Source: Pandoraea pulmonicola | GTDB taxonomy: Bacteria > Pseudomonadota > Gammaproteobacteria > Burkholderiales > Burkholderiaceae | Assembly: GCF_000815105.2 (NCBI RefSeq) | Contig: NZ_CP010310.2 | Span: 5,642,001-5,706,000, forward strand | Direction of reading: 5' to 3' | DNA: 64,000 nucleotides | The notes under the pieces: generated by a model | What the model was told of the DNA's origin: nothing | What the model saw: only the letters and a program-made list of their open reading frames with translations | Database searches by the model: none | Position numbers and translations under genes: made by a program | Shown: piece after piece, positions 1-64,000 of the stretch | Layout of the letters: each line of letters begins with the position of its first letter | How positions within the stretch are numbered: the first letter of the stretch is position 1

Positions 1-419
1 TTGGCCTTGACCTTGCTGGTGATCCACGCGTCGTTCGAGCGCGAGCCGAACGAACTCTTCGGCGCGATGGCAAGTTCGTCGACGATGCCGCGCACGTTGC
101 TGATCTGCTTGACGATGTTCACGGCGGCCTGCTTGCTGGCCTCGTTCGGGACTTCGCCGGTCAACAGTACGCGACGGTTGAAGACGGTCACGTTCACGTG
201 CACCGCGTCGTCGGTCAGCGTATTGGCAATGTTGGCTTCGGCCTTGACCTGAATCTCGCGGTCTTCCGTCTGCGCGCCGACGGAACGGCGGTCGGTGGCG
301 ATGAGCGCGCCGGTGGCGGCGCCGCCGAGGATGATGGGGGCGCAACCGGCCAGGGTCGCTGCGATCAACACTGCCGCTACGAGCGGCTTAACAACGCCTT
401 GCACGCGTTGGAAACTCAT
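1..419 (-). CDS. dolP: BON-domain outer-membrane lipoprotein (DolP/YraP-like), 3' end cut by window edge
   Basis: The protein starts at the ATG complementary to 417-419, preceded by an AAGGAG ribosome site. A hydrophobic signal ends in the lipobox LAGC at about residues 23-26, so the mature protein should be a lipoprotein. After it comes a BON domain with the usual NVTVFNRRVLLTGEV strand-turn pattern, followed by a conserved SRSNDAWITSKVKA stretch that begins the second BON repeat. Known DolP has two BON domains, binds anionic phospholipid and supports outer-membrane integrity. It lies downstream of yraN and diaA on the same strand, the same order as in Escherichia coli, which supports the name. 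The rest of the second BON domain lies outside the window. Confidence 0.85.
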   Translation of the reverse strand, partial: MSFQRVQGVVKPLVAAVLIAATLAGCAPIILGGAATGALIATDRRSVGAQTEDREIQVKAEANIANTLTDDAVHVNVTVFNRRVLLTGEVPNEASKQAAVNIVKQISNVRGIVDELAIAPKSSFGSRSNDAWITSKVKA

Positions 420-537
420 CGGTCATTCTCCTTGTTGGATGGTCGAACGGGGCGGCCCCCGCCGCGCCCAGCCGGCACCGTCCGCCCCCGCGATCCGGTA
501 CCCGTCATGATCTTGACGCCTCAGGATGCCAATAGGT

Positions 538-1612
<1,075 letters not shown>

Positions 1613-1717
1613 GGTTGTTCCGATGTTTACCGTTTCCGGCAATGCCGGTGTCGCTGCGCCGCGAGAGGCCCATGAGGCCCATGAGGCGATGGCTTCGCTT
1701 CGCCGGAGGACGCCGTC

Positions 1718-2602
1718 ATGAGCGAGCGTCTGCTGTCGCTGGCCGAGGGCCAGCATTACCCGACGGGCACGCTGTACGTCGTCGCCACACCGTTGGGCAA
1801 TACCGCCGACATCACCGTGCGAGCGTTGCATATCCTCGGCATGGTGGACGCCATCGCCTGTGAAGATACGCGCAACAGCGCGCAGTTGCTGCAGCGCTAT
1901 GGCATCGATCGCCCGCTGATCGCCGCCCACGAGCACAACGAAAATGCGGCCGCGGCGCGGCTCGTCGAGCGTTTGCAGGCCGGCGAGCGCATCGCCTACA
2001 TTTCGGACGCTGGCACCCCCGGCATCTCCGATCCGGGGGCGCGACTGGTGGATGCAGTCCGCGCCGCCGGGCTCGGCGTGGTGCCGGTGCCGGGCGCCAG
2101 CGCGGTGATCACGCTGCTGTCGGCAGCGGGCGCCTGGGTGGAGTCGTTCACCTTCGTGGGTTTCCTGCCGCCGAAGGCGCAACAGCGTGCGCAGGCCATC
2201 ACGGCGTTGGCCGGTTCACTCTCGGCGCAGGTGTTTTACGAAGCGCCGCACCGGATCGTGGAGACCGTCGCGGCGCTGGCCGAGGGCTTGGGCGGCGAGC
2301 GCCGGCTATTGATCGGCCGCGAGTTGACGAAGCGTTTCGAGGAGATTCACGAGTGCGCGCTGAGCGAAGGCGTGGCGTGGCTCAAGGCGGACGCGAATCG
2401 CCAGCGCGGCGAGTTCGTTCTGGCGGTGTCGGGCGCGACGGCGAGCATCGTCGACGACGGCGTGGACGCCGAAGCGCAGCGCGTGCTCGCGCTGCTCGTG
2501 GCCGAGTTGCCGACGAAGAGCGCCGCCAAACTCGCCGCGGCCATCACCGGCGCGCCCAGGAACGCGCTCTACGAGCGAGCGCTGGCGCTCAAGAACGGGT
2601 AA
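1718..2602 (+). CDS. rsmI: 16S rRNA (cytidine1402-2'-O)-methyltransferase RsmI
   Basis: RsmI methylates the 2'-hydroxyl of C1402 in 16S rRNA using S-adenosylmethionine. The 294-residue protein opens with [21 protein letters not shown], the start of the tetrapyrrole-methylase fold. It continues with [11 protein letters not shown] and the SAM-site loop [17 protein letters not shown] near residue 90. Length matches the family. A GGAGGA ribosome site precedes the ATG by about seven bases. It diverges from yraN, and the next gene on the right is convergent. The upstream gap holds a short tandem GAGGCCCAT duplication. Confidence 0.95.
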
Positions 2603-2781
2603 CGGACCGCGCTTGGGACCGCGCTTGGACTACGTGCCGTAAGGACGGCAGAGCGAGGGCCAGAATCGGATGTTTCCGCTGGCCCTTGCGGTATTCCCCC
2701 AAACTTCCCCTTGGCTGCGTATCGCGCGGCGCGCCAGCGCCCCCAGTAGCGCAGCTGCCACGTAAGCACCGGACACAAAGG

Positions 2782-2813
2782 AAAAAACCCGCCAAAGCGG
2801 TCGCTTCGTCGGG
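2782..2813 (-). terminator. Rho-independent terminator of the ABC importer operon
   Basis: Read on the minus strand, an interrupted stem (CCCG-GAAGC paired with GCTT-CGGG) is followed at once by six T. It lies 25-55 bases past the stop of the ATP-binding gene at 2839, as expected for the end of that operon. Confidence 0.75.
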
Positions 2814-2838
2814 CTCTTTCCACGGCTTCGACGCTGCG

Positions 2839-3633
2839 TCAGCTCAGCAGCAGCGCATCGTCGTCGAGTTGTTCGCCGCGCGTGCGCTCGAACATCTGCA
2901 GCAGGTCAGGCACGTCCAGCCCCTTGCGCTCCTCGCCCGAGACGTCCAGCACCACCTTGCCCTGGTGCAGCATCACCGTGCGATCGCCGTAGTCGAGCGC
3001 CTGGCGCATGCTGTGCGTGACCATCATCGCCGTCAGCTTGCTTTCCTGCACGATGCGCGCCGTCAGCTCGAGCACGAACGCCGCCGTCTTCGGATCGAGC
3101 GCCGCCGTGTGCTCGTCGAGCAGTAGAATCCGTGACGGCTGCAACGACGCCATCAGCAGACTCACCGCCTGGCGCTGACCGCCCGACAACAAGCCGATAC
3201 GGTCCGACAGACGATTCTCCAGGCCGAGGTTGAGCAGGCTCAGCTTGTCGCGGAAACGCTCGCGCAGTTCCCTGTTCAGTGCGAACCGGAAGCTGCGACT
3301 CTCACCCCGCTTGACCGCCAGCGCCATGTTCTCTTCGATGGTCAGCGCCTCGCACGTGCCGGCCATCGGGTCCTGGAACACGCGCGCCACCTGGCTCGCG
3401 CGCTGCCACGCCGTCTTCTTTGTGACGTCGTTGCCGTCGATCGAAATATTGCCCGAATCCACCGTCAGGTCGCCGCTGATCGCGTTGAGGAACGTCGACT
3501 TGCCCGCACCGTTGGAACCGATCACCGTCACGAACTGGCCGGTCGGGATATCCAGCGACATGCCGCGCAGTGCACGGTTCTCGATGGGCGTGCCCGGGTT
3601 GAAAGTGATCTTGAGATCTTTTGCGCTCAACAT
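2839..3633 (-). CDS. ABC transporter ATP-binding protein of a TrpX/YvrO-like amino-acid importer
   Basis: This 264-residue nucleotide-binding subunit has the Walker A GSNGAGKST near residue 40, a Q-loop at VFQDP, the signature LSGGQRQAVSLLM and the Walker B ILLLDEHTAALDP. The glutamate and histidine that follow Walker B are separated in the order EHTAALD, typical of this COG1101 group. It sits two bases after the permease gene and downstream of a PF04392-type binding-protein gene, so the three form one importer operon. Members of this group have been tied to tryptophan or tyrosine uptake in some bacteria. The substrate here cannot be read from sequence. A terminator follows it. Confidence 0.9.
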   Translation of the reverse strand: MLSAKDLKITFNPGTPIENRALRGMSLDIPTGQFVTVIGSNGAGKSTFLNAISGDLTVDSGNISIDGNDVTKKTAWQRASQVARVFQDPMAGTCEALTIEENMALAVKRGESRSFRFALNRELRERFRDKLSLLNLGLENRLSDRIGLLSGGQRQAVSLLMASLQPSRILLLDEHTAALDPKTAAFVLELTARIVQESKLTAMMVTHSMRQALDYGDRTVMLHQGKVVLDVSGEERKGLDVPDLLQMFERTRGEQLDDDALLLS

Positions 3634-3635
3634 GA

Positions 3636-4544
3636 TCAGGCGCCTCCGTTCTTACGCGCGAACAGCTTGCGACGCGTCGCAGGCAGCACCAGCGCCACCG
3701 CCACGAGCAAGGCCGTCACCAGGTTGAGGTCCTGCGCCTTCAGACCGATGAAATCGCTGTTCAGCGCGAGCGCGATGAAGAAGCGATACAGCACGGCGCC
3801 GACCACCACGGCCAGTGTCGTGAGGATAAGCCGGCGCGCCGGCAGAATCGTCTCGCCGATGATCACCGCCGCCAGACCGATCACGATCGTACCGATGCCC
3901 ATCGAGATGTCCGCCCCGCCCTGCGATTGCGCGAACAGCGCACCCGCCAGCGCCACGAGCGCGTTCGACAACGCCATGCCCGCGAGGATCTCATGACCGG
4001 TGTTCACGCCCTGCGCACGCGCCATGCGCGGATTCGCGCCCGTCGAGCGCATCGCGAGCCCCTGCTGCGACGAGAAGAAGTAATCGAGACCCAGCTTCAC
4101 CACGACAACGACCACCAGCAACATGGCCGGACGCAGCACGTAGTCGGGCAGCCAGCCCGGTGCGTTCTCCGGCAGCAGCATCGTGAAGACGGTCGGCGAC
4201 GTGATCAGCGGCACGTTCGGCGCGCCCATCACACGCAGGTTCACCGAATAGAGCGCGATCATCATCAGGATACTGGCCAGCAGATCCATGATTTTCAGAC
4301 GCACGTTGAGCCACCCGGTGATGAACCCGGCCACCGAGCCCGCCGCCATCGCGGCCAGCGTCGCTGCGAACGGGTTGGTGCCACCAGCGATCAGCGTCGC
4401 AGCCACCGCGCCGCCAAGCGCGAAGCTGCCGTCAACGGTCAGATCGGGAAAGTTGAGGATGCGGAAGGAAATCAGCACCCCGAGCGCCACGAGACTGAAG
4501 ATCAGACCGATCTCCAGCGCGCCCATCATAGAAAAAAGGGACAT
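3636..4544 (-). CDS. ABC transporter permease (COG4120 type)
   Basis: A 302-residue polytopic membrane protein with about eight to nine hydrophobic segments, starting MSLFSMMGALEIGL. The stretch RILNFPDLTVDGSF after the first segment is characteristic of this branch of the BPD_transp_2 family. The ATG at 4544 is chosen because the hydrophobic N-terminus begins there; an alternative start at 4565 adds seven polar residues. A 234-bp gap separates it from the binding-protein gene upstream, longer than usual inside an operon. That gap holds GC-rich hairpins but no T-tract, so read-through is assumed. Confidence 0.9.
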   Translation of the reverse strand: MSLFSMMGALEIGLIFSLVALGVLISFRILNFPDLTVDGSFALGGAVAATLIAGGTNPFAATLAAMAAGSVAGFITGWLNVRLKIMDLLASILMMIALYSVNLRVMGAPNVPLITSPTVFTMLLPENAPGWLPDYVLRPAMLLVVVVVVKLGLDYFFSSQQGLAMRSTGANPRMARAQGVNTGHEILAGMALSNALVALAGALFAQSQGGADISMGIGTIVIGLAAVIIGETILPARRLILTTLAVVVGAVLYRFFIALALNSDFIGLKAQDLNLVTALLVAVALVLPATRRKLFARKNGGA

Positions 4545-4778
4545 TTTCGTAATTCCACTGCGCAAGACGGCCCGTGCCGGGTCACGGCATCAGCAGCGCT
4601 CGCACGGCCGGCGTCGGCCAGTTCGGGTCATAGCCGGTCGTTTTGCGACCGCGTTCGGGGGGAGCCATCCCGCCCATTCGATAGGAAAAGAGCGGCGGGG
4701 ACAGATCGTGTCCGGGCGCCGCCCTGTCGTTCACCGATGCCACGGACGGTCGGCCCGCCGCACCGGTGTCACGCGCAC

Positions 4779-5765
4779 TTACTGTTTGATAACCGTCTTG
4801 GCTTCCTTCACCAGATCGTCCGAGAGCGTCACGCCTTGCTTGGCGGCCGCTGCCGTGTTCACGAACAGTTCCAGGTTCGAGCTGGTCTGCGAAGCGATCG
4901 CCCCCGGCTTCTCACCCTTCAGGATGCGGCCCACGACCTTGCCGGTCTGACGGCCCAGATCATAGTAGTTGATGCCCAGCGCCGCGATGGCGCCACGCTT
5001 CACGCTGTCCGTATCCGAGGCGACCAGCGGGATCTTGCGGTCGTTGGCAACCTTCACCAGCGACTCGTACGCCGACACGACGTTGTTGTCCGTGTTCGTG
5101 TAGATCACGTCGACCTTGCCGACCAGGCTGCTCGCTGCCGAACTGATGTCGACGGTACGCGGCGCCGCGGCTTCCACCAGCGTCATGCCGGCGGCGGGCA
5201 ACAGCTTCTTGAGTTCGTTGACGACCACGACCGAGTTCGCCTCGCCCGGGTTGTACACCATGCCCACGCGCTTGGCGTTCGGCACCACACGCTTGATCAG
5301 GGCGACCTGCTTGTCGAGCGGCAGCTTGTCCGACACGCCCGTCACGTTGGTGCCCGACGGCTCCCAGCTCTTCACCAGTTGCGCCGCGACCGGATCGGTC
5401 ACGCCCGAGTACACCAGCGGCACGGTCTTGGTCGCCGCCGCCACGGCCTGCGCGGTCGGCGTGGCGATGCCGATGATCGCATCCGGCTTGTCGCCCACGA
5501 ACTTGCGGGCGATCTGCGCGGCGGTGCCGACGTTGCCCTGTGCGCTCTGATATTCCCACTTGAGGTTCTTGCCGACCTCGTAGCCTTCAGCCTTGAGTTC
5601 GTCGCGCGCGCCATCGCGGATGGCGTCGAGTGCCGGGTGCTCCACGATCGCCAGCACGGAAACCGTCTTCGTATCCTGCGCGAATGCCGCGCCGGTCGTC
5701 CCCAACAACGTTGCGGCCACCGCGCACAGCAGGGTGCGCTTGGCGTATTTGCCCATCGTCGACAT
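4779..5765 (-). CDS. ABC transporter substrate-binding protein (PF04392 family)
   Basis: A periplasmic binding protein of 328 residues. The signal peptide runs from MGKYAKRTLL to AAFAQ, with cleavage likely after AFA near residue 28. The mature part shows the family pattern VLAIVEHPALDAIRDG at its start, then IGIATPTAQAVAA, VYSGVTDPVAA and VGMVYNPGEANS. The last resembles the hinge of LacI-type two-lobed binding proteins. A GGAGGAG ribosome site lies seven bases before the ATG at 5765. It is the first gene of the importer operon with the permease and ATPase. The ligand is unknown; aromatic amino acids are one possibility from characterised relatives. Confidence 0.9.
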   Translation of the reverse strand: MSTMGKYAKRTLLCAVAATLLGTTGAAFAQDTKTVSVLAIVEHPALDAIRDGARDELKAEGYEVGKNLKWEYQSAQGNVGTAAQIARKFVGDKPDAIIGIATPTAQAVAAATKTVPLVYSGVTDPVAAQLVKSWEPSGTNVTGVSDKLPLDKQVALIKRVVPNAKRVGMVYNPGEANSVVVVNELKKLLPAAGMTLVEAAAPRTVDISSAASSLVGKVDVIYTNTDNNVVSAYESLVKVANDRKIPLVASDTDSVKRGAIAALGINYYDLGRQTGKVVGRILKGEKPGAIASQTSSNLELFVNTAAAAKQGVTLSDDLVKEAKTVIKQ

Positions 5766-6135
5766 TGAAACTCCTCCAGGAATGCATCTTTTTTGAAAGG
5801 TGCGCCGGGCCCGGGTCTCGGCGGGCCTCAATCGGATGCACACAAAGCGTGCACCTGCGCGTGGGGCACAGTCTACCCACATCGCCTGCGCCGAACAACG
5901 GTTGCCAACACAACCTCCTCAGAGGCCCGCCGAGCATCGGATTGCGCCCGGAAGCTGGCATTTTCATGCGGCAATCGGAAAAAAATTAGACGATTTGGTC
6001 GCGAGCCATTCGAGGCGCGCACATTCATGCGATGCGTTCCGCCGACGAGATACCGAGAAAAACGAAACAATGAGGGAAATATCACCCGCAATGTGCGGGA
6101 ATCGCACAATAAACAGGCAGCCCCCGTCCCATTTT
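5766..6135. other. Intergenic region upstream of the ABC importer
   Basis: This 370-bp gap lies between two minus-strand genes and must carry the importer promoter. Just past the rlpA stop, the minus strand has a short CCCGC-ACATT-GCGGG hairpin with a weak T-rich tail. No riboswitch pattern or credible small gene was seen. Confidence 0.5.
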
Positions 6136-6840
6136 TTAAGACGCGTCTGCTTTCGGTGCGGGAGGGACGGTGTCGGCGGAAGGGGCGGGGGCCGCAGGCG
6201 GCGGTGTCGGCACTCGGGACGCGTTACTGTTGTTGCCGGCCTCGTCGAGGCCGAGTGCCGCGATTTCGCTGCGCGACAGGCGACGGATCTCGACCTTGGT
6301 GTGGCCTGCCCTGATGAAGTCGAGCTGCTTGGCCGCCCCGTAGGACAGATCGATGATGCGCTTGCGCGTGTAGGGCCCGCGATCGTTGATCTTCACGACC
6401 ACCGCCTTGTTGTTGGCGACGTTGCGCACCAGCACGAAGCTGGCCAGCGGCAGTGTGGGATGCGCGGCGGTGAGCTCGTTCATATCGAACGTTTCGCCGG
6501 TCGCGGTGCGGCGCCCGTGAAACTTCTTGCCGTACCACGAGGCCGTGCCGGTCTGGAAGAAGGTGCCCGCGTCCGCGCGCAGGCGGGCTTCGCCGTCACG
6601 CTCCGGCGCATTCGGGTCGCCGGGATTGAGCCCCTCGTTGCGATACGCCCGGCCCGGCCAATGCAGGTCGAAACTCGAGCCGACCGGCGCGTTGGCTTCG
6701 CGCGCACGCGCACCCCCGCCTGTCGCCGGAGTGGCGGCAGCCGTCTGGCTGGGGGGTTCGAGCGGCGTTGTGCAGGCTGTCAACGTCAGGGCGAGGGCGC
6801 AGCCGACCGCGAACCGTGTGAGCATGTCGCGTGTTCGCAT
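6136..6840 (-). CDS. rlpA: RlpA septal-ring lipoprotein (endolytic transglycosylase family)
   Basis: A 234-residue lipoprotein. The signal ends in the lipobox LTAC at about residues 20-23. The double-psi beta-barrel RlpA domain covers roughly residues 95-185: GTASWYGKKFHGRRTATGE, then AAHPTLPLASFVLVRN, then VVKINDRGPYTRKRIIDLS. Known RlpA proteins cleave naked glycan strands at the septum. The C-terminal tail is Pro/Ala-rich, and no SPOR domain is present, unlike E. coli RlpA. The ATG at 6840 gives a normal signal peptide; a GTG at 6858 is an alternative start. Confidence 0.88.
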   Translation of the reverse strand: MRTRDMLTRFAVGCALALTLTACTTPLEPPSQTAAATPATGGGARAREANAPVGSSFDLHWPGRAYRNEGLNPGDPNAPERDGEARLRADAGTFFQTGTASWYGKKFHGRRTATGETFDMNELTAAHPTLPLASFVLVRNVANNKAVVVKINDRGPYTRKRIIDLSYGAAKQLDFIRAGHTKVEIRRLSRSEIAALGLDEAGNNSNASRVPTPPPAAPAPSADTVPPAPKADAS

Positions 6841-7140
6841 AGGCCGCGAGTTTAACACGCGACCAAAGTCAACCCATCAGCGAGCGTTCACTTACCCGAT
6901 AGGTCTTGTTACCAAACGTTACCGCGCTTTGCATACCATCCCGGCCCGAGCCCTTTCCGAAAGTCCTTTTCGAGCACTCGCGCGTCGCGCCCGATCCGCA
7001 CCCGGACCGTCCCCGGGCACTTTCCGCCCGCTTGCCGAGCCATTTTGTCCAGCCCCCCACGGCACCGCCGCGCGCGGCACGCCGGGCGGCGCACCCGCAG
7101 CCCGAATTACAATAGACGAAAACCGCGTCCCCGATACCTC
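6841..7140. other. Divergent intergenic region rlpA / glyoxalase-II-like gene
   Basis: A 300-bp gap between divergent genes that should contain both promoters. A region near 6890-6950 is relatively AT-rich, with the related pieces TTGTTACC and CGTTACCG. No RNA gene or conserved operator could be recognised. Confidence 0.4.
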
Positions 7141-7797
7141 ATGAACGTCACCCTGATACCTGTTACGCCTTTCCAGCAAAACTGCACCCTGCTCGTTTGC
7201 GATGCGACGCAACGCGCCGCCGTGGTCGATCCCGGCGGCGACATCGACCGGATCGTGGGCGAGATCGAGCGCCAGGGGGTGACGCTCGAGAAGATCTTCC
7301 TGACGCACGGCCATCTGGATCACTGCGGCGGCGCGGGCACGCTGGCCGAGAAGTACGGCGTGCCGATCGAGGGCCCGCATCCGGACGACGCCTTCTGGAT
7401 CGACCAGCTCCAGACACAGAGCGCGCGCTTCGGCTTTCCCGAGCCGCAGCCGTTCACGCCGGATCGCTGGCTGGGCGACGGCGACACCGTCCAGTTCGGC
7501 GACATCACGCTCGACGTGCTGCATTGCCCGGGACATACCCCGGGCCATGTCGTCTTCTTTTCGGCCGACGAGCAGCTCGCCAGCGTGGGCGACGTGCTCT
7601 TCGCCGGTTCCATCGGCCGTACCGACTTCCCGCGCGGCAATCATGCCGACCTGATCGCGTCGATCCGCGACAAGCTCTGGCCGCTTGGCAACGACGTGAC
7701 GTTCATCCCGGGTCACGGTCCCGTCTCCACGTTCGGTCAGGAGCGTCAGACCAATCCTTACGTCGCCGACGCGGTGCTCGCCCGGAGCGCCGTATGA
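7141..7797 (+). CDS. Metallo-beta-lactamase-fold hydrolase, glyoxalase II-like (YcbL type)
   Basis: A 218-residue MBL-fold enzyme. The dinuclear metal motif is [10 protein letters not shown] near residues 59-68. Further metal ligands are the His in [11 protein letters not shown], the Asp in [17 protein letters not shown] and the His in [11 protein letters not shown]. The pattern [10 protein letters not shown] near the C-terminus is typical of the YcbL branch of glyoxalase II-like thioesterases, which is shorter than true glyoxalase II. Physiological substrate unknown. It overlaps the next gene by four bases (ATGA), so the two are probably translationally coupled. Confidence 0.9.
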
Positions 7798-8588
7798 GCG
7801 AGGCCGTGTCGCGCATCCCGTCGCGGATCATCCCCGTCGACGAGGAGATTTTCGTCAGTACCGACGTGGAGGCCGACGGCCCCATTCCGGGCCCGCATTC
7901 CATGCTGAGCTTCGCGTCGGCGGCATACACGGCCGACAAGGAGCTGATCGGCACATTCAGCGCCAACCTGGAACTACTGCCCGACGCCAAAGGGCATCCG
8001 CTCACGATGAAGTGGTGGAAGACCGAGCCGGACGCATGGGCCGCGTGCCGCGTCGATCCGGAAGATCCCGCCAAGGCGCTCAAGGCTTACGTGAAATGGG
8101 TGGAGAAGCTGCCAGGCAAGCCGGTCTTCGTCGCCTACCCGGCCGGCTTCGATTTCACGTTCATGTTCTGGTACATGATGCGTTTCGTCGGCCGGTGTCC
8201 GTTCTCATGGTCGGCGCTCGACATCAAGACGCTGGCGTTCGCGATGACCGGCATGCCGTATCGCAAGTGCATCAAGCCGCGCTTGCCGCAGGTCTGGCTC
8301 GATCCGCTGCCGCACACGCACGTGGCGCTGGACGACGCGCTCGAACAAGGCGCCCTCTTCTGCAACATGCTGGCCGAGCTGCGCGAGCAGCAGAAGACGC
8401 TCGGCGCCATGCCGGAGTGGCGTGGCGCGGGCCTGACGGCGAACGCCGACGCGCCCGCGTTCGGCTCGGCCGCCGCCGGCGCCGCAACGCCTGTGGCCGG
8501 CCCGTCGGAGGCCGCCGAGGCCACCGAGACGACCAACGCCGAATCACCGGAAACCGGCCCCGGCAAGGACAGCACGGCACACGGCTGA
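7794..8588 (+). CDS. DEDD-family 3'-5' exonuclease-like protein
   Basis: A 264-residue protein with an RNase H-like exonuclease core. [11 protein letters not shown] near residues 20-30 supplies the first acidic pair, [13 protein letters not shown] near residue 110 the second acidic region, and [13 protein letters not shown] near residue 175 the His/Asp pair. The last 65 residues are Ala/Glu/Thr-rich and look disordered. Whether it acts on RNA or DNA cannot be told. The start overlaps the stop of the MBL-fold gene (ATGA), suggesting a two-gene operon. Confidence 0.75.
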
Positions 8589-8632
8589 TCCGACGCAACG
8601 CCGCGCGGCGCGCCCTGCGCCGCGCCTGTGGC

Positions 8633-8989
8633 TTACAGCACGTCGTTCGCCAGCGCCGGCGGACGTGCGATGACCGCCTTGTCGCCGTTGACCACGATCG
8701 GGCGTTGCAACAGCTTCGGGTGCTTCGCGATCGCCGCGAGCAATTCACCATCCGTGAGCGACGGATCGTTCAGCCCCAACTCGGTGTACTCGGTTTCGTT
8801 GCTGCGGATCATCTCGCGCACGGGCACGTCGAGCAGCTTGTGCAGACGCTTGAGGTCGGCGAGCGTGGGCGGCGTCTTCAGGTATTCGATGATTTGCAGA
8901 TCGCCGCCGCCTACGGACGGCGAGCCCTCCACGAGGGCCAGCGCTTCGCGCGACTTCGAGCAGCGCGGGTTGTGATACACGGTGATCAT
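8633..8989 (-). CDS. ArsC-family arsenate reductase (glutaredoxin type), YfgD-like
   Basis: A 118-residue thioredoxin-fold protein of the ArsC family. The redox Cys is at residue 10 in HNPRCSKSREAL, and the family pattern IIEYLKTPPT follows. It also has RSNETEY and the terminal KLLQRPIVVNGDKAVIARPP. True ArsC reduces arsenate with glutathione and glutaredoxin; many stand-alone relatives have unknown roles, and no arsenic-efflux gene is nearby. GGAG precedes the ATG. A terminator-like hairpin ends only 17 bases upstream of the start, see the separate entry. Confidence 0.85.
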   Translation of the reverse strand: MITVYHNPRCSKSREALALVEGSPSVGGGDLQIIEYLKTPPTLADLKRLHKLLDVPVREMIRSNETEYTELGLNDPSLTDGELLAAIAKHPKLLQRPIVVNGDKAVIARPPALANDVL

Positions 8990-9006
8990 GGTGACTCCAA
9001 TACGTC

Positions 9007-9045
9007 AAAAAAAGCGCCTGGCGTGACGTCGTCGTTCACGCCAGG
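9007..9045 (-). terminator. Terminator-like hairpin with T7 directly upstream of the arsC-like gene
   Basis: Minus strand: a perfect ten-base-pair stem, CCTGGCGTGA paired with TCACGCCAGG, then GCGC and seven T. It ends about 17 bases before the start codon at 8989. It would either end a minus-strand RNA arising in 9046-9340 or act as an attenuator in the reductase leader. Confidence 0.6.
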
Positions 9046-9343
9046 AACGTGCGCTCCGAGTATGCATGGTATCGTCGGATGTCGCTACTCACGGCACGTC
9101 CGTGACGGCACGCCCCGCTTCTTTGTCGGCTTCACCCCATTCACTTCGCATATCGTCCATATCGTTCGTATCGTCCGACGCAGGCGCCGTCGCATCGGCA
9201 TCCGCCCGACGCCTGATCGGCGTCTTCGTGTCATCTCCGTGATGTCATCTCCGTGTTAACCGCGCTGTGCGTCACACGGATGACACCTAAGATAGGCAAA
9301 GAGCGTCTGCGTCGCACGGTCGGCTTTTTCAGGAGACAGTGAC
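9046..9343. other. Intergenic region with no recognisable gene
   Basis: About 300 bp between divergent genes. It contains CATATCGTCCATATCGTTCGTATCGTCC, written here only as a tract of near-repeats of ATATCGT at about 9148-9178, and a second doublet GTGTCATCTCCGTGATGTCATCTCCGTG split around 9228-9256. No conserved coding frame was found on either strand. Confidence 0.4.
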
Positions 9344-10582
9344 ATGGCAGGACGCTTCATCAGCATCAAATCGCGAGACGGCAAGACCTTTCAAGCCTAC
9401 CTGGCGGTTCCCGGGAACGGCGAACGCAAGGGTCCGGGACTGGTGCTGTGTCAGGAGATCTTCGGCGTGAACGCCTATATCCGCGAGCTTGCCGACCGGT
9501 ACGCCGAAGAGGGCTATGTCGTGCTCGCCCCCGACCTTTTCTGGCGCATCGAGCCGGGCATCGAGCTGGGTTATTCGCCCGGCGACTGGCAGCGGGCGTT
9601 CGCGTTGTTCCAGAGTTTCGACGTGGACCTCGGCATGGAGGATGTCGGCGCCGCCGTCGACGCCCTGCGCGCCTTGCCGGAGTGTGTCGGCGGCGTGGGG
9701 GTGGTCGGCTACTGCCTCGGCGGCAAGCTTGCCGCGCTGTCCGTCACACGCACGAGTGCGGACGTCGCCGTCGGCTACTACGGCGTTGGCCTGGAGCAGC
9801 ATATCGACGAGCTCGCCGGCGAGCATCCTCCGCTGGCGCTGCACATCGCCGAACTGGACAAGTACGCGCCGGCAGAGGTGCGCACCGCGCTGGCCGAGCG
9901 CCTGGGTGGGCACGCCAACATCACGCTGTACAGCTATCCGGATGCCGACCATGCCTTCGCGCGTCCCGGCGACCACTTCAACCGGGCCGCGACGCAGCTC
10001 GCGCACCAGCGCACCGTCGGCGCTCTGCGCCGGGTGCTCGGCCCGCACTACGACTTCGCCTCCCTTTGGGAGACGCATTGCGCCTACGAATTCGCTATTC
10101 GCGAGATCGATCCGCTGATGAAGACGATGGTGGCCGAACCGTACGTCAACCATATTCCCACCATGACGGGCGGTGTCGGCCATCACCAGTTGGCGCATTT
10201 CTACCGGAATCACTTCGTCAACAGCAATCCACCGGACACCAGGCTGATTCCGATCTCGCGCACGATCGGGGCGACGCAGCTCGTCGACGAACTGCTGTTC
10301 TGCTTCACCCACACGACGCCCGTCGACTGGATGCTGCCGGGCGTGGCGCCGACCGGACGGCGCGTGGAGATTCCACTGGTCGCCATCGTCCGCTTTCGCG
10401 GCGACAAGCTCGAGCACGAGCACATTTACTGGGATCAGGCGAGCGTGCTCGTGCAGATCGGTCTGCTCGATCCGACCGGCCTGCCGGTGGCGGGGATCGA
10501 GACGGCGCGCAAGTTGCAGGATGAGAATCTGCCGTCCAACACGCTGATGCCCAACTGGTCGTTCGGCACGCGCGCGCAGTAG
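9344..10582 (+). CDS. Dienelactone hydrolase fused to an NTF2/SnoaL-like domain
   Basis: A 412-residue two-domain protein. Residues 1 to about 235 are a dienelactone hydrolase: QEIFGVNAYIRELADRYA, the nucleophile Cys124 in VVGYCLGGKLA, and the catalytic His in YPDADHAF. Such enzymes hydrolyse carboxymethylenebutenolide in chlorocatechol and related pathways. From about residue 240 a second domain begins (THCAYEFAIREID) and shows NTF2-like features, ending in REHIYWDQ-type strands seen here as EHEHIYWDQASVLVQIGLL. A single frame runs through both with no internal start. The second domain could bind or isomerise a related substrate; that is inference. Confidence 0.82.
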   Translation: MAGRFISIKSRDGKTFQAYLAVPGNGERKGPGLVLCQEIFGVNAYIRELADRYAEEGYVVLAPDLFWRIEPGIELGYSPGDWQRAFALFQSFDVDLGMEDVGAAVDALRALPECVGGVGVVGYCLGGKLAALSVTRTSADVAVGYYGVGLEQHIDELAGEHPPLALHIAELDKYAPAEVRTALAERLGGHANITLYSYPDADHAFARPGDHFNRAATQLAHQRTVGALRRVLGPHYDFASLWETHCAYEFAIREIDPLMKTMVAEPYVNHIPTMTGGVGHHQLAHFYRNHFVNSNPPDTRLIPISRTIGATQLVDELLFCFTHTTPVDWMLPGVAPTGRRVEIPLVAIVRFRGDKLEHEHIYWDQASVLVQIGLLDPTGLPVAGIETARKLQDENLPSNTLMPNWSFGTRAQ

Positions 10583-10680
10583 TACTGCGGGACGACTCGC
10601 CCGCCCCGCGCATGCGCGGAGCGGTGCGACAGAAGACATGAAAACAAGAAAAGTGTCGCGGATGTTGCGGGAGACAGCGT

Positions 10681-11187
10681 ATGAATACGCAACTTTCTCA
10701 AAGGCGGCGGGCGGCGCGGATGCCTGCGTGGTGGATGATCGTCGTGGCGACGCTCGTGACAGCGGGCTGCGTCAATCCGGACTTCGAACCCAGGAAGCCG
10801 CTCGTCCTGAACCTGACACCTGGCCCGGCCCCGCTTTCGGCGCTCGATCAATACAAGATCTCGGCCGCGCAGCGTGTCACGGAAGTCAACGCGCGCGAGA
10901 TCACACCGGGCAATCCACAACCCATGCTGCGCTCGGTCGTCTCGCTCGAATACTGGGTGGATCGCAACGGCAACGTCACCAACGTCGCGCTCTATCGCAG
11001 CAACGGCGATCACGAAGCGGAACGCATTGCGATGGCGAGCCTGCGTCGGGCGAGCCCGCTGCCCGCGCCCAGCCGGGCGCTCGTGGACAGCAGCGGCCGG
11101 GTGCGCGCGGTCGAGACCTGGCTCTTCAACAACGACGGGCGGTTCCAGTTGCGCAGCGTGGCGGCGCCTCAGATCGACGGGCAATGA
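10681..11187 (+). CDS. Putative lipoprotein with TonB C-terminal-like domain
   Basis: A 168-residue protein. After a basic N-terminus and a hydrophobic segment, the lipobox VTAGC at residues 26-30 predicts lipidation. The part from about residue 75 (VVSLEYWVDRNGNVTNVALYRSNG) resembles the TonB C-terminal fold, in which a strand ends in DRNGNV and is followed by a helix and small paired residues (AERIAMASLRRASPLPAP). No TonB-box or ExbBD genes are near. Role unknown; a periplasmic accessory protein is plausible. It lies between two plus-strand genes with short gaps. Confidence 0.65.
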   Translation: MNTQLSQRRRAARMPAWWMIVVATLVTAGCVNPDFEPRKPLVLNLTPGPAPLSALDQYKISAAQRVTEVNAREITPGNPQPMLRSVVSLEYWVDRNGNVTNVALYRSNGDHEAERIAMASLRRASPLPAPSRALVDSSGRVRAVETWLFNNDGRFQLRSVAAPQIDGQ

Positions 11188-11246
11188 TATTGTGACGGGC
11201 ATGAGCCTGCGCTCGACCAGGCCGCTTTGGGCTTCGGAGATATCAC

Positions 11247-12035
11247 ATGCCGCGATTTGCCGCGAACCTGACCCTGCTGTATCAGGAAGTCCCGTTCCTG
11301 GAACGTTTCCGCGAAGCCGCCACCGATGGCTTTCGCGGCGTTGAATTTCTGTTTCCCTACGACCATCCGGCGCGTGACGTCCGGGCACGTCTGAACGATG
11401 CCGGCCTCACACAGGTGTTGTTCAACACACCGGCAGGCGACTGGGCGAGTGGCGAACGCGGACTGGCCGCGCTGCCGGGTCGCGAGGCGCAGTTTCGCGA
11501 TGGCGTCGAGCTCGCACTCGACTACGCCGACGCGCTCGGCTGCCGTCAATTGCACGTGATGGCCGGATGTCCCGACGCTTCCCAATCGCCGGCGCAATGC
11601 CGTGCGGTGTATCTCGAAAATCTCGCCTACGCGAGCGAGCAGGCGGCAGCGCACGGTGTCACGATCCTGATCGAGCCGATCAACCCACGCGATTTTCCGC
11701 GCTACTTTCTCACGCGGCAGGATCAGGCCCAGGCCATCCGGCAGGAAGTGGGCGCCAGCAATCTCAAGGTGCAATTCGATGCGTACCACTGCCAGATCGT
11801 CGAGGGCGATCTGGCGGTCAAGCTGCGCCAGCACATCGCCAACATCGGCCACGTGCAGGTGGCGGGAGTGCCGGCGCGTCACGAACCCGACACGGGCGAG
11901 GTCAACTATCCGTTCCTGTTCCGTCTGCTCGACGAACTCGGCTACAGCGGCTGGGTGGGATGCGAATATCGCCCGCAAGGCGAGACGCGCGCCGGACTCG
12001 GCTGGCTCAAACCCTGGCTCAGGGCCACGCGATAG
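11247..12035 (+). CDS. hyi: Hydroxypyruvate isomerase / 2-oxo-tetronate isomerase family protein
   Basis: A 262-residue TIM-barrel isomerase of the xylose-isomerase-like superfamily. It starts with [18 protein letters not shown] and has [12 protein letters not shown] near residue 30. Metal-binding acids appear in [12 protein letters not shown] near residue 142, [14 protein letters not shown] near residue 178 and [11 protein letters not shown] near the end. Hyi interconverts hydroxypyruvate and tartronate semialdehyde; OtnI relatives act on 2-oxo-tetronates. No glyoxylate carboligase or tetronate genes are next to it, so the substrate is not fixed by context. Confidence 0.88.
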
Positions 12036-12790
12036 TCGCGCAACCGGCGACGTCTCCGAGCGGCACAACGCCGACTCGATGGCGGGATTGCGTGGGTCAC
12101 CGCGCTTGCGCACTCACATCTGCTCGATTACGCAAAAGTGAATCGATTTTCGAAATTCGCTCGGATAGCGAACGATTTTCGGTGCGTGTCGGAGAAAGGG
12201 TTAGGAAAGATGTAGGTCGTCGCAGGTAAAAAAAATGGCGGGACACACGGGCCCGCCAAAACCACACGCTACGGGGTTAGCGCGAGGAGACCAGATTCGG
12301 AGCACTGCATCGAACCGCCTTGCAAATTGCGCCGGGGGACGCCTTTTGCCGATACAGTCGCGCTGCTGCGTTACCGGGGGATAAGCACATCAGCGTTGAG
12401 ATGCATTGTGGTGGAAACGTATGACGCGAGGGGTAACAAAGTGTTTCAGGTTGTAACACCTCGAGCGTTTCACCGCGGCATCGGCCGTCCTGAAAGCCTT
12501 GTCGGACAAGGATTCTGCAAACACAGGGATACGTGCATATTATTTCGCATTCCTGAGTAAATTGTTGAATTCAGCGTCGACCGGTTTCCTTCGCATCGAA
12601 CCGACTCTCCGTCAACCGCGCCGCGCGGCGTCCATTTCACGCGAACTTCGTCAATGTGCTAACTTCATTCTTTGTGCGTGGCAGCAAAGTGTCCGCCGGC
12701 GCGGGATGACCGGTCGACGGTGGGTTGCCCAAACGCAGTGAGAGCACGCTTTTTCTCCCTACAGTCACGGCCTGGCAGGGCCGAATTCGC
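12036..12790. other. 755-bp intergenic region without a supported protein gene
   Basis: The longest non-coding gap in the core part of the window. It is less GC-rich than its flanks, has no well-supported open frame, and carries a minus-strand terminator near its left end. A short GTG-initiated minus frame at 12277-12459 has no convincing ribosome site or domain. The region may encode a small RNA or only the promoter of the gene at 12791. Confidence 0.5.
12228..12258 (-). terminator. Orphan minus-strand rho-independent terminator
   Basis: Minus strand: TGGCGGG pairs with CCCGCCA and is followed by eight T. There is no annotated minus-strand gene between it and the plus-strand gene at 12791, so the transcript it ends is unknown. 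Confidence 0.65.
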
Positions 12791-13264
12791 ATGGACACCA
12801 TCGAACGCCTGGGACAGATTCTGGCGCGCGACCGCGTGATCGCGGTCGTCGGCTTGTCGCCGCGGCCCGACCGGCCGAGTTTCACCACGTCTCGCTACAT
12901 GCAGCAGCACGGCTACCGAATCGTGCCGATCAATCCGCAGGCAGCGGATTCCGGCGCCACGGTTCTCGGCGAGATCGTGTATGCAAGCCTCATCGAGGCG
13001 GCCGATGCGCTGCGGGCCGAAGGCGTGGAGATCCAGATGGTCGACTGCTTCCGGCGCAGTGCCGATATACCGCCGATCGCCGAGGAAGCCGTGGCCATCG
13101 GCGCGAACAGCCTGTGGATGCAGTTGGGCATCGAGAACGACGAAGCGGCCGCGCTGGCGCTGGCCGCGGGGCTCGATGTCGTGATGGACCGCTGCGTCAA
13201 GATCGAGCATCAGCGCTGGCTGATGCAGGGCGGCAACGCCCGGATGCAAATGAACGTCCGTTGA
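12791..13264 (+). CDS. CoA-binding domain protein (YccU family)
   Basis: A 157-residue Rossmann-fold protein. The nucleotide-binding start VIAVVGLSPRPDRPSF is at residues 15-30, followed by YMQQHGYRIVPINPQ and VDCFRRSADIPPIAEEA. It ends in DRCVKIEHQRW, a signature of the small CoA_binding_2 family. These proteins bind CoA; their biological role is not established. It opens a plus-strand pair with the esterase gene 115 bp downstream. Confidence 0.88.
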   Translation: MDTIERLGQILARDRVIAVVGLSPRPDRPSFTTSRYMQQHGYRIVPINPQAADSGATVLGEIVYASLIEAADALRAEGVEIQMVDCFRRSADIPPIAEEAVAIGANSLWMQLGIENDEAAALALAAGLDVVMDRCVKIEHQRWLMQGGNARMQMNVR

Positions 13265-13379
13265 AACCGACGGAACGACGGGATGACCGGATGACTTGCG
13301 CGACTGGACACAACACCGCACGCGCGAGCGCCGTGCCCGAACAGAACAACAACCTCTCCGACCACCGACCGCTGCCGAC

Positions 13380-14318
13380 ATGACCATCGACGCTGATCTT
13401 CTCGCCTATTACGACCAGATGGCGCGCAAGTATCCCGAGCCCGCCGACGCTGCCCCGCCCAGCCCGCAAGAGGTGCGCGCCAAGTTTGCGACCGTAGCCA
13501 CCGAGGCCTTGCGTCCGTTGCCGACGGGGCTGCGCAGCGAGACGTTCGACATTCCGCTGCCGGGACGCACGCTGCGCGCCCGGCTGTACCGTCCGATCGG
13601 CCGCGAAGTACCGCTCGTCGTTTATTTCCATGGCGGCGGGTGGGTCGTGGGCGATGTCGACACGCACGGCACGCTCGCGGCCTTTCTTGCACAGGATGGC
13701 GACGTGGCGGTGTTGAGCGTCGATTACCGGCTCGCCCCCGAGCATCCGTTCCCTGTGCCGGCGGACGATGCACGCGAAGCGTTGGCTTGGGCGGCCGAGC
13801 AGCGTGCGCGGCTGGGCTTGAGCGTGGATCGTCTGGCGGTGGCGGGTGACAGCGCGGGCGGCCATCTGGCGGCGCAGGCGGCGGCGTGGTTCAACGATCG
13901 GCATCCGGGCGTGGTCGGCGTGCAGTTGCTGATCTATCCGGTCGTGCAGTATCGGTTCGACACGCCGAGCTATGAGCGCCTGGCGAACGGCACCGGTCTG
14001 ACACGAGACGAGATGCGTTGGTACTGGAAGCACTATCTGGGCGATGTCGAGCCGGCGGTGGACGACGTGCGGGTGAATCTGATGGCGCAGGCGCCTCGGC
14101 ATCCATTGCCCAACACGTTGGTGATCGCGGCCGAGTACGACCCGTTGCATGACGAAGCGCTCGAGTATGCGCAATTCGTGGCGCAGTCGGGGGGCCGTTC
14201 CGAGGTGATCGAGGCGTCCGGCCTGACGCACAGCTTCGCGAGGTTGCAGCCGTTCGTGCCGCAGGCGAGGTTGGTGATGCATGATGCGGCGCAGCGCTTG
14301 CGCGACTGGCTCGGCTGA
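13380..14318 (+). CDS. Alpha/beta hydrolase, hormone-sensitive-lipase-type esterase
   Basis: A 312-residue esterase of the HSL (bacterial family IV) group. The oxyanion motif HGGGWVVGD is near residue 83. The nucleophile Ser lies in GDSAGGHLAAQA near residue 160, the Asp is in AEYDPLHDEA and the His in LTHSF. Length is normal. The ATG at 13380 follows directly from the MTIDADLLAYYDQM start common to relatives. It probably acts on short-chain esters; the natural substrate is unknown. It is convergent with the pheC-like gene. Confidence 0.9.
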   Translation: MTIDADLLAYYDQMARKYPEPADAAPPSPQEVRAKFATVATEALRPLPTGLRSETFDIPLPGRTLRARLYRPIGREVPLVVYFHGGGWVVGDVDTHGTLAAFLAQDGDVAVLSVDYRLAPEHPFPVPADDAREALAWAAEQRARLGLSVDRLAVAGDSAGGHLAAQAAAWFNDRHPGVVGVQLLIYPVVQYRFDTPSYERLANGTGLTRDEMRWYWKHYLGDVEPAVDDVRVNLMAQAPRHPLPNTLVIAAEYDPLHDEALEYAQFVAQSGGRSEVIEASGLTHSFARLQPFVPQARLVMHDAAQRLRDWLG

Positions 14319-14593
14319 CGGGCGGGAAAGTCACCGGCGCCCCGAGGAGAAGGATCGGTGTTGGCCCTGGGCGAATGGGGCCGACGCCAGCGGGCGCTCA
14401 CCGGAGCGACTTTGAGGTGGAGCGCAGGGGAGTGTCCGCTGGCGTCGGCGTCGCTGCGGCGGGAGAGAACGAAAACGGCCGCGAAGGAAAAACGGGAGCG
14501 GTGAGCAGCACGCAATGCGCTGACACCGCCCCCGCGTCTCCCATCAGCAGCTAAGCCCACTCACGTGTGAGGCCACGTACATCGACAAGCCCC

Positions 14594-15400
14594 TCACTTG
14601 AGCCACTTATCGACCACCGCCTGATACTCGCCGGTCTTTTGTGCGAGGTTGAGCCATTGGTCGACGTAATGCTTGAACACGTCGTCGCCGCGCGGCAGCA
14701 GATAGGCCTTCTCGCCGAACTGGAGCGGCTTGTCCGGGTTCACCGGGCAGAGCGCCGGGTTGAGCTTGTGCTGGAGCAGCGTCTCCGACGAATCCGTCAC
14801 CATGACGTCGGCCTTGCCGTCGGCGATCTGCTGGAAGATCGTGACATTGTCCGGGTAGATCGTCAGCGTGGCGTTGGGCAGATACTGACGCGCGAAGCGT
14901 TCGTTGGTGCCGCCGGGGTTGGCGATCGCGCGCGTGCTCGGCTTGTTCAGATCGGCGAGCGTCTGGTACTTCGCCACGTCGGCGCAACGCACGATCGGCG
15001 ACTTGCCGTCGACCATGACCACGCTGCTGTAGTAGGCGCGGGCGGCGCGATCGAGCGTGACCGAGATGCCGCCGACCGCGATGTCGCACTTGCCGGCGGT
15101 GAAGTCGTCCATCAGCCCCTTCCACGTGGTCGGCACGATCACCGGCTTCACGCCGAGCGACTTGGCGAGCGAGCCAACCAGATCGACGTCGATGCCTTCG
15201 AACTGCCCGTCCGGGCGACGATACGAATACGGCTTGTAGTCGCCCGTCGCGCACGCGCGCAGTGTGCCGGCCTTCTGGATGTCGTCGAGGCGCGAGTGCA
15301 CGGCGGCAGGGGCCGCCGGAGTTTGCGCCTGGGCTGCGGTGGCGGCAAGCGCCACCCCTGCCATGAGGACCGCGTGCGCGGCCGCCATCATGACTTTCAT
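14594..15400 (-). CDS. Periplasmic cyclohexadienyl dehydratase-like protein (PheC family)
   Basis: A 268-residue protein in the extracellular solute-binding family 3 fold. A signal peptide ends near AAQAQ at residue 25. Its mature sequence follows Pseudomonas PheC closely in order: RLDDIQKAGTLRACATGDY, KPYSYR, then GGISVTLDRAARAYYSS, NPGGTNERFARQYLP, PDNVTIFQQIADGKADVMVTD split across lines here, and KAYLLPRGDDVFKHYVDQWL. PheC converts prephenate to phenylpyruvate or arogenate to phenylalanine in the periplasm. The conserved NPGGTNE and DNVTIFQQIADGKAD blocks favour dehydratase over transport, though no ABC permease is next to it. CAGGAGA precedes the ATG. Confidence 0.8.
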   Translation of the reverse strand: MKVMMAAAHAVLMAGVALAATAAQAQTPAAPAAVHSRLDDIQKAGTLRACATGDYKPYSYRRPDGQFEGIDVDLVGSLAKSLGVKPVIVPTTWKGLMDDFTAGKCDIAVGGISVTLDRAARAYYSSVVMVDGKSPIVRCADVAKYQTLADLNKPSTRAIANPGGTNERFARQYLPNATLTIYPDNVTIFQQIADGKADVMVTDSSETLLQHKLNPALCPVNPDKPLQFGEKAYLLPRGDDVFKHYVDQWLNLAQKTGEYQAVVDKWLK

Positions 15401-15712
15401 ACGTATCTCCTGATTGTTGTCATCGTGATGCACTGGTATGGCGAGCCATCCGACGCGGCCCGCCGGTCTCGCGCGGCCGGCAAGGCGCACGGTCGGCGAA
15501 ACGTGCCCTCATAGTAATGACAGAGCGCGCCCGCGCCAACGGGTCTTTCACCGCTGCGCCAGGCCAACGCCAACCTCGGCGGGCGTAACCCGCGCCCTCC
15601 GCGAACGACCACCCGCGCCTTATCCGCGGCATAACGGCCCGCCGAGGGGCCGGGGACCGGATACCCGAGTAAAATGGCCGCTTGCCCAAAACCTTTCCAC
15701 CACCGCCGCGAC

Positions 15713-16783
15713 GTGTCCCAAGCTCTGCAAAACGATACTTTCCTGCGCGCCCTGCTGCGCCAGCCGACCGAGTACACGCCGATCTGGCTGATGCGCCAGG
15801 CGGGCCGGTACCTGCCCGAATACAACGCCACGCGCACCAAGGCCGGCAGTTTCCTGGCGCTGGCCAAGAACCCTGCTTACGCGACCGAAGTCACGCTGCA
15901 ACCGCTCGAACGCTTCCCGCTCGACGCCGCCATTCTGTTCTCGGACATCCTCACGATTCCCGACGCCATGGGGCTCGGCCTGTCCTTCGAAGCCGGCGAA
16001 GGCCCGCGCTTCGCACACCCGCTGCGCACCGAAGACGACGTGCGGCGCCTGCAGGCACCGGACCTCGACAGCCTGCGTTACGTGTTCGACGCCGTGAGCG
16101 AAATCCGTCGCGCCCTGAACGGCCGCGTGCCGCTCATCGGCTTCTCCGGCAGCCCATGGACGCTTGCGTGCTACATGGTCGAAGGCGCGGGCTCGGCGGA
16201 CTTCCGCACCGTCAAGACGATGATGTACGAGCGTCCCGACCTGATGACGCACATCCTCGAGACCAACGCGCGCGCCGTCGGCGACTACCTCAACGCACAG
16301 ATCGAAGCCGGCGCCCAGGCCGTCATGGTGTTCGACACCTGGGGCGGCGCGCTCGCCGACGGGCGCTACCAGAAATTCTCGCTCGCCTATATGCAGAAGG
16401 CCCTTGCAGGCGTGCATCGCGAATGGAACGGTGCGCGCATTCCGCACATCGTCTTCACCAAGGGCGGCGGCCAGTGGCTCGAAGCGATCGCCGACACCGG
16501 CCCGGACGCCATCGGCCTCGACTGGACCGTCGATCTCGCCGCCGCGCGACGTCGCGTCGGCGACCGTTGTGCACTGCAAGGCAATTTCGACCCGACCGCC
16601 CTGTTTGCGTCGCCCGACGCCATTCGCGGTGAAGTGCGTCGTCTGCTCGACGCATACGGCAACGCACCAGGACATGTGTTCAACCTCGGGCATGGAATTT
16701 CCCAGTTCACCGAGCCGGAACACGTCGCGGCACTGGTCGACGAAGTGCACGCCTACAGCCGGAAGCTGCGTCAGACGTCGTAA
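15713..16783 (+). CDS. hemE: Uroporphyrinogen decarboxylase HemE
   Basis: HemE decarboxylates the four acetate chains of uroporphyrinogen III to give coproporphyrinogen III in heme synthesis. The sequence has the substrate-site motif [15 protein letters not shown] near residue 21, [31 protein letters not shown] and [16 protein letters not shown] at 15713 starts it at the position where homologs begin ([10 protein letters not shown]) and gives 356 residues, the usual length. An in-frame ATG at 15674 would add 13 residues not expected in the family. It is a single plus-strand gene between the pheC-like gene and priA. Confidence 0.95.
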
Positions 16784-16918
16784 GTTGCAACACCCGCAAA
16801 TAGCGGCGCGGGTTTGCGGTGCATTTCGCCCTGCAAACCCGACCGCTGTTCCAGCGGTGGAATGTCAAGGAAAAAGCGGTCGAGGAACCCCTCCAATTTC
16901 GAGAGTTGTCCCAAAGAC

Positions 16919-16927
16919 TTATGCACA
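16919..16927 (+). promoter_or_regulatory. DnaA-box-like site
   Basis: TTATGCACA, one base from the strict consensus TTATCCACA and inside the relaxed TTATNCACA form. It lies about 250 bp upstream of priA. Confidence 0.5.
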
Positions 16928-17097
16928 AATTCTCGCTGCGCCGCCGCAACCGGGAAGCCCGCTGGGAACCCCTTCGATGCTATTCATAAGCTATTGATCA
17001 AAAAGCATTTTTGATTCTGCCCAAGTCGAAGGGCCGTACGGTGGGAAGGCCGCGCGGCGTGGCTGGCGAGCGATAATCCCCACAGTTCTCAACATAG

Positions 17098-17106
17098 TTA
17101 TCCACA
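17098..17106 (+). promoter_or_regulatory. Consensus DnaA box upstream of priA
   Basis: TTATCCACA, a perfect match to the strong DnaA box, about 75 bp before the priA start and same orientation as the other site. Confidence 0.55.
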
Positions 17107-17178
17107 AGTGTTTCGAGCTCGCCGGAAAGGCGACTCAAATCCGAGGTTTAGCGAAATTTCTCAGGATTCACTTTAAGT

Positions 17179-19632
17179 TTGACCCGCGCCGACGACCTCT
17201 TAGTCCCGTCAACGGCATCGACCGACGACGCCCCTTCTCCGGCGGAAAACGCCCGCCCCGGAGGGCCTGCCATCGCCCGCGTGGCGCTCGACACACCGCT
17301 TCTGACCCTGTTCGACTACCGTCTCGATCAGGCCGCGAGTCCGGGGCAACTGGTACAGGTGCCGTTCGGAAGACGGCAGGTCGTGGGCGTCGTCTGGGAA
17401 TTGACGCAGCGCAGCGAAGTCGATCCCGCGAAGCTGCGCGAAGTGACCGCCGTCTGGCATGAATTGCCGCCGCTCGGCGAGGACTGGCGTGCACTCATGC
17501 AATTCGCTTCGCGCTACTACCAACGCGGCGTCGGTGAAGTCGCCCTGCCGGCGCTGCCGGGACATCTTCGTACGCCGATGCGCTGGCCGCGGCTGCTGGC
17601 CCAACGCGGCGTGCAGCGCTACCGGATTGCCGACGGCGCGCTCGGCACGCTGATGGAGAACGTGCCCACCCGGCTGCGCGCGCAGCGCAAGCTCGCCGAG
17701 GGTCTCGCGCAGGCCGGTACCTTGGACGCCGACGAAGCGCGGGCGCTGTGCGCCAAGGCCGCCGACGTGCTCAAGCAGTGGGCCGCCGTCGGCTGGGTTG
17801 TCGTCGAAACCGTGCCGTTCCACGAAGCCGTGCGCGACGTCGATGACGATGCCGCGAACGACGCCATGCCCGTCGGATCCGAAACCGACGCCGGCAGCGA
17901 TGAGGCCCGGGCCCACGCAGCCAAAACGCTCACGACCGGACAGGCCGACGCCGTCGCCGCGATTCACGACGCGCTCGTCGCGGCTGGCGCGCAGGGGCTC
18001 GGCGCGTCCGCCGGTTCTGCCGAAGCCCTCCCGTCGCCGACAGCGTCCGCCGCCTGTTCGCCGTTCCTGTTGTACGGCGTGACCGGCAGCGGCAAGACCG
18101 AGGTCTACCTGCGCGCCGTGGCCGAGGCGCTGCGCGAGCGCGACGCACAGGTGCTCGTGCTCGTGCCCGAAATCAATCTGACGCCGCAGCTCGAAGGCGT
18201 ATTCCGCAACCGCTTCCCCGACGAGACGCTGGTCACGCTGCACAGCGGCCTGGCCGAAGGCGAGCGCGCGCGGCACTGGCTCGCCGCCCATCGCGGCGAA
18301 GCGCGCATCGCGCTGGGCACGCGACTGGCCGTCATGGCGTCGCTGCCGCATCTGCGCCTGATCGTCGTCGACGAGGAGCACGACCCGTCCTACAAGCAAC
18401 AGGAAGGTCTGCGCTATTCCGCGCGCGATCTGGCCATCTGGCGCGCTGACCGACTGCGGATTCCCGTCGTCCTCGGCTCGGCCACGCCGTCGCTCGATAG
18501 TTGGCGGCGCGCGGAGCAAGGCCGCTACGTACGCCTGTCGATGCCCGAGCGCGCCACCCCCGACGCCGTGCTGCCGCGCGTGTCGCTCATCGACATGGAG
18601 ATCGAGCGCAAGCGCCAGCGCACCGTGCACGAAGGGTTGTCGCAACCGCTGCTGGCCGCCATCCGTGCGCGCCTCGAAGCGGGCGAGCAGAGCCTGCTGT
18701 TTCTGAACCGTCGCGGTTACGCGCCGGTGCTCAACTGCGACGCCTGCGGCTGGATCAGCGACTGCCGCCGGTGCAGCGCGCACATGGTGCTGCACAAGCC
18801 CGAGCGGCGGCTGCGCTGCCATCACTGCGGCGCCGAATCGCGCATCCCGCACGCCTGCCCGGACTGCGGCAACCTCGATCTCGCGCCGCTCGGACGCGGC
18901 ACGCAACGCATCGAGGAAGCCCTCGCCGAACACTTTCCCGACGCCCGTCTCGCGCGCATCGACGCCGACAGCACGCGTCGCAAGGGCAGCGCGCAGGCGC
19001 TCTTCGCGCAGGTGCACGCGGGCGAGGTCGACATCCTCATCGGCACGCAGATGGTCGCGAAGGGCCACGACTTCCGCAACGTCACGCTCGTCGGCGTGGT
19101 CAACGCCGACAGCGCCCTCTTCTCGCACGACTTCCGGGCGGCGGAACGCCTTTTCGCGCAATTGATGCAGGTCGCGGGCCGCGCCGGACGCGCCGCGCGA
19201 GCCGACGGCCCCGGCGACGTCCTCATCCAGACCCGCTACGCTTCGCATCCGCTGTTCGCCTCGCTCATGCGCCACGACTACGCGGGCTTCGCGGCGCAAC
19301 AGCTGGAAGAACGCCGCGTCGCCCTGCTGCCGCCGTTCACGCACCAGGCGCTGCTGCGCGCCGAAGCCCGCAAGCTCGACGACGCCATGACGTTCCTCAA
19401 GCAGGCCCGCGAGATCGCCGCCGATCCATCGCTGCACGACCCGCGCATCTCGCTGTGGGACCCGGTGCCGATGACGATGGTGCGTATCGCGGGGACCGAT
19501 CGTGCCCAGCTCGTCGTGGAGAGTCCGCATCGCGGCGCGCTGCAACGCTTCCTCACGCACTGGATGGGCGAACTCCGCGCCCTCAAGGCGCCCGTGCGAT
19601 GGCACCTCGAAGTCGATCCGCTCGAAATCTAG
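17179..19632 (+). CDS. priA: Primosomal replication-restart helicase PriA
   Basis: PriA reloads the replisome at stalled forks. This 817-residue form has the N-terminal DNA-binding region (RVALDTPLLTLFDYRL), Walker A GVTGSGKTEVYL with K306, and the DEEHD box at residue 398. The zinc-binding region CDACGWISDCRRCSAH...CHHCG...CPDCG sits around residues 515-560, followed by the helicase C-domain with IGTQMVAKGHDFRNV and QVAGRAGRA. It is about 85 residues longer than E. coli PriA. An Asp/Ala-rich insert lies around residues 215-295, before the helicase core. A TTG at 17179 is the assigned start; a GTG at 17281 near the conserved VALDTPLL is an alternative that would remove a low-complexity N-terminus. 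Confidence 0.93.
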   Translation: MTRADDLLVPSTASTDDAPSPAENARPGGPAIARVALDTPLLTLFDYRLDQAASPGQLVQVPFGRRQVVGVVWELTQRSEVDPAKLREVTAVWHELPPLGEDWRALMQFASRYYQRGVGEVALPALPGHLRTPMRWPRLLAQRGVQRYRIADGALGTLMENVPTRLRAQRKLAEGLAQAGTLDADEARALCAKAADVLKQWAAVGWVVVETVPFHEAVRDVDDDAANDAMPVGSETDAGSDEARAHAAKTLTTGQADAVAAIHDALVAAGAQGLGASAGSAEALPSPTASAACSPFLLYGVTGSGKTEVYLRAVAEALRERDAQVLVLVPEINLTPQLEGVFRNRFPDETLVTLHSGLAEGERARHWLAAHRGEARIALGTRLAVMASLPHLRLIVVDEEHDPSYKQQEGLRYSARDLAIWRADRLRIPVVLGSATPSLDSWRRAEQGRYVRLSMPERATPDAVLPRVSLIDMEIERKRQRTVHEGLSQPLLAAIRARLEAGEQSLLFLNRRGYAPVLNCDACGWISDCRRCSAHMVLHKPERRLRCHHCGAESRIPHACPDCGNLDLAPLGRGTQRIEEALAEHFPDARLARIDADSTRRKGSAQALFAQVHAGEVDILIGTQMVAKGHDFRNVTLVGVVNADSALFSHDFRAAERLFAQLMQVAGRAGRAARADGPGDVLIQTRYASHPLFASLMRHDYAGFAAQQLEERRVALLPPFTHQALLRAEARKLDDAMTFLKQAREIAADPSLHDPRISLWDPVPMTMVRIAGTDRAQLVVESPHRGALQRFLTHWMGELRALKAPVRWHLEVDPLEI

Positions 19633-19790
19633 CGCCCATGGCGCAGTATTAAACGGTATATAACGTTCCGAAAATTTGACAACATTAAAGGAATCTCCGA
19701 CCATGCCTGCATTCGTTGCACGCTGAGGTTGCCGGTGCGAACACGCTCAACGTCGTTCGCGCCATGAGAAGTCCTACAGGAGACAATCCG

Positions 19791-21143
19791 ATGAAGTCGC
19801 ACGATCAGAGCGCCGCCCCCACGGCGCCGCATGCCGCCCAACTGTCCTCCCTTGCCGCTGCGGGACCTGACGAAGTTCTGCTGGCCGCGCCTCCCCTCGA
19901 ATCCCCATTGGCTGCCGCGTCGCGCCGTCGCTTTCTGCGACGTGCCGGCGCCCTTGGCGTGGGCGCCAGCCTCGCCGGCCGTGCGCTCGACGCGATCGCC
20001 GCGGCCGCCGCACCGCAGACGGTCACGCTGCCGTTCGCGAACGGCGAGCGCGAGCTGGTCGCGTACCCGCAGAAGCGGCCGCTGATCCGACTCACAGCAC
20101 GTCCGCCGCAACTGGAAACGCCGTTCGAGGTCTTCAACGACGGGCTCATCACGCCGAACGACGCCTTCTTCGTGCGCTACCACCTCGCGGGCATTCCGAC
20201 CGACATCGACCCGGCGAAGCATCGCATCCGCGTGGGCGGCAGCGTCGCCAAGCCGCTCGAGATCTCGCTCGATTCCCTCAAGAAGGACTATGGCGCGCCG
20301 GTGGAGCTCGTGGCCGTGCACCAGTGCTCGGGCAACAGCCGGGGTTTCTTCGAGCCGCGCGTCGGTGGCGGGCAGATCGCCAACGGTGCGATGGGCAACG
20401 CGCGCTGGCGCGGCATTCCGCTCAAGCGGATTCTCGAACGCGCGGGCGTTTCGGCCAGCGCGAAGCAGGTGACGTTCGAGGGACTCGACCGCCCGGTCGT
20501 GCCCGCCACGCCGGAATTCGTGAAGGCGCTCGACATCGGGCACGCGATGGACGGCGAAGTGATGATCGCTTTCGCGATGAACGGCCAGGACCTGCCGATG
20601 CTCAACGGTTTCCCCGTGCGCCTGATCGTGCCCGGCTACTACGGCACGTACTGGGTGAAGCACCTGGCCGACATCAACGTCATCGACAAGGTCTTCGACG
20701 GCTTCTGGATGGCCAGCGCGTATCGCATTCCCGACAACGACTGCAATTGCGTCGCCCCGGGCACCGCGCCGCAAAAGACGAAGCCGATCGGCCGCTTTAC
20801 CGTGCGCTCGTTCGTGACGAGCCATACCGACGGCCAACGGGTCGCGGCGGGCAAGGCGACACGCGTGCGCGGCATTGCGTTCGATGGCGGCGAAGGCATT
20901 CGCGACGTCCAGTTCTCCGCCGACGGTGGCCAGACGTGGCAGGCGGCGCAGCTCGGCGACGAACTCTCGAAGTACTCGTTCCGCGAATGGACGGCGTCGT
21001 TCACCCCGGCGCAACCCGGCGAATACGCGTTGAAAGTCCGGGCGACGAATCGCGCAGGGGTCACGCAACCTCTGCAGTCGTTGTGGAATCCGGCCGGCTA
21101 TCTGCGCAACGGGGTGGAAACCGTGCGCGTGGTCGCGGCTTGA
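19791..21143 (+). CDS. sorA: Sulfite dehydrogenase molybdenum subunit (SorA-like)
   Basis: A 450-residue molybdopterin oxidoreductase of the sulfite oxidase family. The N-terminus carries a twin-arginine type signal (SRRRFLRRAGALGVG), so it should be exported folded. The Mo-ligating Cys is Cys179 in AVHQCSGNSRGFFEPR, and PGYYGTYWVKHLADI lies further on. The C-terminal part is the dimerisation domain of the sulfite oxidase family. It oxidises sulfite to sulfate and passes electrons to the cytochrome encoded by the next gene. ACAGGAGA precedes the ATG at 19791; an ATG at 19716 is upstream but out of line with the signal. The two genes are 15 bases apart. Confidence 0.9.
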   Translation: MKSHDQSAAPTAPHAAQLSSLAAAGPDEVLLAAPPLESPLAAASRRRFLRRAGALGVGASLAGRALDAIAAAAAPQTVTLPFANGERELVAYPQKRPLIRLTARPPQLETPFEVFNDGLITPNDAFFVRYHLAGIPTDIDPAKHRIRVGGSVAKPLEISLDSLKKDYGAPVELVAVHQCSGNSRGFFEPRVGGGQIANGAMGNARWRGIPLKRILERAGVSASAKQVTFEGLDRPVVPATPEFVKALDIGHAMDGEVMIAFAMNGQDLPMLNGFPVRLIVPGYYGTYWVKHLADINVIDKVFDGFWMASAYRIPDNDCNCVAPGTAPQKTKPIGRFTVRSFVTSHTDGQRVAAGKATRVRGIAFDGGEGIRDVQFSADGGQTWQAAQLGDELSKYSFREWTASFTPAQPGEYALKVRATNRAGVTQPLQSLWNPAGYLRNGVETVRVVAA

Positions 21144-21157
21144 GACGGGGGACGATC

Positions 21158-21499
21158 ATGAACGCCAGGAAATTCGCAAAGCGCGCCACCGCCGCCGCAT
21201 TGGGTCTGATGGGCCTGTTCGGCGTCGCCACCGCACCGGCCCACGCCCTCGAGATCAAGCTGCCGCAGGAAACCGCTCAGCTCAAGGCCTCCACGCTCGC
21301 CGGCCATCAGGCCGCCAGCGCGTGGTGCGTCATGTGTCATTCCATCGACTACATCAACAGCCAGCCGCCCATGCCGGCGTCGTTCTGGAGCGCTGAAGTC
21401 ACGAAGATGGTCAAGGTCTACGGCGCCCCGATCCCGGAAGATCAGGTCAAGCTGATCTCCGAATATCTCGGCAAGACGTACGGCAACGACCCGAAGTAA
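21158..21499 (+). CDS. sorB: Sulfite dehydrogenase cytochrome c subunit (SorB-like)
   Basis: A 113-residue monoheme cytochrome. The signal peptide ends near APAHA at residue 30. One heme site is visible, WCVMCH with Cys57, Cys60 and His61, and candidate axial Met residues are in PPMPASFW. It starts at the ATG after GGGACGATC. It accepts electrons from SorA; together they form the periplasmic sulfite:cytochrome c oxidoreductase. The order molybdenum subunit then small cytochrome, 15 bp apart, matches known sor pairs. Confidence 0.88.
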   Translation: MNARKFAKRATAAALGLMGLFGVATAPAHALEIKLPQETAQLKASTLAGHQAASAWCVMCHSIDYINSQPPMPASFWSAEVTKMVKVYGAPIPEDQVKLISEYLGKTYGNDPK

Positions 21500-21505
21500 A
21501 GCGCT

Positions 21506-21531
21506 TCCCCCGGGGCGGCCCCCCGGGGGAT
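21506..21531 (+). terminator. GC-only hairpin after sorB
   Basis: A ten-base self-complementary stem of C and G runs (CCCCCGGGG with a four-base loop). There is no T-tract, so termination by this hairpin alone is uncertain. Confidence 0.35.
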
Positions 21532-21742
21532 TACCGGCGATGGTCCACGGTGCCCGCGCACCAGCTTTTCGCCGATCCCACTTCTCTTTCGTGTAAATCC
21601 TTTCGATTCTGATCTCACCGACTGTCATATAGGACGTCTCCTAGAACATCTTCCCAAGTGGCCGCCAATAAAATCGTTCGCTGGCCCGGGGACCATTGAC
21701 GCACGTGATTTCCCGGTCTTTTTTCTTCGACTGGGGACACCA

Positions 21743-23680
21743 ATGCGGAATCGACAATCCGGCTTCTTTCTGATCGGCGCAACGATCGCCGTGGCCATCG
21801 CAGGGGCCTTGCTGACCCTCTCGCTGCAGCAGCAAGTCCACGAAACGCGCATGCAGCGCGCCGAGAACGTCGGCAGCGCGCTCAAGGTCATCGGCAATGG
21901 CGTCGAGTCCTTCATCGTCGAGCATCACGGCGACATCGACAGGGCGCTGGACGGCAAGCCGGGCATCACGCTCTCACGCGCCGGCGAGTTGACCAACGTC
22001 CCGCTTTCCCGCGTGACCGACGCCCGCTTCGGCCACGTGCTTCAGGTGCGAATCGACGGCGTCACCGGACCACCGAGCGCCGCGGCAATCATTCGAATGA
22101 CGCGTCTGCCGGGGGTGGGAGACAGGCCGCCATTGCCCGGTGCAAATTACGTCGTGCGGATCTTCCGCGATGTGAATGATCCGAACATTCGTGCCGTCGT
22201 CCATCTCGACAGGACGCTGCGCACGACTTACGGTCGCGATCCGGACTGGAACATGCTCGGCGCCGCCGTGCGCAAGATCGGCGTGAACGGCGGTCTGTCG
22301 CGGGACGACACCGGGCGCTTCACCTTTCCGCTGACGCCCACGAGCGATACGACCCATCCGAACACACTCCCGAGCACGGCCGACACTCCCGGTTTGCTGG
22401 CCGTTCGCGCGGGGTATTCGCTCAGCCCGCTCAATCGCTATCTCAGGCGCGACGGGACCGATGAGATGACCGGGCCTCTGAAGATGGGCGGAAAGGACAT
22501 CGTCGGCGCCGGCAATATCAAGCTCGACGGCAGCCTGGAGACGTCCGGCGGAACGGTCAAGGCGAAAACCGTGGACGCGCAGGAAGACGTGGTGGCCCGC
22601 CGCAATGCATTGGTGGGCGGAGACGCGGCCAGGCAGCGGGCGAGCGCCGTCAACGGCAACAACGCGCCCGGTTGGGTGATTGCAGGCAAGGGAATCGCAT
22701 CAGGCCATGTGCTGGCCGGCAGCGACGCGAGAATGGTCACGGACGCCAAGCGGCACGGCGAAGGCATCGTGGCGGGGTCCAAAGGTGTCTGGTCGTACGG
22801 CGACCTTTGGGCCAAGGAGGACATCTACAACGAAGACGGCAATCTCTATGTCCGGCGCAAGCAATCGAACAAGGGCAATGTCGTGGCGGACGGCAGCCTG
22901 ATTTCACAGGGAGGCGCGCTGCAACTGAAGAACTTCCGCGCCGAGGCCAACACGTCGTGTACCGGCATGGAAGGCGGCATTGCGGTGAACAGCGCCGGTC
23001 GGGTCGTCTCGTGCCAGGCAGGCCGCTGGCAAATCAGTCTCGTCACCCAGATCAAGACGCAGACGCACTACGTCGACCGCGCGGTGAAATGGGGCTATCG
23101 CGAGTGGGACCTGTCGAGCGTCAACGACTCCGGCATTCGGGACTATCGATTCGGCAACGCGAAGGTGTGCCGGCTGTTGTCGAATCAGCACTTCAACCCG
23201 GCCACGATAAACTCGGCCATCTCCCCGCAATACCTCCGGTTCGACACCGGCGAGTATGTCCTCACCGTACCGCCGCCGGTACGCTCGGCAATGCCGCGCC
23301 TGACGGTCGCGTGCATCTATACCGAAACGCCTTCGCGCGCCTACGCCACTCGCTACGGGGGACGCGACACGTATCTTCAGCCCTCCGTCAACGACCACTT
23401 CGACGACGATATCGCGCGCAACTTCGTACAGGCGAATCCCCCCGCCACCGAGTACCGGACATTCACGTACGATCGATTCAAGTTCCTGGCGGGCGACGCC
23501 GGCAATCATTACGCGCTCGGCGACTGGGACAACTGCATCATCGATTACCGATACGGGGACAGCTGGGCGGGCGGCGAGCTGGACCTGTACCCGCCCCAGA
23601 CCTACTACCAGAACGCCGAGTGGCTGTTCCGCGTCAAGAAGCGCGACGGACGCGCCATCTGCTGGCGCACCAGAATCTGA
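21743..23680 (+). CDS. Orphan PilV-like (shufflon-type) pilus tip adhesin, copy 1
   Basis: A 645-residue protein. It has a prepilin-type N-terminus: a short basic leader MRNRQSG followed by the hydrophobic helix FFLIGATIAVAIAGALLTL. Residues to about 190 resemble the conserved N-domain of conjugative PilV tip proteins (ENVGSALKVIGNGVESF). A middle part, about residues 235-400, is made of short strand repeats such as MTGPLKMGGKDIVGAGNI, as in a beta-helix stalk. The C-terminal part has paired Cys residues (CRLL, CIYTE, CIIDY, CWRT) and could bind a receptor. No pilus assembly genes, recombinase or shufflon repeats are near. A paralog at 33026-35038 is inverted relative to it. Fifth mature residue is not Glu, unusual for a major pilin. 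Confidence 0.7.
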   Translation: MRNRQSGFFLIGATIAVAIAGALLTLSLQQQVHETRMQRAENVGSALKVIGNGVESFIVEHHGDIDRALDGKPGITLSRAGELTNVPLSRVTDARFGHVLQVRIDGVTGPPSAAAIIRMTRLPGVGDRPPLPGANYVVRIFRDVNDPNIRAVVHLDRTLRTTYGRDPDWNMLGAAVRKIGVNGGLSRDDTGRFTFPLTPTSDTTHPNTLPSTADTPGLLAVRAGYSLSPLNRYLRRDGTDEMTGPLKMGGKDIVGAGNIKLDGSLETSGGTVKAKTVDAQEDVVARRNALVGGDAARQRASAVNGNNAPGWVIAGKGIASGHVLAGSDARMVTDAKRHGEGIVAGSKGVWSYGDLWAKEDIYNEDGNLYVRRKQSNKGNVVADGSLISQGGALQLKNFRAEANTSCTGMEGGIAVNSAGRVVSCQAGRWQISLVTQIKTQTHYVDRAVKWGYREWDLSSVNDSGIRDYRFGNAKVCRLLSNQHFNPATINSAISPQYLRFDTGEYVLTVPPPVRSAMPRLTVACIYTETPSRAYATRYGGRDTYLQPSVNDHFDDDIARNFVQANPPATEYRTFTYDRFKFLAGDAGNHYALGDWDNCIIDYRYGDSWAGGELDLYPPQTYYQNAEWLFRVKKRDGRAICWRTRI

Positions 23681-23693
23681 AAATTCCCTATCG

Positions 23694-23725
23694 GGTGCAA
23701 CCCCTATATTGACTCTGGTTGCACC
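23694..23725 (+). promoter_or_regulatory. Probable PutA operator: inverted GTTGCA boxes
   Basis: GGTGCAACC at 23694-23702 and GGTTGCACC at 23717-23725 are exact inverted copies with 14 bp between them. Both contain GTTGCA (or its complement), the sequence known to be bound by the ribbon-helix-helix domain of E. coli PutA. The pair lies about 90 bp before putA, whose product has that domain. Another GGTGCAAC occurs inside putA at 23976-23983. Confidence 0.7.
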
Positions 23726-23813
23726 TCTGTTGAAACCCGGTTACGATGCCGCAATTCACCCGCTATGGGTGTCACGCTTCTTTGCTTTCTTGCGTCCTCA
23801 GGTAACCACTTCC

Positions 23814-26800
23814 ATGGCTAACACCACTCTCGGCGTCAAGGTCGACGACGTATTGCGCACACGGCTCAAGACGGCCGCCCAACAAATCGAGCGCACCCCG
23901 CACTGGCTGATCAAACAGGCCATCTTCGCCTACCTGGAGCGCGTCGAGAGCGGCGTGCTGCCGCCCGAGCTCAGTGGTGCAACCCAGTCGGGCACCGAGG
24001 TGATCGACGGCCACGCCGGCGACGACACCGTCCCGCACCCGTTCCTCGAATTCGCGCAGAACGTGCAACCGCAATCGGTGCTGCGCGCCGCCATTACCGC
24101 CGCCTACCGCCGCCCCGAGCCCGAATGCGTGCCGGTGCTCATCGGTCAGGCCAAGCTGCCGTCGGCCACCGCCGCGTCGGCCTCCGCGCTGGCCCGCAAG
24201 CTCGTCGTCGCCCTGCGCGGCAAGAGCACCGGCGGCGGCGTCGAAGGCCTCATTCACGAATTCTCGCTGTCCAGCCAGGAAGGCGTGGCGCTGATGTGTC
24301 TGGCCGAAGCGCTGCTGCGCATTCCCGACAAGGCCACGCGCGACGCGCTCATTCGCGACAAGATCAGCAAGGGCGACTGGCACGCGCACATGGGCAATTC
24401 GCCGTCGATGTTCGTCAACGCCGCCACCTGGGGTCTGATGATCACCGGCAAGCTCGTCACCACCACCAGCGAAGCCGGTCTCACCAAGGCGCTCACGCGC
24501 CTGATCGGCCGTGGCGGCGAGCCGCTCATCCGCAAGGGCGTGGACATCGCCATGCGCCTGATGGGCGAACAGTTCGTGACGGGCGAGACCATCTCCGAGG
24601 CGCTCGCCAACAGTCGCAAGTACGAAGCCCAGGGCTTCCGCTACTCGTACGACATGCTCGGCGAGGCGGCGACCACCGAGGAGGACGCGCAACGCTACTA
24701 CGCCAGCTACGAGCAGGCGATTCATGCAATCGGCAAGGCGTCGGCTGGCCGTGGCATCTACGAGGGTCCGGGCATCTCGATCAAGCTCTCGGCCCTGCAT
24801 CCGCGCTACTCGCGCAGCCAGCACGAGCGCACGATGAGCGAACTGCTGCCGCGCGTGCAGGCGCTCGCCAAGCTGGCGCGCTCGTATGACATCGGCCTGA
24901 ACATCGACGCCGAGGAAGCCGACCGCCTCGAGATCTCGCTCGACCTGCTCGAGGCGCTGTGCTTCGATCCCGAACTGGCCGGCTGGAACGGCATCGGTTT
25001 CGTGGTGCAGGCGTATCAGAAGCGTTGCCCGTTCGTGATCGACTTCATCATCGATCTGGCACGCCGCAGCCGTCATCGCGTCATGGTGCGCCTGGTCAAG
25101 GGCGCGTACTGGGATACGGAAATCAAGCGCGCGCAGGTCGACGGCCTCGAAGGCTATCCGGTCTACACGCGCAAGATCTACACGGACGTGTCGTACCTCG
25201 CCTGCGCGAAGAAGCTGCTCGCCGTGCCGGACGCCATCTATCCGCAGTTCGCCACGCACAACGCCTACACGCTCTCGGCGATCTATCACCTCGCCGGCAA
25301 CAACTACTACCCGGGGCAATACGAGTTCCAGTGCCTGCACGGCATGGGCGAGCCGCTTTATGAAGAGGTCGTCGGCCCCATCGCGGCGGGCAAGCTCGCG
25401 CGACCGTGCCGCGTGTACGCGCCAGTCGGCACGCACGAGACGCTGCTCGCCTACCTGGTGAGACGTCTGCTCGAAAACGGTGCTAACACGTCGTTCGTCA
25501 ACCGCATTGCGGACGAGACCGTCAGCGTCGACGAACTGATCGCCGATCCGATCACCGAGGCCGAGAAGGTGCAGCCGCTCGGCGCCCCGCACGCCAAGAT
25601 TCCGCTGCCGCGCGACTTGTACGGCGCCACGCGCGCCAACTCGTCGGGCTTCGACCTGTCGAACGAGCACCGTCTGGCGTCGCTGTCCTCGGCCCTGCTC
25701 GCGAGCGCGGGCACACCGTGGCGCGCCGCCCCGATGCTCGCCGACGGCGAACGCACCCACGGCACACCGCGCCCCGTGCGCAACCCGGCCGATCTGCGCG
25801 ACACCGTCGGCGAGGTCATCGAAGCCACGTCGGCCGATGTCGAAGCCGCGCTCACGCACGCCGTGGCCGCCGCCCCGATCTGGCAGGCCACGCCGGTCGA
25901 AGAGCGCGCCGACTGCCTGATGCGCGCGGCGGACTTGCTCGAAGCCCACATGCCCACGCTCATGGGGCTGTGCGTGCGCGAAGCGGGCAAGTCGCTGCCG
26001 AATGCCGTGGCCGAAGTGCGCGAAGCCGTCGATTTCCTTCGCTACTACGCCGCGCAGATCCGCCAGGGCTTCTCCAACGACACGCACCGCCCGCTGGGCC
26101 CCGTGCTGTGCATCAGCCCGTGGAACTTCCCGCTCGCGATCTTCGTCGGTCAGGTCGCGGCCGCCCTGGCCGCGGGCAACCCGGTCATCGCCAAGCCGGC
26201 CGAGCAAACGCCGCTCATCGCCGCCGAAGCCGTGCGTCTGATGCAGGCGGCCGGCATTCCGGCCGGCGCGCTGCAACTGCTGCCGGGCACGGGCGAGACG
26301 GTCGGCGCCGCACTCGTGGCCGACGCCCGGGTCAAGGCGGTGATGTTCACGGGCTCGACCGAAGTGGCGCGCATCATCGCGCGCACGCTGGCCGACCGTC
26401 TGGACGCCAATGGTCGCCCGATCCCGCTGATCGCCGAGACCGGCGGCCAGAACGCCATGATCGTCGACTCGTCGGCGCTGCCCGAGCAGGTCGTGTACGA
26501 CGTGCTCGCGTCGGCCTTCGACTCGGCCGGTCAGCGCTGCTCGGCCCTGCGCGTGCTGTGCCTGCAGGACGACATCGCCGACAAGACGCTGCACATGCTC
26601 AAGGGCGCGATGCGGGAGCTGGCCATCGGCAACCCCGATCGTCTGGCCATCGACGTCGGCCCCGTGATCGACGCCGAAGCGCAGGGCAACATCAACCGCC
26701 ACATCGAACAGATGCGCGGCAAGGGCTTCCCCGTCGAACAGCTGCCGCTGCCCGACGCCACCCGCCACGGCACCTTCGTCGCGCCGACGCTCATCGAGCT

Positions 26801-27737
26801 CACCGATCTGAAGGCGCTGCAGCGCGAAGTCTTCGGCCCGGTGCTGCACGTGATCCGCTTCAAGCGCGCCCAACTCGACAAGCTGCTCGCGCAGATCAAC
26901 GGCACGGGCTACGGCCTCACGTTCGGCGTGCATACGCGTATCGACGAAACCATCGCCTACGTGACCGAACGCGCTCACGTCGGCAACATCTACGTGAACC
27001 GTAACGTGATCGGCGCCGTGGTCGGCGTGCAGCCGTTCGGCGGTGAAGGACTGTCTGGGACCGGTCCGAAAGCGGGCGGTCCGATGTATCTGCCGCGTCT
27101 GCTTGCCACGCGTCCAGCCGCACTCGCGCCCGAACTGAACCGCAACGAGGCCGCGCTCGCGCCGCTGGCGGCGTATCGCGACTGGCTGCATCAACAGGGC
27201 AATGGCGCGGACAACACCGCCGCGATCGATCGCGTCGACCGTTATCTGGCCACGTCGGCGCTCGACGCGACCGCCGTACTGCCCGGCCCGACCGGCGAGC
27301 GCAACACGTACGGTCTGGAGCCGCGCGGGCCGGTCCTGTGCGTGGCCGCCACGCCGCTCGGCGCGCGCACACAGCTGGCCGCCGTGCTCGCCACCGGCAA
27401 CAACGCCCTCTTCGCGGACGGCGCCGCCGCTCGCGAGCTGGTCGGCGCACTGCCGGCTTCGCTTAAGGGCCGGGCTTCGCTGCTGGCCGCCGGCACGGAT
27501 GCCGCCGGCGAGCCGTCGCTCGCGGCCGTTCTGTTCGAAGGCGACAGCGACGAGCTGCGCGCGCTCAACCGCCGCATCGCCACGCGCAACGGTCCGATCC
27601 TGTCGATGCAGGGCCTCGCCCCCGAGGCGCTAGCTGCCGGCGACGACTACGCGCTCGAGCGCCTGCTGTGCGAGCGCTCGGTGTCGGTCAACACCGCCGC
27701 CGCCGGCGGTAATGCGAACCTCATGACCATCGGCTGA
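23814..27737 (+). CDS. putA: Trifunctional proline utilisation protein PutA
   Basis: PutA oxidises proline to glutamate and can repress its own gene. The 1307-residue chain opens with a ribbon-helix-helix domain (TLGVKVDDVLRTRLKTAAQ, residues 4-45). A FAD-binding proline dehydrogenase follows (to about residue 570; GPGISIKLSALHPRYSR, RLVKGAYWDTEIKRAQVDG). An aldehyde dehydrogenase for glutamate semialdehyde is next, with Glu875 in AETGGQNAM and Cys909 in SAGQRCSAL, and then a C-terminal flap domain. The presence of the RHH region means it is the trifunctional type that represses without proline. An upstream GTTGCA pair and a downstream putP fit that role. ATG at 23814 is chosen from the conserved N-terminus. 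Confidence 0.96.
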   Translation: MANTTLGVKVDDVLRTRLKTAAQQIERTPHWLIKQAIFAYLERVESGVLPPELSGATQSGTEVIDGHAGDDTVPHPFLEFAQNVQPQSVLRAAITAAYRRPEPECVPVLIGQAKLPSATAASASALARKLVVALRGKSTGGGVEGLIHEFSLSSQEGVALMCLAEALLRIPDKATRDALIRDKISKGDWHAHMGNSPSMFVNAATWGLMITGKLVTTTSEAGLTKALTRLIGRGGEPLIRKGVDIAMRLMGEQFVTGETISEALANSRKYEAQGFRYSYDMLGEAATTEEDAQRYYASYEQAIHAIGKASAGRGIYEGPGISIKLSALHPRYSRSQHERTMSELLPRVQALAKLARSYDIGLNIDAEEADRLEISLDLLEALCFDPELAGWNGIGFVVQAYQKRCPFVIDFIIDLARRSRHRVMVRLVKGAYWDTEIKRAQVDGLEGYPVYTRKIYTDVSYLACAKKLLAVPDAIYPQFATHNAYTLSAIYHLAGNNYYPGQYEFQCLHGMGEPLYEEVVGPIAAGKLARPCRVYAPVGTHETLLAYLVRRLLENGANTSFVNRIADETVSVDELIADPITEAEKVQPLGAPHAKIPLPRDLYGATRANSSGFDLSNEHRLASLSSALLASAGTPWRAAPMLADGERTHGTPRPVRNPADLRDTVGEVIEATSADVEAALTHAVAAAPIWQATPVEERADCLMRAADLLEAHMPTLMGLCVREAGKSLPNAVAEVREAVDFLRYYAAQIRQGFSNDTHRPLGPVLCISPWNFPLAIFVGQVAAALAAGNPVIAKPAEQTPLIAAEAVRLMQAAGIPAGALQLLPGTGETVGAALVADARVKAVMFTGSTEVARIIARTLADRLDANGRPIPLIAETGGQNAMIVDSSALPEQVVYDVLASAFDSAGQRCSALRVLCLQDDIADKTLHMLKGAMRELAIGNPDRLAIDVGPVIDAEAQGNINRHIEQMRGKGFPVEQLPLPDATRHGTFVAPTLIELTDLKALQREVFGPVLHVIRFKRAQLDKLLAQINGTGYGLTFGVHTRIDETIAYVTERAHVGNIYVNRNVIGAVVGVQPFGGEGLSGTGPKAGGPMYLPRLLATRPAALAPELNRNEAALAPLAAYRDWLHQQGNGADNTAAIDRVDRYLATSALDATAVLPGPTGERNTYGLEPRGPVLCVAATPLGARTQLAAVLATGNNALFADGAAARELVGALPASLKGRASLLAAGTDAAGEPSLAAVLFEGDSDELRALNRRIATRNGPILSMQGLAPEALAAGDDYALERLLCERSVSVNTAAAGGNANLMTIG

Positions 27738-28194
27738 TCGTGCCGCGCCGCGGGATGTCGCGACGAACGCTTTCCCTTTCGTTCGATATGTCCGATTTGT
27801 CCGATATCTGACCGCGACCGCCGGCGTCTCTCCGTGAGCGCCGGCGGCACGTTTCTCTCGTCCGGCCTCATGCGGCCACCCACGCCCCGCCTTTGCGGGC
27901 GCAGGTGGCCGCGCTGTTTTGACGTTCTCCCCTCCCGCCCCCCTCGCGTCCGCCTTGCCAACGACATCCGTCTCTTGCGTCCTAACGCAAGTCCCGTAGC
28001 CGAGCGCGGTCGGCCCATTCGCGGTATTGTCGCGCCCGCCCCCGACATATCACGCATCTCACCGCCTTCGCGCGGTCAACCCGTGCCGGCGACACGTATC
28101 GCCGGCCGCCGCGATCGCCGCCCTGCGTCGTCGCCGCCTCGTCATGCCGGGGCAGGCGCGCGACGTACGTGACGGCGTCGCTCAAGGAGGCAAC
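27738..28194. other. putA-putP intergenic region
   Basis: A 457-bp gap that should hold the putP promoter. A GTCCGAT doublet occurs at about 27789-27805. No GTTGCA box was seen here, unlike the region before putA. No RNA gene or small protein was supported. Confidence 0.4.
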
Positions 28195-29739
28195 ATGTCC
28201 CTTTGGAACCCCACCGCGGTGTCGTTCACCGTCTACCTGCTGCTGATGCTCGCTATCGGCTGGCTGGGCTACCGCTCGACCAATAATCTCTCCGACTACA
28301 TCCTGGGTGGACGGCGTCTCGGCAGCTTCGTCACGGCGCTCTCGGCCGGGGCGTCCGACATGAGCGGCTGGCTGCTGCTCGGTTTGCCGGGCGCGATCTA
28401 TGCGGGCGGCCTGTCCGGCGTGTGGATCGCCATCGGCCTGGCCATCGGTGCATGGGCGAACTGGCGTCTGGTGGCGGCACGTCTGCGTGTGCACACGGAA
28501 GTCTGCGGCAACGCGCTCACGCTTCCCGAATACCTCACGCAGCGCTTCGACGACCGCAGCCACGTGCTGCGCATCGTCACGGCGCTGGTGATCCTCATCT
28601 TCTTCACGATCTATTGCGCGTCGGGCGTCGTGGCGGGTGCGCGTCTGTTCGAGACGATGTTCGGCCTGGAATACCATACCGCGCTGTGGATCGGCGCCGT
28701 GGCGACCATCGCGTATGTCTTCATCGGCGGCTTCCTGGCCGTGAGCTGGACCGATACGGTGCAGGCCTCGCTGATGTTCGCGGCGCTGGTCGTGACGCCG
28801 ATCGCCGTGATCGCGCTCGACGGCAGCCCGGCCGCGGCCGTGGACGCCGTGACGGCCGTCCACCCGTCGCACACTGACTGGTTCGGAGACCTCGCGCCCA
28901 TCGGCGTGATCTCGATGCTCGCCTGGGGGCTGGGCTACTTCGGGCAGCCGCACATTCTGGTGCGCTTCATGGCGGCGCGCTCGGCGGCCGCGATTCCGCA
29001 GGCGCGGCGCATCTGCATGACCTGGATGGTGCTGTGCCTGAGCGGCGCGGTGGCGGTGGGCTTCTTCGGGCTGGCGTTCTATAGTGCGCGTCCCGACCTG
29101 GGCGCGGGTGTGGCGGCCAACCCCGAAACCATTTTCATGTCGCTCACGACGCGCCTTTTCGCCCCGTGGCTCGCCGGCATTCTGCTCGCCGCGATTCTGG
29201 CGGCCGTCATGAGCACGCTGTCGTGCCAGTTGCTCGTGTGCGCCAGTGCGTTGACGGAGGACCTTTACAAGACCTTCGCGCGTGGGCCGGTGAGCCAGCG
29301 CCGTCTAGTGTGGATCGGCCGCGCGATGGTGCTCGCCGTGGCCGTGATCGCCGTGCTGCTGGCCCTCGATCCCGAGAGCCGGGTGCTCGGCATGGTGAGC
29401 TACGCCTGGGCGGGCTTCGGCGCCGCCTTCGGTCCGCTGGTGCTTGCCACGCTGTTGTGGCCGCGCGTCACCCGCAACGGGGCGCTGGCGGGCATCGTGG
29501 TCGGAGCCGCGACGGTGCTCGTCTGGAAGCAGCTCGGCTGGCTGGATCTGTACGAAATCGTGCCGGGCTTCGTGCTGGGCGGCCTGGCGCTGATCGCGGT
29601 GAGCCGGTTCGATCGGGCGCCCGGCGCCGAGGTGCTGGCGCGTTATGCATCTGCTGAAAAAGCCCTGGCGGAGATCCAGCAAGGCGCCCCGGCCGACGCG
29701 GGTGCCACCGATGCACCCACGGCGCAACCTTCGCCATAA
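28195..29739 (+). CDS. putP: Sodium/proline symporter PutP
   Basis: A 514-residue transporter of the solute:sodium symporter family with about twelve to thirteen membrane segments. The family patterns DYILGGRRLGSFVTALSAGASDMSGWLL are visible in two adjoining pieces near residues 33-60, and GYFGQPHILVRFMA lies near residue 243. The latter block is shared by proline carriers of the PutP branch. It imports proline with sodium. AAGGAGG precedes the ATG at 28195. It lies downstream of putA, so uptake and catabolism are adjacent, although each probably has its own promoter. Confidence 0.93.
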   Translation: MSLWNPTAVSFTVYLLLMLAIGWLGYRSTNNLSDYILGGRRLGSFVTALSAGASDMSGWLLLGLPGAIYAGGLSGVWIAIGLAIGAWANWRLVAARLRVHTEVCGNALTLPEYLTQRFDDRSHVLRIVTALVILIFFTIYCASGVVAGARLFETMFGLEYHTALWIGAVATIAYVFIGGFLAVSWTDTVQASLMFAALVVTPIAVIALDGSPAAAVDAVTAVHPSHTDWFGDLAPIGVISMLAWGLGYFGQPHILVRFMAARSAAAIPQARRICMTWMVLCLSGAVAVGFFGLAFYSARPDLGAGVAANPETIFMSLTTRLFAPWLAGILLAAILAAVMSTLSCQLLVCASALTEDLYKTFARGPVSQRRLVWIGRAMVLAVAVIAVLLALDPESRVLGMVSYAWAGFGAAFGPLVLATLLWPRVTRNGALAGIVVGAATVLVWKQLGWLDLYEIVPGFVLGGLALIAVSRFDRAPGAEVLARYASAEKALAEIQQGAPADAGATDAPTAQPSP

Positions 29740-29947
29740 GCCGGTAGCACCTTCTATCGGAATATGTCCCTCTTGACCGGCGCGCGCAGCCATCCAATAC
29801 TGCCGCGTCGGACGCATTGTGCGTTTGATTTCGGTCGATGCCATCTCAGAGTCGACCGGCTCTGGGCAGACAGCGTTCCAGGAAGGCGCGTCGCGGCGAT
29901 CCCGCAGGCGCGCCACTCAACGACATACACATGCAAGGAGAGGGTTG

Positions 29948-31093
29948 ATGCAATCGAAGCTTACGGCTGGCGCATTGGCAGTTGCGGGACTGCTCGCATT
30001 TGGCGGTGCCGCGCACGCCCAACAGGCGCAGGAAGTGAAGCTGGGTTTTGCCGCACCGCTCACGGGCGCCCAGGCGCACTACGGCAAGGACATGCAGAAC
30101 GGCATTCAACTTGCCGTCGACGAATACAACGCGACGAAGCCGACCATCGAAGGCAAGCCGGTGAAGTTCGTGCTGCAGGCGGAAGACGATCAGGCCGACC
30201 CGCGTCAGGGTTCGCTGGTCGCGCAGAAGCTGGTCGACTCGGGCGTCAAGGGCATGCTGGGCCACTTCAACTCGGGCACGACCATCCCGGCTTCGCGCAT
30301 CTACGCGCAGGCGGGGATTCCGGAGATCGCCATGGCGACGGCCCCGGAATACACGAAGCAAGGTTTCAAGACGACGTTCCGCATGATGACCTCGGACATC
30401 CAGCAAGGGTCGGTCGTCGGTAACTTCGCCGTCAAGAAGCTGGGCTTCAAGAACATCGCCATCGTCGACGACCGCACCGCCTACGGTCAGGGTCTGGCGG
30501 ACGAGTTCGAGAAAGCTGCGAAGGCTGCCGGCGGCAAGATCGTGCGTCGCGAATTCGCCAACGACAAGGCGGTGGACTTCCGCGCCATTCTCACCAACCT
30601 CAAGCGCGCCAATCCGGACGTGATCTTCTACGGCGGGGCCGACGCGCAAGCCGGCCCGCTCGCCAAGCAGATGCGCGAGCTCGGCATGAAGAGCACGCTG
30701 ATGGCCGGCGAGATGGTCAAGTCGGACGCGTTCCTGAAGATCGCCGGCGACGCCGCCAATGGCTCGGTGGTGTCGCTCGCGGGCCTGCCGCTCGACAAGA
30801 TGCCGGGTGGCGCAGCCTACGAGCAGCGCTACAAGGCCAAGTTCGGCGCGGCGCCGGAGACGTACTCGCCGTACGCGTACGACGGCGCCATGGCCATGAT
30901 GTCGGCCATGAAGAAGGCCAACTCGACCGACCCGGCGAAGTACCTGCCGACGCTGGCCAAGACGAGCATGCCGGGCGTGACCACACGTGAGCTTGCCTAC
31001 GACAACGTGGGCGATCTGAAGTACGGCTCGATCACCGTCTACAAGGTCGTGGACGGCAAGTGGACCGTGCTGGAGACCGTCGGCGGCAAGTAA
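29948..31093 (+). CDS. Branched-chain amino-acid ABC transporter binding protein (LivK-like)
   Basis: A 381-residue periplasmic binding protein of type I fold. The signal peptide cleaves near AAHAQQ at residue 24. The mature part starts EVKLGFAAPLTGAQAHYGKD, then QAEDDQADPRQGS, HFNSGTTIPASRIYAQAGIP split in the protein, and NIAIVDDRTAYGQGL. These are family-wide patterns of leucine/isoleucine/valine binding proteins. AAGGAG precedes the ATG. No Liv permease or ATPase genes are adjacent, so its membrane partner lies elsewhere. Ligand uncertain; leucine, isoleucine, valine or alanine are likely candidates given neighbours that use amino acids. Confidence 0.85.
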   Translation: MQSKLTAGALAVAGLLAFGGAAHAQQAQEVKLGFAAPLTGAQAHYGKDMQNGIQLAVDEYNATKPTIEGKPVKFVLQAEDDQADPRQGSLVAQKLVDSGVKGMLGHFNSGTTIPASRIYAQAGIPEIAMATAPEYTKQGFKTTFRMMTSDIQQGSVVGNFAVKKLGFKNIAIVDDRTAYGQGLADEFEKAAKAAGGKIVRREFANDKAVDFRAILTNLKRANPDVIFYGGADAQAGPLAKQMRELGMKSTLMAGEMVKSDAFLKIAGDAANGSVVSLAGLPLDKMPGGAAYEQRYKAKFGAAPETYSPYAYDGAMAMMSAMKKANSTDPAKYLPTLAKTSMPGVTTRELAYDNVGDLKYGSITVYKVVDGKWTVLETVGGK

Positions 31094-31125
31094 GCCGATA
31101 ACGCTTCAATGGCAGCACCATCAAC

Positions 31126-31162
31126 AAGGGCTGGTGAGGATGACTCGCCGGCCCTTGTGTTT
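31126..31162 (+). terminator. Terminator after the binding-protein gene
   Basis: Thirteen paired bases (with two G-U pairs) around a five-base loop: AAGGGCTGGTGAG and CTCGCCGGCCCTT, followed by a short T-rich GTGTTTG tail. It is 32 bp after the stop of the LivK-like gene. Confidence 0.6.
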
Positions 31163-31219
31163 GAGGCGTTTCGCAGCTATCGACAGAGCGTCGAATACCC
31201 AAGACGGGTGTGACCGCTA

Positions 31220-32659
31220 TCAACGTCCATCACCCCGCTCAGCACACCAGACATCTTTTGACAGCCGCTCTCGCATCTCCGGGGGCAACACGTCGCGCGT
31301 GAAAACCGGTTCGACAATACCCGCCTTGCGCTGCGCCTGATAGTCTCGCCACGCGATCAACACATACTTCATCAGCATGCCGATGGCGAACAGATTGATG
31401 AATGCCATCAAAGCGGTGCCGACGTCCGCAAAGCTCCATACCAACGGCAGGCTGGCGACGGAGCCAAGCATCACCGCGAGCAGCACCAGTGCACGAAAGA
31501 TATTGAGCAACCACGGACGTTGTGTCAGGTAGTCCATGTTGACTTCGGCATACGCATAGTTGCCCAGTACGCTCGAGTATGCGAGGAAGAATACGGTGAT
31601 CCCTGTGAAGACGACCGCCCAGTTGCCCACGTGTGCCGCCAGCGAGCGTTGCGTAAGTACGGCCCCTTCCGGCGCGGCGCCTGGGATGAACTCGCCGGAG
31701 AGCAGAATCATGAATGCCGTGGCCGAGCACACCACAATTGTGTCGAAGAATACGCCGAGCATTTGCATCAACCCTTGCTGCACCGGGTGCCGGGTCGTCG
31801 CCACCGCCGCCGCGTTGGGCGCGCTGCCCATGCCCGCCTCATTGGAGAACAGACCGCGCTTCACCCCCATCAACACCGCCTGACTCACCGCATATCCGGC
31901 AATACCGCCCACGGCAGGCTCAAGCCCGAAGGCGTGCCGCAGGATCATCGAAATCATGCCCGGGATCTGATCGATATTGACGATACAGATGTACACGGCG
32001 AGCCCGAGATAGGCTATCGCCAATACCGGAACGATCCATTGCGCAAAACGCGCGACGCGTCGCACACCGCCATAGATGATCGGTGCCGTCATCAACACCA
32101 GCGCGATGCCGATCCATGTGCGCTCCCATCCGAACGACGCCTCCAGCGCCTCGGCAATCGAGTGCGACTGCACCGAGTTGAGCGCGAATCCGAATGTGAA
32201 GAGCAACGCCAGCGCAAAGACGATGCCGAACTTGCGCGAGCCGAGGCCAAGCTGGATGTAGTAAGCGGGACCGCCACGGAAGGTATTGTCGTGCCATGAG
32301 ATCTTGAAGATCTGCGCCAGCGTCGACTCGACGAAGGCCGACGCCATGCCGAGCAGCGCGGTCATCCACATCCAGAAGATCGCCCCCGGACCACCAATGG
32401 TCAGCGCTACGGCAACGCCCGCGATATTGCCGGTGCCCACGCGGCTCGCCAGGCCCGTCGCAAACGCCTGAAAAGGTGAAATGCCGGAGGTGCCACCGGA
32501 AATCCGCAACAGGCAGACGCTATGCCAGAGTGCGCGCACCTGAATCCCTCCGAACCGGAGGGTGAAGTACAAGCCTGCGCCCAACAGGACGACGATAAGG
32601 GGATACCCCGAAAGCACGCCACCGACGGTGTCGACGATCGGTTTGAGCCAGCCTTCCAT
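31220..32659 (-). CDS. Alanine/glycine:cation symporter (AGCS family)
   Basis: A 479-residue carrier with about eleven membrane segments. Family landmarks are GGIQVRALWHSV near residue 37, the block FATGLASRVGTGNIAGVA near residue 65, and GVKRGLFSNEAGMGSAPNAAA near residue 265. AGCS carriers import alanine or glycine with sodium or protons. AAGGAGA precedes the ATG at 32659. It lies between the LivK-type gene and the second PilV-like gene, in a section of proline, alanine, serine and glycine genes. Confidence 0.92.
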   Translation of the reverse strand: MEGWLKPIVDTVGGVLSGYPLIVVLLGAGLYFTLRFGGIQVRALWHSVCLLRISGGTSGISPFQAFATGLASRVGTGNIAGVAVALTIGGPGAIFWMWMTALLGMASAFVESTLAQIFKISWHDNTFRGGPAYYIQLGLGSRKFGIVFALALLFTFGFALNSVQSHSIAEALEASFGWERTWIGIALVLMTAPIIYGGVRRVARFAQWIVPVLAIAYLGLAVYICIVNIDQIPGMISMILRHAFGLEPAVGGIAGYAVSQAVLMGVKRGLFSNEAGMGSAPNAAAVATTRHPVQQGLMQMLGVFFDTIVVCSATAFMILLSGEFIPGAAPEGAVLTQRSLAAHVGNWAVVFTGITVFFLAYSSVLGNYAYAEVNMDYLTQRPWLLNIFRALVLLAVMLGSVASLPLVWSFADVGTALMAFINLFAIGMLMKYVLIAWRDYQAQRKAGIVEPVFTRDVLPPEMRERLSKDVWCAERGDGR

Positions 32660-33025
32660 GAATTGCGTCTCCTTACGCTATCGGACAGGTTGGCGTCTGC
32701 ACCAACGCTGATGAACCCTTGCCAGTAGGGAAAGCGATAAAGAGTCGCAAAAGTTCGATAGTATTGACACAGTCCGGCACATTTTTCCGCACCTTCCTAT
32801 ACGCAAAATTGGGAAAGAGCGCAAATCACGGCGCGCGCCGCCTCGCCGTTACGTCAAATCGTCGTCGCAAAATAAAAAAGCCGCTCGGCATTCGCCGGGC
32901 GGCTCAAAGACAAGGCAAGGAGACATCGAGGCGTAGATTAAAGCGAAAATGTGACCGACATATGACGTTCATCGATGTAGCGACGTGACTTCGATGCCCA
33001 GCAGTGAAGCGCTCGGTGCATCGAC
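32660..33025. other. Intergenic region AGCS promoter side / end of second PilV-like gene
   Basis: This 366-bp gap holds the terminator of the PilV-like gene at 32875-32903, and should hold the symporter promoter on the same strand. A section at 32745-32830 is AT-rich. No coding frame supported. Confidence 0.45.
32875..32903 (-). terminator. Terminator of the second PilV-like gene
   Basis: On the minus strand: GCCGCCCGGCGAATGCCGAGCGGC forms a stem of about ten base pairs, then six T. It lies about 120 bp past the stop of the gene at 33026. Confidence 0.75.
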
Positions 33026-35038
33026 TCATGAAGGAAAACAGTTGTTGTGGCACTGCTTGAATTTGACTGCGGTCAAATCGCCGGCGTCAGAGAATGCACA
33101 CGTCAATTCCGCGCCCCCACCACTACCGCCACTGATGCGAATTGTCGGACTGCGGGTCCGGGAATCGAAGCCGAGAGTGGTGATTCCGCGGTAGTTGCCG
33201 CTGTCCGAGACGATGCACGAGAGTGCACGATGAATGACGACCCGCCCGTCCGATCGGTAGAACCACCGCTTTCCCACAACATTGGCCTGGGAACTCCAGT
33301 CCCCGGGCTTCGCCTGCGGCGCGAGGTTGGACAACAAGTCCTCCAACTTGCGTTTGAACTCACGGTGCTTATCGTCATAGACGGCGATCGGGAATCGGCG
33401 GTCCGCAAGGTCCTCTCCCCATAGAAGATAACCATAGCGGTCTGTCAGACTACCGGGGACACCCGCGTTTCCCCATGTCCAGGCATACGCGTCGAGGCGT
33501 ACGCTTCCGCGTCCCTTGGAGAGGCAGATCAATTCGTCGGCACCGGTGCCGACGACGTAGCCTATGTCGCCCAATGACATGATGGGTGTACGGCTGGTGC
33601 GTAGGCCCGCTTGCGGCGGAAGCAGCGCGCAGGCCATCACTTTGCTGGTTCCTGCGTTGGTGCGGAAATACAGATTCCCCGGATCGACGACGCCTCGCGA
33701 TAGACGCCCGTCGACGGAAAGCACGGACATCTTCCAGCCTTCCCCCAGTCGAACGAGCCTCTCGATCTCCTCGCGGATAGCGACAGGCACCTCCTTCACT
33801 GTCTGAGGAGCGCTGGAGAGCTTCCAACGCCAAACGTTCGATCTCTCCTTCTCCCGCTGACAGGACACGACCCGGCCATCGTTGTCGCGCGCGAGCCCCC
33901 AGATGCTGCACTCGTCGCCGAGCTTGACACCCTTACCCAACTCGACGAGGCCCTCGCCTGATTTGAGATTGCCCGACGCCGTCACGTTCTCGGCCTCGAG
34001 CTTCTTCGCGCCTTTGATCTCGTTCCCCGACATATTCAGATCGCCCTCGAACCTGGCTCCCTTTTTTGCCGTGAACTTACCGCCAACGTCTGCATCGTTG
34101 ACCGTCAGCGAGTTCATTACGAGTTTGCCGCTTCCCCGAATGTCGCCCGCCCCAACGATATTGTTCTTCCGCAGGTCCAGTTCTTTCTCGAGATTCAGTT
34201 TTCCGGAGATCGTCGCTTCTTTCTTGATTTTCAGCTCGTCCATCGCGAGCACCCCGGACCCGGAGATATTCTTGACCCCGACGATGCTGTGCTCCACGCT
34301 ATTGCCTCGCGCATCCTTGCCCGACATCGTCAGATCTCCGGTCATAGGAAGCGAACCATCTCGCTTGACGTTGAGGTTGAGATTATCGGTCTGAGCCCCG
34401 CCTCGGATGGCAATGAGACCGGCGAGGTTCAATGGATTCTTCACCGGGATCGGGTTGTCCTTTTCGTCGATGAAACGGAAATTCTGCGGCCTATCCTGCG
34501 TCGATATTCCGCCTGCCGCACCGATCTTTCGTGCGGCAACCGCGGCGAAATCGAAGTCCGCTTCGGATGAATAGGTGCGCTTCATCGGTTCAGTAAGAAA
34601 CGTCAGCGTGCGGAGCTGACAAATCTTCGGCGTACCGCCGCATGTCCGGTAGATCCGAATCGCGTACTCCCCCACACCGCTCGGCGGACGGCTGCTCACA
34701 CCAGGAAGGCGTAACGCTTTGATGAGATTTTCGGCAGAGAGATTGCTCAAGTGATCTTCGTCGAAGGCGTTGCCGGCTGACGTCAACTTGAATTCGACAC
34801 CGTTGACAGAGAACTTTCTATTGGGCTCTTCGAACACCCGCTGTATGTCTGCGTGGTACCGCACAGCAAAGGTGTCAACCGCGTCGCCGATCGCTTTCAG
34901 CGCCTCGCCAACACGCTCGGCTTTTTCGGTTCGCATCTGGCGTGAATAATTGACGCCCCAGAACGTGATCAGCATGCCGACCACCGCGACCGCAATCGCG
35001 GCAGAGACCAGAAAAATGCCAGATTGGCGTTTGCGCAT
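33026..35038 (-). CDS. Orphan PilV-like (shufflon-type) pilus tip adhesin, copy 2
   Basis: A 670-residue paralog of the protein at 21743. The leader and helix match: MRKRQSG then IFLVSAAIAVAVVGMLITF. AERVGEALKAIGDAVDTFAV and LRLPGVSSRPP correspond to the same places in the first copy. The stalk region, about residues 225-380, is repeat-like, with DLTMSGKD, ISGKLNLEKELDLRKNNI, GDIRGSGKLVMNSL and FEGDLNMSGNEIKGAKKL. The C-terminal 270 residues differ strongly from copy 1 and include several Cys. GGAGGAG precedes the ATG. Base use is less GC-rich than its neighbours, pointing to transfer or fast change. No recombinase gene or inverted repeats for segment switching were found. Confidence 0.7.
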   Translation of the reverse strand: MRKRQSGIFLVSAAIAVAVVGMLITFWGVNYSRQMRTEKAERVGEALKAIGDAVDTFAVRYHADIQRVFEEPNRKFSVNGVEFKLTSAGNAFDEDHLSNLSAENLIKALRLPGVSSRPPSGVGEYAIRIYRTCGGTPKICQLRTLTFLTEPMKRTYSSEADFDFAAVAARKIGAAGGISTQDRPQNFRFIDEKDNPIPVKNPLNLAGLIAIRGGAQTDNLNLNVKRDGSLPMTGDLTMSGKDARGNSVEHSIVGVKNISGSGVLAMDELKIKKEATISGKLNLEKELDLRKNNIVGAGDIRGSGKLVMNSLTVNDADVGGKFTAKKGARFEGDLNMSGNEIKGAKKLEAENVTASGNLKSGEGLVELGKGVKLGDECSIWGLARDNDGRVVSCQREKERSNVWRWKLSSAPQTVKEVPVAIREEIERLVRLGEGWKMSVLSVDGRLSRGVVDPGNLYFRTNAGTSKVMACALLPPQAGLRTSRTPIMSLGDIGYVVGTGADELICLSKGRGSVRLDAYAWTWGNAGVPGSLTDRYGYLLWGEDLADRRFPIAVYDDKHREFKRKLEDLLSNLAPQAKPGDWSSQANVVGKRWFYRSDGRVVIHRALSCIVSDSGNYRGITTLGFDSRTRSPTIRISGGSGGGAELTCAFSDAGDLTAVKFKQCHNNCFPS

Positions 35039-35379
35039 TGTTGAACTCCTCCTGCTCCAGCGCCGCACGCGTTATCGCGCGTGACAGTAAAGTCGTCGAA
35101 GCGTGTCATTCTCCGCGCGTGCTGGAATTAGAGGAGTGGGAATCGGCCGGATTTGGCGAGATACGTTCGCGGAACCCGAAGCGATTCGTTGGAAAGCAAA
35201 AAGGCCGCACGGCAAACGCCGTGCGGCCTACGCAAATTTGTCAGACGTCATACTCGCCAAACCGGTTTTCCGCATCGACTTCCGCTCATGCGGCCATCCT
35301 GCGTCGACACAGCGCTTGCCGCATATCCCGCCGCCCCACACACTGCACGGCGAGACACAGACAAACGCAGCGCGCGGGG
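35039..35379. other. Intergenic region between sdaA end and second PilV-like gene start
   Basis: The 341-bp gap holds the sdaA terminator at 35198-35228. The rest includes the probable promoter of the PilV-like gene. No gene was found. Confidence 0.45.
35198..35228 (-). terminator. Terminator of the gcvTHP-sdaA operon
   Basis: A perfect eleven-base-pair stem, GGCCGCACGGC and GCCGTGCGGCC with a four-base loop, followed on the minus strand by five T. It is 150 bp after the sdaA stop and the only strong terminator on that side. Confidence 0.85.
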
Positions 35380-36804
35380 TCAGCACTCCACGATATTCAC
35401 CGCCAGCCCGCCGCGCGCCGTTTCCTTGTACTTCGTCTTCATGTCGGCGCCGGTCTCGCGCATCGTCTTGATGACCGAGTCGAGCGAGACGTAGTGCGCG
35501 CCGTCGCCGCGAAGCGCCATGCGTGCGGCGTTCACGGCCTTGACCGACGCCATCGCATTGCGCTCGATGCATGGAATCTGCACGAGCCCCCCCACCGGAT
35601 CGCAGGTGAGCCCCAGGTTGTGCTCCATGCCGATTTCCGCGGCGTTCTCGACTTGCTCGACCGTGCCGCCCAGCACCGCGGCCAGCGCGCCTGCCGCCAT
35701 CGAGCACGCCACGCCGACTTCGCCCTGGCAGCCCACTTCCGCGCCCGAAATCGACGCATTGAGCTTGTACAGGATGCCGATGGCCCCCGCCGTGAGCAGG
35801 AAGTCGATCACACCCTGCTCGTTCGCGCCATGCACGAAGCGGTCGTAGTAATGCAGCACCGACGGAATGATGCCCGCCGCGCCGTTCGTCGGCGCCGTCA
35901 CCACGCGCCCGCCCGCGGCGTTCTCTTCGTTGACGGCAATCGCGTACAGGTTCACCCAGTCCATCACCGAAAGCGGATCCGACAGCGTACGCTCAGCCCG
36001 TTGCGTGAGCTGACGGTACAGTTCCGGCGCGCGACGTCGCACATGCAACGGCCCGGGCAGTTCGCCGTCCGCTTCGTCGTTGCCGATGCCGCACCCGCGC
36101 GTGACACACGATTGCATCACCGCCCAGATGTTGAGCAGGCCGCGACGAATGTCTTCCTCGGCCGTCTTCTCGTCCTTCCCGTCCTTATTGCCCTTGTGCC
36201 AGACCTTCTCGTTCTCCCACATCAACTGGGCGATGGTCTTGCCGCTCGCGCGGCACATCTCGAGCAACTCCTTGCCGGTGCGGAACGGGTACGGCAACTG
36301 ATCGTGCGCGGCGAGCACCTGCGTGTTCGACGCCCCCGCCGTCACCACAAAGCCACCGCCCACCGACAGATAACGCCCTTCGCGCAGCTTGTTGCCCTCG
36401 CTGTCGAACGCATGGAATTTCATGCCGTTCGGATGCTCGGCCATCGCCTCGCGACGGAAGAACACCATGTGCTCTTTCTCGACGAACGGCACCTCGTACT
36501 TGCCGAGAATCGACAACGCCTTCTCGCGGCGCAGCGTGGCGAGACGCCCGGCGATCGTCGACGGATCGACCGTGTCCGGCGCTTCGCCCATGAAACCCAG
36601 CAGCACGCCCTTGTCGGTGCCGTGACCCTTGCCCGTGGCGCCGAGCGAGCCGTAAAGCTCCGCGCGCAGCGACGCCACCTGTGGCAGCAATCCGTCGCGC
36701 TCCAGTCCCTGGACGAACATCAGTGCTGCGCGCATCGGCCCCACGGTATGCGAACTCGACGGTCCGATACCGATCTTGAACAAATCGAAAACTGAAACGG
36801 CCAT
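35380..36804 (-). CDS. sdaA: L-serine ammonia-lyase SdaA (iron-sulfur type)
   Basis: SdaA deaminates L-serine to pyruvate with a [4Fe-4S] cluster. The 474-residue single-chain enzyme starts [20 protein letters not shown]. Cluster-region Cys are visible in [19 protein letters not shown] and [19 protein letters not shown]. Length agrees with the single-chain form. It is 11 bases after gcvP on the same strand, so the gcv riboswitch should also govern it. That places serine breakdown with glycine cleavage: the one-carbon unit plus glycine give serine, which SdaA then turns into pyruvate. Confidence 0.95.
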
Positions 36805-36815
36805 GGGGGTTCTTC

Positions 36816-39752
<2,937 letters not shown>

Positions 39753-39867
39753 GGGTCGGATCTCTCGGGCGGTCACGGCAAGTGACAACGGCAATGGATT
39801 GCTTCGAAGCAGATCTGCGGGTGGTTCAGGCGCTCCCGAACCACCCGGCAGACCGCCGGGCTAGGAC

Positions 39868-40251
39868 TCAGGCGCCCGGACCGACGTTGTATTCTTCGGC
39901 GGTGAGCAGCGCGTCGAGTTCCTTCACGTTCGACGGCTTGATGCGGAACAGCCAGTTGTCATACGGATCTTTGTTGATCGACTCCGGGTCGCCCTGCACT
40001 TTACTGTTCGTCGCGAGGATCTCGCCGCCGATCGGGGCGTAGATGTCCGAGGCGGCCTTGACCGACTCGACCACGGCCACGGCTTCCTTCGCGGCCACCG
40101 TGCGGCCGGTGTCCGGCAACTCGACGAAGACCACGTCGCCCAGGGCTTCCTGGGCGTGATCGGTAATGCCGATGGTCACGGTGCCGTCGGCTTCGAGGCG
40201 AGCCCACTCGTGGGACTCGGCGTACTTCAGATCATGGGGGGTGTTCGCCAT
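39868..40251 (-). CDS. gcvH: Glycine cleavage system H-protein GcvH
   Basis: The lipoyl carrier of the glycine cleavage complex, 127 residues. The lipoylated Lys is Lys65 in [14 protein letters not shown]. Other conserved blocks are [14 protein letters not shown] at the start and [15 protein letters not shown] near the end, here [12 protein letters not shown]. It receives the aminomethyl group from GcvP and hands it to GcvT. It lies 78 bp after gcvT and 115 bp before gcvP in the operon. Confidence 0.97.
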
Positions 40252-40329
40252 TTGTGACGCTCCGGTTTCAGTATTGGGTGTCGTATTGAGAATCTGTCGT
40301 GCCGTCTACCGCGGGGATGCGACTGCCGC

Positions 40330-41436
40330 TCACGCCACCACGGCCTTGCCGTGACGCACGAACGGTAATTTGACCACACGTGCGGGCAATTGCTTGTCGC
40401 GAATTTGCACATGGACGGTTGCGCCGTCCGGCACGCCCTTGGGCAGGCGGGCGAAGGCAATCGATTGCTGCAGGCTCGGGCTGAACGTGCCGCTGGTGAT
40501 TTCGCCCTCGCCGGCGTCGGTCACCACCACCTGGTGCGCACGCAGCACGCCGCCCTTGCCGTCGAGCACGAGACCGGCAAAACGCCACGTCTGGCCGCGC
40601 GAGAGCAGCGAATCCTTGCCGACGAACGTGCGCTCGCTGTCCTTCTCGACCGTCCAGCCGAGGCCGGCGTCGAGCGGCGAGACGTCGTCGTCCATGTCCT
40701 GACCGTACAGGTTCATGCCGGCTTCCAGACGCAGCGTGTCGCGCGCGCCGAGCCCGGCCGGGCGCACGCCCGCGGCGACCAGCGCCTGCCACAGGGCCAC
40801 GACATGATCGGCCGGCACGATGACTTCGAAACCGTCCTCACCGGTGTAGCCGGTGCGCGCGATCATCAGTTCCCCGAACGCGGTGTCCTTGGCGAACGCG
40901 GCGTTGAAGGGCTTGAGCGCTTCGCTCGCGGCCTGGCTGCCCGGCACGGCCTGCCAGACCTTGGCGCGCGCGTTCGGGCCCTGCACGGCCACGATGGACA
41001 GATCGCGGCGCGGCACGATCGTCAGGTTGTAGTCGCCGTGCGCGTTGAGCTGGCCGAGCCAGGCGAGATCCTTGTCGGCGGTGCCGGCGTTCACGACGAT
41101 GCGGAACCAGTCTTCGGCGATGAAATAGATGATGAGGTCGTCGATCACGCCGCCGCTCGGGTTGAGCATGCAGGTGTAGAGGGCCTTGCCCGGCGTTTGC
41201 AGCTTGTCGACGTTGTTGGCGACCGCATAGCGCAGGAATTCGCGGCAGCCCGGACCGTGCAGGTCGACCACGCACATGTGCGAGACGTCGAACATGCCGG
41301 CGTCGGTGCGAACGGCGTTGTGCTCTTCGATCTGGGAGCCGTAGTTCACCGGCATGTCCCAGCCGCCGAAATCGACCATGCGGGCACCGGCAGCGCGGTG
41401 CGTATCGTTGAGCGGAGTGCGTTTGAGTTCGGTCAT
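40330..41436 (-). CDS. gcvT: Aminomethyltransferase GcvT (glycine cleavage T-protein)
   Basis: GcvT moves the one-carbon unit from aminomethyl-lipoyl-GcvH to tetrahydrofolate. The 368-residue protein starts with [20 protein letters not shown], with the [10 protein letters not shown] block and [14 protein letters not shown] near residue 50. The folate-site region [14 protein letters not shown] is near residue 200, and the C-terminal domain begins LVLDGKGGV. First gene of the gcv operon; the leader carries a tandem glycine riboswitch. The ATG at 41436 is 58 bases after the leader hairpin. Confidence 0.96.
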
Positions 41437-41492
41437 CGGGGCGTCAGGCGTCAAGGATTCGGGGATTTCGGATATGACACGTCCGAAAACGC

Positions 41493-41583
41493 AAAAAGGG
41501 GTCATCTCGACGACCGGCACTCTGCGCGTCCGGCTCGTGCTGATGCACTTGCCCGGCGCAATGCCAGTTGGCGAGATGACCCC
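41493..41583 (-). terminator. Expression platform of the gcv riboswitch: long terminator hairpin
   Basis: On the minus strand, GGGGTCATCTCG pairs perfectly with CGAGATGACCCC, about 60 bases apart, and the stem is followed by five T. The 5' arm (41572-41583) lies immediately beside the AAGGACAGA end of aptamer 2, so aptamer folding and terminator formation can compete. Confidence 0.8.
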
Positions 41584-41810
41584 TCTGTCCTTGGTACCTG
41601 AGAGATTGCCCGGTCCGTGCGACGCGCGCTTGCGTCTGCCCCCGTACCGGCCCCTTCGGTGGGTTGCCCGCGCGCTTTCGCTTGCCGCAACCGCTCTCCA
41701 GAGATCGAAGGCAACGCCTTCGGCGCGGACGGTCCTTGATGCCTGAGAGTTTGTGGGTATTACCCCTTCGGCGGCCCCGGCATGTGCTTCCCGGTGCGCT
41801 CTCCCGACCA
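41584..41810 (-). ncRNA. Tandem glycine riboswitch of the gcvT-gcvH-gcvP-sdaA operon
   Basis: Read on the minus strand, two aptamers follow one another. Aptamer 1 runs from GGGAGAGCGCACCGG (about 41810) through CGAAGGGGTAATACC to AACTCTCAGGCATCAAGGAC (about 41729). Aptamer 2 runs from CTGGAGAGCGGTTGC (about 41703) through CCGAAGGGGCCGG to AATCTCTCAGGTACCAAGGACAGA (about 41584), given here only in part. The GGAGAG, GAAGGGG and CTCTCAGG-x-AAGGAC blocks are the conserved core of the gcvT element. Glycine binding in such tandem elements normally turns genes on, letting the excess be cleaved. Confidence 0.93.
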
Positions 41811-41989
41811 CGCTCGCGCACTTTACGGGGAAAGCGCAGGGCTGTCAATTTGACGCAGGCGGCCTGAGTGGGGGCCATCGCGAAGCTCGATGGCGCGGGG
41901 GGTTCGGGCCTTGCGCTCCCACTTCCGGAACATCGGTCATTTTGATCGCCGCAGCGCGAAAATGGGCAAATGGCGCAAGCGGGGCCCCG

Positions 41990-43054
41990 TCAGTGCGACT
42001 CTCCCGGATTCGTACCGGCCGGACAGCCGTCCTTGCCCCATCGCCCGTTGCACACCGCCCAGATGCAGCGCTGCTTCGGAATCACTTCGTACCAGCGATA
42101 GCGGTCGCATTGCGCAAGAGCCGCCGCGATAGCGCCCGCCGTGCCCGCGGCACTCGCAGCACTCGCGGCACTCGCGGCCCCCGGTTTGGAGGCCGCCGAC
42201 GCGGCAGCTGCGTGTTGCGCGGCATCCGCCGCGATGGGTCCGATGTCCTCATTGTCGAAGTGGGCGGGCAAATCGGCGTTGGCGCTCGGACGCGCCACGT
42301 TGCCGGCGTCCATCGCGTTGCGGCGACTCAGCATCTGCGTCATGGCGTCCCGCGCGGTGTTGTTCGCGGCTGTGGGAGACGCGGATGACGAGGGGGAAGA
42401 CGGCAGCGCCGTGGCGCGCGCGGTCAGCGCCGCCGTGGCCGCCGAGGCCGTGAGCGGTGCGCCACGGGCCGACGCGACGTCTGCCGTGGCGGCCGATGCC
42501 GCGGCATCGGCCGCTGCCAGCGCCGCCGACGCGTCGTCCGTCGCAGGCGCGGCGGCAACCGCGGTCCCGACGGAGGCGGCTGCCGGCGCCGGCAAACTAT
42601 TGCCGCTATTGAACGGGGCGGCAGTCAATCCAGCGGGAGGTTTGGGAACAGGGTCGACGTAGGGAGCGCGCAGATTCCACCAGACGCCGATCAGCGCGAT
42701 GGCCGCGAAGACCGCGGTGCCGACGACGAGCGCGCTGTTGAGCCATTCGGGTTCGCCGTCGTCGTTGCGGCGACTGCGGGGCGCGGTGAGGGTCTCGCCG
42801 GCGCCCTGGCTGCCCGGGCCGCTGCCGGGCGCCGCGGCAGAACCTGCCGCGAGCATCTCATCGATGCCCGCCGCCACGGTAGCGCCTGCGGCCGTGGCGG
42901 CGCCGGCCGCAGCGAGCGCGCTGTCCCGGAAACCCGGTTCGGCGTCCTCGAGTCTCGCGCCACACTTCTCACAGTGCAAAGCACGCGGCGCATTGTTCGT
43001 CCCACAGGTTGGACATTGCACGGGCGACCTCACCACGGTAGCAACGTTTTTCAT
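41990..43054 (-). CDS. Zinc-ribbon single-pass membrane protein with Ala-rich middle
   Basis: A 354-residue protein. A zinc ribbon at the N-terminus has Cys14, Cys17, Cys28 and Cys31 (CPTCGTNNAPRALHCEKCG). A linker rich in Ala and Gly follows, then one membrane segment around residues 106-126 (LNSALVVGTAVFAAIALIG). Residues 150-320 are low-complexity Ala/Ser/Thr. A compact Cys-containing tail ends it: RYRWYEVIPKQRCIWAVCNG. The tail and zinc ribbon may bind something on either side of the membrane; no function is known to me. It shares the strand of the gcv genes but is upstream of the riboswitch and separated by it. Confidence 0.7.
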   Translation of the reverse strand: MKNVATVVRSPVQCPTCGTNNAPRALHCEKCGARLEDAEPGFRDSALAAAGAATAAGATVAAGIDEMLAAGSAAAPGSGPGSQGAGETLTAPRSRRNDDGEPEWLNSALVVGTAVFAAIALIGVWWNLRAPYVDPVPKPPAGLTAAPFNSGNSLPAPAAASVGTAVAAAPATDDASAALAAADAAASAATADVASARGAPLTASAATAALTARATALPSSPSSSASPTAANNTARDAMTQMLSRRNAMDAGNVARPSANADLPAHFDNEDIGPIAADAAQHAAAASAASKPGAASAASAASAAGTAGAIAAALAQCDRYRWYEVIPKQRCIWAVCNGRWGKDGCPAGTNPGESH

Positions 43055-43278
43055 TATAGGCACCGGCTGTACGTCGACGCCAGCCACAGCGTCGCGCGCG
43101 CCCCACAGTCGCGGGGGCGCCCGCCCGCCGGGGTGTCGCGGCCATGCGCATGGCGCGTGATAGACTTGCCCACCACCCGGCACGCCGATGTTTGTCACAG
43201 CCGACGCAGCCGGTGCACGCGCATCGTGCCGGACGCGCGCTCGCTGGTCGCCACTCTCACCCCCCATCGCTTCACACC

Positions 43279-45384
43279 ATGTCGTCCTTCCCGCTCAACC
43301 CCGCCCAGAACGAAGCCACGCACTACTTCGACGGCCCCTGCCTCGTGCTGGCCGGCGCGGGCAGCGGCAAGACGCGCGTGATCACGCAGAAGATCGCGTG
43401 GCTCATCGAAACCAAGGGGTTCGAGCCGAAGCACATCGCCGCCGTGACCTTCACGAACAAGGCCGCCGCCGAAATGCGCGAGCGCGTGGCCAAGCAGCTC
43501 GAAGGCAAGACGCTCACCACACCCGGCAAGGAGGGTCGCAAGGTCCCCGTCAATCAGTTGACGATCTGTACGTTTCACTCGCTCGGTGTGCAGATCCTGC
43601 GGCGCGAGGCGGAGAATGTCGGCCTCAAGCCGCAGTTTTCGATTCTCGACGCTGACGACTGCTTCGGCCTGATCCAGGAACAGCTCGGCACGACAGACAA
43701 GGCGATGATTCGCGGCGTGCAAACGGCGATCTCGTTGTGGAAGAACGGGCTGATCACACCCGAGACGGCGCTCGCGGCCGCCGAGACCACCGAGGAGCAC
43801 CAGGCCGCCCTCGTCTATCGCAATTACATGGCGACGCTGCAGGCCTATCAGGCGGTCGACTTCGACGACCTGATCCGCCTGCCCGCCGAACTGTTCGAGC
43901 GTGACGAATCCGTGCGCGATCGCTGGCAGAACAAGCTGCGCTATCTGCTCATCGACGAGTATCAGGACACCAACACCTGCCAGTACCTGCTGCTCAAGCT
44001 GCTCGCGGGCAAGCGCGCCGCGTTCACCGCCGTGGGCGACGACGATCAGGCCATCTACGGCTGGCGCGGCGCCACGCTCGAGAATCTGAAGCAGTTGCAG
44101 GTGGATTTCCCGACGCTCAAGGTCATCAAGCTCGAACAGAACTACCGCTCGACGTCGCGCATTCTGACGGCGGCGAACAACGTCATCGCGAAGAATCCGA
44201 AACTCTTCGAGAAGAAGCTGTGGAGCGAGCACGGCCTGGGCGATCCGATCACCGTGACCGCGATGAACGACGAGGAGCACGAAGCCGAGTCGGTCGTATT
44301 CCGCCTGTCGGCCCACAAGTTCGAGCGCCGCGCGGAGTTTCGCGACTACGCGATTCTCTATCGCGGCAACCATCAGGCGCGCATCTTCGAGCAGGTACTG
44401 CGCCGCGAGCGCATTCCGTACGTGCTCTCGGGCGGCCAATCGTTCTTCGACAAGGCAGAAATCAAGGATCTGTGCGCCTATCTGCGCCTGCTCGCCAATC
44501 CCGACGACGACCCTGCGTTCATCCGCGCCGTGACCACGCCGCGACGCGGTGTGGGCAGCACCACGCTCGAAGTGCTCGGCGGCTTCGCGGGGCAGGCCAA
44601 GGTGTCGCTGTTCGAAGCCGTCTACATGGGCGCGGTCGAAGCGCGTTTGCAGCCGCGCCAACTCGAACCGCTGCGCGCCTTCTGCGACTTCATCCAGCGC
44701 ATTGCGGCGCGCGCCTCGCGCGATCCGGCCAACGAGGTCATCGACGACCTGATGGAAGGCATCCACTACGAGGCGTACCTGTACGACACGTTCGACGAAC
44801 GTCAGGCGCAGTCGCGTTGGACGACGGTGCTCGAATTCCTCGAATGGATGAAGCGCAAGGGCACGCGCAACAACACGGATGCCGCCACGGGCCTGGACAA
44901 CCAGGAAGACGCGGACGACGACGGCAAGAGCCTGATGGAGCTCACGCAGACCATCGCGCTGATGTCGATGCTCGAGGGCCGCGATGGCGACGATCCGGAC
45001 GCCGTGCGTCTGTCCACGCTGCACGCGTCGAAAGGTCTCGAATACCCGCACGTCTTCCTCGTGGGCGTGGAAGAAGGCATCCTGCCGCACATTCGCGAGG
45101 ACGAAGAGGTGACCGCCGAGAAGATCGAGGAAGAGCGGCGGCTGATGTATGTGGGCATCACGCGCGCGCAGCGCTCGCTGCAACTATCGTGGTGCAAGAA
45201 GCGCAAACGGGCGCGCGAAACCTATTCCTGCGAGGTATCGCGGTTCGTGCCCGAGATGCAACTCGACGAAGCGCCGCCCCCGCCGCCGGAGGAGGCGCCC
45301 ATGTCGCCGAAGGATCGGCTTGCCAGCCTCAAGGCGATGCTCGCGGGCGGCGGGAACAAGACGCCGTCGACGTCGGGCACGTAG
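43279..45384 (+). CDS. rep: ATP-dependent DNA helicase Rep/UvrD family
   Basis: A 701-residue superfamily 1A helicase. It starts LNPAQNEATHYFDGPCLVLAG, and Walker A GAGSGKTRV places Lys31. Motif II is DEYQDTN, motif III AVGDDDQAIYGWRGA, motif IV QNYRSTSRIL, and the C-terminal VRLSTLHASKGLEYPHV precedes MYVGITRAQ. The order and length fit Rep better than UvrD, but the two are close. These helicases unwind 3'-5' and clear proteins ahead of replication forks. The start at 43279 gives the usual N-terminus; the frame stays open further upstream without conservation. Confidence 0.93.
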   Translation: MSSFPLNPAQNEATHYFDGPCLVLAGAGSGKTRVITQKIAWLIETKGFEPKHIAAVTFTNKAAAEMRERVAKQLEGKTLTTPGKEGRKVPVNQLTICTFHSLGVQILRREAENVGLKPQFSILDADDCFGLIQEQLGTTDKAMIRGVQTAISLWKNGLITPETALAAAETTEEHQAALVYRNYMATLQAYQAVDFDDLIRLPAELFERDESVRDRWQNKLRYLLIDEYQDTNTCQYLLLKLLAGKRAAFTAVGDDDQAIYGWRGATLENLKQLQVDFPTLKVIKLEQNYRSTSRILTAANNVIAKNPKLFEKKLWSEHGLGDPITVTAMNDEEHEAESVVFRLSAHKFERRAEFRDYAILYRGNHQARIFEQVLRRERIPYVLSGGQSFFDKAEIKDLCAYLRLLANPDDDPAFIRAVTTPRRGVGSTTLEVLGGFAGQAKVSLFEAVYMGAVEARLQPRQLEPLRAFCDFIQRIAARASRDPANEVIDDLMEGIHYEAYLYDTFDERQAQSRWTTVLEFLEWMKRKGTRNNTDAATGLDNQEDADDDGKSLMELTQTIALMSMLEGRDGDDPDAVRLSTLHASKGLEYPHVFLVGVEEGILPHIREDEEVTAEKIEEERRLMYVGITRAQRSLQLSWCKKRKRARETYSCEVSRFVPEMQLDEAPPPPPEEAPMSPKDRLASLKAMLAGGGNKTPSTSGT

Positions 45385-45529
45385 CGAGTACCTGGCGTGC
45401 CCGCACGCGAGTCGCCCAACGAGTCGCCCCCCGCGAACGGGGGGCTGGCTTGAGGAACGGCGATATCCGTACCGGGGCTGTCGGCGGCGGCAGGCACGCC
45501 GTATACGCAATGCTTCGCAAGGCTTGCTG

Positions 45530-45643
45530 CTATTTGCCACCGCCCGAAGACGTCTGGTCACATGCGGCTGCCGGACTCGACACAACCACCGCGCCCACCA
45601 GACCGGTCAAACAAAGCAGGACAGCAACCCACAGTTTTCGCAT
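45530..45643 (-). CDS. Predicted 37-residue secreted peptide
   Basis: The ATG at 45643 is preceded by GGAGGAG at a good distance. The frame encodes a basic start, a hydrophobic stretch (LWVAVLLCLTGLVGAVVV) and a cleavage-like SPAAACDQ followed by a Ser/Gly tail. It could be a small exported peptide or lipoprotein-like toxin/antidote product, but no domain is recognised. It lies between the helicase and the metallophosphoesterase, transcribed opposite to both. Confidence 0.5.
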   Translation of the reverse strand: MRKLWVAVLLCLTGLVGAVVVSSPAAACDQTSSGGGK

Positions 45644-45879
45644 AGGCTCTCCTCCACTCGTCAAGTGAGGTTTCACTATAGGAGGGCATCCTATCGATGA
45701 CAAAGACATCTTGACCATCGGCGCCGCGCGGGTGATAGTCGGTAAAAAACGGGCGAAACAATACGCGAATCGCGTCGATTTCGAACCAATGCCCACACGT
45801 CCGGCGCACGGCGATGCGTTCGGCACGCTGGCGCGCGGCACGTGTGCGGCACCATCCCCAAGCCTAGTGGAGCGTGTGC

Positions 45880-46656
45880 GTGAGACTGCATATCCTGTCC
45901 GACCTGCATCTGTCCGTAGCCCCGTTGGCCGTTCCCGACGTCGACGCCGACGTCACCATTCTCGCGGGCGACATCAGTCGCCCGGCGCAAGCCATCGAGT
46001 GGGCGAAGCAACTGCCTCGCCCCGTCATCTACGTTCCCGGAAATCATGAGTTCTACGGCGCGACGCTCGCCGGGACGCTCGCCGAACTCCGACGCCTCGT
46101 GGCGGGCACCAACGTTCATCTGCTCGAGCGAGCGACGGCGGTGATCGGCGGCGTGCGCTTCGTCGGCACGACGTTGTGGACCGACTTCGCGTTGTACGAC
46201 GCGCAAGGCAAGCACAACGAAGTGATCGAAGCGTCGCAGAAGTTCGTGCGCGACTTCACGCGCATTCGTGTGGGCGATCCGGCCGCGCCGTGGTCCGATC
46301 TGCCGTTCTTCACGCCGGACGACTCGGCTGCGCTGTGCCGCGAGAACGTCGCGTGGCTCTCGCGCGTGTTCGCCACGCCGCACGACGGACCAACGGTGGT
46401 CGTGACGCATCACGCGCCCACGCCGAAGAGCATTCATCCCCGCTTCGACGGCTCTCCCGTCAATCCGGCGTTCATTTCGGATTTGACATCGGTCGTCGAA
46501 CAATCCGACGCTGCCCTGTGGATCCACGGCCACACGCACGACTCCTTCGACTACCGCGTGAGCCGCACGCGGGTGCTGTGCAATCCTCGCGGCTATTGCT
46601 TCGAGGGACGCATCGAGAACGCGGGCTTCGATTCGCGGCTGTGCGTGCGGGTATGA
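45880..46656 (+). CDS. Calcineurin-like metallophosphoesterase
   Basis: A 258-residue enzyme of the calcineurin fold. Metal-ligand motifs are in order: LHILSDLHLS at the start, VTILAGDIS, VIYVPGNHEF, VVVTHHAPTP and WIHGHTHDS. All five expected clusters are present, so activity is likely. The substrate cannot be named; homologs include nucleotide and phosphodiester hydrolases. The GTG at 45880 (MRLHILSD) is preferred; a GTG six bases upstream would add two residues. Confidence 0.88.
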   Translation: MRLHILSDLHLSVAPLAVPDVDADVTILAGDISRPAQAIEWAKQLPRPVIYVPGNHEFYGATLAGTLAELRRLVAGTNVHLLERATAVIGGVRFVGTTLWTDFALYDAQGKHNEVIEASQKFVRDFTRIRVGDPAAPWSDLPFFTPDDSAALCRENVAWLSRVFATPHDGPTVVVTHHAPTPKSIHPRFDGSPVNPAFISDLTSVVEQSDAALWIHGHTHDSFDYRVSRTRVLCNPRGYCFEGRIENAGFDSRLCVRV

Positions 46657-46696
46657 TCCCGCCGGCCCGACGCCGCGGATATTGCGGCGCACAAAA

Positions 46697-46836
46697 AAAA
46701 TCCCCGCCGAGGCGGTAATGCCGTTCAGTTAAGCGTGTTTGTTGCGGGTCCGACCAGACGAAGGGCCACGGAACACCGTAAAAAAATGCCGCTTCGATTT
46801 GCGTCGAAGCGGCATTACCGCCAAGGCGGGGATTTT
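46697..46836. repeat. Long imperfect inverted repeat around a nested terminator
   Basis: The arms 46697-46723 and 46810-46836 are 27 bases long and match in inverse orientation at 25. A smaller hairpin is nested against the right arm (46786-46815). It lies between convergent genes and might fold into alternative stems in both transcripts. Confidence 0.7.
46780..46815 (-). terminator. Terminator of the di-heme cytochrome c gene
   Basis: A perfect twelve-base-pair stem ATGCCGCTTCGA/TCGAAGCGGCAT is followed on the minus strand by seven T. It lies 40-70 bases past the stop codon of the cytochrome gene. Confidence 0.85.
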
Positions 46837-46852
46837 GTACGGCGCCGGCGGA

Positions 46853-47749
46853 TTACTTCGCCGCATTCACCATGTAGTCGACGGCAGCCTTGACGTCGTC
46901 ATCCGACGCGTTCGCCGCGCCGCCCTTGGGCGGCATGGCGTTCAGGCCCTTGAGTGCGGCGTTGTGCAATGTGTCGATGCCGGTCTTGATGCGCGGCGCC
47001 CATGCGGCCTTGTCGCCGAACTTCGGTGCGTTCATGACGCCGGCGGCGTGACAGGCCATGCAGACGGTGTCGTAGAGTTTCTTGCCCGCTTCGAGGTTGC
47101 TGCCCGCGCCTGCGGCGGCGGGCGCGGCCGTCTTGAGCGACGCCATGGCCGCTGCCGCGGCAGCCGCGCTGCCGGCGTCGGCACCTGAGGCGGCGGCCGG
47201 CGCACCCGAGGCGGGGGCCGCTGCTGCGCCCGAAGCCGGTTGGGCCGGAGCGGCCGGTTCCTGGAGCTTGCCGCCCGAGGCGTTGGCCATATAGACGATG
47301 GCGCGACCGATTTCGTAGTCCGTCACGTCGTCGGGGCTGGTGCCGCCGCGCGCAGGCATGGCGCCCTTGCCCGCGAGGGCGATCTTGAGCATTTCGTCGT
47401 AGCCTTGCGCGATGCGCGGTGCCCAGTCGGGCGAGCCGACCTTCGGCGCACCGGCGGTGCCGGACGCGTGGCAGGTGGCGCAAACGGCCTTGTAGAGTTG
47501 TTCGCCGGTCTGATAGACGCGCGGCGCGCTGGCATCCTTGATTTCGACCTTGGCCACGGGCGCGATGCGCTCGGCGATGGCCTGCTCGGTCATGGCGGAA
47601 CTGCCGGCGCCGGTCAGGGCATTGTTGCCCACGTAATTGACCAGCAGGACGATGATGACGATCGGTACCAGAAAACCTGCGACGACTGCGGCAATGAGCT
47701 GCTTCGGTGTTTTGATGAGGGACTCATGCTCGTTATGTGCTTCACTCAT
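46853..47749 (-). CDS. Membrane-anchored di-heme cytochrome c (c5 type)
   Basis: A 298-residue protein with an uncleaved membrane anchor at about residues 18-40 (LIAAVVAGFLVPIVIIVLL). Two heme domains follow. The first is VCATCH (Cys90, Cys93, His94) with the axial Met in GAMPARGGTS, the second VCMACH (Cys230, Cys233, His234) with Met in NAMPPKGGA. They are joined by an Ala/Pro-rich linker, residues 163-215. The c5-like pattern of APKVG-D-WAPRI and APKFG-D-WAPRI is repeated in both domains, pointing to internal duplication. It likely carries electrons at the outer face of the inner membrane. Confidence 0.9.
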   Translation of the reverse strand: MSEAHNEHESLIKTPKQLIAAVVAGFLVPIVIIVLLVNYVGNNALTGAGSSAMTEQAIAERIAPVAKVEIKDASAPRVYQTGEQLYKAVCATCHASGTAGAPKVGSPDWAPRIAQGYDEMLKIALAGKGAMPARGGTSPDDVTDYEIGRAIVYMANASGGKLQEPAAPAQPASGAAAAPASGAPAAASGADAGSAAAAAAAMASLKTAAPAAAGAGSNLEAGKKLYDTVCMACHAAGVMNAPKFGDKAAWAPRIKTGIDTLHNAALKGLNAMPPKGGAANASDDDVKAAVDYMVNAAK

Positions 47750-48128
47750 GCGGGATCTCTCAATAGTTTTTGTGGAAACCGAGTGCATCACACCGGATGG
47801 CTGGCACCTTCCGGCCAAAATAACGAGCCATTGTAGCAACAAACCTCCAGCCAATGACACGCGAAGGCGGTGCGCAGACGCCGCAAAAGTCCCGTATTTT
47901 CCCTAACTTACGCGAAAGCAAAAGCGGTGTTCCGCGCGGTTCGTGCACAAACCGCAGGGGCATTGCACGCACATCAAAACCGCGCGTGCGGGGCGTACAG
48001 CATGAAATTGCCGCATTGTGAGGCGGGAGAATGCACGGGGCATGGACGTCGCGCGGCAAAACCGCTATGCTTCTACCTCTTTGCCTGTCGGTAGCGCGCT
48101 CGCGCATCCCTTACCGGCGGTCAGCACA
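47750..48128. other. Intergenic region before tRNA-Arg
   Basis: A 379-bp gap that should hold the cytochrome promoter on the left and the tRNA promoter on the right. No further gene or clear conserved element was seen. Confidence 0.4.
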
Positions 48129-48204
48129 GCGCCCGTAGCTCAGGGGATAGAGTATCGGCCTCCGAAGCCGAGGGTCACTGGTTCGATTCCAGTCGGGCGC
48201 GCCA
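48129..48204 (+). tRNA. tRNA-Arg (anticodon CCG)
   Basis: A 76-base cloverleaf with the CCA end encoded. The acceptor arm GCGCCCG pairs with CGGGCGC (48194-48200). The anticodon arm is TCGGC-CTCCGAA-GCCGA, giving anticodon CCG, and the T arm is CTGGTTCGATTCCAG. Its 3' half (48158-48204) recurs at 60847-60893, showing it as the integration site of the mobile element. Confidence 0.97.
48158..48204 (+). repeat. attL: 47-bp direct repeat in tRNA-Arg
   Basis: Identical over 47 bp to 60847-60893. The base before it differs (G here, A in the other copy), so the repeat length is exact. It covers the anticodon loop, T arm and CCA of the tRNA. Confidence 0.95.
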
Positions 48205-48476
48205 ATCTTTTCAATAGGTTATAACGATTCGCCAACGAATCACTGCTCACACCGTTTGCGGTTGTAATCCGCTTGTAACCCGTTTTGATCAACAGGAATC
48301 CAATCGTCGCCGATTCGTCGTCCCGTTTCACGCGTTTAAACACTAACAATGAGCACCCCCCGCATAAAGTCCTGAAATACCGCGCGCCTCGCGAGTTCAG
48401 GCGTGCTGTGTTGCCATCAACCTAACGGTGCCCGCGCGTCCTGAGTTACGGGGTCAACTCTACTCATAAGATCAAT
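48205..48476. other. Left end of the element, non-coding
   Basis: 272 bp between attL and the Crp/Fnr gene. Apart from the arm-site candidates nothing was recognised. Confidence 0.4.
48263..48281 (+). promoter_or_regulatory. Candidate integrase arm-type sites, left end
   Basis: TGTAATCC at 48263-48270 and TGTAACCC at 48274-48281 are direct copies 11 bp apart, 60-80 bp inside attL. The same motif with the same spacing lies inside the right end. Confidence 0.55.
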
Positions 48477-49196
48477 TCAGGAAGCCTGACGATCTGGAAG
48501 TAATCGGTCGAATTCGCGCTTCACGACTGCATAGCATTCACATACGCGTGCTTCCAGCCCCGATCGGTCCAGTACCTTAATGTGCCCATGGTTGTAGTTG
48601 ATCAGCCCCGCCTTTTGAAGTTTCAACGCAGCTTCCGTCACCCCGGACCTACGGACTCCAAGCATGTTTGCAATCAGTTCCTGAGTCATGCTCAACTCAG
48701 CGGAATGAAGGCGATCCAAGCTCAACAACAGCCAGCGACATAGTTGCTGGTCAATCGAGTGATGACGATTACACACGGCAGTTTGTGCCATTTGCGTAAT
48801 CAACGCCTGCGTATACCGAAGCAGAAGTCTCTGAAAAGCCCCCGCCCGATTGAACTCATCCTTGAGGACTCGTGCCCTCATTCGATAGGCATAGCCAGCG
48901 CTTTGCACGATGGCCCGACTCGGTGTCGTTTCGCCTCCCATGAATAACGCGATACCTATCAACCCCTCGTTCCCTACGATGGCAATCTCGGCAGAGGCGC
49001 CGTCTTCCATGACGTAGAGCAGAGAAACGATGGCAGTCGTGGGGAAATATACGTAATCCAGTTGGTCGCCGGACTCGTAGACCACTTTCCCCAGCGGCAT
49101 TTCCACAAGCACAAGTTCTGACGCCAAGCGGTCTCGGTCATCCGGTGGCAGTACCGCCAAGAGATGGTTGGCGTTTCTGACAGGGGGTACAGTCAT
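48477..49196 (-). CDS. Crp/Fnr family transcriptional regulator
   Basis: A 239-residue regulator. The N-terminal cyclic-nucleotide-like barrel shows VVYESGDQLDYVYFP and IAIVGNEGLIGIALFMGGE near residues 45-95. A C-terminal winged helix follows, with the recognition part MTQELIANMLGVRRSGVTEAA near residues 165-185. It lacks the Cys cluster of Fnr and the classical cAMP-pocket RxS, so the signal is unknown. AAGGA precedes the ATG at 49196; an ATG at 49223 would add nine residues. It is the first gene inside attL, carried as cargo. Confidence 0.85.
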   Translation of the reverse strand: MTVPPVRNANHLLAVLPPDDRDRLASELVLVEMPLGKVVYESGDQLDYVYFPTTAIVSLLYVMEDGASAEIAIVGNEGLIGIALFMGGETTPSRAIVQSAGYAYRMRARVLKDEFNRAGAFQRLLLRYTQALITQMAQTAVCNRHHSIDQQLCRWLLLSLDRLHSAELSMTQELIANMLGVRRSGVTEAALKLQKAGLINYNHGHIKVLDRSGLEARVCECYAVVKREFDRLLPDRQAS

Positions 49197-49620
49197 ACCG
49201 TATTCCTTGCGCTCAGGGCGCATATTCCCGCCGCGCGTGAGTTCTGCGAGTGACTGAAGCCATCGAGCAGACGCTATCATGCCCCCTGATGCGCCCTATA
49301 TGCGATCTTGGGCACCACATGGTCCCATCTTTGTCCGTTGGAACCGGGATGTCAACTAAGCGCCGCCGCCGCGATGGCTCGATATCGTCCGTACACGCGA
49401 GCGCCAGGCACTACCGAAGCCAAGTGCAACATAGAGATGGCCGATCGTGCCGCTCTTTTCCGGCACGCTACGTTGGTGAGACCCGCCAGGTTACACGAGA
49501 GAGCCAACTTCAGATGCTCACTTTGTTGACCGGTCTGTTCGGTATCGAACCGACTTCCGTAGACAACACTGAAACAATGCTTAAGTGCACATGCTGCGCG
49601 TGTGCCATAAGGAGTCGATC
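49197..49620. other. Intergenic region in cargo section
   Basis: A 424-bp gap between divergent genes. It is lower in GC than the host chromosome and must hold promoters for both sides. Open frames here lack ribosome sites and recognised domains. Confidence 0.4.
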
Positions 49621-49953
49621 ATGAGAAAGGAACGCATACTGCTTCACGTCTATGGCGAGCGCCGAGACGCAGCTTGGACACTTACCTGCCTGGATTTGTC
49701 ATTTTCCTCAAACGCTACAGACTTGATAAAGGCCAAGGAGTACGTCAGGGCTAACGCCTACGAATACCTGCAGGGAAAACTAATCGGGGAGAACATTCAG
49801 TTCCCTGCTGTCATCGTGAGTGCAAATTTCGTGTCCAAGCGCAAAATGAAATACTGGCTGGCACGCCTCTGGCAACACTTCGATGGACGCACTCGAGACC
49901 ACATCTACGATGAAGTCGTGGGCCTTGACGGCAAATATCCCGCGTTCTCCTGA
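49621..49953 (+). CDS. Hypothetical protein, 110 residues
   Basis: An ATG preceded by AAGGAG at seven bases begins a 110-residue soluble protein. It opens RKERILLHVYGERRDAAWTL and continues KAKEYVRANAYEYLQGK, a likely amphipathic helix. It ends with RTRDHIYDEVVGLDGKYPAFS. No domain recognised. It shares the plus strand with the tiny membrane protein gene 150 bp downstream. Confidence 0.6.
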   Translation: MRKERILLHVYGERRDAAWTLTCLDLSFSSNATDLIKAKEYVRANAYEYLQGKLIGENIQFPAVIVSANFVSKRKMKYWLARLWQHFDGRTRDHIYDEVVGLDGKYPAFS

Positions 49954-50100
49954 CCACGGCACAGCGCTATAGACATTGCCAGGTAAAAACCGCCAGGCGG
50001 CGTCGGCCCTGCCGGAAAGCCCCGGGGGCGACCAACGTCGCCCATCCGGAAACCGCCGCCAGTGCGAAGTTATTCAGCCGAGTGCTATGGGAGAATATCC

Positions 50101-50175
50101 ATGCGTAGTATGTCTTGGTTCTTCGCGGCGATTACCGTCGCCATTCTCTTATTGATCTACTGGGGAACAAGGTGA
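50101..50175 (+). CDS. Predicted 24-residue single-span membrane peptide
   Basis: An ATG seven bases after GGGAGA opens a frame for 24 residues. Sequence MSWFFAAITVAILLLIYWG is almost entirely hydrophobic between a basic start and a final Thr-Arg. Size and shape fit a small membrane regulator or a toxin-like peptide. No homolog recognised; expression is uncertain. Confidence 0.45.
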   Translation: MRSMSWFFAAITVAILLLIYWGTR

Positions 50176-50209
50176 GAAGCGTGCGACACATACCCGAGTG
50201 CGTCAGCCC

Positions 50210-50446
50210 TCATTCTGAGGGGCCAAGTATGAGATCAATGGCTGCGCGCCCCGCAATTTCAGCGATTAGATATGCCCATCGACGCGAGTATGGCCCTTGT
50301 TGCAGCAATACCCATTCACCGAAAGCAGCCACTCCAGATGGCCACATAGGGCCAATAATTCGAAAAGAGACTTCGTACATTCCTGGAGACACCGGGTCCA
50401 AACCCACGTGAATTTCAAAGCCTCGATAACCGATCGTGCGCTTCAT
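50210..50446 (-). CDS. Hypothetical protein with YRGFEIHV start, 78 residues
   Basis: GAGGAG lies seven bases before the ATG at 50446. The protein starts KRTIGYRGFEIHVGLDP, resembling small proteins found near cold-shock genes in related bacteria, where the start is often Y-x-G-F followed by alternating strands. The rest has SVRWAYLIAEIAGRAAIDLIL-type hydrophobic helix, here YLIAEIAGRAAIDLILGP. Role unknown. Confidence 0.55.
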   Translation of the reverse strand: MKRTIGYRGFEIHVGLDPVSPGMYEVSFRIIGPMWPSGVAAFGEWVLLQQGPYSRRWAYLIAEIAGRAAIDLILGPSE

Positions 50447-50687
50447 ATGTACTCCTCGTCGTGTATATGAATATCGACGAAATGGATCATGAAGCACATC
50501 ATTCAATAGTCGACATCCGGGATGCAATTACTGTTTTGATTTGTGCCGCCGAAGTGGATTTCATGCCATACTCGCGCTGCCCTCTTCAAGCTTGACAAAT
50601 AGGAGAGCATGCTGAACCAAGTGAATGATTAAACGTCGGCACAGACTAGAGAACATCCGCCCCGACGTCACTATTTGGCACTCGAGC
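50447..50687. other. Intergenic region in cargo section
   Basis: 241 bp, AT-rich for this genome, with no supported gene. It should include the promoter of the gene at 50446. Confidence 0.35.
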
Positions 50688-50762
50688 TTAAAGCGACTTT
50701 GAAAACAGAACGATCAACCCGAGAGAAAGAAGTAGTAATGTGCCGTAGGTTATGAAGCCCAT
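50688..50762 (-). CDS. Predicted second 24-residue membrane peptide
   Basis: On the minus strand an ATG at 50762 starts MGFITYGTLLLLSLGLIVLF, then Ser-Lys-Ser-Leu and stop. It is a single hydrophobic span. The ribosome site is weak, so it is less sure than the similar-sized frame at 50101. Confidence 0.35.
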   Translation of the reverse strand: MGFITYGTLLLLSLGLIVLFSKSL

Positions 50763-50797
50763 ACCAGATGGCAGCCTAGATTCCGTGCCGTCCGGTG

Positions 50798-51076
50798 TTA
50801 TTTCATGTCATCAGAACGACGCCGCTTGTGTTGCCCCGGTGAACTAGCCTTGTCATCGTCGCCAAGTGCTTGCTGCTCATCGTCTTCGTCGACATCAGGC
50901 GCAGGGCGTTCCCCTTCTGATGATCGTTTGGCCTCGTCTTCCTGACGTTCCGGGCGTCTCTCTTTATGGGGCCCCGTCGACCACATTTTTCGTGGTGGTT
51001 CCGGGTTCGTTAACGAGGGATCTACACTCTTTCCCCCGTTTTCCTGCTCGCTTCGATGCTTGCCTGTGTTATCCAT
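50798..51076 (-). CDS. Hypothetical charged, disordered protein, 92 residues
   Basis: GGAG lies six bases before the ATG at 51076 (an ATG 12 bases upstream is also possible). The protein is rich in Glu, Asp, Lys and Arg, for example RPERQEDEAKRSSEGE and DVDEDDEQQALGDDD. It has no hydrophobic core, so it is likely disordered. Function unknown. Confidence 0.5.
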   Translation of the reverse strand: MDNTGKHRSEQENGGKSVDPSLTNPEPPRKMWSTGPHKERRPERQEDEAKRSSEGERPAPDVDEDDEQQALGDDDKASSPGQHKRRRSDDMK

Positions 51077-51870
51077 ATCAGTCTCCATCTTTGGCGGGCC
51101 GGTTGGACCGCTTCAATACAGAGCCTGACAGTAAGTCTGCGTACCGTCGGTACGGCAGCGTGCAGAGAAAACCGTGCGACGGCGACAACCTTTCGCGCGC
51201 TTCACGAATATCGCAACACGGTCGGAGAACAATCATAGAAGGAGATGCTCACACATGCCTGTGAAAGCTGTGGAATATGGGATTTTCCGCCCAAAAAGAT
51301 ATCAATGAGCATCATTTTCATCCAAATGATCATTTAGATGATCTTCCGTGCCTTCACGCCCGAAGCAGGGCACAGCCCATCCGATACAGGATACTTGCCG
51401 TGCTTAGGTCTCATCATACCGAGGATGCCTTTGGGAAATGGACGCGCGCCGGCGACGCTAGTCCACTCTCGGACTCACCCAGAACTTTTTCCCGAAGGCA
51501 CACCTTCGCATGGGCCGGCACGCCGTGACCTGAGCTGTGGCACCGCCATTCCGTCCCGTCCTCATAGCGCATATCTTCCGGCAGCGGATATGTCGACGCC
51601 GCTAAACGTCATTGCGCCTACAGAGGCGACCAGTAGCGGACGGAGAACACAGGCGGCGTCAAATCTCACCGTTACACGAAATACATTGTGCCTGGGGCGT
51701 AACGCGCGTATAAGTAGTGCATCGAACATCAAGTCTGCCTTTCATCGACCAGCGTCGATCTTCACGATCTTTGCGAGACACTTCCGATCTCTGAATTTCT
51801 TGTTTGTCCGCCACTGGCGTCCAGTCACGCATTCCGCGATGGCAGCACGCCGGGGAAACCAGGAGTTCAC
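51077..51870. other. 794-bp gap upstream of the cold-shock gene
   Basis: No protein with a credible ribosome site or domain was found; a longer plus frame from 51338 has irregular composition and is out of step with the cold-shock start. A 12-bp palindrome AAATGATCATTT lies at 51324-51335 next to repeated ATGATC pieces. The part before 51871 may be a long cold-shock leader. Confidence 0.45.
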
Positions 51871-52083
51871 ATGAGCACCGGAATTGTTAAGTGGTTCAAC
51901 GACAGCAAGGGCTTCGGTTTCATCAAGCCGGACGACGGCAGCGAAGATTTGTTCGCTCACTTTTCGGAAATTCAGCCTCAAGGCCGCACCGAATTTCGCA
52001 CCCTCCAAGAAAACCAACGAGTTTCCTTTGACGTAGCCCGCGGGCCGAAAGGCTTGCAGGCTTCGAACATCAAGCCCGCATAA
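51871..52083 (+). CDS. Cold-shock protein (CspA family)
   Basis: A 70-residue single cold-shock domain. RNA-binding motif RNP1 is visible as KGFGFI in [14 protein letters not shown], and RNP2 as [15 protein letters not shown] precedes the ATG. These proteins bind single-stranded RNA and DNA and relax RNA structure, often at low temperature. It starts a run of small plus-strand cargo genes. Confidence 0.93.
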
Positions 52084-52160
52084 CCCTTCCCCGTTGCCGT
52101 TCTTGTACATCACCTCGCCCCTGCGCGGTGATGTTGCGCCACTCGCAACTGGAGGAAAAT

Positions 52161-52442
52161 ATGGCTTACATCAATCCGTTTTACCGAGGCTTTCGCTTGG
52201 AAACGTGCGTATTCCGTGAGCAGGACGCGGGGTCCACCGAGCGCAAGCATGACCGGACGTTCGGTGTCTCTGTAAGGATTTCCCGTATTTCCGAAAACGC
52301 CCCGGCATCATCGTTGGAACCGAGACTGTTTCGCCTCGATAGCTTGCCCTTCGACTCGATCGGCGACGCACGCCGTGCTGGCGAGGCATTCGGGCGGTCT
52401 TGGGTCGACGATCTCATGCGCAGCACGGAAGTGCAGGCATGA
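52161..52442 (+). CDS. Hypothetical protein downstream of the cold-shock gene, 93 residues
   Basis: GGAGGAAAAT leads into the ATG at 52161. The protein opens AYINPFYRGFRLETCVF, and the Y-x-G-F start resembles the protein at 50210. It has alternating basic and hydrophobic segments, for example HDRTFGVSVRISRI, suggesting a small beta fold. It overlaps the next gene by four bases (ATGA), so they are probably coupled. Function unknown. Confidence 0.6.
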   Translation: MAYINPFYRGFRLETCVFREQDAGSTERKHDRTFGVSVRISRISENAPASSLEPRLFRLDSLPFDSIGDARRAGEAFGRSWVDDLMRSTEVQA

Positions 52443-52636
52443 TCATGGTCATCCCGCCTAACTGGTTTCTGTATCCGGACTACGTACCGCCGGACAAAAC
52501 GCGATTCTGCGGCGGACTGTCTATCGCCAGCGCCCTCGAAGCGAGCCGCCGCATGGTGACAAAGCCCGTGCAGCACGGTCGAATTCGCAAATGGCTAAGT
52601 CGGCGTTACGTCGGCCAGTACCTGACCCGCAATTAA
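52439..52636 (+). CDS. Hypothetical protein, 65 residues, coupled to the previous gene
   Basis: The ATG overlaps the preceding stop in ATGA. The protein starts MIMVIPPNWFLYPDYVPPDK and is basic towards its end (RIRKWLSRRYVGQYL). No domain recognised. The overlap and tight spacing support it as a real gene. Confidence 0.5.
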   Translation: MIMVIPPNWFLYPDYVPPDKTRFCGGLSIASALEASRRMVTKPVQHGRIRKWLSRRYVGQYLTRN

Positions 52637-52696
52637 TCGATCGCATCAGTCGCACCGAAAGCCCTGCGGGCCACAGAACATCGACAGGAGCAGACC

Positions 52697-52894
52697 ATGC
52701 TCGCCCTTTCCGCACATGCCATAACGGCCGCGCTCCAGCGCATCGCTGATAAGAGTTCAAAACAGCCCTCAGAAGCGGTCATCAACGCACTGCTGGCTCG
52801 CGAATTGATACATCGAGTCGGCAAACACTTCGAACCGACCCAATTTGGTCGAGCTTATTGTCGGCACGCGAACACCCTTCGTCCGTCATGGTGA
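52697..52894 (+). CDS. Hypothetical protein, 65 residues
   Basis: CAGGAG precedes the ATG by seven bases. The sequence is helical in character: HAITAALQRIADKSSKQPSE followed by AVINALLARELIHRVGKHF. A small helical DNA-associated protein is possible; no family is recognised. It is the last plus-strand gene and converges on the small terminase. Confidence 0.5.
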   Translation: MLALSAHAITAALQRIADKSSKQPSEAVINALLARELIHRVGKHFEPTQFGRAYCRHANTLRPSW

Positions 52895-52949
52895 CGCTGC
52901 ATCGGACAGCGATTCACCGTCGTCAGCGGTCTCCTCAACGGCCACCGCG

Positions 52950-53366
52950 CTACTTCCGCTTCGGCTTCTGACCGTTGTTGGCGAACTTATTCCCGCCCTT
53001 GGCCTCGCCGAGCATCCCGATCTTCTGCTGTCCCATGGCGGTCAGGCCGAAATCGTTCTGATAGTTGCGCAGTAGGCTCAATAGGCTGGCGGTGGGCGTC
53101 ATACCGGCGGCGTATTCCTGCAGGATCCGCCCGTGCAAAGCGCACATGTGGCCCACTGCCGTCAGCGATGCTTCGGTAAGCAAGCCCACGTTCATAAGCA
53201 GCGGCACAACGCGATGCCACTCCTTCACGGCGAATGCGTTGGGCAGCCATTCCGGCGGCGCTGGATATTCTTGTATAAGCGGCAGATCCACACCAGGGCC
53301 GCTATCGTTGGCCCGTCTGCTGCCGGTGAGCAGCTTGAGGGCTCGTGGTTTTCCGGGATTTGGCAT
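52950..53366 (-). CDS. Phage terminase small subunit, P27 family
   Basis: Small terminase proteins recognise packaging sites on phage DNA. This 138-residue protein begins PNPGKPRALKLLTGSRRAND, the P27-type start. It has PPEWLPNAFAVKEWHRVVPLL near residue 38 and the helical block LLTEASLTAVGHMCALHGRI near residue 62. It has no neighbouring large terminase, portal or capsid gene, which is unusual. The gap to the tail gene upstream is 147 bp and contains a G-run next to GTAACAAA. Confidence 0.8.
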   Translation of the reverse strand: MPNPGKPRALKLLTGSRRANDSGPGVDLPLIQEYPAPPEWLPNAFAVKEWHRVVPLLMNVGLLTEASLTAVGHMCALHGRILQEYAAGMTPTASLLSLLRNYQNDFGLTAMGQQKIGMLGEAKGGNKFANNGQKPKRK

Positions 53367-53513
53367 AGGGTATTAGGTTTCTCTGGTTGAGATATTGAAC
53401 AGGTTAAGCGAGTGTCCAAAATCCGTTTTTCTGAAGCGGGCACGCGAAAATTTGGGTACGCGCCCGTGCCGGGAGGGAAAAGAACTGAAGATTTTGTTAC
53501 CCCCCCACCCTCA

Positions 53514-54125
53514 TCAGGCTTGGTCCTCCGCGTAAATGCCGGCCGAGATCACGGCGCCGCCAACGACCATGCGACCGTAAAGTACCGGCACGGGGTTGCC
53601 CTGCGCTTGCGTGTTCACCGGCCCGTTAAAGTTGTAGCTTGCGCCGTTGTCGGGACTGTCCTTCACCGAAAGCCCCTGCTGCGCCGGCGACAATAGCTGC
53701 GTGACGCCACCCAAGAACATTGCAGCGCCGAACATTGCGCCAGCCTGGGTAGCACCGCCAGCACTGAATGTCCCAATGAGCGTTGACGACGGCCCGAGAG
53801 CCCAAGCCGTAGCAATGATCGCCGCGCCTAGCATCACCTGGAACAGCCCGCCTCGCTTCGATCCAAGGACCACGGGAGCAATGCGAATGTCATCGGCTCC
53901 CGGTGGCAGATCGAGTTCACTCTCGCACAGGTGACGCTTGCCAACGAGGACCGCGTAGCCGAGCCCTCGAGCTCGGCTGCTCACCAGATCCTCATAGAAG
54001 CCCTTGCACTGGCTTGCGAGCGCTCGGAACGCCTCGCTAGGGGTGTTGATGGCGAAGCGGTGTACGCGCCCGTATTTCGCCCCCAGCGCGCCATACAGGC
54101 GCACCGTTCGAATCTTCTCCGTCAT
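53514..54125 (-). CDS. Lambda I-like tail assembly protein
   Basis: A 203-residue protein of the lambda tail protein I family. The N-terminal domain has VRLYGALGAKYGRVHRFAI and SEAFRALASQCKGF. A glycine-rich hydrophobic region near residues 95-150 follows (LFQVMLGAAIIATAWALG and AGAMFGAAMFLGGV), and it closes with NPVPVLYGRMVVGGAVISAG. In lambda this protein helps place the tail-tip complex with J. Here no J, K, L or capsid gene is present. GGAGG precedes the ATG at 54125. Why a satellite-size element keeps it is unclear. Confidence 0.85.
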   Translation of the reverse strand: MTEKIRTVRLYGALGAKYGRVHRFAINTPSEAFRALASQCKGFYEDLVSSRARGLGYAVLVGKRHLCESELDLPPGADDIRIAPVVLGSKRGGLFQVMLGAAIIATAWALGPSSTLIGTFSAGGATQAGAMFGAAMFLGGVTQLLSPAQQGLSVKDSPDNGASYNFNGPVNTQAQGNPVPVLYGRMVVGGAVISAGIYAEDQA

Positions 54126-54192
54126 GGTTACTTTCCTCCAAAGTTGTTCACCGAAAAACCTACCGTCTCCCCGACGGGTGTCGGCCAACCTT

Positions 54193-54435
54193 TCAACGTC
54201 GGGCTGTGTCCGCCTCGATCGTTCGCGCGATATGCACAATGCCTGCCGGATCAGTGAGCGTGATATGCGCGCTCACGGGCCCCGTGGTGGCGACGTGAAA
54301 GCCGAGGTGATGCCCGGCCCGCAACTTGTCTTCGAGCGCCGCCCGGTCGCCGTCTGGCAGCCCCTGCATCCACATGGCCAGGAACTCGGCCACGTCGATC
54401 TTTGTTTGGACGAACACGTCCGCCATTGCCCTCAT
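54193..54435 (-). CDS. Hypothetical protein, 80 residues
   Basis: GGAGG precedes the ATG at 54435. Helical start MADVFVQTKIDVAEFLAMW, then HLGFHVATTGPVSAHITLTD with alternating strands. It overlaps the gene upstream by four bases, so it is read in a coupled pair. Function unknown. Confidence 0.55.
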   Translation of the reverse strand: MRAMADVFVQTKIDVAEFLAMWMQGLPDGDRAALEDKLRAGHHLGFHVATTGPVSAHITLTDPAGIVHIARTIEADTARR

Positions 54436-54728
54436 TGAGATCCTCCGCCCGCCTCGCGGGCCTCGATCAGCGCCGCCCACTCGCGGTAATACATCAGGTC
54501 AATCCACACCGTGTAGTCCGGCTGACGAAGCGCCGCCGCTATGAATTGCTCGATCCTTTCCTCGTCGGTCTCCATCTCGCGAGCGCATCGGTCGATCAGC
54601 ACGATCAACTCTGCCCGCCACCCGCGGATCAATGAATCCGACGCCGGCGGCATGTAGGCCGTAAATGGGCCGTCTTCTACCGGATATCGGCCGCCAGCAT
54701 GTGGCGGCGCTCCACTCTGTTTTGCCAT
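54432..54728 (-). CDS. Hypothetical protein, 98 residues
   Basis: AGGAGC precedes the ATG at 54728. The protein has DSLIRGWRAELIVLIDRCA followed by acidic METDEERIEQFIAAALR, a likely helical pair, and closes with WIDLMYYREWAALIEARE. No family recognised. Its stop overlaps the start of the next gene (ATGA). Confidence 0.55.
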   Translation of the reverse strand: MAKQSGAPPHAGGRYPVEDGPFTAYMPPASDSLIRGWRAELIVLIDRCAREMETDEERIEQFIAAALRQPDYTVWIDLMYYREWAALIEAREAGGGSQ

Positions 54729-54986
54729 CGCTCCTATCCTCTGCCCACGTCTCGCCCGTGCCGGAACCGCCTCGTGCACGGAGTGCGCCGGCGCATTTGC
54801 TGCGGGGGTGCATTTTGTGCGGGGGGTGTCCAGTTTTCGGACGCCCAAGCAAGCCATGACCTATCGCCGCGCTGTAAAACGTTACTGAAACGGTGCGAGC
54901 CCGTTATGAGCTTTCCACCAACGGTGGAGTCCTTCAGATCGGGCGCAGGAGAGTCACGCGTGACACATCCGCCGTGTCCCAATCCC

Positions 54987-55082
54987 TCACCTCGCGAGTT
55001 CCGATTTACGGAACGGTTCCGGTTTTCGGAACAGGCCCGAATTCGGATCGGTACCGGTTCGCGCAAATTTGACCGCGACCAT
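54987..55082 (-). CDS. Possible 31-residue frame over two iterons
   Basis: A strong AAGGAGG site lies nine bases before an ATG at 55082. The frame encodes MVAVKFARTGTDPNSG, then LFRKPEPFRKSELAR; the repeated FRK comes from two iterons on the DNA. The ribosome site is the main reason to consider it. It may be chance overlap with the origin-like array. Confidence 0.35.
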   Translation of the reverse strand: MVAVKFARTGTDPNSGLFRKPEPFRKSELAR

Positions 55083-55359
55083 GTTTGCCCCCTCCTTTGC
55101 GGTGCTCCAACACACCTGAAAACCGCATTTCGCTGCGCGTAGGTATGGCAACATATAAAGGGAGTTCGATTTCCGAACAGGGAACGTCACTTTCAAAAAC
55201 ACCTAAAAATCACCCTGAAACGCCCGAAAACAAAGGTTTTTTCCATTTTTCGCCAGTGTTCGATTTCCGAACCCGAATTCACGCGCCCTGTTCGAAAACC
55301 GAACTGGAAAATCGCGCTTCGGGTTCGGATTCCGAACTGGACGGGTTCGATTTCCGAAC
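54998..55359. repeat. Iteron array: seven GTTCG-N5-CGAAC palindromes with an AT-rich section
   Basis: Copies lie at 54998-55014, 55016-55032, 55164-55178, 55258-55272, 55290-55304, 55323-55337 and 55345-55359. The two leftmost are extended to GTTCCG-N5-CGGAAC, and three of the others are exactly GTTCGATTTCCGAAC. The section 55179-55257 between them is AT-rich. Three copies lie inside the 3' end of the replication-like gene, as iterons do in lambda O. Confidence 0.75.
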
Positions 55360-55848
55360 AGGGGGATTTTTTTTGGGCTGCTGCTTTTTCCGCCCTTCCT
55401 CCTGCAATTGTTCGAGCCCCTTCACCAGCGCTTGCTCCGCCTCCTTCACCGAACCGAATTGCCGATAGTCGTGCGTCGCCTCTATGGCCTGCACACCAAC
55501 TCTGGGTTGCTCGAGCGTCGGCAAATCAGTAAAGCGATAGAGGTTCGGCACCCTGGCGCCGCGCCGCAATCCACCCTGCACCGTCACCGAGATAAAACCG
55601 AGCGCCCGGAGCTCATACAGGGCTTTGGCCAGCGTCGAGGATGATGACCAGCCCCGGTGCTTCATGTCGGCCAGCGAAGCCGCCAGATTGCCGTTATTCG
55701 TCGCTGTGAGCGCCGCCCGCATGTCGATGAACAACTTGACCGACGATGGGCCCAGAACCCGCCAGGCGGCGCTATTGAGCAGCGAGTGATAGATGCGCGC
55801 GTGCGGCCCGTTTGGGTCGCCCGGTACGCGTTGCCGCTTCATTCGCAT
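55279..55848 (-). CDS. Replication-like protein with winged-helix character; iterons in its 3' end
   Basis: A 189-residue protein. It opens RMKRQRVPGDPNGPHARIYH, then LLNSAAWRVLGPSSVKLFIDM and a helix-turn-helix-like part DMKHRGWSSSSTLAKALYELR split in the protein, followed by LRALGFISVTVQGGLRRG as a wing. This arrangement is that of phage replication initiators of the lambda O/RepO kind. The C-terminal 40 residues are low complexity, with charged runs that reflect the iterons on the DNA. It has no helicase motif, so host DnaB or another loader would be needed. An assignment as initiator is inference. Confidence 0.6.
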   Translation of the reverse strand: MRMKRQRVPGDPNGPHARIYHSLLNSAAWRVLGPSSVKLFIDMRAALTATNNGNLAASLADMKHRGWSSSSTLAKALYELRALGFISVTVQGGLRRGARVPNLYRFTDLPTLEQPRVGVQAIEATHDYRQFGSVKEAEQALVKGLEQLQEEGRKKQQPKKNPPVRKSNPSSSESEPEARFSSSVFEQGA

Positions 55849-55994
55849 GCCTCGGGTGGCACGTGCCCTGACCGCCCCATCCGTTCACGGGCGGCGCAAC
55901 GGAGACGCGATGGACGGTAGTAGGCCGCTCCGCCCTGCGCTGCAGCGATGAACCTCCGCAGCTCAGGGGCAGTGCGGACGGAGCCGCTACGCAT
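55839..55994 (-). CDS. Hypothetical protein, 51 residues, coupled
   Basis: A basic protein, RSGSVRTAPELRRFIAAAQ then YYRPSRLRCAARERMG. Its start overlaps the preceding gene and its stop overlaps the start of the replication-like gene. The overlaps are the main evidence. Function unknown. Confidence 0.45.
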   Translation of the reverse strand: MRSGSVRTAPELRRFIAAAQGGAAYYRPSRLRCAARERMGRSGHVPPEACE

Positions 55995-56220
55995 TGCTGA
56001 CGTCCTCCAGCCAGTCCGCCTCGCCGTCTGCGCGCTCGCCGTATGTGCTCGTGAGCTCTCTGCCGATGCACGAGAGTTGGACAATGTCGATAGCGCCGCC
56101 CGACTCGTGCTGCGCGATAGCCGCGAAAAGTGCGTGCGCCTGGCGAAGTGCGTCACCGGCCGTTCGTAGCTCATCTGCGGCACGGCTCGCAGCGTGAGCC
56201 AGTGTGGGTTTATGCGTCAT
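55987..56220 (-). CDS. Hypothetical helical protein, 77 residues, paralog of the next one upstream
   Basis: GGAGG precedes the ATG at 56220. The protein is helical: ASRAADELRTAGDALRQAHA, then HESGGAIDIVQLSCIGRELT. It resembles the protein at 56210-56440 in layout (ELRTAGDALRQAHALFAAI against ELCAAETAIRQARLMFSLM). Role unknown; it lies in the phage-like cassette. Confidence 0.6.
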   Translation of the reverse strand: MTHKPTLAHAASRAADELRTAGDALRQAHALFAAIAQHESGGAIDIVQLSCIGRELTSTYGERADGEADWLEDVSNA

Positions 56221-56440
56221 GGCAACGGTCCTCCGAGAAAAAGTCGCACGCGGCGCCGGCTTGTTCCGCCGCCAGATCCATCAAAGCCATCCCGGCCTGG
56301 GCGAGCAGGAACGTGTCTTTGCCGGCCAACACCAAGTCCTCTTCCATCAGGCTAAACATGAGACGTGCCTGACGAATAGCAGTCTCCGCGGCGCAAAGCT
56401 CTTTCGCTGCCCGGTCCTTCAATTCAACATAGCTCGCCAT
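56210..56440 (-). CDS. Hypothetical helical protein, 76 residues, paralog of the next one downstream
   Basis: GGAGG precedes the ATG at 56440. The block AKELCAAETAIRQARLMFSL matches the helix of the downstream neighbour, and AQAGMALMDLAAEQAGAACDF follows. The two genes overlap by 11 bases. Probably a tandem duplication with divergence. Confidence 0.6.
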   Translation of the reverse strand: MASYVELKDRAAKELCAAETAIRQARLMFSLMEEDLVLAGKDTFLLAQAGMALMDLAAEQAGAACDFFSEDRCHDA

Positions 56441-56441
56441 G

Positions 56442-56774
56442 TCACGCCTCCGTCGGTTCAGTCTGCGTTGTGTGGAGAGCCCTCACCCCCTCAATGTGAG
56501 GCCGTGCGCTGGGCAGAGCGCCGCGCACGGAACTATCGGGCAACTCATCTCCACGGAGCGGGACGAGCGCGTTGTCTTCAGCGATGACTCGGGACGTGAC
56601 GACATACTTGCGGCGGTCTTCACTGGGCAGGAACGCGGCCTGCCCAAGCAAGCAGACATTCCAGTCGCCGTCGGCACGCAGCGTTTTGACGAGCACCAGG
56701 CGACCGATGAGCAGCGGATTCCATGAACGCTTGATAAATGCCATATCGCCGGGGCGGCAGCGGAGCTTATCCAT
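56442..56774 (-). CDS. Hypothetical protein of a paralogous pair, 110 residues
   Basis: The start MDKLRCRPGDMAFIKRSWNP and the following LLIGRLVLVKTLRADGDWNV match the next gene's KKLRCQPGDLARVIRSTNPA-LIGRTVYVERRYDAERWAV. This looks like a small beta-barrel with a KOW-like or SH3-like shape, here inferred only from strand pattern. It extends about 25 residues past the shared part with an Arg-rich tail. It overlaps the upstream gene by eight bases. Confidence 0.6.
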   Translation of the reverse strand: MDKLRCRPGDMAFIKRSWNPLLIGRLVLVKTLRADGDWNVCLLGQAAFLPSEDRRKYVVTSRVIAEDNALVPLRGDELPDSSVRGALPSARPHIEGVRALHTTQTEPTEA

Positions 56775-57039
56775 AGCAAACCCCCGTTTGCGTTTCGCCG
56801 GCTTCCGACAACTCCCATCTCAGCGGAACGAGCGACATGTCACGGAACGCCGTTTTGTTGCCAATCACGGGACGACGATCACGGAACGTCAGGCCGAACG
56901 CGGGTGCGCCCAGAAGGGTGACTGCCCATCGCTCTGCGTCGTAGCGGCGTTCCACGTAGACTGTGCGACCAATCAATGCGGGATTCGTTGACCTGATGAC
57001 TCGGGCCAGATCGCCCGGTTGGCAGCGGAGCTTTTTCAT
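56767..57039 (-). CDS. Hypothetical protein of a paralogous pair, 90 residues
   Basis: Shares LRCQPGDLARVIRSTNPALI with the LRCRPGD-type gene downstream and ends with SLVPLRWEL, as in ALVPLRGDEL of the paralog. The start overlaps the preceding stop (ATGA). Likely a DNA- or protein-binding small beta domain; unnamed. Confidence 0.6.
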   Translation of the reverse strand: MKKLRCQPGDLARVIRSTNPALIGRTVYVERRYDAERWAVTLLGAPAFGLTFRDRRPVIGNKTAFRDMSLVPLRWELSEAGETQTGVCYG

Positions 57040-57245
57040 TGGGCCACCTCCACCGCCTTCTCCTGCATTGCAGGAAAAGCGTGCTCCCCCAATGGGGGAA
57101 CACCAGCCAGCGAGAGCATGGCGTCACCGAGGATATCGAGAGCATCCCGGTCGGAGTTGGACAAAGCAGCGGCGCGCAATGCTGCGCGGATGAGTTCGAT
57201 GGGGGATTTGATTTGCCCGGTATGGGCGAGCGACGACCGTTGCAT
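57036..57245 (-). CDS. Hypothetical helical protein, 69 residues
   Basis: AGGAGG lies seven bases before the ATG at 57245. The sequence is IKSPIELIRAALRAAALSNS then DALDILGDAMLSLAGVPPLG. An in-frame extension upstream to an ATG at 57533 gives a 165-residue product whose start overlaps the antirepressor stop (ATGA). The extension carries QCGFFTSVAFARLFYGRA, which faintly recalls phage Ash-type leader proteins. I keep the short version because of its strong ribosome site. Confidence 0.55.
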   Translation of the reverse strand: MQRSSLAHTGQIKSPIELIRAALRAAALSNSDRDALDILGDAMLSLAGVPPLGEHAFPAMQEKAVEVAQ

Positions 57246-57529
57246 GGCGCAACCTCCTGTGTTGAGTTGGAGGCCCGCCGCCCATTTCCAGATGGGGTGG
57301 GCGGGCACATGACAGGTCTGGAAATGTCGCAACACAGGAAGCGACGTGCGCGAACGCACCCCTACCAAGGCCCGCCCATAGAAGAGGCGCGCAAAGGCTA
57401 CGGACGTAAAAAAACCGCACTGTGGCGGCTGTCCGCCTGTGTTATTCCGGTTTCCAGGCCGGGTCACCGTTGTTTCGGTGACATAGAAAGTATACGCCGG
57501 GTCGTTTACGGCCATCAAGAGGAATTTCG

Positions 57530-58339
57530 TCATGCCAGCGCCGCCAGTTCGGTGGCGAGCGTGGTCAAGCCCTTGGGCGTCACTCTCACCTGCGTGGAAA
57601 CGACCTCGGACCCGTCGTGACGCGGCACCACCGTTACCCGGTGCTCCAGCAGCCCGCGCGCGATCACAGCCTGATAGGCGACCCACGATGCCCCTCGGCG
57701 GTAGATCCACTGATTGCAGGAGAGCCACCCGAACAACTTGCGCGGCGACACCTTCAGGTTCTTGGCAGCGTCCGTGATGCACAATGCGCCGTCAGCGCAC
57801 TCCAAGCGATCGAGCGCCTGCGCCTTGGGTTCGAGCGCCGCCACCTGATGCTGAAGCTGCAGCGATTGGCGGGCGTGGGTCTCCAAGAGTCCCAACAGCA
57901 CGCCGGGGTTCGTGAGATCCGGCGCTGCGGGCTGCGCAGCGATCGCGATGGAGCGATAGTGCAGGAAGGCATCAACGATGCGCCTCTGCCCCTCGCGGGA
58001 ACGCCGGCCACCGATGAAGGGGACCGAGACCAATGCGGCACGCTCGCTCAACCGATAAGCCCGCTGCGGACGGTTCGCCTCGTCTACGTAGGAGATCTCC
58101 TCAATGCTGAGGCGATCTATCGTGCCGTCTGCCAGCAATCCATCGAGCGTGCGCAGGACGTTGTCATGGCGACGGCCGAACTCCGTCGCGATGGACGGGC
58201 TATCCACGAAGAGCGCCCCGTCTGCACGACGAATGATGATTTCGTTCGACGCGCACACGGCGGCTGCGGTATCATCGGCGCTGGATTGGATGTAGTTGAT
58301 GTGGGCGCCCTGGCCGGCGCCCATTTTCTTTTGTGTCAT
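57530..58339 (-). CDS. Phage regulatory protein: Rha N-domain plus antirepressor C-domain
   Basis: A 269-residue protein. Residues 35-110 resemble the phage Rha domain: FVDSPSIATEFGRRHDNVLR then LSERAALVSVPFIGGRRS. The C-terminal 110 residues resemble the ANT/KilA-C antirepressor region: DAAKNLKVSPRKLFGWLSCN, then GLLEHRVTVV and VTPKGLTTLA at the end. Antirepressors of this kind turn phage programs on by binding repressors. The start shares its A with the stop of the HTH gene before it (TGATG). It is translationally coupled to the downstream frame through ATGA. Confidence 0.8.
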   Translation of the reverse strand: MTQKKMGAGQGAHINYIQSSADDTAAAVCASNEIIIRRADGALFVDSPSIATEFGRRHDNVLRTLDGLLADGTIDRLSIEEISYVDEANRPQRAYRLSERAALVSVPFIGGRRSREGQRRIVDAFLHYRSIAIAAQPAAPDLTNPGVLLGLLETHARQSLQLQHQVAALEPKAQALDRLECADGALCITDAAKNLKVSPRKLFGWLSCNQWIYRRGASWVAYQAVIARGLLEHRVTVVPRHDGSEVVSTQVRVTPKGLTTLATELAALA

Positions 58340-58551
58340 CACCGGCCCCCGTTCAGCAGTTGCTCAACGGCGTCCGTGGGCCACGCCAGGAACCGGTTCG
58401 GCAGTTTCACGGGGCGCACGCCGTGATAGCTGCCGGTCTCCATGTAGCGCTTTCGGATGCTTTGCGGGCGCAGGTGCAGCGCGCTGGCGAGCTGCACCGT
58501 CGTGAGGAACTGGCCGCCCACCGGAATATCCGCGGTCTGGTGAATCGTCAT
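58339..58551 (-). CDS. Small HTH protein, AlpA/excisionase-like
   Basis: GGGAG precedes the ATG at 58551 at a good distance. The 70-residue protein contains FLTTVQLASALHLRPQSIRK, a winged-helix/MerR-like DNA-binding unit, followed by RYMETGSYHGVRPVKLPNRF as the wing and LAWPTDAVEQLL at the end. AlpA- and Xis-type regulators have this layout and often help excision of islands. Position three genes from the integrase fits. Exact role is inference. Confidence 0.65.
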   Translation of the reverse strand: MTIHQTADIPVGGQFLTTVQLASALHLRPQSIRKRYMETGSYHGVRPVKLPNRFLAWPTDAVEQLLNGGR

Positions 58552-58652
58552 CGTCACTAACTCCCAAGTTTGCGGAATCAACATGATCCGCTTGGGCGCC
58601 AGTTTCGTGTTCGTGAGAGTTTTAGTAAAAACGGTTTGACGGAATAAGCGCG

Positions 58653-59243
58653 TTATTCCGAAAAGGGGTCGAACGCTTCGGGGTCATCCAGGATCTGTCG
58701 AGCCTTCGCGAGCATTTGGTCCCCGGTGAAATCAGTCACAACCGCGATGTCAACCGGCGCACCGCCCAGTTCCAAGTCACGCGCCCCCGCCCACACTTGC
58801 GCCCAAGCTGCCACGTCTCTCGCCTTGTGAAGCTGACGAACCGTGCTTTCAGCTACACCGTATCGTGCGGCAATGGCCTGAATTCCACGTGACCTGACCC
58901 CCTCGACAATCCGTCGAATGTCGATTTCCTCAAGCCTTCGCTCTTCCGCCAATAGCTCAGAATGAACCAGCACCCCTTCTGTTGCATGGTAAAGAGCATA
59001 GAGCACTTCAGCGACCTCACGCCGCTCGCGCGGGAGCAAGACGGAGTTGGTTTTCCCGCGCCGCTCAGGCATCCTGACGCTCCCCATAAGGTATCCGGCG
59101 AGCATATGACGGACATGGGGTGGCACCGTTTCATGCTTATTGAGCAGCGCGGCCAAATCATCTGCGAACCCCTCTCGCGTCAGGTCAATAAGGGCCCACG
59201 ACCATTCGGAATCGAGATCTCTCGACGTCATATCGTTATCCAT
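58653..59243 (-). CDS. Hypothetical helical protein with HTH-like segment, 196 residues
   Basis: A helical protein with AIAARYGVAESTVRQLHKAR near residue 130, which looks like a helix-turn-helix of resolvase or Trp-repressor type. Earlier parts include SWALIDLTREGFADDLAALL and RREVAEVLYALYHATEG. The start at 59243 (MDNDMTSRD) is assigned without a strong ribosome site; an ATG twelve bases later is possible. Perhaps a regulator in the integrase end of the element. A palindromic 21-bp sequence sits at its 3' end (58640-58660). Confidence 0.55.
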   Translation of the reverse strand: MDNDMTSRDLDSEWSWALIDLTREGFADDLAALLNKHETVPPHVRHMLAGYLMGSVRMPERRGKTNSVLLPRERREVAEVLYALYHATEGVLVHSELLAEERRLEEIDIRRIVEGVRSRGIQAIAARYGVAESTVRQLHKARDVAAWAQVWAGARDLELGGAPVDIAVVTDFTGDQMLAKARQILDDPEAFDPFSE

Positions 59244-59347
59244 TGGTTTTTCTACGGACTCCGGAATAGAAGATGCTGAGATTCCGCGGGGCTTGATAGA
59301 CGCGCTAACGTCACGGTGGGGCGGCGCTCTTGCATGACAGGCGAGGA

Positions 59348-60661
59348 TCACTTGACGGCTTGTAGCAGCGGCTTGTCGGCTGTAGCATCAAACTCAATGC
59401 CGGCCTGTTCCAACATCCACGCCTCCACCTTGTCATGCCACATGCGAAGTAAGTCGAGCGGGCGCCGGCGATAGTGTTTCTCCGCCAGTGCGCTGGGCTT
59501 GTGCCCTTGGATCTGGGCAACCACGCCAACAGGCACCTCACACCACTCCGAAAGCGTCCCGAAGGAACGGCGCAGACCGTGCAGTGAGACGTGGGGCAGG
59601 CCGGCCACCGCCAGAGCCTTCGTATGGGCAATTCGCGGCTCTGTGAGCTTTCCATCGGCAGCCAAAGGACTGGAGAACACCCATTCGTTCCGGCGCGGCA
59701 GCGCCGCCAGCAGGCTCGACAGATACGGGGTGAGCGGCACCGTTCGGCCTGTTTCCTCGACCTTATCGGACAGTTGCAGACTCCGCCATTGAAAATCAAC
59801 GTCTGCCCAGCGAAGCGCCGCCAGTTCCTCTCGGCGCGCCCCTGTGATGAGTAACCCCTGGAGATAGGCGGAGATGACCCGATTGGATATGGCTCTGACG
59901 GCATTGAACCACTGCGCCAACTGCTCGCGCTGCAAGCAATCGTGCTCCTTCGCGCGTTGCTTGGGGACGGCGCTCATTACGGAGTCGTCGCGGCAGCAAT
60001 CAGGATTCGCGATGCCCCCGTACCGCGGCGACTTGGCGCACCAGTTGATGAAGGTGCGGAATTTGCGAAAGGCATTCACTGCCACAGTCTCACGGACGAC
60101 GCGCTCCTTTCGAACCCATTCCCGTACCACTACGGCGTCGATCGAGGCCAGTGGCAGCGCCAGCAAAGGCGCCAGTGGCCCCGCCGTGGTAAGCCCCTTC
60201 CCTCGCTTCTTCACCTCCCCGCCGGGCGCGGCCGCGCGCTCATGATCGAGCCGATGGCGATCGCTCCATTGCTCGTGCGGCTCAGCCATGTATGTGTTCC
60301 AGGCATCGCGGGCAAGCAGCGTACCGCGCTCCTCGAGCTGGCGGCGCTGCTCGAGATCCCGCTTTCTCGCCTCTAGCGTCTCTGCCTTCTCCACTCGCGG
60401 ATCGACGCCCGCCGTCACCAGCCGCTGCAATCGCCGCGCCTCGTCCTGGGCCTGCTCGATGGTGACGCTTCGATGATCCCCCAAGGTGAGTCTGAGGGTG
60501 CGGCCATGGAACTTTCCCTGAAAGACATAGGTCTTCGCGCCGCCGGCCGTAGCCCGCAGGCCCAAGCCCGGCGCCCGAGAGTCCCACAGAAATGATTGCG
60601 CCTTGTCGGCGGGGCACTCATGCCGCTCCACGCGCGCCGCCGTAAAGTTGATCTTAGCCAC
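59348..60661 (-). CDS. int: Tyrosine-recombinase integrase of P4 type
   Basis: The 437-residue integrase performs integration into, and excision from, tRNA-Arg. The N-terminal DUF4102-type arm-binding region covers residues 1-95 (LWDSRAPGLGLRATAGGAKT). The catalytic residues are Arg276 in TGARREEL, His361 and Arg364 in HGLRRSFG, His387 in GHKPSA and Tyr397 in EKHYRRR. All are present, so the enzyme may be active. It reads away from attR and lies 186 bp inside it. Confidence 0.93.
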   Translation of the reverse strand: MAKINFTAARVERHECPADKAQSFLWDSRAPGLGLRATAGGAKTYVFQGKFHGRTLRLTLGDHRSVTIEQAQDEARRLQRLVTAGVDPRVEKAETLEARKRDLEQRRQLEERGTLLARDAWNTYMAEPHEQWSDRHRLDHERAAAPGGEVKKRGKGLTTAGPLAPLLALPLASIDAVVVREWVRKERVVRETVAVNAFRKFRTFINWCAKSPRYGGIANPDCCRDDSVMSAVPKQRAKEHDCLQREQLAQWFNAVRAISNRVISAYLQGLLITGARREELAALRWADVDFQWRSLQLSDKVEETGRTVPLTPYLSSLLAALPRRNEWVFSSPLAADGKLTEPRIAHTKALAVAGLPHVSLHGLRRSFGTLSEWCEVPVGVVAQIQGHKPSALAEKHYRRRPLDLLRMWHDKVEAWMLEQAGIEFDATADKPLLQAVK

Positions 60662-60682
60662 GATCCGCCTCGCCCAAAAACC

Positions 60683-60716
60683 GGGTTACAGAGCCCGTGT
60701 AACCCATATGTAACCC
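60683..60716. promoter_or_regulatory. Candidate integrase arm-type sites, right end
   Basis: TGTAACCC at 60698-60705 and 60709-60716, direct and 11 bp apart, plus an inverted GGGTTACA at 60683-60690. The left end of the element has the same motif with the same spacing (48263 and 48274). Confidence 0.6.
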
Positions 60717-60846
60717 GATTCTGAGCGAATCGATCAATTCACGTCAACTTCCAGCGACCATCGAAATCACAATAAAATCTTGTATTTCATATGCTTACAC
60801 GATTTTCATGGAAATCGATCAACACCGATAAACACCTACTTGTTCA

Positions 60847-60893
60847 GCCTCCGAAGCCGAGGGTCACTGGTTCGATTCCAGTCGGGCGCGCCA
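60847..60893 (+). repeat. attR: 47-bp direct repeat
   Basis: Identical to the 3' half of tRNA-Arg(CCG) at 48158-48204. It lacks the 5' half of a tRNA and is not a functional tRNA copy. Confidence 0.95.
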
Positions 60894-60910
60894 CATCGCA
60901 GTTCCAGGCC

Positions 60911-61444
60911 TCAGAACGCCACCAGCCGATCCACCAGTTGCACCATGCGCGAGTTCGACGCCGACCACGATTCGACGGTCGACGACCGTCCGTCGAAGTA
61001 CACCGTATTGATGATCGAACCGTTGTGACTGAGCGTGAGCGTCGCGTAGGCCAGGTATTCGCTGGGCGTGGCGCCCCATAGCGAATTGCGCCACGCGCGC
61101 CGCACCTGATAGTTCAGGACGACGCAGCCGGCCGGCCACGTACCCGGACTGTAGATCGTGCTCACGATGCCGTAGGCCCGCAACCGTCCCTGAATGGCGG
61201 GCAGCAGATCGGAGACGCCGTCCGGCGCCAGCTCGATGCACATATTGTGCGAAAGCAGCTCCGGCGCTGCCGGCACCGACGGCGGCTGTACCGACGGCAA
61301 CTGATCCGCCAGCACCGCCCCCGTCGTCACCACTGTGGCCGCGACCTGCGCCGCCACCACCGGCACCGGGGTCGCGAGAAAACACCCGCCCAACGTCGCG
61401 CTCGTCGCCGCCGCGAGCGCCAGTACCGCCGCGAGCCGCTTCAT
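60911..61444 (-). CDS. Putative lipoprotein, overlapping the FlgH-like gene
   Basis: A 177-residue protein whose lipobox LGGC at about residues 18-21 predicts lipidation. The mature part has GVSDLLPAIQGRLRAYGI near residue 75 and TWPAGCVVLNYQVRRAWRN near residue 102. It then has LAYATLTLSHNGSIINTVYF, and this alternation of strand and turn suggests a small beta domain. No family was recognised with confidence. The start shares its A with the FlgH stop (TGATGA), so the two are coupled; the lipoprotein likely works with the FlgH-like protein. Confidence 0.65.
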   Translation of the reverse strand: MKRLAAVLALAAATSATLGGCFLATPVPVVAAQVAATVVTTGAVLADQLPSVQPPSVPAAPELLSHNMCIELAPDGVSDLLPAIQGRLRAYGIVSTIYSPGTWPAGCVVLNYQVRRAWRNSLWGATPSEYLAYATLTLSHNGSIINTVYFDGRSSTVESWSASNSRMVQLVDRLVAF

Positions 61445-62142
61445 CAGAACGGCGACACGCCGAGCACGACGCGCTGCAACCAGCCACCGCCGCTGCCATC
61501 GGCGATCTGCCCGTCCTCGACCCGCGCCACCTTCGCCTGCCCGACCTTGCTCGACGCCACCACGTTACCCGGCGAGATATCGAACTTGTTGACCACGCCG
61601 GTGAAGCGGAACGTCTCCATGTTGCGTCCCTGCATCACCTGCTTCTCGCCACCCACGACATAAGCACCGTTCGGCAGCACTTCCACGATGGCCACGGCGA
61701 TCGTGCCGGTGAGCGCCGTGGTCGAAGTCGAGTTGCCATTGCCCTTGAAGCTGCTCGCCGACTGACCGATGTTGAACCAGCGCTCCAGCACCGAGTCGGC
61801 GCCATCGGCCTTCGCGCTCCTGGCCGTCACGCTGGCGTTGCGCGACACGTCGCTCTGCGACTTGTTGCTGCCCGACGAGGACTCCGACACGGCGATCGTC
61901 AGCAGATCGCCCACGCGGTGCGCCACCGGCGTCTCGAACCAGTTGGTCGCGGTGGTCGGCTGATAGATGGAACCGGCCGTCTGTACGTTGGCCACACGCG
62001 GCATGGGCATCACGCTCATGGGCGTGGGCATGGGCGCCGGCGCCGAACAAGCGCCGAGCGTGGCGCTCGCGGCCGCCAACAACGCGAACGTCCGGACAAG
62101 GCCGCGCGATGTGGCGCGTCTTAACATCGATAGCTTCGACAT
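61444..62142 (-). CDS. flgH: Orphan FlgH-like flagellar L-ring lipoprotein
   Basis: A 232-residue lipoprotein of the FlgH family. The signal has a lipobox at LGAC, near residues 29-32. GSIYQPTTATNWFETPVAHR is followed by VGDLLTIAVSESSSGSNKSQ split in the family pattern, FKGNGNSTSTTALTGTIAVA, NGAYVVGGEKQVMQGRNMET and GWLQRVVLGVSPF at the end. FlgH forms the outer-membrane bushing of the flagellar rod. No flgA-L neighbours are present here, only an unknown lipoprotein. It may be a divergent second copy or have another role. Confidence 0.82.
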   Translation of the reverse strand: MSKLSMLRRATSRGLVRTFALLAAASATLGACSAPAPMPTPMSVMPMPRVANVQTAGSIYQPTTATNWFETPVAHRVGDLLTIAVSESSSGSNKSQSDVSRNASVTARSAKADGADSVLERWFNIGQSASSFKGNGNSTSTTALTGTIAVAIVEVLPNGAYVVGGEKQVMQGRNMETFRFTGVVNKFDISPGNVVASSKVGQAKVARVEDGQIADGSGGGWLQRVVLGVSPF

Positions 62143-62407
62143 GATGAGGCGCCCCCGCGCCGGCTCCGGATCTGGTCCGGGCCTTTCGAAAGATGTGAAT
62201 GGTGGAAGCGATGAATGCCGTCGGACGCCGCGCAGAGCCATGACAGCATGACGGCCAGCTTCGTGAGGCATGGTAAAAAGCGCGCGTGCAGCGACTGCGG
62301 ACAAATCGAGGAAAATTTGTGGAGGCACGGCGCGTGCCGCTCCGAAGCTGCGAGAATGGCGCGCCAGGTACGCACCGCCAGCCCAGTCAACACATTCACC
62401 CAAGCGC
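62143..62407. other. Divergent region between FlgH-like gene and kinase
   Basis: 265 bp with no supported gene. It should contain the promoters for both divergent transcripts. Confidence 0.4.
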
Positions 62408-63517
62408 ATGAACTCCGGCATCACCCGCAAGCTCTTCCTCGCCATCTTCGCGACGGGCCTGATCACCATGACGGTCACGGCGCTCGTGGTGCGCGCGACC
62501 GTCAACGATCACAGTTGGCTTCGGGACCACAACCTGATGTACCTGACGCTGCTCGGTGTAGCGACGCTCGGCGCCGTGGCGCTGCGCCTCGCCCACCGGT
62601 TGCTCGTGCCGGTCACGCCGCTGCTCGAAGCGACGCATCGCATGGCGATGGGCGATTACAGCGTCCGCGCGCCTACGGCCGGCGCCGACGAACTCGCGCA
62701 ACTGGCCGCCGACCTGAACCGGCTGGCCGACACGCTCTCGCACAACGACCGGCTGCGCCGCGATCTGCTCGCGGACATCTCTCACGAGCTGCGCACGCCA
62801 CTCTCGGTCATGCGCGGCGAAATCGAAGCCATGGAAGACGGCGTGCGGCCGCTCACGCGGGAGGCACTCGCCTCGCTGCGCGTCGAGATCTCGCTGCTCG
62901 CCAAACTGATCGACGACCTCTACGAACTTTCGCTATCCGACATCGGCGCGTTGACCTATCAGTTCGCCCCCGTGGACATGACCGAGCGGGTCGCCACGAC
63001 AGTGGCCGCGTTCGGCGACTGGTTCGAGGCGAAGGGCATTTCGCTCAACGTGCACTTGCCGAACGACACGCTCGTCATCGACGGCGACCTGCATCGTCTC
63101 ACCCAACTGCTCGGCAACCTGTTCGAGAACTCGTTGCGCTACACCGACGGCGGCGGTGCGGTGCGGGTGTATCTGTCGTCGACGGGCAAGCAATTGCGTC
63201 TCGAAATCGAAGATTCGGCGCCCGGCGTGCCGGACGACGCGCTGCCCCGTCTGTTCGAACGGCTTTTCCGCGTGGAGGCGTCGCGCAGCCGACGCAGCGG
63301 CGGGGCCGGCCTGGGGCTCGCGCTGTGCAAGCACATCGTGGAAGCGCACGGCGGGCAGATCGTGGCGCGCCACTCCCCTCTGGGCGGCCTGGCGCTGGCG
63401 GTCACGTTGCCGTGCCAACATGGCGCCACCGCCAACGCTGCCGCACCGTGTTCCAGCCAAACGAATTGCGCAGGCGCCGCCGCCTTCGGCGTCCACGCGC
63501 TCACGACTCTCCGTTGA
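62408..63517 (+). CDS. BaeS-like sensor histidine kinase with minimal periplasmic part
   Basis: A 369-residue kinase. Membrane spans are at about residues 8-28 and 43-63, leaving only about 14 residues outside between them. The HAMP region ([20 protein letters not shown]) is intact. The phosphoacceptor is His126 in [11 protein letters not shown]. The ATPase has [28 protein letters not shown] and [13 protein letters not shown]. The core tracks E. coli BaeS closely, whose periplasmic domain is over 100 residues. It probably senses membrane or cytosolic signals. The ATG at 62408 gives the [12 protein letters not shown] start. Confidence 0.9.
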
Positions 63518-63528
63518 GCCTGTCATCC

Positions 63529-64000
63529 ATGCACCACGCCCCGCAGACTGAATCCGTGCTCCGCTCCCAGCCCGAAGCGATGATGTTTCCCGATGCCGCC
63601 CCGATTCTGATCGTCGAAGACGAGCCGAAGCTGGCTGCGCTGCTCGCCGAGTACCTGCGCGTGGCGGGCATGCCCTGCCGCATCCTGTCCGACGGTCGCG
63701 ACGTGCTGCCCGCCATGCGCGCGACGCAACCGCGCCTGGTGCTGCTCGACCTGATGCTCCCTGGCATGGACGGCCTCGAAGTGTGCCGCGCCGTGCGCGA
63801 GATCTCCGATGTGCCCATCGTGATGCTCACGGCACGCGCGGCGGAAACCGACCGCCTGCTCGGGCTGGAACTGGGCGCCGACGACTACATCTGCAAGCCG
63901 TTCAGCCCGCGCGAAGTCGTGGCGCGCGTCAAGGCCATCCTGCGACGCGTTCGCGGCAGCGGCGCCCCGTCGGGGAGGGTGGAGATGGCAGGCACGGCCA
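63529..64000 (+). CDS. BaeR-like response regulator, 3' end outside window
   Basis: The partial gene encodes the receiver domain and runs off the right edge before the DNA-binding domain. Phosphoacceptor Asp lies in [15 protein letters not shown]; acidic residues are in [13 protein letters not shown]; and the conserved Thr and Lys are in [11 protein letters not shown] and [17 protein letters not shown]. The block [20 protein letters not shown] matches BaeR nearly residue for residue. It is 11 bases after the kinase. An ATG at 63580 is an alternative start. BaeSR in E. coli answers envelope stress and drug exposure. Confidence 0.88.

Follow-up and report, generated by a model that had tools for sequence, protein, structure and literature searches.

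A 12.7-kb unit was delimited within the window, by which we mean the whole 64-kb stretch of a Pandoraea-type chromosome that was analyzed. It is bounded by tRNA-Arg(CCG) on the left and by an exact 47-nt repeat on the right. The following features were observed:

48129..48204, plus strand: tRNA-Arg(CCG), the integration target (ARAGORN, Rfam tRNA); its 3' end (48155-48204) is attL
48263..48282, plus strand: arm-site-like pair TGTAATCCG/TGTAACCCG, 59 and 70 nt inside the left end, putative role
48477..49280, minus strand: Crp/Fnr-type regulator (PF00027, PF13545)
49585..49953, plus strand: h122, 81-84% in loci L087 and L088
51871..52894, plus strand: cold-shock protein (PF00313) with h104 and h65
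52950..53366, minus strand: P27-type TerS, 138 aa (PF05119 just above the cut-off; PHROG 83, E 5e-12)
53514..54125, minus strand: TAP-I, lambda gpI-type tail-tip protein, 203 aa, full length (PHROG 32, E 5e-65)
54193..54480, minus strand: h95, no family match
54432..54857, minus strand: h141, no family match
55164..55359, no strand: origin-like array of five iterons GTTC-N7-GAAC, spacings 22, 33, 32 and 94
55279..55848, minus strand: Rep (O-like), 189 aa, 56-67% to Rep of small contigs
56442..56774, minus strand: h110, 48-50% in L091 and L093
56767..57039, minus strand: h90, paralogue of h110 (46%), with relatives in L091 and L093
57293..57383, minus strand: C4 antisense RNA (51.3 bits, cut-off 45)
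57408..57482, minus strand: isrK-like RNA (49.8 bits, just below the cut-off of 50)
57530..58342, minus strand: Rha-KilAC antirepressor, 270 aa (PF09669 and PF03374)
58339..58584, minus strand: small gene, tentatively AlpA/Xis-like
58653..59351, minus strand: h232, conserved and adjoining the integrase, no family match
59348..60661, minus strand: tyrosine integrase, 437 aa (PF13356, PF00589)
60698..60717, plus strand: arm-site-like pair TGTAACCCA/TGTAACCCG near attR, 145 and 134 nt from the end, putative role
60844..60893, plus strand: attR, a copy of the tRNA 3' end (direct repeat, 47 nt exact)

When the two ends were aligned, the perfect 47-bp repeats noted in the first-pass annotation were recovered as the exact part (48158-48204 and 60847-60893) of a 50-nt direct repeat with one mismatch (48155-48204 and 60844-60893). 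That annotation was also right about the complete integrase, the antirepressor, to which our search assigned Rha and KilAC domains, and the P27-type TerS. Its list missed the complete TAP-I gene, the C4 RNA and the arm-like repeats at both ends. The offsets and distances of these repeats are identical in a 3.7-kb element of genome G002, which is inserted at the same tRNA-Arg and carries an integrase 86% identical to the one studied here. The integrase has a pN/pS of 0.12, and no relatives of it were found in the scan of viral contigs.

Gene h232 showed 32% identity to the gene after an integrase-like gene of L211, a capsid-carrying element of Herbaspirillum autotrophicum, and to the gene at the start of L096; in the alignment the L096 protein alone was convincing. 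For the neighbouring small gene the first-pass annotation had proposed an AlpA/Xis-like HTH function. The gene is in place, but it has no Pfam, PHROG or NCBIfam match, and the label comes from its position and a weak tblastn match in L210. Relatives of Rha were found at 39-45% in L089, L090 and L095 and at 77% in Pandoraea sputorum, and none in the scan of viral contigs. Among the 15 scanned loci with a Rep of at least 56% identity, 12 gave a C4 RNA match, the misses being L092, L095 and L210; within this count L096 and L211 appear to be one element, and so do L209 and L215. In L204 an isrK RNA scored over the cut-off and adjoins C4. An int-alpA RNA was not found at 58200-61000.

Rep gave a weak match to the phage O-like family PHROG 391 (E 0.0017) and none among 50,697 phage or 72,556 plasmid records at E 1e-5. 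Eleven IMG/VR loci, whose contigs measure 8.4-19.4 kb, hold its relatives at 56-67%. Matches to capsid, portal, TerS and TerL were present in all 11 (PHROG names were assigned for representatives). The motif GTTC-N7-GAAC occurs five times in the rep region, against 0.02 expected from mononucleotide shuffles, and once elsewhere in the window. All 11 loci likewise have five iterons (spacings 22, 33-34, 32 and 95-104), and in four loci these keep the strict motif. When the loci were inspected by group, L089-L095 and L204 showed five iterons with relaxed letters at 22, 33-34, 32 and 95-106, and L096-L098, L209, L211 and L215 showed five at 22, 33, 32 and 102-104. The array reported earlier stands, with five conserved iterons, and "replication-like" for the rep gene reflects the weak PHROG 391 match together with the array.

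Rep and h232 were found in only one of 32 genomes of the genus, the window's own, and a second capsidless copy with the element's genes was not seen on DNA. No further copy was found among three genomes in the genus of G065. Weaker genome matches may be phage genes. The element as a whole had no match to phage records by megablast, and distant blastn of 52914-60843 returned TAP-I pieces only, in four records. PADLOC gave no match for eight unassigned element proteins and two from G002.

TAP-I aligns over residues 8-202 to residues 17-212 of lambda gpI (8iyk; E 8.6e-24). Its relatives in the protein database share 86-97%, those named being from P. morbifera (90%) and P. commovens (86%). It is 53-72% similar to five other copies in the genus, with a long open frame at each locus, and 51% to the L096 copy. 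The gene is carried by two of the 11 Rep-relative IMG/VR contigs and is uncommon in the capsid lineage, where 3 of 80 loci have it; among satellite-like loci that are otherwise poor in tail genes, a minority carry it. In L096, L098, L211 and L308 it lies between the capsid and protease genes, and the order rep, TAP-I, TerS is common to the element and to L096, L098 and L211. Satellite rows were scattered in the TAP-I tree; from the first tree we take no more than this scatter and the clade of the element, and the quick tree includes the prophage rows G001, G004, G005 and G020b.

The NCBIfam P27 TerS model also matches TerS, below its cut-off. Relatives were found at 91%, 81% (Pandoraea sputorum) and 80%, and the TerS of L096 is 33% similar. 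Single-sequence scans found no relative in the genome contigs and only relatives of 46% and 35% in the viral contigs. When the best 80 of 229 relatives from the alignment scan were considered, 76 of the 77 with enough downstream sequence showed TerL or a long frame there, so TerS alone is no satellite marker. Since TerS and TAP-I are closer to copies in the genus than to those of L096, both may be parts of local phages, which would be expected if fit to a local helper is needed. A single P. morbifera contig, given as 168,634 bases in the match lists of both proteins and present once in each, contains TAP-I at 90% and TerS at 88%. The entry for the P. morbifera TerS has 86 aa and begins at an internal start, so the gene may be broken there. 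No TerL of PHROG 9, the sole TerL family scanned, was found in the window's genome, nor was another TAP-I or TerS copy at the cut-offs used; thus no resident helper of that type is visible.

The left part of the element carries the cargo. An 87% copy of the cold-shock block was found at the same tRNA in G017, alone and without attR; we read it as a remnant, although independent arrival would also account for it. The block occurs elsewhere on contigs of G001 and G002 as well, and the h122 copies of L087 and L088 are two of three copies near a cold-shock block. The Crp/Fnr-type regulator has DNA matches of 70-78% in other genomes of the genus. We also considered the cargo as plain chromosome. 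The arm-like repeats on the tRNA side speak against this, as they are located beyond the cargo and at the offsets of the G002 element.

In summary, the gene order is int, AlpA-like (a weak label), Rha, C4, rep, TAP-I and TerS, and capsid genes are absent. A profile search with filters off found no remnant of TerL, portal, capsid, protease or HNH in the element, which bears out the earlier statement that large terminase, portal and capsid genes are lacking. In the MCP profile of this search, the L091 row spanned just its C-terminal third. We conclude that the element is probably an integrated satellite from a capsid-forming lineage that has lost capsid, portal and TerL, and we predict that it spreads by means of its own TerS and TAP-I, which would divert an external helper phage. 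As Rep has no match in the 50,697 phage records and has its relatives on small contigs with a capsid module, the element appears to be a capsidless satellite derivative and not a decayed prophage. The first-pass annotation had suggested a new satellite type; the relatives support a satellite, but as a variant without capsid genes of kinds that are already known (capsid-forming PICI-like elements and phiAH14b). That annotation had also held that a full structural module between TerS and tail genes in close relatives would indicate a simple deletion. Relatives do have a module around TAP-I and TerS, on contigs of 8-19 kb and not in full phages.

In the proposed cycle, the C4 RNA would repress lytic genes, and a helper or the Rha antirepressor would lift this block. 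The integrase would excise the unit and Rep would fire the iteron origin. TerS would join the helper TerL, so that satellite DNA is packaged into helper heads, and TAP-I would take the place of gpI in helper tail tips or tilt tail assembly in favour of satellite particles. The cargo of stress genes would be carried along. Points against this reading are the single genome with the capsidless form, the lack of a visible resident helper, the small share of capsid-lineage loci with TAP-I, the weak PHROG 391 match of Rep, and, for phiAH14b, particles that had no tails and none of its proteins.

A possible but clearly less probable explanation is that a capsid-forming satellite has lost its capsid module and its mobility, with TAP-I and TerS as leftovers. 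Loss by decay does happen: in L204, a relative that occupies the same kind of tRNA, the capsid region is eroded and just the TAP-I C-terminus and HNH are left. The single genome with the capsidless form, the lack of a resident PHROG 9 TerL and the possibly truncated P. morbifera TerS agree with this. However, integrase, Rha, Rep, TAP-I and TerS are all open frames, none of the five iterons is missing and nothing of the capsid module was found. TerS and TAP-I look like types of local phages and not like versions inherited with the satellite, and TAP-I is full length with close relatives in the protein database.

TAP-I could also be a decoy that poisons helper tail assembly and confers immunity, which is compatible with the satellite reading at a different step; we consider this use unlikely. 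Tail blockers encoded by satellites or prophages are described (Tai, PMC11364771; Tab, PMC10884400; Rta, PMC12987554), but excerpts of these papers do not describe them as TAP-I homologues. In favour of a decoy, the TAP-I-bearing phiAH14b was, according to part of its report, found with tail-less helper particles; these contained none of the phiAH14b proteins (PMC4936722). Against a decoy, the element's TAP-I is full length and aligns to nearly all of lambda gpI, and TAP-I lies between capsid and protease genes in the four loci named above.

An ordinary prophage decayed by a large internal deletion, earlier given as the main alternative, is highly improbable and was ruled out as the main reading: TerS and TAP-I are phage-type genes, and a 38,544-base contig and the P. 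norimbergensis chromosome, which may hold ordinary prophages, each have both relatives (TerS 61-66%, TAP-I 62-63%), but Rep has no match in the phage records and close relatives in small satellite-like elements, no TerL, portal or capsid remnant was found, and TAP-I precedes TerS, an order that is shared with satellite-like loci carrying capsid genes and is the opposite of a single-deletion product (in G001 the TerS relative is about 14 kb upstream of TAP-I).

Returning to the capsidless satellite, its Rep/origin module is found with and without own capsid genes and thus links capsid-forming and capsidless satellites; the shift of a satellite between making and stealing heads is thereby open to testing. 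We offer only tentatively the idea that a helper-like gpI/TAP-I was acquired repeatedly, as the sole tail-tip gene, by satellites with several types of replicon. The element pairs TAP-I with a phage-type TerS, and its particles might combine helper heads with a chimeric tail tip, so that satellite and not helper particles would get a working DNA-release plug. The plug would then be a gene acquired by satellites on more than one occasion, and, if it becomes part of the particle, the release of DNA from stolen tails would be under satellite control.

Several known systems were compared with the element. Lambda gpI, the homologue of its TAP-I (PMC11101478, PMC10721106; PDB 8iyk), is described in part of these sources within a full tail-tip gene set, whereas no gpJ-sized frame or tail family match other than TAP-I was seen in the element. 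The features of cf-PICIs were taken from portions of PMC10690885 and PMC11389934, with the definition as quoted in the former. Small size, an integrase at a tRNA with att sites and a Rep region are common to cf-PICIs (PMC10690885) and the element, and the cf-PICI-like loci L089-L098, L209, L211 and L215 share its Rep family and iteron spacing, most of them also the C4 RNA. cf-PICIs have their own MCP, protease, portal, HNH and TerL; the element lacks all five and has TerS only.

Of the features of capsidless PICIs, which have int, a regulator and rep-ori but no structural genes, the element shows int, rep-ori and the absence of head genes; the AlpA-like label of its small gene is weak, and one tail-tip gene is present. 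SaPIs/PICIs with their own TerS also lack capsid genes; there TerS redirects packaging, as it may do here (PMC10690885). Proteobacterial PICIs use Rpp, which binds the phage TerS, unlike the element with a TerS of its own (PMC10690885). The relevant passages of that source do not mention a TAP-I gene for SaPI/PICI, and the element has one. Vibrio cholerae PLEs resemble the element in encoding a tail part, and chimeric tails with PLE tape measure and baseplate-hub proteins have just been reported in a text that also lists cf-PICIs with putative tape-measure genes (PMC12987554, in part). Genes, host and helper differ between PLE and the element, whose part is a gpI-type tail-tip protein of putative use.

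Satellites with TAP-I are already in print, namely phiAH14b (a Pseudomonas satellite, KU708005), although we found no paper joining "tail assembly protein" with "phage satellite". phiAH14b and the element have in common int, AlpA (weakly labelled here), Rha, C4 about 160 nt after Rha, replication genes and a full-length TAP-I, and both are without capsid, portal and TerL. phiAH14b replicates by primase/helicase, whereas the element has an O-like Rep with iterons, and no TerS was found in phiAH14b, whereas the element has one. The sizes are 16.8 kb and 12.7 kb, and the two TAP-I proteins share 45%. According to the portion of the phiAH14b report consulted, its TAP-I is 71-74% like the helper's own, and the authors conclude that phiAH14b DNA is packed in particles of the helper AH14a (PMC4936722).

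Rep is the key to the relatives of the 12.7-kb element (48158..60893), a candidate capsidless phage satellite. When IMG/VR was scanned with Rep, 10 loci were found with the single sequence and 11 with the alignment, on contigs of 8.4-19.4 kb, and the contigs of GTDB genomes yielded 6 loci, including Massilia frigida, Cupriavidus pauculus and Herbaspirillum autotrophicum. No Rep match was found among 50,697 phage records or among 72,556 plasmid records at an E-value of 1e-5. At the same cut-off Rep matched in 22 of 398 family genomes (below 1e-25 in five besides the window's own), and its alignment matched in 14 of 399 order genomes at 1e-12. Among these, the weaker matches may come from replication genes of ordinary phages.

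All 11 IMG/VR Rep loci contain capsid, portal, small terminase (TerS) and large terminase (TerL) matches; some of the reference proteins were drawn from these same loci, and PHROG names were checked on representatives. A scan with capsid proteins gave 114 relatives, and among the best 80 of them 13 match a Rep profile at 1e-4, four of which were already known. Tail genes in the Rep-relative loci were judged by open frames and a few profiles. Locus L211 is a complete 11.8-kb unit at a tRNA-Val, bounded by 53-nt repeats (98 %), with the order integrase-like gene (labelled by eye and from a weak match), h232, small HTH-like gene, C4, rep, iterons, capsid protein, TAP-I, protease, portal, HNH, TerS and TerL. 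Judged by its proteins, L096 is the same element and has this layout minus the first end; L098 is similar and has no h232. Two relatives, L209 and L204, are inserted, like the element, at a tRNA-Arg(CCG). The latter, in genome G065, is a 10.2-kb unit with exact att repeats of 49 nt, and HNH and the end of TAP-I are what remains of its eroded capsid region. It also carries iterons, C4 and isrK and, beyond the eroded region, three other opposite-strand genes.

In the element, five GTTC-N7-GAAC iterons straddle the 3' end of rep with spacings of 22, 33, 32 and 94. The spacings are 22, 33, 32 and 104 in L096, L097, L209, L211 and L215, and nearly so in L098. When the letters were relaxed (GTAC-type half-sites), five iterons were found in L089-L095 and L204 (spacings 22, 33-34, 32 and 95-106) and one in L210. 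The half-sites vary while the geometry is kept, which would fit an origin that evolves together with its Rep.

In P1-type phages C4 serves as an immunity RNA. Directly 3' of the element's antirepressor gene is a C4 antisense RNA, adjoined by an isrK-like RNA that scores 49.8 bits, where the cut-off is 50. Of the 15 loci scanned that have a Rep at least 56 % identical, 12 carry C4, as does L308, a locus from the capsid scan.

The insertion target lies on a chromosome of 5,867,621 bases:
48129-48204, tRNA-Arg(CCG), insertion target of the element

The far end of the 12.7-kb unit is a copy of the 3' end of this tRNA (47 nt, exact). TGTAAYCC repeats occur in pairs near both inner ends, 59 and 70 nt from the left end and 145 and 134 nt from the right end, and the same offsets are seen in a 3.7-kb element at the same tRNA in genome G002, whose integrase is 86 % identical. 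These pairs look like integrase arm sites, and their presence at both inner ends suggests that the whole 12.7 kb, cargo included, is one integration unit. Besides its integrase, the G002 element (L024, 10651-14411) has two unknown genes, together with an int-alpA RNA. Inside the left end of our element, a 130-nt stretch (48331-48463) has 85-90 % copies in many genus genomes, nine of them listed in G031, and may be a small repeat element. Outside it, at 46697-46836, there is a 27-nt inverted arm pair, 93 % complementary and 86 nt apart.

The genus is taken to be Pandoraea, to which the named close relatives of the window's proteins belong. The right flank of the site is present in 26 of 32 genus genomes, the window's own counted, and the site stretch was compared in the other 25 (in G013 the tRNA falls outside the stretch taken). 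The site is empty or nearly so in nine, holds the small integrase element in G002 and the cold-shock block alone, with attR absent, in G017. A further 13 of the 25 carry different inserts there, about 1.3 to 15.4 kb long. With so many unrelated inserts, tRNA-Arg(CCG) is an insertion hotspot; they are enzyme- or autotransporter-like, judged by eye from short translations. At an E-value of 1e-3, the element's proteins had no match in the 25 stretches except the integrase (G002) and the cold-shock block (G017). Genome-wide, h232 and Rep occur in one of the 32 genus genomes (the window's own), TerS in two (own and G001, the latter 33 %) and TAP-I in five.

The cold-shock, h104, h65, h122 and h105 genes also occur together elsewhere, on contigs of G001 and G002, within a span of about 5 kb. 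GC rises from 0.53-0.55 in the cargo (48-52 kb) to 0.58-0.63 at 52-61 kb; outside, it is 0.64-0.67. The pN/pS values were 0.12 for the integrase (against G002), 0.37 for Rep (against L089) and 0.29-0.51 for TAP-I against other copies, where synonymous sites are near saturation.

TAP-I is full length, and its residues 8-202 match lambda gpI. According to PMC11101478 and PMC10721106, gpI sits in the tail tip as a trimeric plug; by an older view, which PMC4936722 cites, it is absent from the mature tail. Among 61 TAP-I loci (57 from the scan and four added), TAP-I has a neighbouring frame of 500 aa or more in 52, and three reach the contig end. That leaves six: L096, L098, L211, L260, L278 and L267, the last with a gpJ-sized frame a little further away. 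Portal and Neck1 were matched in L260, capsid and protease in L278, and in L308 TAP-I lies between capsid and protease, with different genes in the replication place. These three loci are satellite-like, show TAP-I as their only tail-tip gene seen and have different replication genes. TAP-I is a minority gene (3 of the best 80 of the 114 capsid-scan loci). In the TAP-I tree, the element's copy groups in one clade with the proteins of P. morbifera and P. commovens and two others, and the satellite rows are scattered, requiring four changes, so repeated uptake of TAP-I by satellites is likely. The closest named relatives of the element's TerS are in P. morbifera (88 % over 86 aa) and P. sputorum (81 %); its identity to the TerS of L096 is 33 %. 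TerS and TAP-I may both have been acquired from local phages.

No helper was seen: PHROG 9, the only TerL family searched, had no match in the window's own genome and matched in 4 of 14 control genomes. This is not decisive, because PMC11389934 reports a capsid-forming PICI (cf-PICI) that foreign phages mobilised and that none of 17 resident prophages moved at a detectable frequency.

The closing comparison is with phiAH14b (KU708005, our L374), a Pseudomonas satellite that, according to PMC4936722, is likewise capsidless and carries TAP-I; the authors conclude that its DNA was packed in helper-made particles. TerS, Rep and capsid were looked for in phiAH14b and gave no match. A C4 match was found at 3957-4043, about 160 nt after the Rha gene; it is absent from the feature table of the record. 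The element in the window thus looks like a hybrid, in which a cf-PICI-like replicon is combined with a gene set like that of phiAH14b, TerS being an addition.
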